From Anaerolineales bacterium (GTDB taxonomy: Bacteria; Chloroflexota; Anaerolineae; Anaerolineales; DRKV01), in the NCBI GenBank assembly GCA_020061145.1, contig JAGUYX010000113.1, positions 1 to 41,308 of the forward strand: a stretch of DNA of 41,308 nucleotides. Direction: 5' to 3'. The notes under the pieces are model-generated. The model ran no database searches and was not told the origin of the DNA. It saw only the letters and a program-made list of their open reading frames with translations. Below are positions 1 through 41,308 of this stretch, in pieces (positions within the stretch are counted from its first letter, which is position 1; every line of letters begins with the position of its first letter). The translations under genes and the position numbers were made by a program.

Positions 1-674
1 GCCGAGACAAATGTGTTTACCCACCAGGCTGGCTCAGGAGCCTGTTTGGCACGTAAGCATTCCCATAGAATCCGGGTAAAAGCCACACAGCAGGCGTTCG
101 ATGCCCGGTCGTTGTGGGTGATCATCCCGGCCAGGGCTGCATCTGCCCACAGCGCCGCAGACGGCTGGCGCAGGTGGGGAATCAGCACCGGCGCAATGCG
201 CATCAGCGCGCCGTTTCCAGCGGATGGCTGACCGGATTGTTCCCAGGGTAGTCCCTGATCTTTGTAACTGCGCAGGAAAGCTCTGACCGTGCTGCCGATG
301 CCGAAAATTTGATTCTGGCTGAACTTGCGCGCCAGATGTTCGGGATTTAACCCCCCGTCTTCCAGGGATTGTTCCAGGGTCCAAAATGCCATTTGGGAGT
401 CGTCTGTCGGCATCCCGACCGGGCGATCGTTGGCGTGCCGGTTGGGCAGGTAATCGCGGATTTCACCATAGGTCTGGCGGCGAACGGGCGGCAGCCGCGA
501 CTCGGTCGTATTCCCCAGGGCGTCGCCAATTGCCACACCAAGCAGCATGCCTTCAACGCGCTCAAAATCCCAATCTACGGGAAGCGGAGCCGGCGCCAGT
601 TTCAGGAAAGGCGCCGGTTCGAGGGCAATCCGCCCTTTATCGAAAAGTTGGTCCAGCAGGGAGGTGTTATCCAT
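1..674 (-). CDS. ADP-ribosylglycohydrolase family protein (3' end truncated by window edge)
   Basis: Manual reverse-strand reading from ATG at 674: MDNTSLLDQLFDKGRIALEPAPFLKLAPAPLPVDWDFERVEGMLLGVAIGDALGNTTESRLPPVRRQTYGEIRDYLPNRHANDRPVGMPTDDSQMAFWTLEQSLEDGGLNPEHLARK...; GxxxGDALG...PTDDSQM is typical of the family. The ORF track lists only antisense or out-of-frame ORFs here, because this ORF runs off the window. Confidence 0.8.
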   Translation of the reverse strand, partial: MDNTSLLDQLFDKGRIALEPAPFLKLAPAPLPVDWDFERVEGMLLGVAIGDALGNTTESRLPPVRRQTYGEIRDYLPNRHANDRPVGMPTDDSQMAFWTLEQSLEDGGLNPEHLARKFSQNQIFGIGSTVRAFLRSYKDQGLPWEQSGQPSAGNGALMRIAPVLIPHLRQPSAALWADAALAGMITHNDRASNACCVAFTRILWECLRAKQAPEPAWWVNTFVS

Positions 675-841
675 GTTCGTTGGGTCCAAATTCTCTAACA
701 ACCGCCCTGTTCAATAGCCGGTCTACAGAGGGAAGGGAACGCAGAGAGGAGGACATGCCTGGACAACTCCAGGCAAAAATAAGTCGTTCTCAGAACACAA
801 GTGTACCATCACGCGATGTCCCCGCCGTTGAAATAGATAAT

Positions 842-874
842 AAATCGGTCTAATCTAGATTGTTTTACCGATTT
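842..874. promoter_or_regulatory. Nested dyad upstream of cytochrome operon
   Basis: AAATCGGT (842-849) and ACCGATTT (867-874) perfect 8-bp inverted repeat enclosing palindrome AATCTAGATT (852-861). Confidence 0.45.
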
Positions 875-1017
875 TCTACACTGTGCTGGATACATATACT
901 GCGGTTAATTGGTGAGGCGAGGACCCGTGTTTTTCCCCTTTCCTGGGAAAAACGAGATCAAATCCGTGAGGTCTGAAACTACCGCAGCCGACAGTCACGA
1001 GGAATTCAGGACTCTCC

Positions 1018-2769
1018 ATGCATCATTCCAACAAAAAGTGTTCAGCGTTCCTGTTTGCTTTTATTTGCATAACGGTTGTCCTGGCATTTACCACAGGTGT
1101 GCAGCCCATCCAGGCAGAAGAGGATACCTGTCTAAATTGCCACAGCGACCAGGAGTGGTTGAAGGAGTACACCGTGAATTGGTCTAAGGTGTACGTCGAT
1201 CCAACGCAGATGGCTGAGGAGGCTCACGGGGGATTGGATTGTGTCACATGCCACACCGGCGATCCAACGAAAGATACCCCCGAGGAAGCCTGTATCGGGA
1301 TTGCTTACAAAGATCCGGCCGCCCCGGAGACCGTGCGGAAGACTTGCGGAAGTTGCCATCCCGAAATCACCGATCGTCACCTGTCCTCAATTCACTCCAC
1401 ACTCAATGGCATTCGTCTTTCGCTACATGATTTGGTCGGTGAGGAAGAAGGCGAGGCTCGTTTTCAGGCTTCCTGCAATAAGTGCCATACAACCTGTTCA
1501 AGCTGCCACATGGAGCAGCCAGGCGCTCACGGCCTCCTTCAGCCGCAGGTAGAAAGCCATTCTTTCGCCGCCGAATCCTCAACGGATGTATGTGTTGCGT
1601 GCCATGACGGCACCGGGGTATCCTATTTGGGCAACCCTAAAGTTGAAGGGGCTGTGCCCAGCTCCATGGCGGAAGCAGGTATCGAGTGTATGGGGTGTCA
1701 TGTCGAAGAAGACGTACATGGCACTGGTGTACGCACCAATTTCCTTTCAGAAACAGAGAAACCAAAGTGTGAGACATGCCATAAGGATCCAGGTTACCTG
1801 GTAAGCGTCTCCGAAGGGCAGCGGCTCGCTCCCCAATTCGATGAGGAAAATCCGGCCCATGCTGATCACAAGAACTCCCTAAGCTGTGTAGCCTGCCATA
1901 CCCAATGGTATCAGAGCTGCTGGAACTGCCACGCTGGCCGCGAGGAAAGATCGACGACCGATGTTTACCTGGCGGTCAACCCGTTGACGAACCTGGTGCA
2001 CCCCGCAGTGCATTCCCCCGCGACCAGTCCGGACTGGGGTGACATCCCCGCAGAGATCGGCGGAGGCTGGGCGATTAAATCCCGGCACAGTTGGGGAGAG
2101 TCGTTAACTTGCGAGTACTGCCATACCGATGCAGCGGTTTATATCACAGGCAAGGATCGCCAGGCGCCTTTTGTCGGTGTTTGGGGGGAAGGTCGTGCAC
2201 AGGCCGCCTTTGTGGACGAGACCGCGATCCAACAGATCTTGATCGACGCGGAAGCGCTGGCTGCTGGCGTCCATAAAGATACAGGCTGTCTCGACTGCCA
2301 TTCCACGACCGATGATGCCGTTTGCAGTGAATGCCATGCAAACGTAGAAAAATCCGGATTGACACTTCTGGCTGATGAGACCGATTGGTCACGGACTGGC
2401 TACGCCACTACCCGCGACAATCTTCGGGAAATCGAAACCATCCTGATAGAGCTCGAGGCGCGGGGCATCCAAACTGGTGATTGGAGTGAGCAATGGTCAA
2501 GTATTAACGAAGACTATCTGCAGGGTTCGAAAACTTTCCACGACAAACCTGGAGAAACGCAAAAAGCGATGGATGAGATTGCCGGGAGGTCGGAGAACTT
2601 GATCGCAGAAGTCGACCGGGCAATGGAAAAAGATAACGCTCGCAGAGACTGGTTGCTGGCAGGCATTCCCTTTGGGCTCGGAGTCATAGGAGCAGTTGTA
2701 CTTGGTTATGTCGTCGAAAAACCAAATCGGAAGGATGAGGTGAATCACAAATGCGAAGAAACAGAGTGA
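1018..2769 (+). CDS. Multiheme c-type cytochrome (13 CxxCH motifs) with N-terminal signal and C-terminal TM helix
   Basis: CLNCH, CVTCH, CGSCH, CNKCH, CSSCH, CVACH, CMGCH, CETCH, CVACH, CWNCH, CEYCH, CLDCH, CSECH counted in the translation; C-terminal WLLAGIPFGLGVIGAVVLGYVV. Confidence 0.95.
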   Translation: MHHSNKKCSAFLFAFICITVVLAFTTGVQPIQAEEDTCLNCHSDQEWLKEYTVNWSKVYVDPTQMAEEAHGGLDCVTCHTGDPTKDTPEEACIGIAYKDPAAPETVRKTCGSCHPEITDRHLSSIHSTLNGIRLSLHDLVGEEEGEARFQASCNKCHTTCSSCHMEQPGAHGLLQPQVESHSFAAESSTDVCVACHDGTGVSYLGNPKVEGAVPSSMAEAGIECMGCHVEEDVHGTGVRTNFLSETEKPKCETCHKDPGYLVSVSEGQRLAPQFDEENPAHADHKNSLSCVACHTQWYQSCWNCHAGREERSTTDVYLAVNPLTNLVHPAVHSPATSPDWGDIPAEIGGGWAIKSRHSWGESLTCEYCHTDAAVYITGKDRQAPFVGVWGEGRAQAAFVDETAIQQILIDAEALAAGVHKDTGCLDCHSTTDDAVCSECHANVEKSGLTLLADETDWSRTGYATTRDNLREIETILIELEARGIQTGDWSEQWSSINEDYLQGSKTFHDKPGETQKAMDEIAGRSENLIAEVDRAMEKDNARRDWLLAGIPFGLGVIGAVVLGYVVEKPNRKDEVNHKCEETE

Positions 2770-3395
2770 TTTTTGTGACTGTATTTGTTTTTGGCTTGAT
2801 CGCTGGCCTTGGCATCGGAATGATGATCGGTAGGGGTGGTTCAAACGCAGATCTGGCGCAGGCAAATACTGAACTGGAGGCCCGCCTGGATACAGCCACT
2901 GAAAACTATATGATCTTGATGAGGGAGTATAACAAGCTGTTTTCTTCGAAAACCGCTTTCCTCGCTGGATCTCCTGTTCAGGTGAGCTCTGCCTCTGAGA
3001 ACCAACCAGCCGTGATCGTGACGCAAGAGCCGACAACAACCTCTGAACCACAGGTAATTGCCACGAGCACCCCAACCCCTCTACCGGTTGGAGATACCGG
3101 CAAACCGGTTGCGGATTTTGAGGCGGAATCGATCAACGGAACCGGACCCCTGGAAGGGCCCCCTCCTCAGCCTTTCCAATTTACAGACAAGTCCACCGGA
3201 GTAATCACCAGTTGGTTATGGGACTTCGGCGATGGCACGACCAGCAATGAGCAGCATCCCTTGCATACCTATGAGAAGTGCCCTGGCGATGCCGAGCTGT
3301 GCACCGTGTCTCTGACGGTCTGCGGACCAGATGGCTGCGACACCATGACCAAGGTTGATTACTTGTGGGTCTCTGAGTCCTGCACCGGGTGCTAG
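2751..3395 (+). CDS. Membrane-anchored PKD-domain protein
   Basis: N-terminal TM helix; PKD signature FTDKSTGVITSWLWDFGDGTTSNEQHPLHTY; start overlaps the upstream cytochrome gene. Confidence 0.85.
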   Translation: MRRNRVIFVTVFVFGLIAGLGIGMMIGRGGSNADLAQANTELEARLDTATENYMILMREYNKLFSSKTAFLAGSPVQVSSASENQPAVIVTQEPTTTSEPQVIATSTPTPLPVGDTGKPVADFEAESINGTGPLEGPPPQPFQFTDKSTGVITSWLWDFGDGTTSNEQHPLHTYEKCPGDAELCTVSLTVCGPDGCDTMTKVDYLWVSESCTGC

Positions 3396-3419
3396 CCGGG
3401 ACTTCCCATAAGATAACGA

Positions 3420-4595
3420 ATGGGAAAAGGTAGCATGCACTTCAAGAAACTCTTTCGTACACTCGCCGTTGCCACGGTCGTAGTTGTGTGGGGAGCCGGG
3501 TTAACCGTTTCCCGCACCGCGCTTGCCCGTGATGCAACCCAGGCAGCCAGCCCAGGGGATGAGTGCGTCACCTGCCACTCCACCCCCGGCCTGGGGATGC
3601 GTTTCACTACGGGTGAGATCGTCTCGGTCTACGTCGATCCGTGGCAGTGGGAGCAGTCCGTTCACGGTTCGACCCTACAATGCACCGCCTGTCACGCTGA
3701 CAGCGCGGTTTATCCTCACCTGGGGCGCGCAATTGCCCATCCGAGTCCCCGGGAGGTGGGGTACCTGACGCGCGGGTATGCTACCTGCGGTGAATGTCAC
3801 CAGCAACAGTATGTGGAATATCTGGGAAGCGTCCATGCGATCGCGCTCCGGGATGGCCAGGCCGAATCCGCGGTGTGCAGCGACTGCCATGGGGATCACG
3901 ACATCGAGCCGGCAGAAGCGAAACGAGATGGTTTGTCCGTCAGGACAGCTGTGATCAACTGTGGAAAATGTCACCAAGAGGAGTTCCAGCAGTATCAGAA
4001 TAGCGTGCATGGTAAAGCACTCTTGAATGGCGGTGATCCGAACGTTCCTGTCTGTGTAGACTGCCACGGTGTGCATGCCATGGGCGATCCAACGATGCCT
4101 GGATTTCGCCGTCAGTCACCCTATCTGTGCGCCTCCTGCCACGCGGATGAGGCGCTGATGAAAGAATATGGATTATCGGCCTCTGTTATGGAAACGTATG
4201 TCGCTGATTTCCATGGGACAACAATGCGGATGATTTCTTCTGATGATGCACCGATATCTGCCGGCGCTGCGCCTGGAGTAGCGATGTGTTACGACTGCCA
4301 CGGGGTCCATGAAATCCGCAGCATGGTCGATGCGCAAAACCCGGCCAGCGGTGATGGTTTGCTGGATATCTGCCAGGAGTGCCACGAGAACGCGCCGCAG
4401 GATTTCCCTGCCGCCTGGTTAGGGCATCGCAAGCCAGATTCCGACCGCTTTCCTCTTGTATTCTGGATCCAGCGCATTTACTCCATTGTAGTTGGTGGGA
4501 TGATTATCGTCTTTGTAGGCCATATCGGCCTCGACTTTGGGAAGATTATCGTTGGCAAGTTACGCGATGAGAGGAAGAGGAGGAGAGCTGAATGA
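3420..4595 (+). CDS. Multiheme c-type cytochrome (9 CxxCH motifs) with C-terminal TM helix
   Basis: CVTCH, CTACH, CGECH, CSDCH, CGKCH, CVDCH, CASCH, CYDCH, CQECH; C-terminal YSIVVGGMIIVFVGHIGLDF. Confidence 0.95.
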   Translation: MGKGSMHFKKLFRTLAVATVVVVWGAGLTVSRTALARDATQAASPGDECVTCHSTPGLGMRFTTGEIVSVYVDPWQWEQSVHGSTLQCTACHADSAVYPHLGRAIAHPSPREVGYLTRGYATCGECHQQQYVEYLGSVHAIALRDGQAESAVCSDCHGDHDIEPAEAKRDGLSVRTAVINCGKCHQEEFQQYQNSVHGKALLNGGDPNVPVCVDCHGVHAMGDPTMPGFRRQSPYLCASCHADEALMKEYGLSASVMETYVADFHGTTMRMISSDDAPISAGAAPGVAMCYDCHGVHEIRSMVDAQNPASGDGLLDICQECHENAPQDFPAAWLGHRKPDSDRFPLVFWIQRIYSIVVGGMIIVFVGHIGLDFGKIIVGKLRDERKRRRAE

Positions 4596-5782
4596 GTGAA
4601 ATCAACCTGGAGAGGTTTAGCCGATTCTCTCGAAGTGAGCGCATCCAGCACGCCCTGTTGCTGGTCATGGTAACGTTGCTGGCGCTGACCGGACTGCCAC
4701 AAAAATTCAGTTCAATGGATTGGGCGCCGGTCATGATACGCATGCTCGGTGGTGTGGAGGTTGCCCGCCTTATTCATCGTTTCTGCGCATTCACTCTTAT
4801 CGCCGGGATGACCTATCACGTGTTGTATGGTTTGTATCGGCTGGTCTTAAAGCGCGCCAGGTTTGAAATGCTGCCCAGAATCAGGGATTTTAATGATTTG
4901 AAAGGAAACATCGCCTATTTCGTTGGAATCAAGAAAGAGCGACCGCGTTTCGAGCGCTTCAACTATATTGAAAAGTTTGAATATTGGGCGGTGCTGTGGG
5001 GGATGGTCGTGATGACGCTCACCGGCTTGATCTTATGGTTCCCTGCCAGTGCCGCCAGGATTTTGCCTGGGCTTGCCATTCCCGCTGCCAAAGCTGCTCA
5101 CAGCGGTGAAGCCTTCCTGGCTATAACCGCGGTCGTAATCTGGCACATGTATAACGCTCACATGAGTCCCAGGGTGTTCCCCATCAATAAGTCCATCTTC
5201 AATGGGAAGATCTCAAGGCATGAACTGATGAGCGAGCATGCAAGCGAGTACGAGCGCCTCACCGGCGAGGAAGTGCCGGGAGAAGTTCTTGCGGAACGGC
5301 CGGAGGTTTCTTGGTCCATGCTCCTGACTTCCGGTCTGGTGGGCGTGTTGCTGGTTAGTATGTTCACTATCTTGCTGTACTGGAGCATCACGCCGCCCAA
5401 GCCGGCTCTTCTGCCACCTCTTCACCCTCCTCTGGAGCGGAACTCGATCCTTGTGACGGAAACCCCTTACGGTGCAGACCCAACCGTTTTCTGGGCGGGG
5501 CTTCAGGCACCTCCCGTGGCAGACTTCTCTGTCGCTCAAGAAGAAGTGGGGGAGGGTGGAGCGGCCATCCAGGAACTCCGTTTCCACGACCAATCCACTG
5601 GCCAGGTGACGAGCTGGTTGTGGGATTTTGGCGATGGAGAGACCAGCATGGATCAAAACCCAGTGCACGTTTATAAAGGGACATGCCCGGCAGGCGATCA
5701 CTGTCTTGTTTCCCTGATTGCCTGCGGACCGGGTGGCTGTAACCGTCTTACAAGACCAACCTTGATCCAGCCGCACAGGTAA
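4592..5782 (+). CDS. Cytochrome b (FDH-gamma / b561-like) fused to a C-terminal PKD domain
   Basis: Membrane helices with His pairs (RIQHALL, RFCAFTLIAGMTYHVLYG, KAAHSGEAFLAITAVVIWHMYNAHMSP), then FHDQSTGQVTSWLWDFGDGETSMDQNPVHVY; ATGA overlap with the upstream gene. Confidence 0.85.
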   Translation: MSEINLERFSRFSRSERIQHALLLVMVTLLALTGLPQKFSSMDWAPVMIRMLGGVEVARLIHRFCAFTLIAGMTYHVLYGLYRLVLKRARFEMLPRIRDFNDLKGNIAYFVGIKKERPRFERFNYIEKFEYWAVLWGMVVMTLTGLILWFPASAARILPGLAIPAAKAAHSGEAFLAITAVVIWHMYNAHMSPRVFPINKSIFNGKISRHELMSEHASEYERLTGEEVPGEVLAERPEVSWSMLLTSGLVGVLLVSMFTILLYWSITPPKPALLPPLHPPLERNSILVTETPYGADPTVFWAGLQAPPVADFSVAQEEVGEGGAAIQELRFHDQSTGQVTSWLWDFGDGETSMDQNPVHVYKGTCPAGDHCLVSLIACGPGGCNRLTRPTLIQPHR

Positions 5783-5846
5783 TAGCCCCTTGGTTAGTCA
5801 GCTATTCCCGTGAGAAACCGTCCGCCAATATCGTGAGGTAATCGGC

Positions 5847-6404
5847 ATGAGCAAACCTGGTTACACAGAACCGACGATCCTGGAGAGTTCCCTGACCCCT
5901 CTCATCCAACACTTTAATGATCACCTGGGCAAGGTGCGTTTTATCACCCTGCTCTCTCCCACCTGACCGAAGTGAATTGACAAAGGTACCCGTGCGGTAC
6001 GAAATGGTATCCTCGAAGCTTTTCCGGGTGCTGATATTGCGATCATGGTGGTCTGGATCAGTATGATGGAGGGTGATACTTTGGAAGCTGCGCGCAAAGG
6101 TAGCGAGACCTTGCCCGATCCCCGGATCCGATTCTTCTTCGACCCCATCCAGCAATCGGGGCAGGCCATCGCGGCCAGTCTGGGAAACCCCAGGGAAGTC
6201 GCCTGGGACGTTTACCTCTTCTACCCACCAGATTCCGTTTGGGAAGGACGGATCCCCCCCGGACCTGAGATGTACATGCATCAGTTGAGTGATAGCTGGG
6301 CAGACCAGGGACGCTTGTTTCAAGACCTGGAGCTGGGCAAGGAACTCCACCGCGAGATGTCCATACGAATTGACAGATACAAAGTCGGCAAAGTGAAAGA
6401 ATGA
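5847..6404 (+). CDS. Thioredoxin-like selenoprotein with UxxU motif (two in-frame UGA: 5964-5966 and 5973-5975)
   Basis: In-frame reading MSKPGYTEPTILESSLTPLIQHFNDHLGKVRFITLLSPTUPKUIDKGTRAVRNGILEAFPGADIAIMVVWISMMEGDTLEAARKGSETLPDPRIRFFFDPIQQSGQAIAASLG...; 5847 and the track ORF at 6045 are in the same frame. Downstream hairpin GTACC-CGTGC-GGTAC. Active-site position matches thioredoxin-like CxxC. Confidence 0.85.
5986..6000 (+). promoter_or_regulatory. Candidate SECIS hairpin (UxxU selenoprotein)
   Basis: GTACC-CGTGC-GGTAC, 10 nt after second UGA. Confidence 0.6.
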
Positions 6405-6862
6405 AGCGGCAAAGAGAGATTTGTAATACCCTGCTCCTGGCGTTGGCAACAGCCGTGCTTGCCGCTTGTATGTCTGGCACGGAGGCCTCGCCATCTCCCA
6501 TTATCCCCACACGGGCGGGAACACCTGCCCGTGAAACCACCGCTTCGCCTGCCCCCACACCAGTCCCACTCGCGCAGATGGCCGCAGATGAAGACGAACC
6601 CGGGAGTGAAGAGGGGGCGGAGGAGATCGATTGGGGAGAGGAGATCGGTCTCGATACTGTCATCGAGCTGGCGAAACGGGACGATCTGGTCGAAATTCAA
6701 TGGCACGTGATGCCGAACATCATCCGGGTGTTAATTGCAGATGGCAGTATTTATCATTTCAGGAATGAAAATTCAGGGATCGATATCATCAGAACTCTGG
6801 AGAATGCCGGTATCACGGTTGGGAAAGGAGGCGTTACCGTTCGATTCTCCTTTTGCAATTGA
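6401..6862 (+). CDS. Putative lipoprotein with a small C-terminal domain weakly reminiscent of the FtsH extracellular domain
   Basis: Lipobox LATAVLAAC; Thr/Pro/Glu-rich linker; VEIQWHVMPNIIRVLIADGSIYHFRNENSGIDIIRTLENAGI. Confidence 0.55.
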   Translation: MKRQREICNTLLLALATAVLAACMSGTEASPSPIIPTRAGTPARETTASPAPTPVPLAQMAADEDEPGSEEGAEEIDWGEEIGLDTVIELAKRDDLVEIQWHVMPNIIRVLIADGSIYHFRNENSGIDIIRTLENAGITVGKGGVTVRFSFCN

Positions 6863-6916
6863 GAGGCGCCTTAACCCTGGTCAGGGTTAGGGAAGTGTCG
6901 GGTGAGCTTGGGAACG

Positions 6917-7285
6917 ATGCCATACAGCAGCCTCGTACTGCAATATTTTTATGCACGGAAAGGCCTCGGAGATGTGCAGGATCCCGATGGGATCGGTGAA
7001 GCCAGCAGCGAGCGGATCTACATTCGCATCGCAATACGGGTGAGTGAGGACCACATTGTGGAGGTCAAATATCGTTGCCCCACCTGTGTGGTTGCCATCG
7101 CCGCGTGCAGTGCCCTGGCAGATCGGGTTGAGAACCTGACCCTGGAGGAGGCAGCGCATGTTTCTCCGGACGAGCTGAGCGCCATGCTCGGCGGCATCCC
7201 AAAAGAGCGTTACGATCGTTGTATTCTTGCGGTCGATGCCTTGAAGAGAGCAATCAATAACTACAAAGTAAATCGAAAGGATTGA
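6917..7285 (+). CDS. NifU/IscU N-terminal-like (Fe-S/Se scaffold) protein
   Basis: YARKGLGDVQDPDGIGEAS...IVEVKYRCPTCVVAIAACSALADRVENLTLEEAAHVSPDEL resembles the IscU/NifU scaffold; GTG at 6902 is an alternative start. Confidence 0.7.
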   Translation: MPYSSLVLQYFYARKGLGDVQDPDGIGEASSERIYIRIAIRVSEDHIVEVKYRCPTCVVAIAACSALADRVENLTLEEAAHVSPDELSAMLGGIPKERYDRCILAVDALKRAINNYKVNRKD

Positions 7286-7289
7286 GACC

Positions 7290-7622
7290 ATGAAAGTCGC
7301 CTATATCTTTTCTACCACGAATAGCCACAAGATCCTGGACACAATGATTCTGCCGCAATTGGAAGAAAAAAGGCATGGCGTTACCGTCGTTGGGATGTTT
7401 TTCTTTTTCGATAACACCTTCTTTCTCATGAACGGGACGGACATCGGGGCGCGCCTGCAGAAGATCCAGGGAGAAACGGGTATGCTGCTCATGGGCTGCG
7501 ACCAGTGCATTTTCGAGCGCCATCTTGCCGACAAACTCATTCCTGGCGCGCGCATGGGATGTTTCCCCGACCTGTATCAGGCATTGGGCCCTGCTGCACC
7601 TGATCAGGTGATCACGCTTTAG
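7290..7622 (+). CDS. DsrE-related protein (SaoD-like)
   Basis: MKVAYIFSTTNSHKILDTMILPQLEEKRHGVTVVGMFFFFDNTFFLMNGTDIGARL...MLLMGCDQC; DsrE-like fold pattern. The SaoD resemblance is from memory of family names. Confidence 0.6.
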   Translation: MKVAYIFSTTNSHKILDTMILPQLEEKRHGVTVVGMFFFFDNTFFLMNGTDIGARLQKIQGETGMLLMGCDQCIFERHLADKLIPGARMGCFPDLYQALGPAAPDQVITL

Positions 7623-7709
7623 TTCTTCTTTCCCTTCCCGGCTCGTCCGGGAAAATCCTGATGGCGGAGGGCTGCCCCTCGGGAGACGAACGAGCGTTGA
7701 GGAAAAGCC

Positions 7710-8015
7710 GTGAACAAGATCCTGGTTGAGTTCTTCAGCACCTGCCCGGGTTGAAAAGCTGATGAGCAGTTGGTAACTGCTATCTGCGCCAGCCCTGCTT
7801 GGCGCGACAGGGTCGAGCTCAAGGTATATCGCCTGGACCAGGACCCTTCCGAGGGCAAAAGGTATGGGAATATTCGGGGAGCCACGGTCGTGATTAACCA
7901 GAGGGACATGCTTCGACGGATAAACGCCTATGCCTTGCAGCAAGCCTTAGCACAGGCAGAAACAAACCAGATAAACGAACACCTGGCCGTGAATAATGAG
8001 TGGTTCCATGAATAG
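7710..8015 (+). CDS. Thioredoxin-like selenoprotein, CPGU motif (UGA at 7752-7754), SaoT-like
   Basis: GTG start with GAGG upstream; reading VNKILVEFFSTCPGUKADEQLVTAICASPAWRDRVELKVYRLDQDPSEGKRYGNIRGATVVINQRD...; in frame with track ORF 7770-8015; hairpin AGCAGTT-GGT-AACTGCT begins 10 nt after the UGA. Confidence 0.88.
7765..7781 (+). promoter_or_regulatory. Candidate SECIS hairpin (CPGU selenoprotein)
   Basis: AGCAGTT-GGT-AACTGCT, 10 nt after UGA. Confidence 0.7.
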
Positions 8016-8568
8016 CACTATGCTGATCCTCTTGTTCACCCTCCTCTCAACAGTGGCTCTTCTGCTGTTGGCAAACAAGCTCCGCCTTTTCCGCGACCGG
8101 GAAGTGGTTGGATCAATCCTTCATTTGGCGATCACTGACCGGGAAAGCGTGCGGCTTGGCATCGTAGCCGCGGCAATGTATGTGGCGGTTTTTATGATTT
8201 TTGGCGGTCAGGGTGGCCGTATCCATGTTTTTTGGGGACGCTGGATCCTCACCATGACCGCCGGTGATGCCGTTCTTGGCGTGTTCATCGCGTTCCTGAT
8301 CGGACTGGCGGTGGTCCTGATCTCCTACAGTATCAAAGCCATGGGATTGCCCAAGGCTGGAAAGGGCGGAATAGGCGTATTGGGCACGGCGCTTGCCATG
8401 CTTGCTTCTTTCTGTCCCTGATGACTCCCCATGATCACAGCTCTGGTCGGAGCTGCAGGAGCCGTATTCTTAGCCAGCTATTGGAGCCTGCTGGCGCTTT
8501 TGTCGATCGATATGCTCCTGGCCAGCGTTTTGATGTTGGTAGCGAAGTTGAGAGATGAGGCGACTTGA
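7996..8568 (+). CDS. Small polytopic membrane selenoprotein with tandem Sec-Sec (UGA UGA at 8419-8424); putative permease/efflux protein (possibly SaoE-like)
   Basis: Frame stays open after the pair: ...GTALAMLASFCPUULPMITALVGAAGAVFLASYWSLLALLSIDMLLASVLMLVAKLRDEAT*. The extension is hydrophobic and TM-like. Hairpin CAGCTC-TGGTCG-GAGCTG at 8438-8455. Confidence 0.82.
8438..8455 (+). promoter_or_regulatory. Candidate SECIS hairpin (UU membrane protein)
   Basis: CAGCTC-TGGTCG-GAGCTG, 13 nt after second UGA; loop contains GGUC. Confidence 0.75.
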
Positions 8569-8570
8569 AT

Positions 8571-8657
8571 ATGACAGCCAAGCGAGTCCTAGTTAAGGAC
8601 TGGAACAACCAACCCGATAACCCTATGCCGTTGCTGCGTTTGTTCGAGACCGTTTAG
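8571..8657 (+). CDS. Possible short ORF (28 aa)
   Basis: MTAKRVLVKDWNNQPDNPMPLLRLFETV*; sits between two tightly packed genes; no homology recognised. Confidence 0.25.
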   Translation: MTAKRVLVKDWNNQPDNPMPLLRLFETV

Positions 8658-8659
8658 AG

Positions 8660-9862
8660 ATGATTTACCTGGATCATGCCGCGACGACCCCCGTCCGTTC
8701 CGAAGTGCTGGATGCCATGATGCCCTTCTTCTCGTTAAATTATGGCAACCCTTCGAGCCTTCATCATAAAGGCCAGGAGGCCTCTCAAGCGCTCGAAGAT
8801 GCCCGCCAGTCAATCGCCAAAGACTTGAATTGTTATCCGGATGAGATCGTTTTTACAAGCGGCGGTACAGAGAGTGATAATCTTGCCATCCGCGGGTATG
8901 CATTTGCCAATCAACGAAACGGCAAGCACATTATCACCTCCTGCGTCGAACACCATGCTGTTCTAAACACCTGCCGCCAGCTTCAACAACACCATGGTTT
9001 TGAAGTCACGTACCTGCCGGTCGATTCGACCGGGATGGTATCCCCAGACGATTTCCAGGGGGCGATCAAACCAGAGACGATCCTGGCGAGCATCATGTAT
9101 GCCAACAACGAGGTGGGCACGATTGAACCCATTCGGGAATTGGCCCGGATTGCGCATGACCACGATGTCGGGTTTCATACGGATGCCGTCCAGGTCTTGG
9201 GACTGATAGATTTGAATTTGAGAGAGCTCGGGGTGGATATGCTCTCGCTCTCAGCCCATAAGTGTTATGGCCCCAAGGGTGTAGGGGTGTTGTTTGTGAA
9301 GCGCGGGGTCCTGCTCATGGAAATCCATGCCGGCGGGGGGCAGGAGAGCACACGCCGCTCTGGGACGGAAAATGTACCGGGGATCGTCGGCATGGCTACG
9401 GCAATCCACCTGGCCTTCTCGGGTTACCGGAAAAACCTGCATCGTTTGGAGAAGTTACGCGACCGCTTGATTGAGTATATCCTGGAGGAAGTACCCGGTG
9501 CCCAGCTCACAGGACATCCTGCTCAGCGCTTACCGAATTCCGCCAGTTTCACCTTCCCGAATATACCTGGCCCGGATGAATTGATTTTATTGCTTGATTT
9601 GAATGGAATTGCGGCCTCCAGCGGGTCAGCCTGCCATGCGAAATCCATCGAACCTTCTCATGTGCTCACCGCAATGGGCGTTTCTCTGGAGCGATCCTCC
9701 GGCAGCCTGAGGCTCAGCCTGGGATATGAGAATACAGAAGAGGAGATCAAACAGGTGCTGCACATCTTGCCAGAGGTGGTGATGGAACTGCAAGGGCTGT
9801 CGGGGGGCTTTCATGCTACGAACAGCAAAGCAAAAAATCCATATCTAGAATCGGGAAAATAG
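8660..9862 (+). CDS. iscS: Cysteine desulfurase (IscS/NifS family)
   Basis: MIYLDHAATTPVRSEVLDAMMPFF...EVGTIEPIRELARIAHDHDVGFHTDAVQ...LSAHKCYGPKGVGVLFV...ASSGSACHAKSIEPSHVL. Confidence 0.92.
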   Translation: MIYLDHAATTPVRSEVLDAMMPFFSLNYGNPSSLHHKGQEASQALEDARQSIAKDLNCYPDEIVFTSGGTESDNLAIRGYAFANQRNGKHIITSCVEHHAVLNTCRQLQQHHGFEVTYLPVDSTGMVSPDDFQGAIKPETILASIMYANNEVGTIEPIRELARIAHDHDVGFHTDAVQVLGLIDLNLRELGVDMLSLSAHKCYGPKGVGVLFVKRGVLLMEIHAGGGQESTRRSGTENVPGIVGMATAIHLAFSGYRKNLHRLEKLRDRLIEYILEEVPGAQLTGHPAQRLPNSASFTFPNIPGPDELILLLDLNGIAASSGSACHAKSIEPSHVLTAMGVSLERSSGSLRLSLGYENTEEEIKQVLHILPEVVMELQGLSGGFHATNSKAKNPYLESGK

Positions 9863-10029
9863 ATAGTTGTACCTATTACTATCGACCGGACCGTTCCTGT
9901 ATGATGCATCTGAAAACTGTCTTCATCGGATTCGAAGAGAAAGGAGAGGAAAAATACGCCAGATCGCCAAACATTACCGATTTTTCGTAACGTCTATTCC
10001 TATGCAACTCACAGAACATCAAAAGGAGT

Positions 10030-11829
10030 ATGCAACCAATGCGTAAGAAGTTTGCAATAGCTGTCCAATTGATGCTGACGCTGGCAATGATCCTTGCCGC
10101 GTGCGGCGCCCCGGCAGCTCCGCAAGCCACGCCTGAGGTCATCAAAGAGACCGTTGTCGTAACCCAGCAAGTGCCCGTGGAGGTCGTTAAGACCGTCGAG
10201 GTCCCAGTCGCACCCTCCGAGTACTCGATAACGGTGCTGAATCCCCAGGGAGCGATCCCGTTCGCCAGTGATCTGGCGCCGCGCCTCGATACCCTGGAGG
10301 GAAAACGTGTGGCCCTGTGGCTTTCCGCGACGCCTGATCATACGTACGCTGGACAGGGAGCGCCGCTGTATGATGAGTTGGCGAAGATGCTGAAAGAAAA
10401 ATTCGCCACCATCGAGATCATCCCTTACACTGATCTTCCCATGAAGTATTCCCCCGCCGATGAGGTTATCGCGGCAATCACCGCGACGGAACCCGATGCA
10501 GTCGTTGTCGCCTTCGGTGGCTGATGAGGGTGCCTTGGAGCGATGGGTTCCATCGCAGTAGAACTGGAAAAACTGGGTATCCCAACAGTAACTCTTTACA
10601 ACGAACGGCATGAGACACGTTTCATGGGTACCGTGTTGGCAAAAGGTTTTGCCGATTATCCGGCAAAGAATTTCGTTGAAATCGATACGCTGACCGAGGA
10701 GGGCGTTCTCGCCCTGGCTCCCCAGGCGTTCGATTTCCTGGTCGCAGGTCTGACAACCTGGGCTCCTCCGTACCTTGAAAAGCAAGGCGATCTGTGGGTT
10801 CCCACCGAATCGGAATTTATCTTCACGGGAGCAGCCTACGCAGAAGCCCTGGAAAACATGAACGAAGCCTTTCTTGCCGATCTCCGCTGGGGTGATGGAT
10901 TACCTTTGGTGCCAGCGACTCGCGAGCGCGTCGACGCCCTTCTGGCTGGCACGGACCTGGCCCCAGACACAGTTATCGGCACCTGGGGTCCGACAGGCGC
11001 TCAGTTCACGGTTGAAAAGATCGCCATCAATGCCGCCATGGCCGGGGCCCAACCCGAGTATATGCCGGTCATCTTAGCCGCCCTCCAGGCGATTACTTCC
11101 GTCAGATGGGATTCCTATGGACCTGTCATGAAGTCGCCGGTCCCCCTGGTGATCGTGAACGGCCCGGTTGCGAAGCAGATCGGTCTGAACTCCTCTGCGA
11201 ACGCGTTCGGTCCCAACCCGAAATACCCTGCAGGCGCGACAATTGGCCGGGCGATCAGCCTGGCGATGCACAACATTCCAGGTAATGGCCGTGGTTTGCT
11301 GCCCTCCAATCTGGCTGGAAATCCTGCAATGTACGCAGGGATGGTGATTGCGGAAGCTGAGGAAACCGAAGCGCTTGCTGAGGGCTGGGATCCGCTGAAC
11401 GTCCAGTTGGGATATGCCCCCGGCACGAACACTGTGACCGTGTTGGGCGTTGACCAGATGGACATGAGCATCTCGGGCTTTGTCGCTAACGTAGCCGCTT
11501 ACGTTGCCCCCGATAAGAACATCTGGCCAAGCTCGGCCGAAGCCTTCGATCAGCGCGTGGCAGGCGTGGTCGCGGTATCGGAAATGATGTTGATCACCGA
11601 CGGCATGATGAAGGGCATCACCAAAGCCGATATCCAGGAGGAGATGTACGAGAAGGCTCGCATCCCGGTGGATGAGTTCATGACGTTGGTTCTCACCGCG
11701 GAAGACGGTAGCGCTGTGGAACCGAACGCATTTATAAGAGAGCTCATTGGCGGTCTTGCTCCGGGAGAGGGCGTGCCGGTTGCAGCTGCGCCAGACAAGT
11801 TTCTGGTGGTAGCCACCGGCGGCCACTGA
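10030..11829 (+). CDS. Exported lipoprotein selenoprotein with tandem Sec-Sec (UGA UGA at 10522-10527), UGSC-family-like
   Basis: Track ORFs 10030-10524 and 10543-11829 share one frame; GTC GTT GTC GCC TTC GGT GGC TGA TGA GGG TGC CTT GGA GCG ATG = VVVAFGGUUGCLGAM. Lipobox MILAACGAP. Hairpin GCGATG-GGTTC-CATCGC at 10540-10556. The C-terminal WGDGLPLVPATRERVDALL...VEKIAINAAMAGAQPEYMPVILAAL...NGP domain continues in frame. Confidence 0.85.
10540..10556 (+). promoter_or_regulatory. Candidate SECIS hairpin (UU lipoprotein)
   Basis: GCGATG-GGTTC-CATCGC, 12 nt after second UGA. Confidence 0.72.
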
Positions 11830-11956
11830 ACTTGAGCACCGTATTCGTGGCTCGGTTCGAGCCGCTGGATGAGCACCCCTGTAACCGTCGAGATCTCCCT
11901 TCCCGCTAATTGGGAAAGCCTGGTCTCACAGTAGTAACTTACCAAACGATGATCTT

Positions 11957-12006
11957 ATCACGGTGGGAGCTTCGAAGCTCCCGGGCAGAGAAGCCCCCAT
12001 CGTGAT
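11957..12006 (+). other. Structured element (three-way-junction-like) directly upstream of selC
   Basis: Outer stem ATCACG(11957-11962)/CGTGAT(12001-12006); inner palindrome GGGAGCTTCGAAGCTCCC (11965-11982); second hairpin GGGC-AGAGAA-GCCC (11983-11996). Confidence 0.5.
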
Positions 12007-12016
12007 TTCAAAGCCC

Positions 12017-12111
12017 GGGAGTGATTGAGTCCTGGTGGGCTCCTCGGTCTTCAAAACCGCTGTGGGGAGGTGGAAACCTTCCTGGGTGGGTTCGACTCCC
12101 ATTCACTCCCG
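12017..12111 (+). tRNA. selC: tRNA-Sec (anticodon UCA at 12051-12053)
   Basis: 8-bp acceptor GGGAGTGA/TCACTCCC; anticodon loop CTTCAAA; long variable arm GTGGGGAGGTGGAAACCTTCC; T-arm GTGGG-TTCGACT-CCCAT; CCA not fully encoded. Confidence 0.93.
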
Positions 12112-12370
12112 CCTTTTACGCAGTATATGACAGGATTGCTTTGATAGAAAGGAGGTATGCCGGTGCGAAAATTAATCCTCTGCATATGATTCGATTTCAC
12201 CCAACGCAGTGACTGCGTTATTTCTGTACACAGACCGCGATGCTGCACATCCCCGAACCGGCATCCCTCCACGTAGAGAGCGTGCAACCGAAGCAGTTAC
12301 ATACTCCCTGGGGGCTGGTTCCGGCGGCTGGCAGCCGGCCCATGTCAACCAAATGGAGGGAGTATTTTTC

Positions 12371-13516
12371 ATGTCTGCACATAATCGGTTTTTTGCCTCA
12401 CGCTGGGCAATGATATTGACTGGAGGCGCAATCGGTGCCCTTGCGGCGTTGCTGGTCAAATGGGGAAATCCAGGCAATATGGGGCTCTGTATGGCCTGTT
12501 TCATCCGAGATATTTCTGGAGCCTTGGGACTGCACCGCGCTGCAAGCGTACAATATATCCGTCCTGAGGTGATCGGACTTGTTCTGGGGGCGAGTGCTGC
12601 TGCCATAGGCTTTAAAGAATTCAGAGCACGCGGTGGATCCGCCCCCCTCCTCAGGTTTCTATTTGGCAACCTGGCGATCATTGGCGCCCTGGTGTTTCTG
12701 GGTTGCCCCTGGCGGGCGTATCTGCGATTGAGCGGGGGTGATTGGAATGCCATTCCCGGCATTTTGGGATTGGCCGCCGGAGTCTTTTTAGGGGTCCTGC
12801 TCCTGAAGGCAGGTTTTAGTTTGGGGAGGAACCAGCGTGGACCCGCTCCGATTGGATTCGCTTTTCCCGCCCTGGTGATCCTCCTCCTATTCCTATTGGT
12901 CTTCGCGCCCATGTTCGGACGGGATGCCGATGGCAGACTGGTTGGTCCGATCTTCTTCTCCGAGAATGGGCCGGGTGCGCAGCATGCACCGTTGCTAATC
13001 TCACTCTTTATTGGTCTGGTGATCGGCTTCCTGGCGCAACGTAGCCGTTTCTGCACGATTGCCGGGTTGCGCGATCTGATGCTCATGGGGGATACTCACT
13101 TTGCTAGCGGCATTGTAAGCCTTGTGGGGGTCGCGTTTCTCGCCAACCTTGCCCTGGGCCAGTTCAAACCCGGCTTTGCTGATCAGCCCATTGCCCATAC
13201 CGACGCACTTTGGAATTTCGGCGGTATGGTATTGGCAGGGTTGGCATTTACCTTGGCTGGGGGCTGCCCTGGGAGGCAGCTCATTCTGGCTGGCGAAGGC
13301 GATGGAGACGCGGCCATGTTCGTCTTTGGTCTGCTGACCGGAGCAGCCATCTCCCATAACTTTAACCTGGCAAGTACGCCGGCTGGCCCGAGCCCCTACG
13401 GACCTGCGGCAGTTGTGGGCGGTCTGCTGGTTATTTTGGTTGTTGGCCTGGCGATGCGTGAGCGCTTGGTGGTATCGACGGAGAGTATGCAAGTTACGCA
13501 AGAGGTGAAAGCATGA
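12371..13516 (+). CDS. yedE: Selenium metabolism membrane protein YedE (FdhT-like)
   Basis: MSAHNRFFASRWAMILTGGAIGALAALLVKWGNPGNMGLCMACFIRDISGALGLHRAA...FLAQRSRFCTIAGLRDL...GGCPGRQLILAGEGDGDA; ATG at 12371 is preceded by GGAGGGA. Confidence 0.9.
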   Translation: MSAHNRFFASRWAMILTGGAIGALAALLVKWGNPGNMGLCMACFIRDISGALGLHRAASVQYIRPEVIGLVLGASAAAIGFKEFRARGGSAPLLRFLFGNLAIIGALVFLGCPWRAYLRLSGGDWNAIPGILGLAAGVFLGVLLLKAGFSLGRNQRGPAPIGFAFPALVILLLFLLVFAPMFGRDADGRLVGPIFFSENGPGAQHAPLLISLFIGLVIGFLAQRSRFCTIAGLRDLMLMGDTHFASGIVSLVGVAFLANLALGQFKPGFADQPIAHTDALWNFGGMVLAGLAFTLAGGCPGRQLILAGEGDGDAAMFVFGLLTGAAISHNFNLASTPAGPSPYGPAAVVGGLLVILVVGLAMRERLVVSTESMQVTQEVKA

Positions 13517-13743
13517 ACCAGACACCCGAATCACTTCTCGTAGACGCCCGGGGGCTGAGCTGCCCGCAACCGGCAATCCTCACGCGCCAGGCGATCAGCC
13601 AGGCGGCTGGTAGGGTGCTCGAGATTCTCGTGGATGCAATAGCACAGCGCGATAACGTGATCCGCGTGGCGGTGAAAGAAGGCTGGTCGGCAGTCCCAGA
13701 AGAGACAGCCGATGGTCGGATACGCATAAGATTGACGAAGTAG
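13513..13743 (+). CDS. yedF: Sulfurtransferase-like selenium metabolism protein YedF (TusA/SirA family)
   Basis: LVDARGLSCPQPAILTRQAI with CPxP motif; position next to yedE and selD. Confidence 0.85.
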   Translation: MNQTPESLLVDARGLSCPQPAILTRQAISQAAGRVLEILVDAIAQRDNVIRVAVKEGWSAVPEETADGRIRIRLTK

Positions 13744-13749
13744 GCAGAT

Positions 13750-14916
13750 TTGGATTCAAGTCTGATTTATCTGGATAACGCCGCCACCTCCTGGCCGAAA
13801 CCGCCGGAGGTTGTTCAGGCAATGGCCAGCTTCATCGCAGAGAGCGGTGGAAATCCGGGGCGTTCTGGTCACCGTCTGTCTCTGGCGGCTGGCAGAGTAG
13901 TGTACCAGGCGAGGGAAGAACTGGCCGACTTCTTCGGGTTAGATGACCCTCTCCGTTTAGTGTTCACCGCCAATGTGACCGAGGCCATCAACCTGGCGCT
14001 CTATGGGCTACTGCGCTCTGGTGATCACGTTATTGCCAGCAGTATGGAACATAACGCCGTCATGCGCCCTCTCAGGCACCTGCAGCGTGAAGGCGTACAT
14101 CTGAGCTTCGCCCCCTGCGGGATGGATGGCCATGTTTCCTTAGCGCATGTTGAAAAACTGCTCAAAACCCAAACCCGCCTGGTTGTGGTCAACCACGCTT
14201 CCAATGTAACCGGAACCATTCAGCCCATTGCAGAAATCGGCGCGCTCTGCCGAGAACACAACACTCTCTTCCTGGTTGACGCGGCTCAGACTGCGGGTGT
14301 ACTGCCGATCAACATCGAAGAGCTTCAAATCGACCTGCTCGCCTTTACCGGTCATAAGGGGTTACTGGGACCAACCGGTACTGGTGGATTGCTCCTGGGT
14401 GAGCGGGTGCCGTTCGAGGAGATGAAGCTGCTGGTGCGGGGTGGAACGGGAAGCCGGTCGGAATACGAGGAGCAGCCTGAGTTCCTGCCTGATCGCTTTG
14501 AAAGTGGCACCCCCAATTCGATCGGACTGGCCGGCCTTTTGGCAGGCCTTCAATTTATCAAGTCACACGCGCTGGATGCCTTACGCGAACAGGAAACTTC
14601 TCAGTTAGCCCGCTTGATCATAGGGCTGAGTAATCTCCCAAACGTCCGGCTGTTTGGCCCGCGCGATCCATCCCGACAGGTACCCGTGGTCTCTTTCACG
14701 CTCGATGGCATGCGGGTATCGGATATCGGTTTTCGACTGGATGAAGAATATGGCATCCTGTGCCGGCCTGGCTTGCAATGTTCCCCTGCTGCTCATCGTA
14801 CCTTAGGGACTTTCCCGCATGGAACGGTCCGGCTCTCTCCAGGTCCATTCACAAAAGATCGTGAAATTGAGAGCGTGCTCGAGGCGGTTGAGAGGTTATC
14901 GGCGGAATTACTATGA
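13750..14916 (+). CDS. Cysteine desulfurase / selenocysteine-lyase-like class V aminotransferase
   Basis: TTG start; IYLDNAATSWPKPPEVVQAM...VVNHASNVTGTIQPI...DAAQTAGVLPI...FTGHKGLLGPTGTGGLLL...CRPGLQCSPAAHRTLGT. Confidence 0.9.
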   Translation: MDSSLIYLDNAATSWPKPPEVVQAMASFIAESGGNPGRSGHRLSLAAGRVVYQAREELADFFGLDDPLRLVFTANVTEAINLALYGLLRSGDHVIASSMEHNAVMRPLRHLQREGVHLSFAPCGMDGHVSLAHVEKLLKTQTRLVVVNHASNVTGTIQPIAEIGALCREHNTLFLVDAAQTAGVLPINIEELQIDLLAFTGHKGLLGPTGTGGLLLGERVPFEEMKLLVRGGTGSRSEYEEQPEFLPDRFESGTPNSIGLAGLLAGLQFIKSHALDALREQETSQLARLIIGLSNLPNVRLFGPRDPSRQVPVVSFTLDGMRVSDIGFRLDEEYGILCRPGLQCSPAAHRTLGTFPHGTVRLSPGPFTKDREIESVLEAVERLSAELL

Positions 14917-15140
14917 GTCAGTACGGAGTTGTATTGTTCTCGGGTACCCAGGCAGCCTTACGAGCTGAAAAACTGCTTGAGAGGGTTGGGCAGGTGGTGA
15001 AGTTGATTCCCACTCCCCGGCACTTGAGCTCCGATTGCGGGGTTGCGCTTCGTTTTTCCTGGGCGGAACAGAACGAAGTGGTCAACACGTTAGATCGGGC
15101 CAGGCTCGCCTATGAGACTATCGCTATTCTTGATGGGTAG
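14913..15140 (+). CDS. DUF3343 family putative Se/S carrier-like protein
   Basis: MSQYGVVLFSGTQAALRAEKLLERVGQVVKLIPTPRHLSSDCGVALRFSW; ATGA overlap with upstream gene; Se-operon context. Confidence 0.8.
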   Translation: MSQYGVVLFSGTQAALRAEKLLERVGQVVKLIPTPRHLSSDCGVALRFSWAEQNEVVNTLDRARLAYETIAILDG

Positions 15141-15151
15141 GTGGCATCGAA

Positions 15152-16201
15152 GTGCTAAAAACAACCATTCGTCTCACCGAACTCTCCTCCTGTGCGGGTT
15201 GAGCATCTAAGCTGAGCCCAGAGGCTCTGGCGCAGGTGCTGCGCCCTTTGCGTGCCATGTTCCAGCCCCAGGATTGTCCCGATCTGATGGTCGGCATTGG
15301 TTGTCTGGATGATGCCGCCGTGTATCGCTTGGACAGTGAACGGGCCCTGATCTTCACGACAGATTTTTTCACGCCGGTGGTGGATGATCCGTATGACTAT
15401 GGAGCCATTGCCGCAGCCAATGCCCTTTCTGACGTGTACGCCATGGGCGGAGCGCCGTTGCTGGCGCTAAACCTGGCCGCGTTTCCAGCGCGCCTGCCGG
15501 CTGAGATCCTTGGGCAGGTGTTGATGGGAATGGCGGATATGGTCAAACAGGCTGGGGCTGTGGTGGCTGGAGGCCATACGATCCAGGACGAAGAGCCAAA
15601 AGTCGGCTTGTGCGTGGCTGGGATGGTCCACCCGGACAAGCTGCTCACCAAGGGAGGTGTGCAGCCTGGCGATCAGCTAGTGTTAACCAAGCCTCTTGGG
15701 ACAGGCCTTATTACCACGGCTGCCAAAATGGATCTGGCGGATCGGGAGGATGTCGATGAGGCAATCCAGTGGATGAGACGGCTTAACAGAGCTGCCGGGA
15801 AAACCGCAGCGGACCTGGACTTGCGAGGCGGTACCGATGTCACCGGATTCGGCCTGTTGGGTCATGCCTGGGAAATGGCAGAAGCGTCGCGAGTAACCCT
15901 TAAGGTTTTTTTTGAGGCAGTGCCGTTCATGAACGGTGTTGTCCGTTATGCCGACCAAGGGCTGTTCCCCGGCGGAACGGCATCGAATTATACGGCTTAT
16001 AGCAAACGGATCCATTTTGCAGAATATTTGAATGAGGATCAAAAGATGCTGCTGTTTGATGCGCAAACAAGCGGAGGACTACTCTTGGCCGTGCCACAGG
16101 AGAAGATGGGGGAGTTCTCCAATATGATGGAATTCCATGGCGAAAAGTGTTGGATCATCGGTGAGGCGGTGGGCAGGGAAGCCGGAATTCAGGTCATCTG
16201 A
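15152..16201 (+). CDS. selD: Selenide, water dikinase SelD, itself a selenoprotein (UGA at 15200-15202)
   Basis: GTG start; VLKTTIRLTELSSCAGUASKLSPEALAQVLRPLRAMFQPQDCPDLMVGIGCLDDAAVY...; U sits at the catalytic Cys/Sec position of SelD; the track ORF starts late at 15236. Confidence 0.95.
15214..15245 (+). promoter_or_regulatory. Candidate SECIS region of selD (two alternative hairpins)
   Basis: GAGCC-CAGA-GGCTC at 15214-15227 (11 nt after UGA) and GGCGCAG-GTG-CTGCGCC at 15229-15245. Confidence 0.55.
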
Positions 16202-16227
16202 CCATCAGCCTGGGAAGGAGGGTTGCC

Positions 16228-18141
16228 ATGTATGTAGTCGGTACAGCCGGTCATGTCGATCATGGAAAGTCGACGTTGGTGCGGGCATTGACTGGGATCG
16301 ACCCCGACCGTTTGAAAGAAGAAAAAGAGCGCGAGATGACGATCGATTTGGGGTTTGCCTGGCTGGAACTGCCCAGTGGTCAGGAAGTCTCGATCGTTGA
16401 CGTTCCCGGGCACGAAGACTTCATTAAAAACATGCTGGCCGGGGTAGGGGGGATCGACGCTGTACTGCTGACGGTAGCTGCGGATGAGGCGATCATGCCT
16501 CAGACGCGCGAACATGTGGCGATTCTCGATCTCCTGGAGGTCAAGGCTGGCCTGGTTGTGTTGACAAAAGCCGACATGGTGCCTGACGAGGAATGGTTGG
16601 AGTTGGTCAAAATGGATGTGGCGAGTCTGCTGGAGAAAACCTCACTGGCAGGCGCCCCGATTGTGTTGGTATCCTCCAAGACCGGGAAAGGTCTGATCGA
16701 TCTGGAAGACAACCTCGATGCCCTTCTCAAGAAAACCCCACCACGCCGAGACTTCAACAGGCCGCGCCTATCTATTGATCGAATCTTTACAAAGCCCGGA
16801 TTTGGGACTATCGTCACCGGGACGCTGATTGATGGTCGTTTTTGTGTGGGAGATGAAATCGAGATCCAGCCGAAAGGGTTGAAGGGGCGAATCCGCGGGC
16901 TTCAAACCCACAAAAACAAAGTGGAAGTGGCCACTCCTGGCAGCCGAGTCGCGATCAACCTGACCGGCGTGAATCTGGAAAATCTCAGCCGGGGAGACGT
17001 TGTCACTCATCGCGGTTGGTTGAGCGGTACGGTTTTAGTGGATGCCCGCATCCGGGTTCTGGAGGACTTTGAACTGGCGCTGAGGCATGACATGGAAATC
17101 GAGATCTTCTCCGGGGCCTCACAGGTTTTGGGTCATGCCCGGGTGCTCGGCGCGGATGAAATTCGTCCTGGAGAATTAGGCTGGGTCCAGATCCGCCTGG
17201 TTGATCCAATTGCGTTGGTCAAAGGGGATAGGCTGATCCTTCGCCAGCCCTCTCCAAGCCGGACGATCGGCGGAGGAGTAGTTATCGATCCGCATCCCTA
17301 CCGCAAGCACCGCCGTTACCACGAAGAGGTCATCCGCCATTTAGGGGCAATGGCATCGGATACGCCTGAGGAAATCTTGCTGGCGACGCTGATGAAACAG
17401 GAGCCTATCTCAGCGCGGCTGGCCGTCCAACGCAGCCAGCTTGATTTGGAAGCAGCAGGAAGTGCGTTGTCTAAGCTGCTGGCAGAAGGATTGGTCTATG
17501 TGCTAAATAGCGACACTTCCGATCCTGGCAAGCTTGTTTCTGGCTCTTCCAACCTGATTTCCGCGGAAGGTTTCAATCGATTTGTTGAGCGGATCCGACA
17601 GGTCCTTTCGGAGTATCATACTGCGTTCCCGCTCCGCCTCGGGTTGCCCAGAGAAGAGTTGAACAGCCGCCTGGGTTTGGACCGTCAATTGGTCAATACC
17701 ATCGTAGAGCGTGCCGTGAAGCTGGGCTCGATTAGGGCTGTAGGGGGAAGCCTTTCCTTACCGGGGCACAAAGTGCTATTTTCTCCTGAACAACAGAGGC
17801 AAATTAACCAGGCTTTGGAGGTTTTCCGTCAGGCGCCTTTCACCCCGCCCCCTACAAGAGAGGTAGCATCGCTGATTGGAACAGAGGTCCTCTTTGCGCT
17901 CCTTGAGCAGGGGTGCTTGACCCAGGTGAGTAAGGATGTCGTTTTCATGACTGATACCTACAACCGCATCATCGAACAGGTTGTACAACACCTGAAGGAA
18001 CAAGGTACGATCACGATAGCGGAGGCGCGCGATCTCTTCAATACCAGCCGGAAATATACCCAGGCAATCCTCGAGCACATGGACGAAAAACGGATTACCA
18101 AGCGCCTGGGTGATAACCGGATATTACGACAAATGACTTAG
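16228..18141 (+). CDS. selB: Selenocysteine-specific translation elongation factor SelB
   Basis: [51 protein letters not shown]...[14 protein letters not shown] plus C-terminal winged-helix domains. Confidence 0.96.
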
Positions 18142-18218
18142 TAAAAGGTGATTTTAAGTAGTAAGGGTTTATCCGGCTATACTTTAAACTAACATTAATC
18201 TTTCTTAACCAGCGAAGG

Positions 18219-20600
18219 TTGAGTATGAGACTACAACTGCGATCAAGACTCTTCTGGCAGGTATTTATCATCGTCCTGATCGGTTTGGGTCTGACATCGA
18301 TCGGCATGGCTGCACTCAGCCTGCAGGCAATCGATGATAATACACACCGTGCCCTGGAGGAGCGCCTGGTGTTGAGCCAGGCGATCGCGGGACGGGTGGA
18401 TGACTACCTGCATGAATCTACCCGCCACGTGGAGATCCTCATTGAAAGCGAGGGCATCGCCCAACACATGGAGGACGAAGCTCTTGCCCAGGAGTTTGTG
18501 GAAAAGGTGAAGTACCACCTGGGCAATTTTGCTTACTTCACGGTGTTGCTGGATAACTCGCGCCAGGTTGTCAGCATGGCTCCCTACAACGAAGAAGTGA
18601 TGAAAAATGATTTTACTTCAGCGAAATGCGTCGAGTTCGTCAGCGTTCACCGGACACCGGTTATCACGCGCGCCTTCGTGTTGGGAGCGCCCACCCACAC
18701 GGTCGCCCTGGTTATCCCTATCCTGGACAAGGAACAAACCCAGGTAGGTACGCTATTTACCGCCCTCAACCTGACCGACGAGGTCTTCACGCGTCTATTG
18801 AAACCCTGTTGTCCTGGGACAACCGGCCATTCGGAGATTGTCGATTCCACCGGATTGGTTCTTGCAAGTACGCAGCCTGAAAATTTATGGAAAGAAGATG
18901 GTCATGGCGAGCAATTCGACCAGTTGGTGTCTGATCGTCGATCGGTGGTGGGCACCTGTCACACTTGCCATATCGAGGATTCGCAGGTGATCGCACGTGA
19001 GGACGAGGTGATGGCTTTTGCGCCTCTAGCGTCTGCACAATGGGGTGTAGCCCTTCGGCAATCCAGCCAAGAGGCCTTTACCTTTGCGTCCATATTGAAA
19101 AAGCAACTGGCTGTGTATTTTTCCGTTGCCCTTCTGGCTGGGGTTGGAATCACATGGATGTTTACCAAAAGGATTGTGCGCCCCATCGAAAAGCTGACCT
19201 CGGCCTGCCAGGAAATTACGGAAGGGAACTTGTCAGTGGAGGTCCCGTTGGAAGGACCGGGCGAAATTGGCCGTCTGGGATCCTCGTTCGCTTTGATGCG
19301 CAACCGACTGAAAGAGTCCTTGAACCAAATTCAGAACTGGGCGGACGAGCTTGAAGACCGCATCCGACTGAGGACCACAGAGTTGGAAGAATCACAGGAA
19401 AAGCTTCAGAAGGCAAACCGGGAATTATCGGTTTTGAATACGGTTGGAGACGCATTGCGCCAGTCGCTCAACCTGACCTCGACCATGAACACGGCTCTCG
19501 AGAGGATGATCGAGTTGAGCGAAGCAGGGTTTGGTTGCATATTCCTGAAACAGCAGGAGAACCAGGAGCCGGTTATCGCTGCCCAGTCCTCACGAGATGT
19601 CGACTTTGGCATCACCAGGTTGCTTCCCGCTTTACGATCCCACGTGACGAATATTTTTTCGAAAGAACGGGCGGACGCGTTCAAGATGCCATTGCGTTCC
19701 ATCCCCTTGAACAATCATCGGGAGGTGGATTACTTCATCGCGACATTTATCCCTCTGATCGGAAAAGAAAGCATTCCTGGTGTGATGGTCCTGGTCAAGA
19801 AAAACCACTGCGGTTTTTCTATTCACGAAAAAGAACTGTACCGCTCGATTGGCATACAGATTGGGATTTCTATTGAAAATGCACTTCTTTTTCAAAGATT
19901 GCTTCAAAAGGAAGAATCGCTCAGCCAGTTGGTTCATAAGCTGATTGCAGCTCAAGAGGAAGAACGGCGCCGGATTGCCCGCGAATTGCACGACGAGACC
20001 AGCCAATCCCTAACGGCGTTAAGTGTGGGATTGAGAACGGCGATCATGGCAAAGGCAAGAACACCGGAAGAGGTCAAGAAGCGATTGGGGCCTTTGGATG
20101 GGATGGCCTCGGGTATGCTTGAGGAAATTAGTCGTATGATCCAGGATCTGCGTCCCAGTCTGCTGGACGACATGGGTTTACTGTCCGCCTTAGACTGGTA
20201 TGCAGACGTTCGCCTGCGGTCTAGAGGAATTCAGGTCAGTTGGGAGATTGTGGGCATAGAACGGCGGCTTCCCCTGGAACTGGAAACGACGATTTTCCGT
20301 CTGGGGCAAGAAGCGATCAGCAACGTTGCCAAACACGCCAAAGCCGAGAGCGTTACCATCCTTATTGAATTTCTAGACCACCACATCGTTCTTGAGATCG
20401 ATGATGATGGGAATGGGTTTGATGCAGAGCAAATACTGTCGAACAATCTATCGTCTATGGCGTATGGTCTTTTGGGGATGCGTGAGAGGGTAGACTTGTT
20501 TGGCGGTGTTCTAACAATTGATTCTAGAGTAGGAGTCGGCACCCGCGTTCGGGCTGAACTGCCGGTGATGGTTGCGCCAGTCGCGGATATAACCATATAA
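18219..20600 (+). CDS. Membrane sensor histidine kinase (NarL/HisKA_3 type) with extracytoplasmic CxxCH haem motif, HAMP and GAF
   Basis: TM1, sensor domain with GTCHTCHIEDSQ (CxxCH at 18957-18971), TM2, HAMP, EEERRRIARELHDETSQSLTALSVGLR, C-terminal ATPase DDDGNGFD...GLLGMRERV. Confidence 0.9.
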   Translation: MSMRLQLRSRLFWQVFIIVLIGLGLTSIGMAALSLQAIDDNTHRALEERLVLSQAIAGRVDDYLHESTRHVEILIESEGIAQHMEDEALAQEFVEKVKYHLGNFAYFTVLLDNSRQVVSMAPYNEEVMKNDFTSAKCVEFVSVHRTPVITRAFVLGAPTHTVALVIPILDKEQTQVGTLFTALNLTDEVFTRLLKPCCPGTTGHSEIVDSTGLVLASTQPENLWKEDGHGEQFDQLVSDRRSVVGTCHTCHIEDSQVIAREDEVMAFAPLASAQWGVALRQSSQEAFTFASILKKQLAVYFSVALLAGVGITWMFTKRIVRPIEKLTSACQEITEGNLSVEVPLEGPGEIGRLGSSFALMRNRLKESLNQIQNWADELEDRIRLRTTELEESQEKLQKANRELSVLNTVGDALRQSLNLTSTMNTALERMIELSEAGFGCIFLKQQENQEPVIAAQSSRDVDFGITRLLPALRSHVTNIFSKERADAFKMPLRSIPLNNHREVDYFIATFIPLIGKESIPGVMVLVKKNHCGFSIHEKELYRSIGIQIGISIENALLFQRLLQKEESLSQLVHKLIAAQEEERRRIARELHDETSQSLTALSVGLRTAIMAKARTPEEVKKRLGPLDGMASGMLEEISRMIQDLRPSLLDDMGLLSALDWYADVRLRSRGIQVSWEIVGIERRLPLELETTIFRLGQEAISNVAKHAKAESVTILIEFLDHHIVLEIDDDGNGFDAEQILSNNLSSMAYGLLGMRERVDLFGGVLTIDSRVGVGTRVRAELPVMVAPVADITI

Positions 20601-20609
20601 GGCGGTGCC

Positions 20610-21263
20610 ATGCAGAAAATTCGTGTATTGCTGGTTGATGACCACGCGATCTTGCGGGAAGGCCTGCAAGCCATGCTCAGCTTGTGCGAGGATATCGAAG
20701 TGATAGGCGGCGCGGCGGATGGCTCTCAGGCGTTGGAAATTCTTCAGAGGTATATCGTTGATGTGATTGTGATGGATATGGCAATGCCGGGAATGGGCGG
20801 GTTAGAAGCGACACGAAGGATCGTAAAATCATACCCGCACCTAAAGGTATTAGTTCTAAGCCAACATGATGACGAAAGATACGTACTGTCGGTTTGCCAG
20901 GAAGGAGCTTCTGGTTATGTTTTGAAGCGTTCGGTGGGGAAGGAGTTGATTTCTGCAATCCGGACGGTTTACCAGGGAGGCAGCTATTTGCCTCCCGCGA
21001 TAGCCGATAAGTTGTTGCGCGCTTTTCGCAACCCAAATCATAGTCAGACCGTGGAAGTAGAGGGCAGCCTGACCGACCGCGAACGAGAAATTCTGATCCA
21101 TGTATGTGAGGGGATGACAAGCCAGGAAATTTCAGAACTACTTAGTATCAGCAAGAAAACAGTCATGTGCCACAGGGCAAATATCTATAAAAAGCTTGGC
21201 ACGCACAGAAGGGTGGAGTTGATCAAATATGCCCATCAAGCGGGGCTGATCCAGCTCATCTAG
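20610..21263 (+). CDS. LuxR/NarL-family response regulator
   Basis: VLLVDDHAILREGLQAML...MDMAMPGMGGLEATRRI...LTDREREILIHVCEGMTSQEISELLSISKKTVMCHRANIYKKL. Confidence 0.93.
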   Translation: MQKIRVLLVDDHAILREGLQAMLSLCEDIEVIGGAADGSQALEILQRYIVDVIVMDMAMPGMGGLEATRRIVKSYPHLKVLVLSQHDDERYVLSVCQEGASGYVLKRSVGKELISAIRTVYQGGSYLPPAIADKLLRAFRNPNHSQTVEVEGSLTDREREILIHVCEGMTSQEISELLSISKKTVMCHRANIYKKLGTHRRVELIKYAHQAGLIQLI

Positions 21264-21268
21264 AGATT

Positions 21269-21285
21269 CCCCCACTCCCTGGGGG
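21269..21285 (+). terminator. Weak intergenic hairpin, possible terminator after the response regulator
   Basis: CCCCCA-CTCCC-TGGGGG perfect 6-bp stem, but no strong T-tract. Confidence 0.3.
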
Positions 21286-21580
21286 TTGGGCGGCGGGATG
21301 AATTCTCATTGGCCTTTGCCTTGCATCAAAGTCCTAACCGAAATTTGGTTCTTTGGCCTGGACTTGCCTGGAGAGCGATCCTGATCTCGCTCTGGTTTAT
21401 ATCTGGTGGGGAACTTGCATCTTCTATCCCAGGATTATGAGTTCCGCCGATTGGCATTACCTGCAAAAAAGCACCGCTATTTATGTCGGGTATAATTTGG
21501 AGGAAATTCGCTCGTTACTTGCCATTATCCATGCATAGATTCATGGAATCCGCTTATTCCCTGTCTGAACGATCCTGTCT

Positions 21581-22261
21581 TTGAACCACTTCAACGTAAT
21601 CCAACCAGAAGTATCACAAATCCTGCCCGATTTACGTACGCTCAGTCGGGCCACCGGTCGTTTCAGAAAAGGACCGGGTTCATCCATACAATTAGCCCGA
21701 GAAACGACCCTGGTGGAGGCTTCGACATTAATCAAGCCGGTGGCAATTTGGGCGAAAATCGAGATTTCTCAGAATGATTCATCCATATTTCCTGTTTGGC
21801 TGGCAAAAAAAGCCTCCCGGGTTGAGTCGATCGCTGGCATTGTCTGCACGATAGGCGATCAACTGGAGAACATGTCTCGTAAATACTTCTCGATGGGGCA
21901 AAACACCCGTGGTTATATTTTGGACCAGGTCGGGTCCCTCGCCGTTGCGCGCCTCGCCAGCCAGGTTGCTGAACAACTGCGCCGCGAATTGAATGCTCTC
22001 TATTGGGCGCCTGGCGATGACACGACCGACGTCACGCTCTCCGCCCAGCGTTGGCTCTTCGACCTCATTCCCGCCCAGAAGATCGGCGTCCGGCTTACCG
22101 GCCAGAATGTGATGGTGCCGGTCAAGTCATTATCTTTTTTTCTGCTCATCCGGACCGGACAAGCCGGTTTGAAGTGCGCAATTCCCTGCCAGCGCTGCAT
22201 CTGGAATGGCGCGTGCGATCAACGCATGCAGAAAACTTCCTCTGGCAATTCAGCGGCATGA
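21581..22261 (+). CDS. Vitamin B12-dependent methionine synthase activation-domain-like protein
   Basis: GIVCTIGDQLENMSRKYFSMGQNTRGYILDQVGSLAVARLASQVAEQL...APGDDTTDVTLSAQRWLFDLIPAQKIGVRLTGQNVMVPVKSLSFFLLI...CQRCIWNGAC. Start codon (TTG) uncertain. Confidence 0.65.
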   Translation: MNHFNVIQPEVSQILPDLRTLSRATGRFRKGPGSSIQLARETTLVEASTLIKPVAIWAKIEISQNDSSIFPVWLAKKASRVESIAGIVCTIGDQLENMSRKYFSMGQNTRGYILDQVGSLAVARLASQVAEQLRRELNALYWAPGDDTTDVTLSAQRWLFDLIPAQKIGVRLTGQNVMVPVKSLSFFLLIRTGQAGLKCAIPCQRCIWNGACDQRMQKTSSGNSAA

Positions 22262-22297
22262 AAGAGGCGGATTGACGGCCTGAAGGTAAGGGTTCAT

Positions 22298-23599
22298 ATG
22301 GAAACCACTGGCGATCATTCTCAAGAGCAAACAGACCTGGGGGCTGATCTCTTAAAGTGGGTCGAACACGAGCGTATCGGCCAGTTGCAAACGTACAGTA
22401 GGGGCCGGATGCTCTTCTGGCAGGGTGAAACGGTAGAGTATGTTTATTTGGTAAAACAAGGTGCAGTTAAAATCTATTCAATCTCCCAGGATGGGAAAAG
22501 CTATGCTTATGGGGTCGTCGGAGCGGGAGGCATAGTCGGTTTAACCTCGTTATTACAATGCATCGCACACGAGTCTTTAGCAGAAGTCATCGAAGACACG
22601 GAAGTCATTGCCATTTCTGCGGCGGAATTTAATCAGTTGCTGTGTACAGAGCGCCAATTTTCTCTGCTTGTCTTGAAGAAATTGGCGCAAGGATTGAGCC
22701 TGCTGGCCAGTAAAGCCAGGGATGCAGGTTTGTTGGATGTGCAGCAACGCCTGAAACACCGCCTGGTTGAGCTGGCCAGGGATCATGGCAGTGCTACAGA
22801 CAAAGGAGTCAAAATCAACCTGGATCTGACCCACGAGGAAATTGCAACCCTTGTGGCTGCCAATCGAAGCACAATTACGGGCCTTTTGAACGAGCTGAAA
22901 GAGCAAGGTTTCCTCTGGAAAGAAGGCCGGCATCTGGTGATTATCCCCCCGGTTCATATAGAGATCCTCGACGAGCTTACCCGATCGGTTGTGAATGGCG
23001 AAGAGGACGAAGCCAAAAAATGGGCCAGCAAAGCCATCGATTCAGGCGTTGAGCCAACAAAAGCGCTCAACGCGTTAACCAGCGGGATGAACCTGATCGA
23101 CAGAATGTTTAACCGGAATGAGATCGACGTATCCGACGTAATTCTCTCCGCCTATGCAATGAAAAGCGCCATTCCTATCATTGAGGACAAGATTGCAAAA
23201 AGCAGGCAGAAGGTTCATTCGATCGGCAGGGTTGTCATTGGAACTGTCCATGGAGACATTCACGATATCGGTCGCACGCTGGTTGCGATGTTGCTGAGAG
23301 CCAGGGGGTTCGAGGTGATCGATCTCGGGATCAACGTGAACTGCGATGATTTTATTCAAGCTACCCTGAAATTCAAACCAGATATATTGGCGATGTCCTC
23401 CCTGATGACGACCAGTGCGCAGGAGCAGTTCAAAGTTATCCATGCATTAAGGGAGGCTGGTTTGCGAGAAGATGTCAAAGTCATCGTCGGGGGAGGCGCG
23501 ATCACGGAGAAATTGAAACAACAAATGGGGGCAGATGGATATGAGCCCACGGCGCATCGTGCCGTAGAGCTGGCCTGGAGATTAACCCACTCGTCGTAG
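22298..23599 (+). CDS. Fusion protein: Crp/Fnr-type regulator (cNMP-binding + HTH) N-terminal, methyltransferase corrinoid-binding domain C-terminal
   Basis: N-term RGRMLFWQGETVEYVYLVKQGAVKIYSISQDGKSYAYGVVGAGGIVGL; HTH LTHEEIATLVAANRSTITGLLNELKEQGFL; C-term GTVHGDIHDIGRTLVAMLLRARGFEVIDLGINV (DxHxxG) ... VKVIVGGGAIT. Confidence 0.9.
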   Translation: METTGDHSQEQTDLGADLLKWVEHERIGQLQTYSRGRMLFWQGETVEYVYLVKQGAVKIYSISQDGKSYAYGVVGAGGIVGLTSLLQCIAHESLAEVIEDTEVIAISAAEFNQLLCTERQFSLLVLKKLAQGLSLLASKARDAGLLDVQQRLKHRLVELARDHGSATDKGVKINLDLTHEEIATLVAANRSTITGLLNELKEQGFLWKEGRHLVIIPPVHIEILDELTRSVVNGEEDEAKKWASKAIDSGVEPTKALNALTSGMNLIDRMFNRNEIDVSDVILSAYAMKSAIPIIEDKIAKSRQKVHSIGRVVIGTVHGDIHDIGRTLVAMLLRARGFEVIDLGINVNCDDFIQATLKFKPDILAMSSLMTTSAQEQFKVIHALREAGLREDVKVIVGGGAITEKLKQQMGADGYEPTAHRAVELAWRLTHSS

Positions 23600-23716
23600 A
23601 AGAACGTCTCGAAATTGTTGTTTAGCCAACAGACAGGGGGAGTAATCTTTGCTATCTTTGATCCTGGAATATTCCCAATACCGATCTGGATTTCATAATG
23701 AGATATCTGTACTTCC

Positions 23717-25537
23717 ATGGCCTACATAATCGAATTTGAACCAATCGGCATTCGTCTGATTTGTGATGATCCTTTGACGATCTCTGAAGCAGCTCGCCAG
23801 GCAGGCGTAAGCATTCGTTCGGTCTGTGGCGGCAAGGCTTCCTGTGGCAAGTGTCTGGTTCGGGTCATGGAAGGGCATCTGGATCCGCCTGCCGAGGCGG
23901 AACAGAAACACCTGACTCTGGCGCAGATTTCAGCAGGCTGGCGCCTGGCGTGCCGCACGATCATCGCGGCGAACACCTGTGTTTACATCCCGGCGAATTC
24001 ATTAACGGAAAGCCAGGTTATCCAAATCGAAGGTTTGGAAACCACCGCCGTCCCCGATCCCGCCGTTCGCCTCCTGGCATTGCTTGTTGATCCTCCTTCC
24101 CTCTCCGACCAGACAGGGGACCTGGAACGGGTCGCCAATGCGCTGTGCCAGGCTCATGCTCTTGAAGGTGTCTGGGGCGGGTTGCCGGCGCTGCGCGCCT
24201 TGCGTTCTGTCTTGCGGGAAGCGGACTGGCAGATCGAGGTCGCATTGCGAGGAACAGAGATCATTGCGGCCTATCCATTGGGGCAACACAGACCGGTGGG
24301 GATGGCAGTGGACGTTGGTACAACCAAACTGGCCTGTTACCTGGTGGATCTGGAAAGCGGGCGCACGCTGGCTGCCAAAGGGGTTATGAATCCCCAGATC
24401 GCCTTTGGGGAGGATGTCATGTCCCGTCTGGAAACCGTTCTCGTGGAGCCGGAGAACGCCGATCGGCTCCAGGCTGAAGTCGTGTCGTCAATCAATGAGG
24501 TGGCGGAAGAACTCTGCGCGGCGCAAAGGCTCGCTCCAGATCATATCCTGGATTACTGTTTGGTTGGAAATACGGCCATGCACCATCTGCTGGCAAAGTT
24601 ACCTGCGCGGCCGCTGGCCGTCTCGCCATTCGTCCCCGCGCTCAGTGATGTGCTGTATATCGAGGCGGATCGATTGGGTTTGAACGCTGCACCCGGCGCA
24701 CGTGCATACCTGCCTGCCCCGCTGGCCGGCTTTGTCGGTTCCGATCACCTGGCATTTCTACTGGCCGCCGGTTTCGATGAAGGAGACCGGATTCGGCTCG
24801 GTATTGATATCGGGACGAACACCGAAATCGCTCTCCAGGTCGGGAGCAGAATCATATCCTGTTCAACCGCTTCGGGTCCCGCCTTCGAAGGAGCCCACAT
24901 CCACCACGGCATGCGCGCCGCTCCCGGCGCGATCGAACGCGTGAAGATCGCAGAAGATGGCGAGATTCAGTGTGACGTCATTGGTGGAGTCCCGGCAATA
25001 GGCATCTGTGGCTCTGGTATCCTCGACGCCCTGGCTGAAATGTATCGAGCCAGGATCATCAACGAACGCGGGCGGTTCCAGCTTAATGCGCCTGGCGTGG
25101 AAAGGGCCAACGATGATTCACTGATCTTCTACCTGTCAAAAGGTGTGAATGGCTACAGGGATGTCATGCTCTCCCAACACGATGTTGACCAGGTGATGCT
25201 GGCCAAGGGCGCCATCCGGGCGGGTATCGAGATTCTGCTCAATCAAGCGGGGGTCGCCCCGGCCGATATCGAGGAAATCGTGATAGCCGGAGCCTTTGGG
25301 ACCTATCTGGATCCCTGTAATGCGGTACGCATCGGGCTGATTCCAGGCGTGCCGGTGGAACGAATCCGTGCGGTAGGGAATGCAGCCGGGGCCGGAGCAC
25401 GCCTTTTGCTCTCTTCCCTGGAATATCGCCGCAGGGCGCAGTCACTGGCAAAACGGATCGAGTACGTGGAACTCACCATCGTGCCCGGCTTTAATAAATT
25501 TTTCGCTAAGGGTGTGCGTTTTCCGACCGCAGCTTAA
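23717..25537 (+). CDS. Reductive activator of corrinoid proteins (RACo-like; 2Fe-2S ferredoxin + ASKHA domain, DUF4445 type)
   Basis: SEAARQAGVSIRSVCGGKASCGKCLVRV; GMAVDVGTTKLACYLVDLESG; RLGIDIGTNTEIALQVGSRIISCSTASGPAFEGAHIHHGMRA. Confidence 0.9.
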   Translation: MAYIIEFEPIGIRLICDDPLTISEAARQAGVSIRSVCGGKASCGKCLVRVMEGHLDPPAEAEQKHLTLAQISAGWRLACRTIIAANTCVYIPANSLTESQVIQIEGLETTAVPDPAVRLLALLVDPPSLSDQTGDLERVANALCQAHALEGVWGGLPALRALRSVLREADWQIEVALRGTEIIAAYPLGQHRPVGMAVDVGTTKLACYLVDLESGRTLAAKGVMNPQIAFGEDVMSRLETVLVEPENADRLQAEVVSSINEVAEELCAAQRLAPDHILDYCLVGNTAMHHLLAKLPARPLAVSPFVPALSDVLYIEADRLGLNAAPGARAYLPAPLAGFVGSDHLAFLLAAGFDEGDRIRLGIDIGTNTEIALQVGSRIISCSTASGPAFEGAHIHHGMRAAPGAIERVKIAEDGEIQCDVIGGVPAIGICGSGILDALAEMYRARIINERGRFQLNAPGVERANDDSLIFYLSKGVNGYRDVMLSQHDVDQVMLAKGAIRAGIEILLNQAGVAPADIEEIVIAGAFGTYLDPCNAVRIGLIPGVPVERIRAVGNAAGAGARLLLSSLEYRRRAQSLAKRIEYVELTIVPGFNKFFAKGVRFPTAA

Positions 25538-25617
25538 GCATTGGATCACTTGCTAAAAAGATTGATCACACCAGCTACAAGGAATCAGGAAAGCATCTTT
25601 CCAAACGGAGGCAAACG

Positions 25618-26262
25618 ATGTCAGAAGCAATTTTCGACGCCATCAGCAAAGCCGTTACCGAAGGCGAGGAGGTCGAGGCTGACCGTCTCGTGGAACAGGC
25701 ACTCGAGGCTGGCCTGGCGCCCCTCGATATACTCCAAAAAGGAGTGGTGCACGGCATCACCCGGGCAGGAGAATTATGGAAAGCCAATGAGTATTTTCTT
25801 CCAGATGTTATCCTGGCCGCGGATGCCTTCAAGACAGCCATGCAACCCCTGGAACCCCGCCTGAAAGAGGGGACCGATGGGCGAAGAGGAGGAAAGTATG
25901 TAATCGGCGTCGTGGAGGGGGATATGCACGATTTGGGCAAGAGTCTGGTAGGTGCCATGCTCACTTCTGCCGGTTTTGAAGTGATCGACCTTGGCATTGA
26001 CGTCCCTGCCAGTCGTTTCATCGATGCCGTTAAAGAGCACCAGCCGGTTATTGTCGGCATGGGCGCTTATATGACCACCACCATGCTGCAGATGAAGACC
26101 ATCATCTCCGAACTGGAAAAGCAGGGATTACGCAGAGGTTTGAAAATCATGGTTGGCGGCGTCCCCACCAGCCAGGAATTTGCCGACGAAGTCGGGGCAG
26201 ACGCCTGGGGCAAAGATGCCCTGGATAGCATGCAAAAAGCGCTTAAACTGATTGGAGCATGA
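25618..26262 (+). CDS. Methyltransferase cognate corrinoid protein
   Basis: GVVEGDMHDLGKSLVGAMLTSAGFEVIDLGIDVPASRFIDAVKEHQPVIVGMGAYMTTTMLQMKTIISEL...MVGGVPTSQEFADEVGADAW. Confidence 0.93.
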   Translation: MSEAIFDAISKAVTEGEEVEADRLVEQALEAGLAPLDILQKGVVHGITRAGELWKANEYFLPDVILAADAFKTAMQPLEPRLKEGTDGRRGGKYVIGVVEGDMHDLGKSLVGAMLTSAGFEVIDLGIDVPASRFIDAVKEHQPVIVGMGAYMTTTMLQMKTIISELEKQGLRRGLKIMVGGVPTSQEFADEVGADAWGKDALDSMQKALKLIGA

Positions 26263-26265
26263 ACA

Positions 26266-27576
26266 ATGGCTAATCCAACTTTAGAACTGGTTCATGGTTT
26301 GCTTTATGGCAATGGTTTCCGCATTGGCAAGCTTAGTTCCACCGGGCGGGTGTTTGCCACCATACTCGGCAGTCACGGGGACACCATTCCCTTCATGGGT
26401 CCCCAGATTCACGACCACGCGATGACGGTTGCCAGAGTCCCGGCGCGCAAGTATTACTTCGATGCCCGGTTGTTGGTTGACGTGCAGCTGGCTGTAGAAC
26501 GCTGGTATGGCTTTGACACCTATACCATCATCCCTGACGCCTATAACTTTGAAGTCGAAGCTCTGGGCGCCAAAATGATCTACAGCGACGACGCCATGCC
26601 GACCGTCGATACCAATGTGCCGCTGATTAAAGATCGTGCGGACCTGGAAAAAATCGGTACTCTAGACCCATCGAGAGGACGGATTCCGATGGGCGTGGAA
26701 CTGGCCCGTTTGGTCAGCGAAAAGGCCTCCGGTCCATTTGCGATGGGCTTCTTCTGTTCGCCCTTCAGCCTGATTTGCCAGGCGATGGGGTATCCTAAAG
26801 CAGTCCGCGCGCTGAAGCGCGATCGGGCACTTGCACAGGAGTTATTCGACTTTGCCGAAAACCAGGCGATCTTCCCTTACCTGAAAGCGCAATCGGAACA
26901 GCCTGGGGTGAAGCAATCGGCCGGAGCGGATGCCTGGGCTGCATTTCCAAATCTGACACCAGAATTAGTTCAAGAATGGGTGACCCCTTCGGCAAAACGC
27001 CTGGCTGAGCGGGGCAAGCAAGAGCTGAAAATGACGGTCATGGCGGGCCTGGCTGCGGCGGATTATTGTGAAGAAGATCCGGCCAAGTTTGATAAGGAAA
27101 TCATGTTCAAGTGCTGGTCTGTGGCCCGCAATTCCTTTGTGATGGACGTGGCTTTGTCTGCAATGGGCCGCACTCAGGATTGGGACATGCGCTGGCTGCA
27201 AGAGTTTGCTGTACAGCATAGCAAGCTGGGTCGCAAGCTGCCCATTTACGCCTCTCTGAATGGACGCTTTATGCGAGATAGCTCGCCTCAACAAATCGTA
27301 GAAAAAATCAAGGAGTGGATTGATATCATGGGGCGAGATGGGCGCCTGTTGTTCTTCATCGCCAATGTTCCGGCAGATACGCCGCCATTGAATGTGCATA
27401 CCGCCGTCCAGTCCGTCCACACGCTGGGCAGGTACCCGATCGCGAAAGACCTGGCATCGATCAGGAGCGAGCCGCCAGGTTTTCAACCCTTTGACCAATG
27501 GTTGAAGGACCAGCCGGAAGCGGATACCATCTTCAAAGCGCGCGAATGGCAGCCTGAGAAGAAAGTGTTTGCATGA
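26266..27576 (+). CDS. Uroporphyrinogen decarboxylase-family (MtaA/MtbA-like) methyltransferase
   Basis: URO-D-like length and organisation; YFDARLLVDVQLAVERWYGFDTYTIIPDAYNFEVEALGAKMIYSDDAMPTVDTNVPLI; operon with corrinoid protein. Confidence 0.8.
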   Translation: MANPTLELVHGLLYGNGFRIGKLSSTGRVFATILGSHGDTIPFMGPQIHDHAMTVARVPARKYYFDARLLVDVQLAVERWYGFDTYTIIPDAYNFEVEALGAKMIYSDDAMPTVDTNVPLIKDRADLEKIGTLDPSRGRIPMGVELARLVSEKASGPFAMGFFCSPFSLICQAMGYPKAVRALKRDRALAQELFDFAENQAIFPYLKAQSEQPGVKQSAGADAWAAFPNLTPELVQEWVTPSAKRLAERGKQELKMTVMAGLAAADYCEEDPAKFDKEIMFKCWSVARNSFVMDVALSAMGRTQDWDMRWLQEFAVQHSKLGRKLPIYASLNGRFMRDSSPQQIVEKIKEWIDIMGRDGRLLFFIANVPADTPPLNVHTAVQSVHTLGRYPIAKDLASIRSEPPGFQPFDQWLKDQPEADTIFKAREWQPEKKVFA

Positions 27577-28433
27577 CGACCAGCTTGAAAGGAACCGGGG
27601 CTCCAATCGAGATTGATCCGGGCGGTCCTATCCGGATCATCGGAGAGCGGATCAACCCCAGCGGAAGGAGCAAGCTCCGACAGGCGTTATTGGACGAGAA
27701 CTGGGATTACATAGCGGCAGAAGCCCGGAAACAGGTCGAGTCTGGAGCCGATATTATCGACGTAAACGTCGGAGGAAAGGGTGTCGATGAGGTTGTAGCG
27801 CTGCCGCAAGCAGTGCGGATTATCTCTGAAGCGGTGGATGTCCCGCTGGCGATCGATACGCGCATCCCGGCTGCATTGGAGGCAGCCCTCGCAGTTTGCC
27901 CCGGCCGCCCGCTGGTCAACTCGATAGGGGGTGAAAAGAAGATATTGGCCGAGAATCTGCCCATTGTTGCGGATCACAGGCTGCCGGTGATCGTTCTCTG
28001 TATGGGTCAGGAAGGGATCCCGAAGGAAGCGGAAGGCCGGCTGATGGTTGCCGGGCAGATCCTGGAAACGGCGGTTCGGGCGGGAATCCGGGAAGAGGAC
28101 GTCGTCTTCGACCCGCTTGTGCTCACGGTCGGGGCTGACGACCAGGCTGCCCGCGTTGCGCTGGAGACCGTAAAACGCTTACGGAAGGAATTTCCCCGGA
28201 ACAACATCACAGGGGGAACCAGCAACGTCAGTTTTGGCATGCCGGATCGCCCTGTGATTAACGCCAGCTTTCTGAGCGCTGCAACGGTTCTAGGGTTGAA
28301 TTTGCCCATCACAGACCCGACCAACGCGCATTTGCGAACAACATTACTGATCGCAGATATTTTCCTCGGGCATGACCGGTACACCAGACGCTTTATGCAA
28401 TACCTTCGCCGGGAGGCTCATACCGAGCCCTGA
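27573..28433 (+). CDS. Methyltetrahydrofolate:corrinoid methyltransferase-like (pterin-binding domain)
   Basis: IRIIGERINPSGRSKLRQALLDENWDYIAAEARKQVESGADIIDVNVGGKGVDEV...PLAIDTRIPAALEAAL...LVNSIGGEKK...GGTSNVSFGMPDRPVINASFL. Confidence 0.9.
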   Translation: MTTSLKGTGAPIEIDPGGPIRIIGERINPSGRSKLRQALLDENWDYIAAEARKQVESGADIIDVNVGGKGVDEVVALPQAVRIISEAVDVPLAIDTRIPAALEAALAVCPGRPLVNSIGGEKKILAENLPIVADHRLPVIVLCMGQEGIPKEAEGRLMVAGQILETAVRAGIREEDVVFDPLVLTVGADDQAARVALETVKRLRKEFPRNNITGGTSNVSFGMPDRPVINASFLSAATVLGLNLPITDPTNAHLRTTLLIADIFLGHDRYTRRFMQYLRREAHTEP

Positions 28434-28576
28434 GACTGTTTAGGATTCTTCTTGCAGAGGTTTTGCTTCCCAGGGCGCCCGGATAACTTGCTTTGGAAAA
28501 CTGAAGAAGCGGCTCTAAGATCTATCCTGGCCGGCAGCCGCAACGATGATCTCGTTGGGAAGCCGGCTCTGTCAGT

Positions 28577-29599
28577 TCAGGGCCTGCGTACACCTGTCCG
28601 GAAAGCACGCCAGGCAACAAAACTCGCCAATGCCAGGCCAATCAGATAGACCGGCTGTTCCCGGAGCATGAATGGGGGCGATTCAGGCGGAGTGGGACGA
28701 TGACGTGGACGACCTGCAAAGAGCCAATCCCAGTGTGGTTGCAGCGTCTCTTTCAGCGCAGGCAGAACAGGACGGGTGGCTTCTTCTCCTCGCGCGATGA
28801 GTTCGGCAACGCGGTTGTATCCGGTCAAGACGTTAACCTCGGCAGGAATGTCCGGCCTGACCAGGAACTCAGGGGGAGCATTCTGTAATTTGTATGCGCG
28901 TTGCTGGCGGACCAACACGTCGAGCGAATCACCCAGGGTCGCGATCAGACCGCCTATCGTACCGGAGTGGGGCTTCAGGTGGTCGGGAGCCTGCCAGGTT
29001 GAATCGTCTTGCCAATCCACATCAACTCCCAGGATAACATCGGCGCCCATCTGGCGGGCTGCATCGACAGGCAGGTTATTCAACAGGCCGCCATCCACCA
29101 GGCGCATGCCGCCCTGCACGACAGGCGCTAACAAGCCGGGAACGGAAACTGTGGCGCGTAATGCCTGGGCCACCGAACCTTCCCGTAGACAGACTTCCTG
29201 GCCCGTGTTCAAATCCACGGCGATTAGAGTAAGGGGGATTTGCAACTCTGCGAAGGTGCGTCCTTGAAGATACTGCTCAAAGAAAGCCATTAAACGCTCG
29301 CCGCGGAAGATTCCCTGTTGGGGAAGGGAAAGGTCGGCCAGCCGCAGGAGATTACGTGTCCGGGAAGTGTCGGCGGCTATCTGCTCGATCTCGTCTGGCT
29401 TCAGGCCAGCAGCGTACGCGGCAGCAATCACGCCGCCCATGCTGGTGCCGGCCAGATAATCTGGCTGGATACCGGCTTCTTCCAAGGTTTTGAGCACGCC
29501 AATATGCGCCAGGCCGCGAGCGCCTCCGCCGCTCAGCGCCAGGCCAAGACGCGGTTTACGCCGCAGGCTCAGTTTCACTCTGTCGAAAAATCTGTTCAT
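28577..29599 (-). CDS. Patatin-like phospholipase
   Basis: LGLALSGGGARGLAHIGVLKTLEEAGIQPDYLAGTSMGGVIAAAYAAG; later LVDGGLLNNLPVDAARQMGADVILGVDV (DGG/DGA catalytic dyad). Start MNRFF chosen over upstream GTG/ATG. Confidence 0.9.
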   Translation of the reverse strand: MNRFFDRVKLSLRRKPRLGLALSGGGARGLAHIGVLKTLEEAGIQPDYLAGTSMGGVIAAAYAAGLKPDEIEQIAADTSRTRNLLRLADLSLPQQGIFRGERLMAFFEQYLQGRTFAELQIPLTLIAVDLNTGQEVCLREGSVAQALRATVSVPGLLAPVVQGGMRLVDGGLLNNLPVDAARQMGADVILGVDVDWQDDSTWQAPDHLKPHSGTIGGLIATLGDSLDVLVRQQRAYKLQNAPPEFLVRPDIPAEVNVLTGYNRVAELIARGEEATRPVLPALKETLQPHWDWLFAGRPRHRPTPPESPPFMLREQPVYLIGLALASFVAWRAFRTGVRRP

Positions 29600-29828
29600 G
29601 ATACACCTTAATCGCCTCAAGCAAATGTTCACGTTGGAAATCCGGCCATAGCACCGGCGTGTACCAAAAGACAGAGGTCGCGGTGCGCCAGAGAAGAAAG
29701 TTGCTCAACCGCCATTCGCCGCTGGCGCGGATTACCAGGTCGGCGTCGGGCGTTTCGGGCAGGTACAGATAACGGGCGAAAGTTACGCCGACCCCGGCGG
29801 GGAATCGCAACCGGCGCGTGGTGCCCAA
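29556..29828 (-). pseudogene. C-terminal fragment of an isoprenyl (undecaprenyl) diphosphate synthase
   Basis: RYLYLPETPDADLVIRASGEWRLSNFLLWRTATSVFWYTPVLWPDFQREHLLEAI is the UppS C-terminal signature; the N-terminal two-thirds is missing. Confidence 0.75.
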
Positions 29829-30531
29829 AGCGATATTCGCCGAGATAGCGATCTAACAGAGCTTGATTGAAAGAATTTCCCATCATTTGATTGATCGCCA
29901 GGAAGGAGTAACGCGCCGCCACATTCCAGCGACCGTCGGTTTCCAACCGGCGGATCGATACGGGGATCGGCACGTGCAAAATGCCAAACCGGCATCCTTG
30001 AGCGACCATACGGCGGACGTAGTCGTGGTCTTCAGACAGATACAAAGCTTCGTCAAATCCGCCGATGCCCGCGTGTGCTTGCCTGTGGCTCAAAATACAG
30101 AAGCCTGGGGCATGTGGATTGAACGGGCGTGTTGCTTGAATAAATACGTTGGCTGCCTCATGGAAGATAGCGTCGGCAAGGCTGCCTCCCAGAGGCTGAA
30201 CCGGACTGGTCGCAACATCCAGGCCACGGCGGTCGAATTCCTCCAGAGCACGCGCCAGGAAATCGGGCTCAGGGAGCACGCCGGCGTCGAGGAATAAGAG
30301 AATATCGCCCAGGGCGGCCGCTGCGCCGGCATTGCGCCCACGCGCCGGCCTGCCGCCAGGTACCACCCGGCATCCCGCTTGAAGGGCGATTTCGACCGTC
30401 CGGTCGGAGGATCCGGCGTCGGCGACGATCACCTCCAGCGGAGGGCGGGTCTGTTGGCGAATGGCTTCCAACAAACCCGGAAGATAGGCTTCTTCGTTGA
30501 GCGCAGGGATAATAATTGAGACGGTTTTCAT
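29629..30531 (-). CDS. Family 2 glycosyltransferase; C-terminus apparently replaced by out-of-frame UppS DNA
   Basis: MKTVSIIIPALNEEAYLPGLLEAIRQQTRPPLEVIVADAGSSDRTVEIALQAG...ARGRNAGAAAALGDILLFLDAG; residues after ...GEYRFGHH are an alternate frame of the UppS fragment. Confidence 0.85.
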   Translation of the reverse strand: MKTVSIIIPALNEEAYLPGLLEAIRQQTRPPLEVIVADAGSSDRTVEIALQAGCRVVPGGRPARGRNAGAAAALGDILLFLDAGVLPEPDFLARALEEFDRRGLDVATSPVQPLGGSLADAIFHEAANVFIQATRPFNPHAPGFCILSHRQAHAGIGGFDEALYLSEDHDYVRRMVAQGCRFGILHVPIPVSIRRLETDGRWNVAARYSFLAINQMMGNSFNQALLDRYLGEYRFGHHAPVAIPRRGRRNFRPLSVPARNARRRPGNPRQRRMAVEQLSSLAHRDLCLLVHAGAMAGFPT

Positions 30532-30534
30532 CGT

Positions 30535-31380
30535 TTACTCGACGTACAGGGCCAGGCCGATCGTGCCCGGTCCAACGTGGGTGCCGATCACGGGGCTGAG
30601 TTCAAACGTATAGAGCTGGTCACATTTGAGGCGTTCAGCCAGACGCGATTGAAATTCCGCAGCCTCTTCTGGGGCATTGGCATGCATCACCCCAACGTGG
30701 ACGGAATTGCTGCCTGCTTTTTCTTCCGACAGCTCGACCAGGCGTGCAAGAGCTTTCCGACTGGTGCGAACACGCTCCAGGGCGTCAATTTTGCCTTCTC
30801 CGTCGAAAAACAGGACCGGCTTGATGTTGAGCGCTGAACCAAGGTAGCGAGATGCACCGCCAATGCGCCCCCCTTTGTGCAGGTATTTCAACGTATCCAC
30901 CGCGAAGAAGACGTGCAGTTTCCGGACGACCTCTCGGGCGATTTGGGTGACCTCGGGCAGACTGCGACCCTGCTCGACGGCACGGGCGGCAGCCAGCACG
31001 ACCAATGCCAGCCCGGCTGAGGTGGAATGAGTATCTACGACCTCCACAGGCACCTTTGTAAACTCAGCCGACGCGGCCAGGGCCGAAGCCACCGTGCCGC
31101 TGATCCCGGAAGAGATCAAAGGCACGAGGATACCCTCGTAGCGAGCGGACAGTCGATCGAAGACCTGGAGGAAGTCGTGCATGGAGGGCTGCGAAGTGCT
31201 GGGTAGAGTGGAACTGGTTGCCAGGCGGGCATAAAACTCCACCGGGGTGATATCTACCCCATCCACCAGGGTTTCCTCGCCCCAATGGAGTTTGAGCGGT
31301 ATGACGTGGATATCATGGCGCTCAAGCAGATCTGGAGGCAGGTACGCGGAACTGTCGGTCAAGATAGCAATGCGGGACAT
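30535..31380 (-). CDS. DegV family protein
   Basis: MSRIAILTDSSAYLPPDLLERHDIHVIPLKLHWGEETLVDGVDITPVEFYARLATSSTLPSTSQPSMHDF; RBS AAAGGAG upstream of ATG at 31380. Confidence 0.93.
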   Translation of the reverse strand: MSRIAILTDSSAYLPPDLLERHDIHVIPLKLHWGEETLVDGVDITPVEFYARLATSSTLPSTSQPSMHDFLQVFDRLSARYEGILVPLISSGISGTVASALAASAEFTKVPVEVVDTHSTSAGLALVVLAAARAVEQGRSLPEVTQIAREVVRKLHVFFAVDTLKYLHKGGRIGGASRYLGSALNIKPVLFFDGEGKIDALERVRTSRKALARLVELSEEKAGSNSVHVGVMHANAPEEAAEFQSRLAERLKCDQLYTFELSPVIGTHVGPGTIGLALYVE

Positions 31381-31395
31381 GAGGGTCTCCTTTGT

Positions 31396-31414
31396 CGAAA
31401 ATAACGAAAAAATT
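31396..31414. promoter_or_regulatory. Candidate operator upstream of degV-like gene (copy 1)
   Basis: CGAAAATAACGAAAAAATT; 16/19 identical to the copy at 32142-32160. Confidence 0.4.
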
Positions 31415-31426
31415 CGATAAAAAAAC

Positions 31427-32134
31427 TTATTCGGCGAGGATGCTCGCCACCTCCCGCGCAAAATCGCTCAGCCGCAGGTGGTTCTCCTCATTGAGTTTCG
31501 CGAGCATCGTCTCGTACCTGCCTACCTGAGCCAGAAGCAGGGTGGAGAGGCGGCGATTGACGCGTTCCAGGAGGGAAAGCGCCATGCTGACGCCGCCCAG
31601 TGCGTTGAGGCCGATTTCGCCGGGGAGGCCAATGCGCCGCAGGCGTTCCATCAGCTTGTATGCTCCTGGGGTTTCCTGGACAGAGGCCAGGGTAAGGATC
31701 ATGGCCGTGATGATTTCGGTCGCATAAATCAACGGGGAATGGCGCTCAGGGAGGCGCGCCAGCAGGTCGGAGAGCAACGCTTCGTAGCCGCCGGCCTTCC
31801 CTTCCCGGAGCTGTTTCAGGATAAATTCTTTGACGGCCCGCCAATCATCGAGTTCGGCTGTTTCCCCGGCCAGCTCGTTGATCAGACGGGAGGCTTCTTG
31901 CGTTGGATAGAACAGGACCATTGAACGGCCCGGCCCGCGTTGATCCGGATCCAGATGGTACTCCGCCCGCACAAGCCCGCGTTCTTCCAGCAGGCGGAGC
32001 ATTTCGTAGGCGGTGACGTTTCCAATACCCAACCGTTCAGCCACTGCGACGTAGTGCACAGGCCGGTCCATATCCCGGTAGACGTCCAGAAACTGGCTCA
32101 GGAACTGTTGTTGGCGGTAAGTGAGTTTCTTCAT
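31427..32134 (-). CDS. Winged-helix transcriptional regulator linked to DegV
   Basis: MKKLTYRQQQFLSQFLDVYRDMDRPVHYVAVAERLGIGNVTAYEMLRLLEERGLVRAEYHL; N-terminal HTH. Confidence 0.75.
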   Translation of the reverse strand: MKKLTYRQQQFLSQFLDVYRDMDRPVHYVAVAERLGIGNVTAYEMLRLLEERGLVRAEYHLDPDQRGPGRSMVLFYPTQEASRLINELAGETAELDDWRAVKEFILKQLREGKAGGYEALLSDLLARLPERHSPLIYATEIITAMILTLASVQETPGAYKLMERLRRIGLPGEIGLNALGGVSMALSLLERVNRRLSTLLLAQVGRYETMLAKLNEENHLRLSDFAREVASILAE

Positions 32135-32141
32135 AAAAACC

Positions 32142-32160
32142 CGAAAATTCCGAAATAATT
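32142..32160. promoter_or_regulatory. Candidate operator upstream of winged-helix regulator (copy 2)
   Basis: CGAAAATTCCGAAATAATT. Confidence 0.4.
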
Positions 32161-32520
32161 ATACACGACCCGCGCAGGCGGTGTCAACCCCGGTGCTAGG
32201 CGCATCAGCGCGCCATCGCCGGCGAATGGCGGCCATGGCCAGCTCCGGATAACGGTTAAGCAAATCCAGCGCCACTTCACGCTTGAGCGCCAGTAACTCC
32301 ACCGGCTCCAGGGTCAATACCGTCCCCGGGTAAGGCGCTCCGGCGAAAATCGCCACGCCGCCAAATATTTCACCCGACCGTAGAAATAACATGGCCTCCC
32401 CGCGTCCGGAGGGTGAGATGCGGATGGACTTCACCCGGCCAGAGAAAAAATCAGATAACTTCTCTGCCGGTTCATCTTCCGGGAAGATTACCTGGCCGGC
32501 ATTAAACCGCAGCTCTTGGT
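32159..32520 (-). pseudogene. Crp/Fnr cNMP-binding domain remnant (no HTH, N-terminus lost)
   Basis: In-frame reading ...RKPDQELRFNAGQVIFPEDEPAEKLSDFFSGRVKSIRISPSGRGEAMLFLRSGEIFGGVAIFAGAPYPGTVLTLEPVELLALKREVALDLLNRYPELAMAAIRRR; no start codon upstream before a TGA. Confidence 0.65.
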
Positions 32521-32574
32521 CAGGTTTTCTACTTCAATTGCGGTATGCATAATTGTTATTTCTTTCTGCTGTCC

Positions 32575-33399
32575 TCAGACTCCCAGGCCACGGAGCAAAG
32601 CGCCGACGACATAGGCTACTCCCGCTGCCAGCCCGCCGACCAGCAGCATTTCCAGCCCGCTGCGCCAGGGGTTGAGCTGGGTGACCAGCACCTTGGCTGC
32701 CCCCAACCCGAACAAGGCCAGTCCAGATAAGCCCAGCGCTATGGGGAAGGAATAGTTAGCCGGCAGGGGAATAAACAACCCCACAAGATAGATCAACAGG
32801 GGGATAGCTCCGGCGAAGACAAAGGCTCCCAGGGTTGCCAGGGCGCTCCATAAGGGTTTGCGTTCGTCAGGCAACATGCCCAGCTCGTCGACCATCATGG
32901 CATCCACCCAGCGTTCCGGGTCGCGTGCCTGGATTTCCACCAGTTGGCGGGCGTCTTCCGGGGAGTAGCCGCGCTCGAGGTAAATCTCCTGCAATTCGGC
33001 CCATTCACCCTCCGGAAAGTGCTCCACTTCCCAGGTTTCGCGCTGGCGCTCCCGCTGGTAATATTCCTGATCGCTCCTGGTGGAGAGATACGCCCCGGTT
33101 GCCATGGAAAATCCATCGGCGAACAGGTTAGCCAGGCCCAGGATCAGGATGATATTACTGCCTAACTGGGCGCCCGCCACACCGCTCACCACGGCAAAGG
33201 TGGTCACGATGCCATCCAATCCGCCATAAACCATGTCTCCCAGGTACAGGCTGCTGGCTCCGCCATGCTGTTCCAAGGTGGAATGCCTGGCGGCTGCTTT
33301 GATGATTTCCGGATCGTGCGCCCGGGCAGATGATTGAAGATCTCCCCGCCGGAAGGCTTCACGTGCCTGTTCTAATCGTTTGCTTAAGCTCATTGTCAT
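32575..33399 (-). CDS. VIT1/CCC1 family membrane protein (Fe/Mn transporter-like)
   Basis: YLGDMVYGGLDGIVTTFAVVSGVAGAQLGSNIILILGLANLFADGFSMATGAYLSTRSDQEYYQRERQRE... Confidence 0.92.
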   Translation of the reverse strand: MTMSLSKRLEQAREAFRRGDLQSSARAHDPEIIKAAARHSTLEQHGGASSLYLGDMVYGGLDGIVTTFAVVSGVAGAQLGSNIILILGLANLFADGFSMATGAYLSTRSDQEYYQRERQRETWEVEHFPEGEWAELQEIYLERGYSPEDARQLVEIQARDPERWVDAMMVDELGMLPDERKPLWSALATLGAFVFAGAIPLLIYLVGLFIPLPANYSFPIALGLSGLALFGLGAAKVLVTQLNPWRSGLEMLLVGGLAAGVAYVVGALLRGLGV

Positions 33400-33546
33400 C
33401 CCTTTCTTTGCTTTTTTGTGTGCTAAATTTTATCGGAAGAATCCCTTCGCCATGGCGGCCGTTACCACGAAAAACCATAAGCGGCCCAATTGCTGCGTCA
33501 GGCTGGCGGCGCAGGTAACTCAGTAAACGTATGTTAATGCCCGGTT

Positions 33547-34242
33547 TCAGGCAAAAGTATCGATCGGGCCGGGCTTTAACAGCCGGTAAATCAGGCCTAT
33601 TCCAAAACCGGCGGCAAACCCGCCGATATGCGCCCAGTAAGCGACTCCGCCTGTTGCGGCTGTTTCAACACCCAGGGAGCCAAGACCGCTGAAGAATTGC
33701 ATAATAAACCAGAATCCGATGTAAAGCAATGCAGAAATCCGCGTTGTGCGGCTTAATGGACCCAGGAAGAAAAACACTCTGACCCGCCCTTTCGGGAATA
33801 ACAGCAGGTAGGCGCCAAGCATTCCGGCGATGGCTCCACTGGCGCCCACGTTGGGAATCTGGGATCCCGGGTTTACATATACCTGGACAAGACTCGCCAG
33901 CAGACCGGCAGCCAGATAAAACACCAGGTAACGGAAGTGCCCTAACCGGTCTTCGATGTTGTCGCCAAAAGCCAGTAAATACAGCATGTTAAAACCGACG
34001 TGCATCAGGCTGCCATGCACGAACATGGCGGTTAACAGGGTATAAAGCGATTGCCCGTTGCTGATCTGCGCCGGCACAAAACCGAAATTCAGGATGAAGG
34101 CGTCTAACGCCTGCTCGCTCCCGTTGAACAGCAGGCTAAATTCAAACAGGAACACCAGGCTGTTGAGCGCCACCAGCATGGTGGTGACGAACGGGAATTT
34201 CTGGCGGGGTATGGCTTCTTCAGTGCCAACCGGGATAAACAT
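33547..34242 (-). CDS. Rhomboid family intramembrane serine protease
   Basis: TAMFVHGSLMHVGFNMLYLLAFGDNIEDRLGHFRYLVFYLAAG...PNVGASGAIAGMLGAYLLLFP...AHIGGFAAGFGIG (GASG and H). Confidence 0.93.
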   Translation of the reverse strand: MFIPVGTEEAIPRQKFPFVTTMLVALNSLVFLFEFSLLFNGSEQALDAFILNFGFVPAQISNGQSLYTLLTAMFVHGSLMHVGFNMLYLLAFGDNIEDRLGHFRYLVFYLAAGLLASLVQVYVNPGSQIPNVGASGAIAGMLGAYLLLFPKGRVRVFFFLGPLSRTTRISALLYIGFWFIMQFFSGLGSLGVETAATGGVAYWAHIGGFAAGFGIGLIYRLLKPGPIDTFA

Positions 34243-34586
34243 GATTTTCTCTCCGCTTCTGGCTCGGCGCCTGCAAAATTTACATTCACCGTCATCCCCG
34301 GTCTGATCTGTTTGCGGCGTTTTTTGATTACATTTATTCTATCTGCTTCTGCGATAGTTTGCACCTCCACCGGCTCGCAGGAACAGTAACGCCTGCGATC
34401 CGGGAATCTGGTTGGCGAAACCCGGTCGTATTTTCAGCCAACGGCGGAAGGAAGCGCTTCGGTTGTGAATTTGCCGGGGATTATCCGGAAAGCGGAAAAT
34501 GAAAGATTGCCAATGAAATCAAAGAAACAACCCTGCACCGCCAACAGTAACGCAAAGACACCTTCCGTTTGTCCTGACTGGGAAGG

Positions 34587-34928
34587 TCAGCAGGCGGTTG
34601 AAGTCCGGCGTGGCATGGATATTTTTACGCGTGAGGGAACCCCGCCGGCAAACACGCCGATTTCGTTGAATACCTCGCCCGGTCCGGCAAAGCGGATCAC
34701 CTGTTCGCGCCCACTCGGCGAGATTTTGACCGATTTTAGCCAGCCCTGTTCAATAAAATATAAGCCGGCGCAGGGTTCGCCTTCTAAAAAGACGACCTGA
34801 CCGGCTTCGTACTCCCGGCGAATGGCTGAAGTGGCGATTAACCCCAGTGTCTCAGCGTCTAATCCTTCAAAAGCAGGTATGGAACTGAGTTGAAGATGGC
34901 CGGCGTGTTTTAACGCTGGTTTTGGCAT
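34587..34928 (-). pseudogene. Truncated Crp/Fnr cNMP-binding domain protein
   Basis: IPAFEGLDAETLGLIATSAIRREYEAGQVVFLEGEPCAGLYFIEQGWLKSVKISPSGREQVIRFAGPGEVFNEIGVFAGGVP then non-homologous tail; no HTH. Confidence 0.7.
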
Positions 34929-35116
34929 GCCCCAACCTGTGCAGTGATTCTGCTACCATCATTATAGCCATGAAAACCGATTCTGCGCCTGCGCGGTTTG
35001 GGCAAATATGCACTCAGATCGCTGATTGGGTTAAGGCTGAATACCGCAACTGCTTCCGCCGCTACCCTGCCCCTGGGGGATAAGCCCGTTAGAAGCCATC
35101 CGGGAGAGCACAGCCC

Positions 35117-35377
35117 TCACCGGCGGCGGATGAGCTTGACAACCGCCAGCAGGATGACGGCGCCCACAAGCGAGACCAGCAGGGCTGGTAAGCTGAAGTC
35201 ATTCTGGTTGATCGTGCCAACCCCCAACAGCGGGGTGAGGAACCACCCTGCGAGGACCGCACCAATGACTCCCACTACGATATCGAGGAGTAAACCTTGC
35301 TGTCCACTGGTGCCCATGATCCGGCTGGCTAGCCAGCCGATTACTGCCCCTGCAATAAGCCATAGTATGATGTTCAT
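35117..35377 (-). CDS. GlsB/YeaQ/YmgE family small membrane protein
   Basis: MNIILWLIAGAVIGWLASRIMGTSGQQGLLLDIVVGVIGAVLAGWFLTPLLG. Confidence 0.9.
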   Translation of the reverse strand: MNIILWLIAGAVIGWLASRIMGTSGQQGLLLDIVVGVIGAVLAGWFLTPLLGVGTINQNDFSLPALLVSLVGAVILLAVVKLIRRR

Positions 35378-35571
35378 ATATTATTCTCCCGATCTTCCTG
35401 AATTTTTATAGAAAAGCTGCCCCAGATCACGCCGGCGCTCGGGGCAGCGAAGTGCGCCGGTTTTCAAACCACTTCTTCGCCTTGAGACTTTCCCCGGTCT
35501 GGATGAACCGGTGGTGTCATCTCTTGAATTTATTCTACGATAGAGAGCCTTTAGGCGTATCCATCTGCCAG

Positions 35572-35600
35572 GGGATATTTGTCTCCACCAGTTGGGGGAA
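35572..35600. repeat. Intergenic repeat element (copy 1)
   Basis: GGGGATATTTGTCTCCACCAGTTGGGGGA; near-copy at 38747-38775. Confidence 0.5.
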
Positions 35601-35615
35601 ATTTATTGGGTGGAA

Positions 35616-36905
35616 TTATTGGTTATTTGTTGCTTCAGGGTTTTGTGGAACCAGGTAGCCACCTTCAGCGGTGATTGGTTGGAGCGATTGAATTGGCTCG
35701 GGAAAGTCGGCCGGTTGGGCAGAGGCCGGCAGAGCCGCCTGTAGTATGGGCTCCGCTTTCTCAATCAACTGGGTGAGCCGCTCCATGCTGCTGATCAACA
35801 GGGCAATCGGCGGTTCATCCATATTCTTTATGATCTCCCTTACGCGTTCTTGCCGCTCTTTGAGGTCTGAGACCTGGGCAGCAGCACCAGAAACAGCGCG
35901 GCGGCTGACCAGGCGGCTCCACAGGATCTGGCAAAAAACCGATAACGGCGGCGCTATGATGATGCCGACCAGGCCAAAAGCATCTGCCATGGCAATGATC
36001 AGGACTACGGTCAGAATGGGGTTATTCCATTTGCCCTTGAAAAGCCGCGGCGTGACCCATACGCCCAGGACAACAAAAATGACCAGGGTATAGAGAGCCG
36101 TGATGATGCTGAGCTGCAAACTGGTCAGCAATCCAACCGAAAGCACTAGAAACACCACCAGGGCTGCCCCAACCACGGGTATCAGGCTTGCCAGAGCGCC
36201 TACCAGCGCCAGCAGGGCCGGGTATGGGGATCCGATCAGCCAGTAACCGAGGCCGAATAACACCCCGGCCAGGAGGCTACGAATAACCTGACTGCGGATA
36301 TAAGCGCCGAGGTCAGGTTCGACTGTCCGCCAGATACCGCGCGCTTGTTTGCGCTGCTCTGAAGGGAGCAGCGAGAGCCAGAGGCGTTCAAAATGAATTT
36401 GGTTGATACTCCAATAGAGGCTAAGGAACAGGATGATGAATACGCCGCTCAGGACACCGGTAATACCCTGCGTGAAACCGAGCAAGGCCGGCAGCACGAG
36501 CTGCCCCTGATCGCCGGTAATTGCTTCGAAGAGCATACTCGGTGGTGGCAGCCGCGAGATCAGCGCTTGTTCGAACAAGCTGCCCTGCAGCCATACCGGC
36601 AAACTCCACGCACCCTGCGTGGACAGAGTGCTGGCTAACTGTTGGATCTCATCGATCGCAGCTTTACCCGTTTGGAAGAGCAAGAACCCGAAGCCACCCA
36701 GGACCACCAGGTACACCAGTATCCAGGCCATGCGCATGACAAAGCCTCGGCCAACCAGGCGGCTTGCCAATGGGCGCTGTGCGGCCGTAAGCGTAAGCGA
36801 GATCAACACATAAACGACGACAATCCGGAACTGCCACAGCACCACCAGCGCCAGCAATGTGGTCATGACTGCTGTCCCGAACAATACTATTTGCTTCTTC
36901 GTCAT
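35616..36905 (-). CDS. AI-2E transporter family (PerM-like) protein
   Basis: Polytopic; ALISRLPPPSMLFEAITG...GVFIILFLSLYWSINQIHFERLWLSLLPSEQRKQARGIWRTVEPDLGAYIRSQVIRSLLAGVLFGLGYWLIGSPYPALLALVGALASLIPVVGAALV. Confidence 0.85.
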   Translation of the reverse strand: MTKKQIVLFGTAVMTTLLALVVLWQFRIVVVYVLISLTLTAAQRPLASRLVGRGFVMRMAWILVYLVVLGGFGFLLFQTGKAAIDEIQQLASTLSTQGAWSLPVWLQGSLFEQALISRLPPPSMLFEAITGDQGQLVLPALLGFTQGITGVLSGVFIILFLSLYWSINQIHFERLWLSLLPSEQRKQARGIWRTVEPDLGAYIRSQVIRSLLAGVLFGLGYWLIGSPYPALLALVGALASLIPVVGAALVVFLVLSVGLLTSLQLSIITALYTLVIFVVLGVWVTPRLFKGKWNNPILTVVLIIAMADAFGLVGIIIAPPLSVFCQILWSRLVSRRAVSGAAAQVSDLKERQERVREIIKNMDEPPIALLISSMERLTQLIEKAEPILQAALPASAQPADFPEPIQSLQPITAEGGYLVPQNPEATNNQ

Positions 36906-38176
36906 GGGGTTCCTGAAGGATTAACCTGGGCCAGCAGAGAATCAAGGTCGGTAGTCAGGGCTTCGATCTCATCCATCACCTGGTCTGTTTGCTTGACCAT
37001 CAAGTCTGAGCCTCCTTTATCGAGCCGCGCCTGCTTGCGCAGGTCCTGGGCCAGGACCTGTGCTTCATAGCGCAACCGGCTGACATGGTCGCGGCCAGCC
37101 GAGACCTCCGGCTCCATCACTCCTGGATGGAAGACGAAGCGATCGAGTAAGAGTTGAATAATGGCGGCGATGGGAATTGCCATCAGCGCGCCTGCAATGC
37201 CAAACAAAGAGCTGAAGGCAAAAATCGCCAGCAGGGAGACGAAGGGATTGACCCCCACCGCCTTGCGCATGACGCGTGGTACCAGCAGGCTGTTTTCTAC
37301 TTGCTGAATAACGATTGTCGCAACGATCACCCAGATCAGCTTGGAAGGCGCGATGGATAAGGCGATTACCGCGGCAGGGATGGCGCCGAGCAGCGGTCCA
37401 ACCATAGGTACGACCTCCAGTATGCCTGCCACCAGCGCGAGCACCAGGGCATTGGGCAGGCCAATCAGTAGATAGGCTATCAGCGCCATGATGCCGATGA
37501 CCAGGCTAAGGACGCTTTGCCCGGCTATATAAAAACCAACTTTGGATTCCATGGCCGAAATCAGCTCGCTTATGCTCTCGCGCCGGCTTGCTGGAACCAG
37601 TAGCAATAATGACTGGATGGTTCGCGGCCCATCGAGTGTCCAGTGTAGGGCTAAGAGCAGAATAGCTGTAGTAAGAAAGATGCCTTTAGCCGCCAATCCC
37701 ACGTAACCCAACGCCTGACCTGCAGAAGCCAGCACCTGCACCCCCGTCTGCTGTACAGGCTGCAGGTTTGGAAGTGCCGCGGGAAGGAACTCGCTTAACT
37801 GTACAATCAATTGGTTGGGATGATTAACCATCCACTCACGCAGGCTCTGGTAGTAACCCGGCACGGCGGCAGCAATCGTTGTGCTCTGCTCGACTAACAA
37901 TGGGAACAACAACAGCACAAACCCGATGAGCAGGGCAAGCAGCACGAAGTAGACGAGAATGACCCCCGCCAAACGGGGCAGCCCTCGCTTATGCAACCAG
38001 GTTACAACCGGCCGGATCACCGTGCCGATTACAATGGCAATAAACAGAATGAAAACGACCTGGTTAAAGCGATAGAGAAGCCAGAAGCTGAGGGCGACTG
38101 TAATCAGGATGAGAGTCGCCCATACGACCCGCCGGAATGTCCATTCATTTGGTTGTGAAGGAGGATTGAGCGCCAT
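36902..38176 (-). CDS. AI-2E transporter family (PerM-like) protein
   Basis: VIGTVIRPVVTWLHKRGLPRLAGVILVYFVLLALLIGFVLLLFPLLVEQ...MESKVGFYIAGQSVLSLVIGIMALIAYLLIGLPNALVLALVAGILEVVPMVGPLLGAIPA. Confidence 0.9.
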   Translation of the reverse strand: MALNPPSQPNEWTFRRVVWATLILITVALSFWLLYRFNQVVFILFIAIVIGTVIRPVVTWLHKRGLPRLAGVILVYFVLLALLIGFVLLLFPLLVEQSTTIAAAVPGYYQSLREWMVNHPNQLIVQLSEFLPAALPNLQPVQQTGVQVLASAGQALGYVGLAAKGIFLTTAILLLALHWTLDGPRTIQSLLLLVPASRRESISELISAMESKVGFYIAGQSVLSLVIGIMALIAYLLIGLPNALVLALVAGILEVVPMVGPLLGAIPAAVIALSIAPSKLIWVIVATIVIQQVENSLLVPRVMRKAVGVNPFVSLLAIFAFSSLFGIAGALMAIPIAAIIQLLLDRFVFHPGVMEPEVSAGRDHVSRLRYEAQVLAQDLRKQARLDKGGSDLMVKQTDQVMDEIEALTTDLDSLLAQVNPSGTP

Positions 38177-38334
38177 GCTATTCCTAAACTGCTAATCACC
38201 ACGGAGAAGAAAATCATCTCTTCTCCCTGCCACACTGGCCAATTGTTCCTCGCAGCTTTGCGACAGGGTTACGGCAGCGCAACTGGCCGCGTTACCAGGT
38301 TAATCTTTTAATCGCCAAGGGTCGAGCAAAACCA

Positions 38335-38700
38335 TTAAGGAATACTCGCTACCGCGTCTCGCAGGCGTTCAGCCACTCGCATAGACGTTTCGCTTTTGCT
38401 GATAAACGCATCTGCCCCGGCTGAGAGGGCAGCCTGGTGACGAGGATCCAGATGGCTGATCAGGACGATGACCACTGCAGCCGGGCAGGACTCCCGAAGT
38501 TCTGGCAGGGCTGTCCCAGACTCGCCGGCGACCAGGCCCCAATCCACCACCACCAGGTCTGGGCGGGCGGCAGGAGCCAGGGCTAATACCGTTGGCCAGT
38601 CAGCGGCCTCGCCGACCACCAGCATGTTGAGATCTTGCAAGATAAGACGGAAGGCTGAACGTTCATCAGCCTGAGCATCCGCTAAAAAGGCGCGTTTCAT
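38335..38700 (-). CDS. Stand-alone response regulator receiver domain
   Basis: MKRAFLADAQADERSAFRLILQDLNMLVVGEAADWPTVLALAPAARPDLVVVDWGLVAG...AALSAGADAFISKSE. Confidence 0.85.
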   Translation of the reverse strand: MKRAFLADAQADERSAFRLILQDLNMLVVGEAADWPTVLALAPAARPDLVVVDWGLVAGESGTALPELRESCPAAVVIVLISHLDPRHQAALSAGADAFISKSETSMRVAERLRDAVASIP

Positions 38701-38746
38701 ACCATCATTCTATAACAATCACCCCCGGTCCGCATCCATCGACCGA

Positions 38747-38775
38747 GGGGTGTTTGTCTCCGCCAGTTGGGGGAG
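38747..38775. repeat. Intergenic repeat element (copy 2)
   Basis: GGGGTGTTTGTCTCCGCCAGTTGGGGGAGA; see 35572-35600. Confidence 0.5.
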
Positions 38776-38803
38776 AATCGGAAGGCAGCAAGCGGGCTGT
38801 CTG

Positions 38804-39445
38804 TCAGGTAATCAGTCCGCTGCGCAAAGCCAGCGCCACCGCTTCTGACCGGCTGGCGACGCCCAACTTGGAGAGAATGTGGCTGACGTGGGTTTTGATG
38901 GTAGATGGGCTGACCACCAGCTTTTCGGCGATCTGGGTGTTGTTTAAACCTTCGACCATCAGAGCCAGCACAACTCGCTCCCGCTCCGTCAGATCCTGGC
39001 CTGGCGCGGGCGGCTGGTTGGCTGCGTTTACGAGCGCCTGGGCAGCATCAGGAGAGAGAGTGGCGCGCCCCATATGCGCCGCACGGATGGCCCGAGCCAG
39101 TTCATTCGCCGACACATCTTTGAGCAAATAGCCGATCGCCCCGGCCTGCAGCGCGTTTTGAACCATATCCTGCTCTTTGAAGCTGGTCAGGGCGACAACC
39201 TGGACCGTGGGAAACTGCTGGCGGATGAGGCGCGTGGCGACGACCCCATCCATACCCGGCATCATCAGGTCCATCAGGATGACATCGGGCAGGATCCGGC
39301 CACACAGTTCGATGGCAGCCTCGCCGCTATCCGCCTCGCCAGCCAGTTCCAGGTCGTCAAAGACCTTCAAGAAGGTCGCCAATCCGCGGCGCACCATCGT
39401 ATGGTCATCGACTAACATCACTCGAATCGGCTGGGTAGGTTTCAT
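38804..39445 (-). CDS. LuxR/NarL-family response regulator
   Basis: MKPTQPIRVMLVDDHTMVRRGLATFLKVFDDLELAGEADSGEAAIELC...LTERERVVLALMVEGLNNTQIAEKLVVSPSTIKTHVSHILSKLGVASRSEAVALAL. Confidence 0.95.
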   Translation of the reverse strand: MKPTQPIRVMLVDDHTMVRRGLATFLKVFDDLELAGEADSGEAAIELCGRILPDVILMDLMMPGMDGVVATRLIRQQFPTVQVVALTSFKEQDMVQNALQAGAIGYLLKDVSANELARAIRAAHMGRATLSPDAAQALVNAANQPPAPGQDLTERERVVLALMVEGLNNTQIAEKLVVSPSTIKTHVSHILSKLGVASRSEAVALALRSGLIT

Positions 39446-39447
39446 TA

Positions 39448-41178
39448 CTAACCGGCCTTCTGTTCCTGGGTCTCCAGCCAACGAATAACAATTTCGGTGC
39501 CGTGTCCCGGCTGGCTGGTGATGGATAGCGTCGCCCCCATAGCTGCGGCGCGCTCACGCATCATGCTCAGTCCATAGTGCCCGGGGGGCGTCTGTTCAGG
39601 GTCAAAGCCGCGGCCATCATCCCGGATGCGCAGTTCAACCGCACCCGCCTCATATTGCAGCTGGATATCCACCCGGCTGGCTCCGGCATGCCTGGCAATA
39701 TTGTTCAACCCTTCCTGGCACAGGCGGTAGAGCGCCACCTGCACTTCCGCGGGCAATTTCCCTTCTCCTGTTACGGTCACGCTGATCGGGATGTTCGTCC
39801 GGCCTGCCAGCGCATTTCCCAACAGACGCAGCAGGTCACCCAATTCTGCATCCGTCAGGGTTGAAGGCCGGAGCTCGGCCAACAGCAGACGCATATCGGC
39901 CTGCGCCCCGCGGGTCAACCGGCGTAAATCTTCCAGGGACCGGCGCCCCTCATCCGGGTCTCGCTCCCACAGGCGCGGCAAAACCTCGGCAATCAGGCCG
40001 GCGGAGAAAAGCGACTGGTTGACAGCATCGTGCAGGTTTCGCGCCAGGCGCTGGCGTTCCTCAAGTCTGGCAAGCGCTTGGGCATTTTCGTACAGCTCGG
40101 CATTCACCATCGTGATCGCCGCCTGGTTGGCCACGGTCAGGGCCAGGTCGGCGTGGTGGGCAGTGAAATAATTACGTTCAGCGTGAGCCACCCCGATTGC
40201 CCCAATCATGCTGCCCTTGATGGCCAAAGGCACCCACATCCAGGACTGCACTCCCTCCAGTAGAATGCTCGCCTGGTTATTCAGGAGTGAGCGGAGAAAC
40301 CGTGCCTGCGGGTCAGCGCTTAGCACATCAGCGATCCGGGTAGGCTGGGGCTCGTTGACCAACATGGTCAAAGCCTCCAGACTTTGCAGACCGAATTGGA
40401 AAGGCATAGCCCGCTCCAACAGTTGTGGCCCGCGCACAGCCAGGGCGGCCAGAGTTGAGCCCTCCAGCTTGAAAAGGCCAGCGTGCGTATAATCGATAAT
40501 CATCCGTAATTGATCGAGGATCAGACCTGGCCGCAGTTCGAGAGCGGAAGCCAGCGTTTGGGAGATCTCCAACAAGGTGGACTGTTCGCGTGTGCGCGCA
40601 TCCACCCATTGTTGGAGCATCTGCTCCGCATGGACCCGTTGGCTGACGTCACGAACGATACTCAGGAGGCATAACTTACCCTGATCAGGGAAAGCTGTCC
40701 CATGCAGCTCGACAAAGAATGAGCTGCCGTCCCGGTGCAGGTGCACCTCCAGAGCTTCGGACCGGCCCTTTGATTGAATCGCCTGTACATATGCACGGAA
40801 TAACTCACGACTGTCGGGGTGGATGAAGCGAGTCGGGTGCAGGCCGATGAATTCCTCGCGAGTATAACCGTACATCGTGCACGCCGCAGGATTGGCCTCG
40901 ACCACGAGGCTGGTCTCCAAATCATGGATAATCAACCCGTCGCTGGCGGTTTCGAAGATGCTCTGATAACGCCGTTCACTATCTTCAATCTGGAAAGAGC
41001 GATTTTGGCTCACGCTTCGCAGCGCGGCGTGCACCGCTTGAAGATCTTCCAGTAAGCCCCTTTCTTTGGATTCTGCCGGCCATCGATCGAGAGGGATTGC
41101 AGGAGGAGCATCCGGTTTTTGAGCCATTTGCCGGAGCAGGCTGGACATCAGCGCAAAAAAATCGTCCGCAGGAAACAT
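39448..41178 (-). CDS. PAS/GAF sensor histidine kinase (HisKA_3)
   Basis: PAS YQSIFETASDGLIIHDLETSLVVEANPAACTMYGYTREEFIG; GAF; LARLEERQRLARNLHDAVNQSLFSAGLIAEVLPRL; ATPase LRIRDDGRGFDPEQTPPGHYGLSMMRERA. Confidence 0.95.
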   Translation of the reverse strand: MFPADDFFALMSSLLRQMAQKPDAPPAIPLDRWPAESKERGLLEDLQAVHAALRSVSQNRSFQIEDSERRYQSIFETASDGLIIHDLETSLVVEANPAACTMYGYTREEFIGLHPTRFIHPDSRELFRAYVQAIQSKGRSEALEVHLHRDGSSFFVELHGTAFPDQGKLCLLSIVRDVSQRVHAEQMLQQWVDARTREQSTLLEISQTLASALELRPGLILDQLRMIIDYTHAGLFKLEGSTLAALAVRGPQLLERAMPFQFGLQSLEALTMLVNEPQPTRIADVLSADPQARFLRSLLNNQASILLEGVQSWMWVPLAIKGSMIGAIGVAHAERNYFTAHHADLALTVANQAAITMVNAELYENAQALARLEERQRLARNLHDAVNQSLFSAGLIAEVLPRLWERDPDEGRRSLEDLRRLTRGAQADMRLLLAELRPSTLTDAELGDLLRLLGNALAGRTNIPISVTVTGEGKLPAEVQVALYRLCQEGLNNIARHAGASRVDIQLQYEAGAVELRIRDDGRGFDPEQTPPGHYGLSMMRERAAAMGATLSITSQPGHGTEIVIRWLETQEQKAG

Positions 41179-41308
41179 AATCTATAGTTTAACCCAGACT
41201 AACGCACCTGTCACCTTGTTACGATTTCAGGTTTAGGACTGTTTTCCGGGATTGTGCAAGGATAATTCTGTAAATTTGGTCTGGCGACCTTCGCCAGCTG
41301 GTAAAGAA

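Follow-up and report, generated by a model that had tools for sequence, protein, structure and literature searches.

A Crp-type regulator fused to a corrinoid domain, and its predicted operator, at methyltransferase genes of Anaerolineales

A single open reading frame of an Anaerolineales contig encodes a Crp-type DNA-binding regulator joined to a corrinoid module of the methyltransferase type. The frame runs without interruption from an ATG start at position 22298 to position 23599 of the forward strand (433 amino acids) of the analysed stretch of 41,308 nucleotides, here called the window. The existence of the fused gene is confirmed; it is not an accident of assembly because 14 further fusions are found in independent assemblies. 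The protein is probably a one-component activator that senses the state of the corrinoid it carries and switches on the corrinoid methyltransferase operon downstream. Taken as a whole, the initial annotation of this DNA is partly supported.

The fused protein and its relatives

The N-terminal half contains a cyclic-nucleotide-binding (CNB) fold (cNMP_binding, PF00027; residues 31-115, positions 22388-22642; Pfam 2.4e-17), a long C-helix (residues 119-145, 22652-22732), which in the secondary structure predicted by AlphaFold2 takes the position of the Crp dimerisation helix, and a Crp-type winged helix-turn-helix (HTH_Crp_2, PF13545; residues 150-216, 22745-22945; 1.4e-11). The C-terminal half consists of a four-helix cap (B12-binding_2; residues 224-295, 22967-23182; 3.3e-13), which carries the regulator-specific residues D268 and D277, and a Rossmann domain (B12-binding; residues 310-422, 23225-23563; 7e-25) with the motif D320-x-H322-x2-G325-x41-S367-x-L369-x28-GG. 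These Pfam matches all lie above the curated cut-offs. The NCBIfam matches of the second half are to the MtgC/TIGR02370 corrinoid proteins, the top PDB match of the fusion is the cobalamin-binding (corrinoid) protein 1y80, and the first half matches structures of the Crp family. Pfam, NCBIfam and PDB thus agree with the initial annotation of the frame as an uninterrupted fusion of a Crp/Fnr regulator with a methyltransferase-type corrinoid module. In the AlphaFold2 model (mean pLDDT 82.8) the wing of the HTH enters the first cap helix almost without a linker. A Foldseek search with the model retrieved CRP and NtcA for one half and MttC for the other, the top match being the MttB-MttC complex 7xcn; MttC is the closest solved fold of the corrinoid half.

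The host, a 3.15-Mb metagenome-assembled genome (MAG), contains one copy of the fusion. The 14 further fusions, 13 of them complete, come from the sampled Chloroflexota and from one Bacillota MAG. Full-length relatives turned up in 5 further genomes among 400 sampled from the order, in 4 among 396 from the class and in 1 among 400 from the phylum; the total search covered samples of about 1,750 genomes, many of which are MAGs. The 14 Crp halves are too diverse to serve as one search pattern, and the scan of named genomes reached near relatives only. The family is real, though rare and patchily distributed. Searches of viral and phage collections found no fusion, and the plasmid search gave no record in which one place covered 80% of the query. 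Two frames that resembled fusions by their length (G053 C4 and G1104 C106) were rejected as ordinary corrinoid proteins in long frames. The Bacillota fusion (L060, JAAZIN010000062.1), found in one of 349 genomes sampled in that phylum, is close to the subtype of G180 C30, G334 and G836 C59; its gene ends at the contig edge, and the copy may reflect horizontal transfer or a binning error. Counts over the 14 complete fusions given below comprise the window protein and 13 others and leave out this contig-cut copy.

Separate genes for the two halves in relatives, which according to the initial annotation would speak against it, were not encountered: in the samples searched, the close relatives of the Crp half are all fused, and Crp-only proteins appear at 21-30% identity. 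The Crp halves of the 15 fusions form one clade (support 100/100). The corrinoid halves cluster with 99/93 support in the free tree, with three stand-alone proteins inside the cluster, two of which are encoded beside a fusion. In the AU test a clade of fusion corrinoid halves only was not rejected, the constrained tree being 2.9 log units better. The corrinoid halves are consistent with a single origin, and a single fusion event would be the simplest reading of these trees.

The Crp half has kept the fold of its superfamily and has lost the residues that contact cAMP. The core residues of the HTH, among them R190 and T192, are invariant in the 14 complete fusions. Alignment with E. coli CRP shows that the cAMP-contacting residues E72, R82, R123 and T127 are not matched (the window protein has L82, E92 and others) and that these positions are without conservation across the 14 fusions. 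The cNMP-binding fold named in the initial annotation therefore stands as a fold according to Pfam, but not as a cAMP site. As the cAMP residues are missing from the CNB pocket, the corrinoid domain is the most likely entry point for the signal. The four conserved cysteines of an FNR-type Fe-S cluster were sought as well; the Crp halves of the 14 fusions contain 0-4 cysteines, none in an invariant column. Gly81 of the CNB half is invariant in the 14 fusions. H91 (22568-22570) is near-invariant (13/14) and lies where CRP has its phosphate-binding cassette. The CNB fold, the Crp-type HTH and the palindrome at a class II position described below are all found, and by fold, HTH and predicted operator the fusion is assigned to the CRP/FNR superfamily, outside its cAMP and FNR subfamilies.

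Operator, promoter and operon

A 16-bp palindrome in the CRP register, TGTYGY-N4-VCRACA, is located just 3' of the fusion gene in all 14 complete loci. In the window the predicted operator is TGTTGTTTAGCCAACA at 23616-23631 (forward strand; centre 23623.5). The palindrome starts 4-292 bp (median 32) past the fusion stop codon in 13 loci and overlaps the stop in one. Its consensus is T G T Y G Y C Y A G V C R A C A, with positions 2, 3, 5, 12, 14, 15 and 16 identical in 14/14. If up to one mismatch is allowed, 230 kb contain two other occurrences; one is a second candidate site in L045 (7215), which precedes a TctC gene belonging to the same cluster. The strict pattern has one match in the 3.15-Mb host genome, at 23616-23631, and averages about 0.29 matches in each of 120 genomes of the same order used for comparison. 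No site scoring near the fusion-linked palindromes was found in 22 loci of stand-alone corrinoid proteins. Within the window alone the loose pattern is not significant (3 matches against 2.98 expected), and the weight of the palindrome derives from its conserved position across the 14 loci.

A -10-like hexamer starts 20-22 nt past the palindrome in every one of the 14 loci, and its mean score was reached by none of 5000 shuffles. The hexamers include TATAAT (G225), TATTAT (G180) and TACAAT (G836); in some loci the match is loose, as in the window (TATCTT) and in G196 (AAGAAT). In the window an extended -10 element, TGC-TATCTT, is predicted at 23650-23658 of the forward strand, with a transcription start near 23665. 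This spacing places the centre of the palindrome at about -41.5, the geometry of a class II activator. In CRP, R180 contacts the G of TGTGA and E181 the G at site position 4. R190, the counterpart of R180, is invariant in the fusions, as is G at site position 2; the counterpart of E181 is S, T or C at residue 191, and G at site position 4 has given way to Y. Both the operator and the activation geometry are well supported as predictions from sequence. They lend support to the proposal of the initial annotation that the fusion regulates the adjacent methyltransferase operon, but they relocate its predicted site: the binding regions suggested earlier, 22200-22300 upstream of the fusion gene and 25537-25618, the latter around the gap 25538-25617, contain no operator match, nor do the regions upstream of other fusion genes, and 22200-22300 lies mostly inside a conserved open reading frame (21581-22261). 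The candidate is 23616-23631.

Two unlinked palindromes were also observed in genomes that contain a fusion. One, L092:73-88 (G328 C66), is followed by TATAAT at 21 nt and precedes a corrinoid-UROD gene pair that is 67-71% identical to the genes of the window. The other, L093:7944-7959 (G480 C16), is perfectly palindromic (TGTCGTCTAGACGACA) and has TACAAT at a spacing of 21 nt; it is followed by genes for TctC, MttB, a 2-hydroxyacid dehydrogenase, DctP, DctM and RACo, which are likely a distant member of the regulon.

The predicted first target in the window encodes a corrinoid reductive activase of the RACo type (23717-25537, 606 amino acids; Pfam Fer2, RACo_linker, Raco_middle and RACo_C_ter; AcsV-like). 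On the same strand it is followed by genes for a stand-alone corrinoid protein (25618-26262, 214 amino acids) and a URO-D/MtaA-CmuA-like methyltransferase (26266-27576, 436 amino acids), both identified by Pfam and NCBIfam, and for a pterin-binding methyl-H4folate:corrinoid methyltransferase (27573-28433, 286 amino acids; PRK07535, above cut-off). Assignment of the 26266-27576 product to TIGR01463 was rejected (53 bits against a cut-off of 235). The conserved frame upstream of the fusion gene (21581-22261, forward strand) weakly matches the activation domain of MetH (PF02965, with an E-value of 2.3e-5 that falls slightly short of the cut-off), and orthologues of it immediately precede the fusion in G328 (49%) and G836 (44%, with a 4-nt ATGA overlap). 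The product of this frame is perhaps a SAM-dependent corrinoid reactivator.

Across the loci examined, the fusions head or adjoin corrinoid methyltransferase genes. Their neighbours encode methyltransferases of the URO-D or MttB type, stand-alone corrinoid proteins, RACo and methyl-H4folate methyltransferases; most loci have a separate corrinoid carrier in the same operon, and some contain DUF1638 or transporter genes. DUF1638 proteins occur in or beside fusion-headed methyltransferase operons at L038:11016-11690 and L040:6172-6855. The host and 6 of 10 other fusion genomes encode CODH/ACS (PF03598), so that in these genomes methyl groups are probably channelled into the Wood-Ljungdahl pathway.

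A histidine kinase (HAMP, GAF, HisKA_3) and a LuxR-type response regulator (18219-21263) adjoin the operon in the window; beside the fusion genes of relatives the pair is not conserved, the one exception being a distant pair in L052. The two-component genes and the methyltransferase operon are immediately preceded by a selenocysteine cassette (12017-18141) with tRNA-Sec (12017-12113) and genes for a protein of a sulphur-transport family (12209-13516), a class V aminotransferase (13750-14916), a SelD-like AIRS protein (15236-16201) and SelB (16228-18141). Two proteins resembling multihaem c-type cytochromes are encoded at 1018-4595.

Signal input through the corrinoid domain

The DxHxxG motif (D320, H322, G325), in which the initial annotation had recognised the cobalt ligand, is invariant in the 14 complete fusions, as are S367 and GG398-399. 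The x41-SxL-x28 spacing is kept; the L of SxL varies in two fusions (G779 and G999). The cap, in contrast, differs from that of methyl carriers. Position 268 is D or E in all 14 fusions and Gly in all 39 stand-alone corrinoid proteins compared; position 277 holds an aromatic residue in 38 of the 39 carriers, whereas the fusions have a polar residue, Ala or Leu there. The two positions were chosen by ranking as the most divergent columns, so that the comparison is descriptive rather than a pre-set test. The fusion scores 173.8 with TIGR02370 and 177.2 with MtgC, under the curated cut-offs of 215.3 and 370, respectively. The cap differences suggest that the domain keeps its corrinoid but has acquired a new task, and the change from G to D/E at position 268 suggests a sensor rather than a carrier. 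Together with the non-aromatic residue 277 it could mean that the domain no longer takes methyl groups, which would favour sensing of occupancy or redox state.

In the mechanism proposed, a Crp-type dimer would bind the TGTYGY-N4-VCRACA palindrome centred at -41.5 and activate the downstream operon, in the window the genes for RACo, the corrinoid protein, the URO-D-type methyltransferase and the methyl-H4folate methyltransferase. The signal would be received by the C-terminal domain, which appears to derive from a methyltransferase corrinoid protein, is fused directly to the DNA-binding wing and would hold a base-off, His-ligated corrinoid. The state of the upper ligand, methyl-Co(III) versus Co(II)/Co(I), would be set by the substrate methyltransferase and RACo and would alter DNA binding or activation such that the operon is expressed while the methyl donor is in use. 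Computation supports the fusion, its single origin, the corrinoid-ligand and HTH residues, the geometry of operator and promoter and the operon content as predicted here; from these we infer that the fusion binds a corrinoid and the palindrome and that methylation or redox state is the signal. Corrinoid binding and the sensing of methylation or redox state, both suggested in the initial annotation, are plausible. Methylation or redox state is preferred to simple occupancy as the signal, since the fusions go with methyltransferase operons for several substrate types together with RACo, a preference that sequence by itself cannot settle. In its most specific form, which is put forward tentatively and with less than even confidence, the signal is a methyl group on the regulator's own cobalt, added by the substrate methyltransferase and reset by RACo or demethylation, and passed via the Crp module to class II activation; the fusions would then be the first such class of transcription factors.

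The fully kept base-off ligand motif, combined with the altered carrier residues of the cap, would also suit a sensor of cofactor availability that is active with any corrinoid and switches the operon on only when B12 is present, methylation being irrelevant. No riboswitch was found in the window, so that another B12 sensor would be useful. Sensing of availability is nevertheless rather unlikely, as the fusions associate with several kinds of methyltransferase operon, RACo and transporters rather than with genes of B12 uptake or synthesis, and the domain derives from a methyl-carrier protein and not from a B12-uptake protein.

It is distinctly less probable that the corrinoid-like domain is a decoy caught by the methyltransferase or RACo, the status of these enzymes controlling the activator. 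The overall fold of a carrier that docks to MttB is kept, as the Foldseek match to the MttB-MttC complex indicates, and the fusion is encoded beside a methyltransferase and RACo. A pure decoy would not need a cobalt-ligand motif that is invariant in 14/14, however, and the corrinoid domain of the window fusion matches the carrier encoded in its operon at only 34% identity, against 43-64% for the domains of most other fusions.

Still more doubtful is a bifunctional protein whose corrinoid domain goes on carrying methyl groups while its Crp half controls the operon through another ligand in the CNB pocket. The invariant Gly81 and the near-invariant His91 hint that the CNB half has retained some function. 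In G999 no separate corrinoid protein was found in the 9 kb after the fusion, and the domain might therefore still be a carrier there. At most loci, however, the same operon has a separate carrier, and every fusion departs from the carriers at cap positions that are nearly constant among these.

A CarH-like light sensor with adenosylcobalamin would likewise combine a DNA-binding with a B12-binding domain, and the fusion has a weak match to the CarH HMM (3.4e-6). This reading was rejected on motif grounds and has very little to recommend it: W-x9-EH, the helical-cap motif of CarH/LitR, is absent in 14/14, CarH is a MerR-type repressor whereas the fusion is Crp-type with an activator geometry, and the operon context is anaerobic methyl metabolism without pigment genes. 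In the linked loci the palindrome lies 3' of the fusion stop codon, but a role for it as a terminator of this gene, or as an RNA structure belonging to it, can practically be dismissed, given its short arms with no T-run behind them, the -10-like hexamer at fixed spacing in 14/14 and the unlinked copy in G480 with no preceding fusion gene.

Relation to known regulators

The regulation of corrinoid methyltransferase systems was called largely unexplored in a 2026 paper (PMC13222342). For the switching of such systems the family offers a regulator, a precise predicted operator and a promoter geometry, which brings the idea within reach of work with a single protein, a single DNA fragment and several corrinoids. 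Direct reading of the methylation or redox state of cobalt, if it occurs, would be a non-photochemical, organometallic principle of B12 signalling in gene control. The predicted operator also provides a handle on regulons for methyl compounds in uncultured Anaerolineae.

The full-text papers searched contain no description of a Crp-corrinoid regulator, which is no proof of novelty. In the P2TF collection, proteobacterial transcription factors with B12 domains are nearly all of the MerR type (PMC3532121). The mlp gene clusters (PMC10418091) were considered as the same system, since they share genes for a corrinoid protein, a reductive activase and an MtaA-like protein; the text contains no match to Crp, and as far as the comparison went the two are not the same. 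In purple bacteria the B12-binding protein AerR modulates the transcription factor CrtJ/PpsR (PMC9144470). AerR and CrtJ/PpsR, however, are separate proteins that act on pigment genes, with a DNA-binding domain unrelated to that of the fusion.

With the CRP/FNR superfamily the fusion has the CNB fold and the Crp HTH in common. The CRP site, TGTGA-N6-TCACA, equals the fusion palindrome in its 16-bp length and register. Closest in function among the CRP/FNR activators is CprK/RdhK of organohalide respirers, with which the class II position is shared; the centre of the CprK dehalobox likewise lies 41.5 bp upstream of the start (PMC7062800). The signal of CprK is a small organohalide, read in the CNB pocket, whereas the fusion has lost the cAMP residues and adds a whole C-terminal corrinoid module.

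CarH/LitR resembles the fusion as a transcription factor with a covalently attached B12 domain composed of a helical cap and a Rossmann fold with DxHxxG. It differs in its MerR HTH, as the initial annotation had correctly pointed out, in its action as a repressor and in its use of AdoCbl and light; the fusion has a Crp HTH, with the geometry of an activator and without W-x9-EH (14/14). The corrinoid half itself is most like MtgC, MttC, MtbC and MtaC (TIGR02370), with which it shares B12-binding_2 plus B12-binding and DxHxxG-x41-SxL-x28-GG. Unlike these carriers the fusion has a Crp part, its cap has Gly268 and the aromatic residue 277 replaced, and it scores below the curated cut-offs.

Ada becomes an activator once a methyl group has been transferred to it, by way of an irreversible methyl-Cys and in the service of DNA repair, whereas the methyl-cobalt proposed for the fusion would be reversible. 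The likeness of the fusion to the Ada response (PMC4437013) is conceptual.
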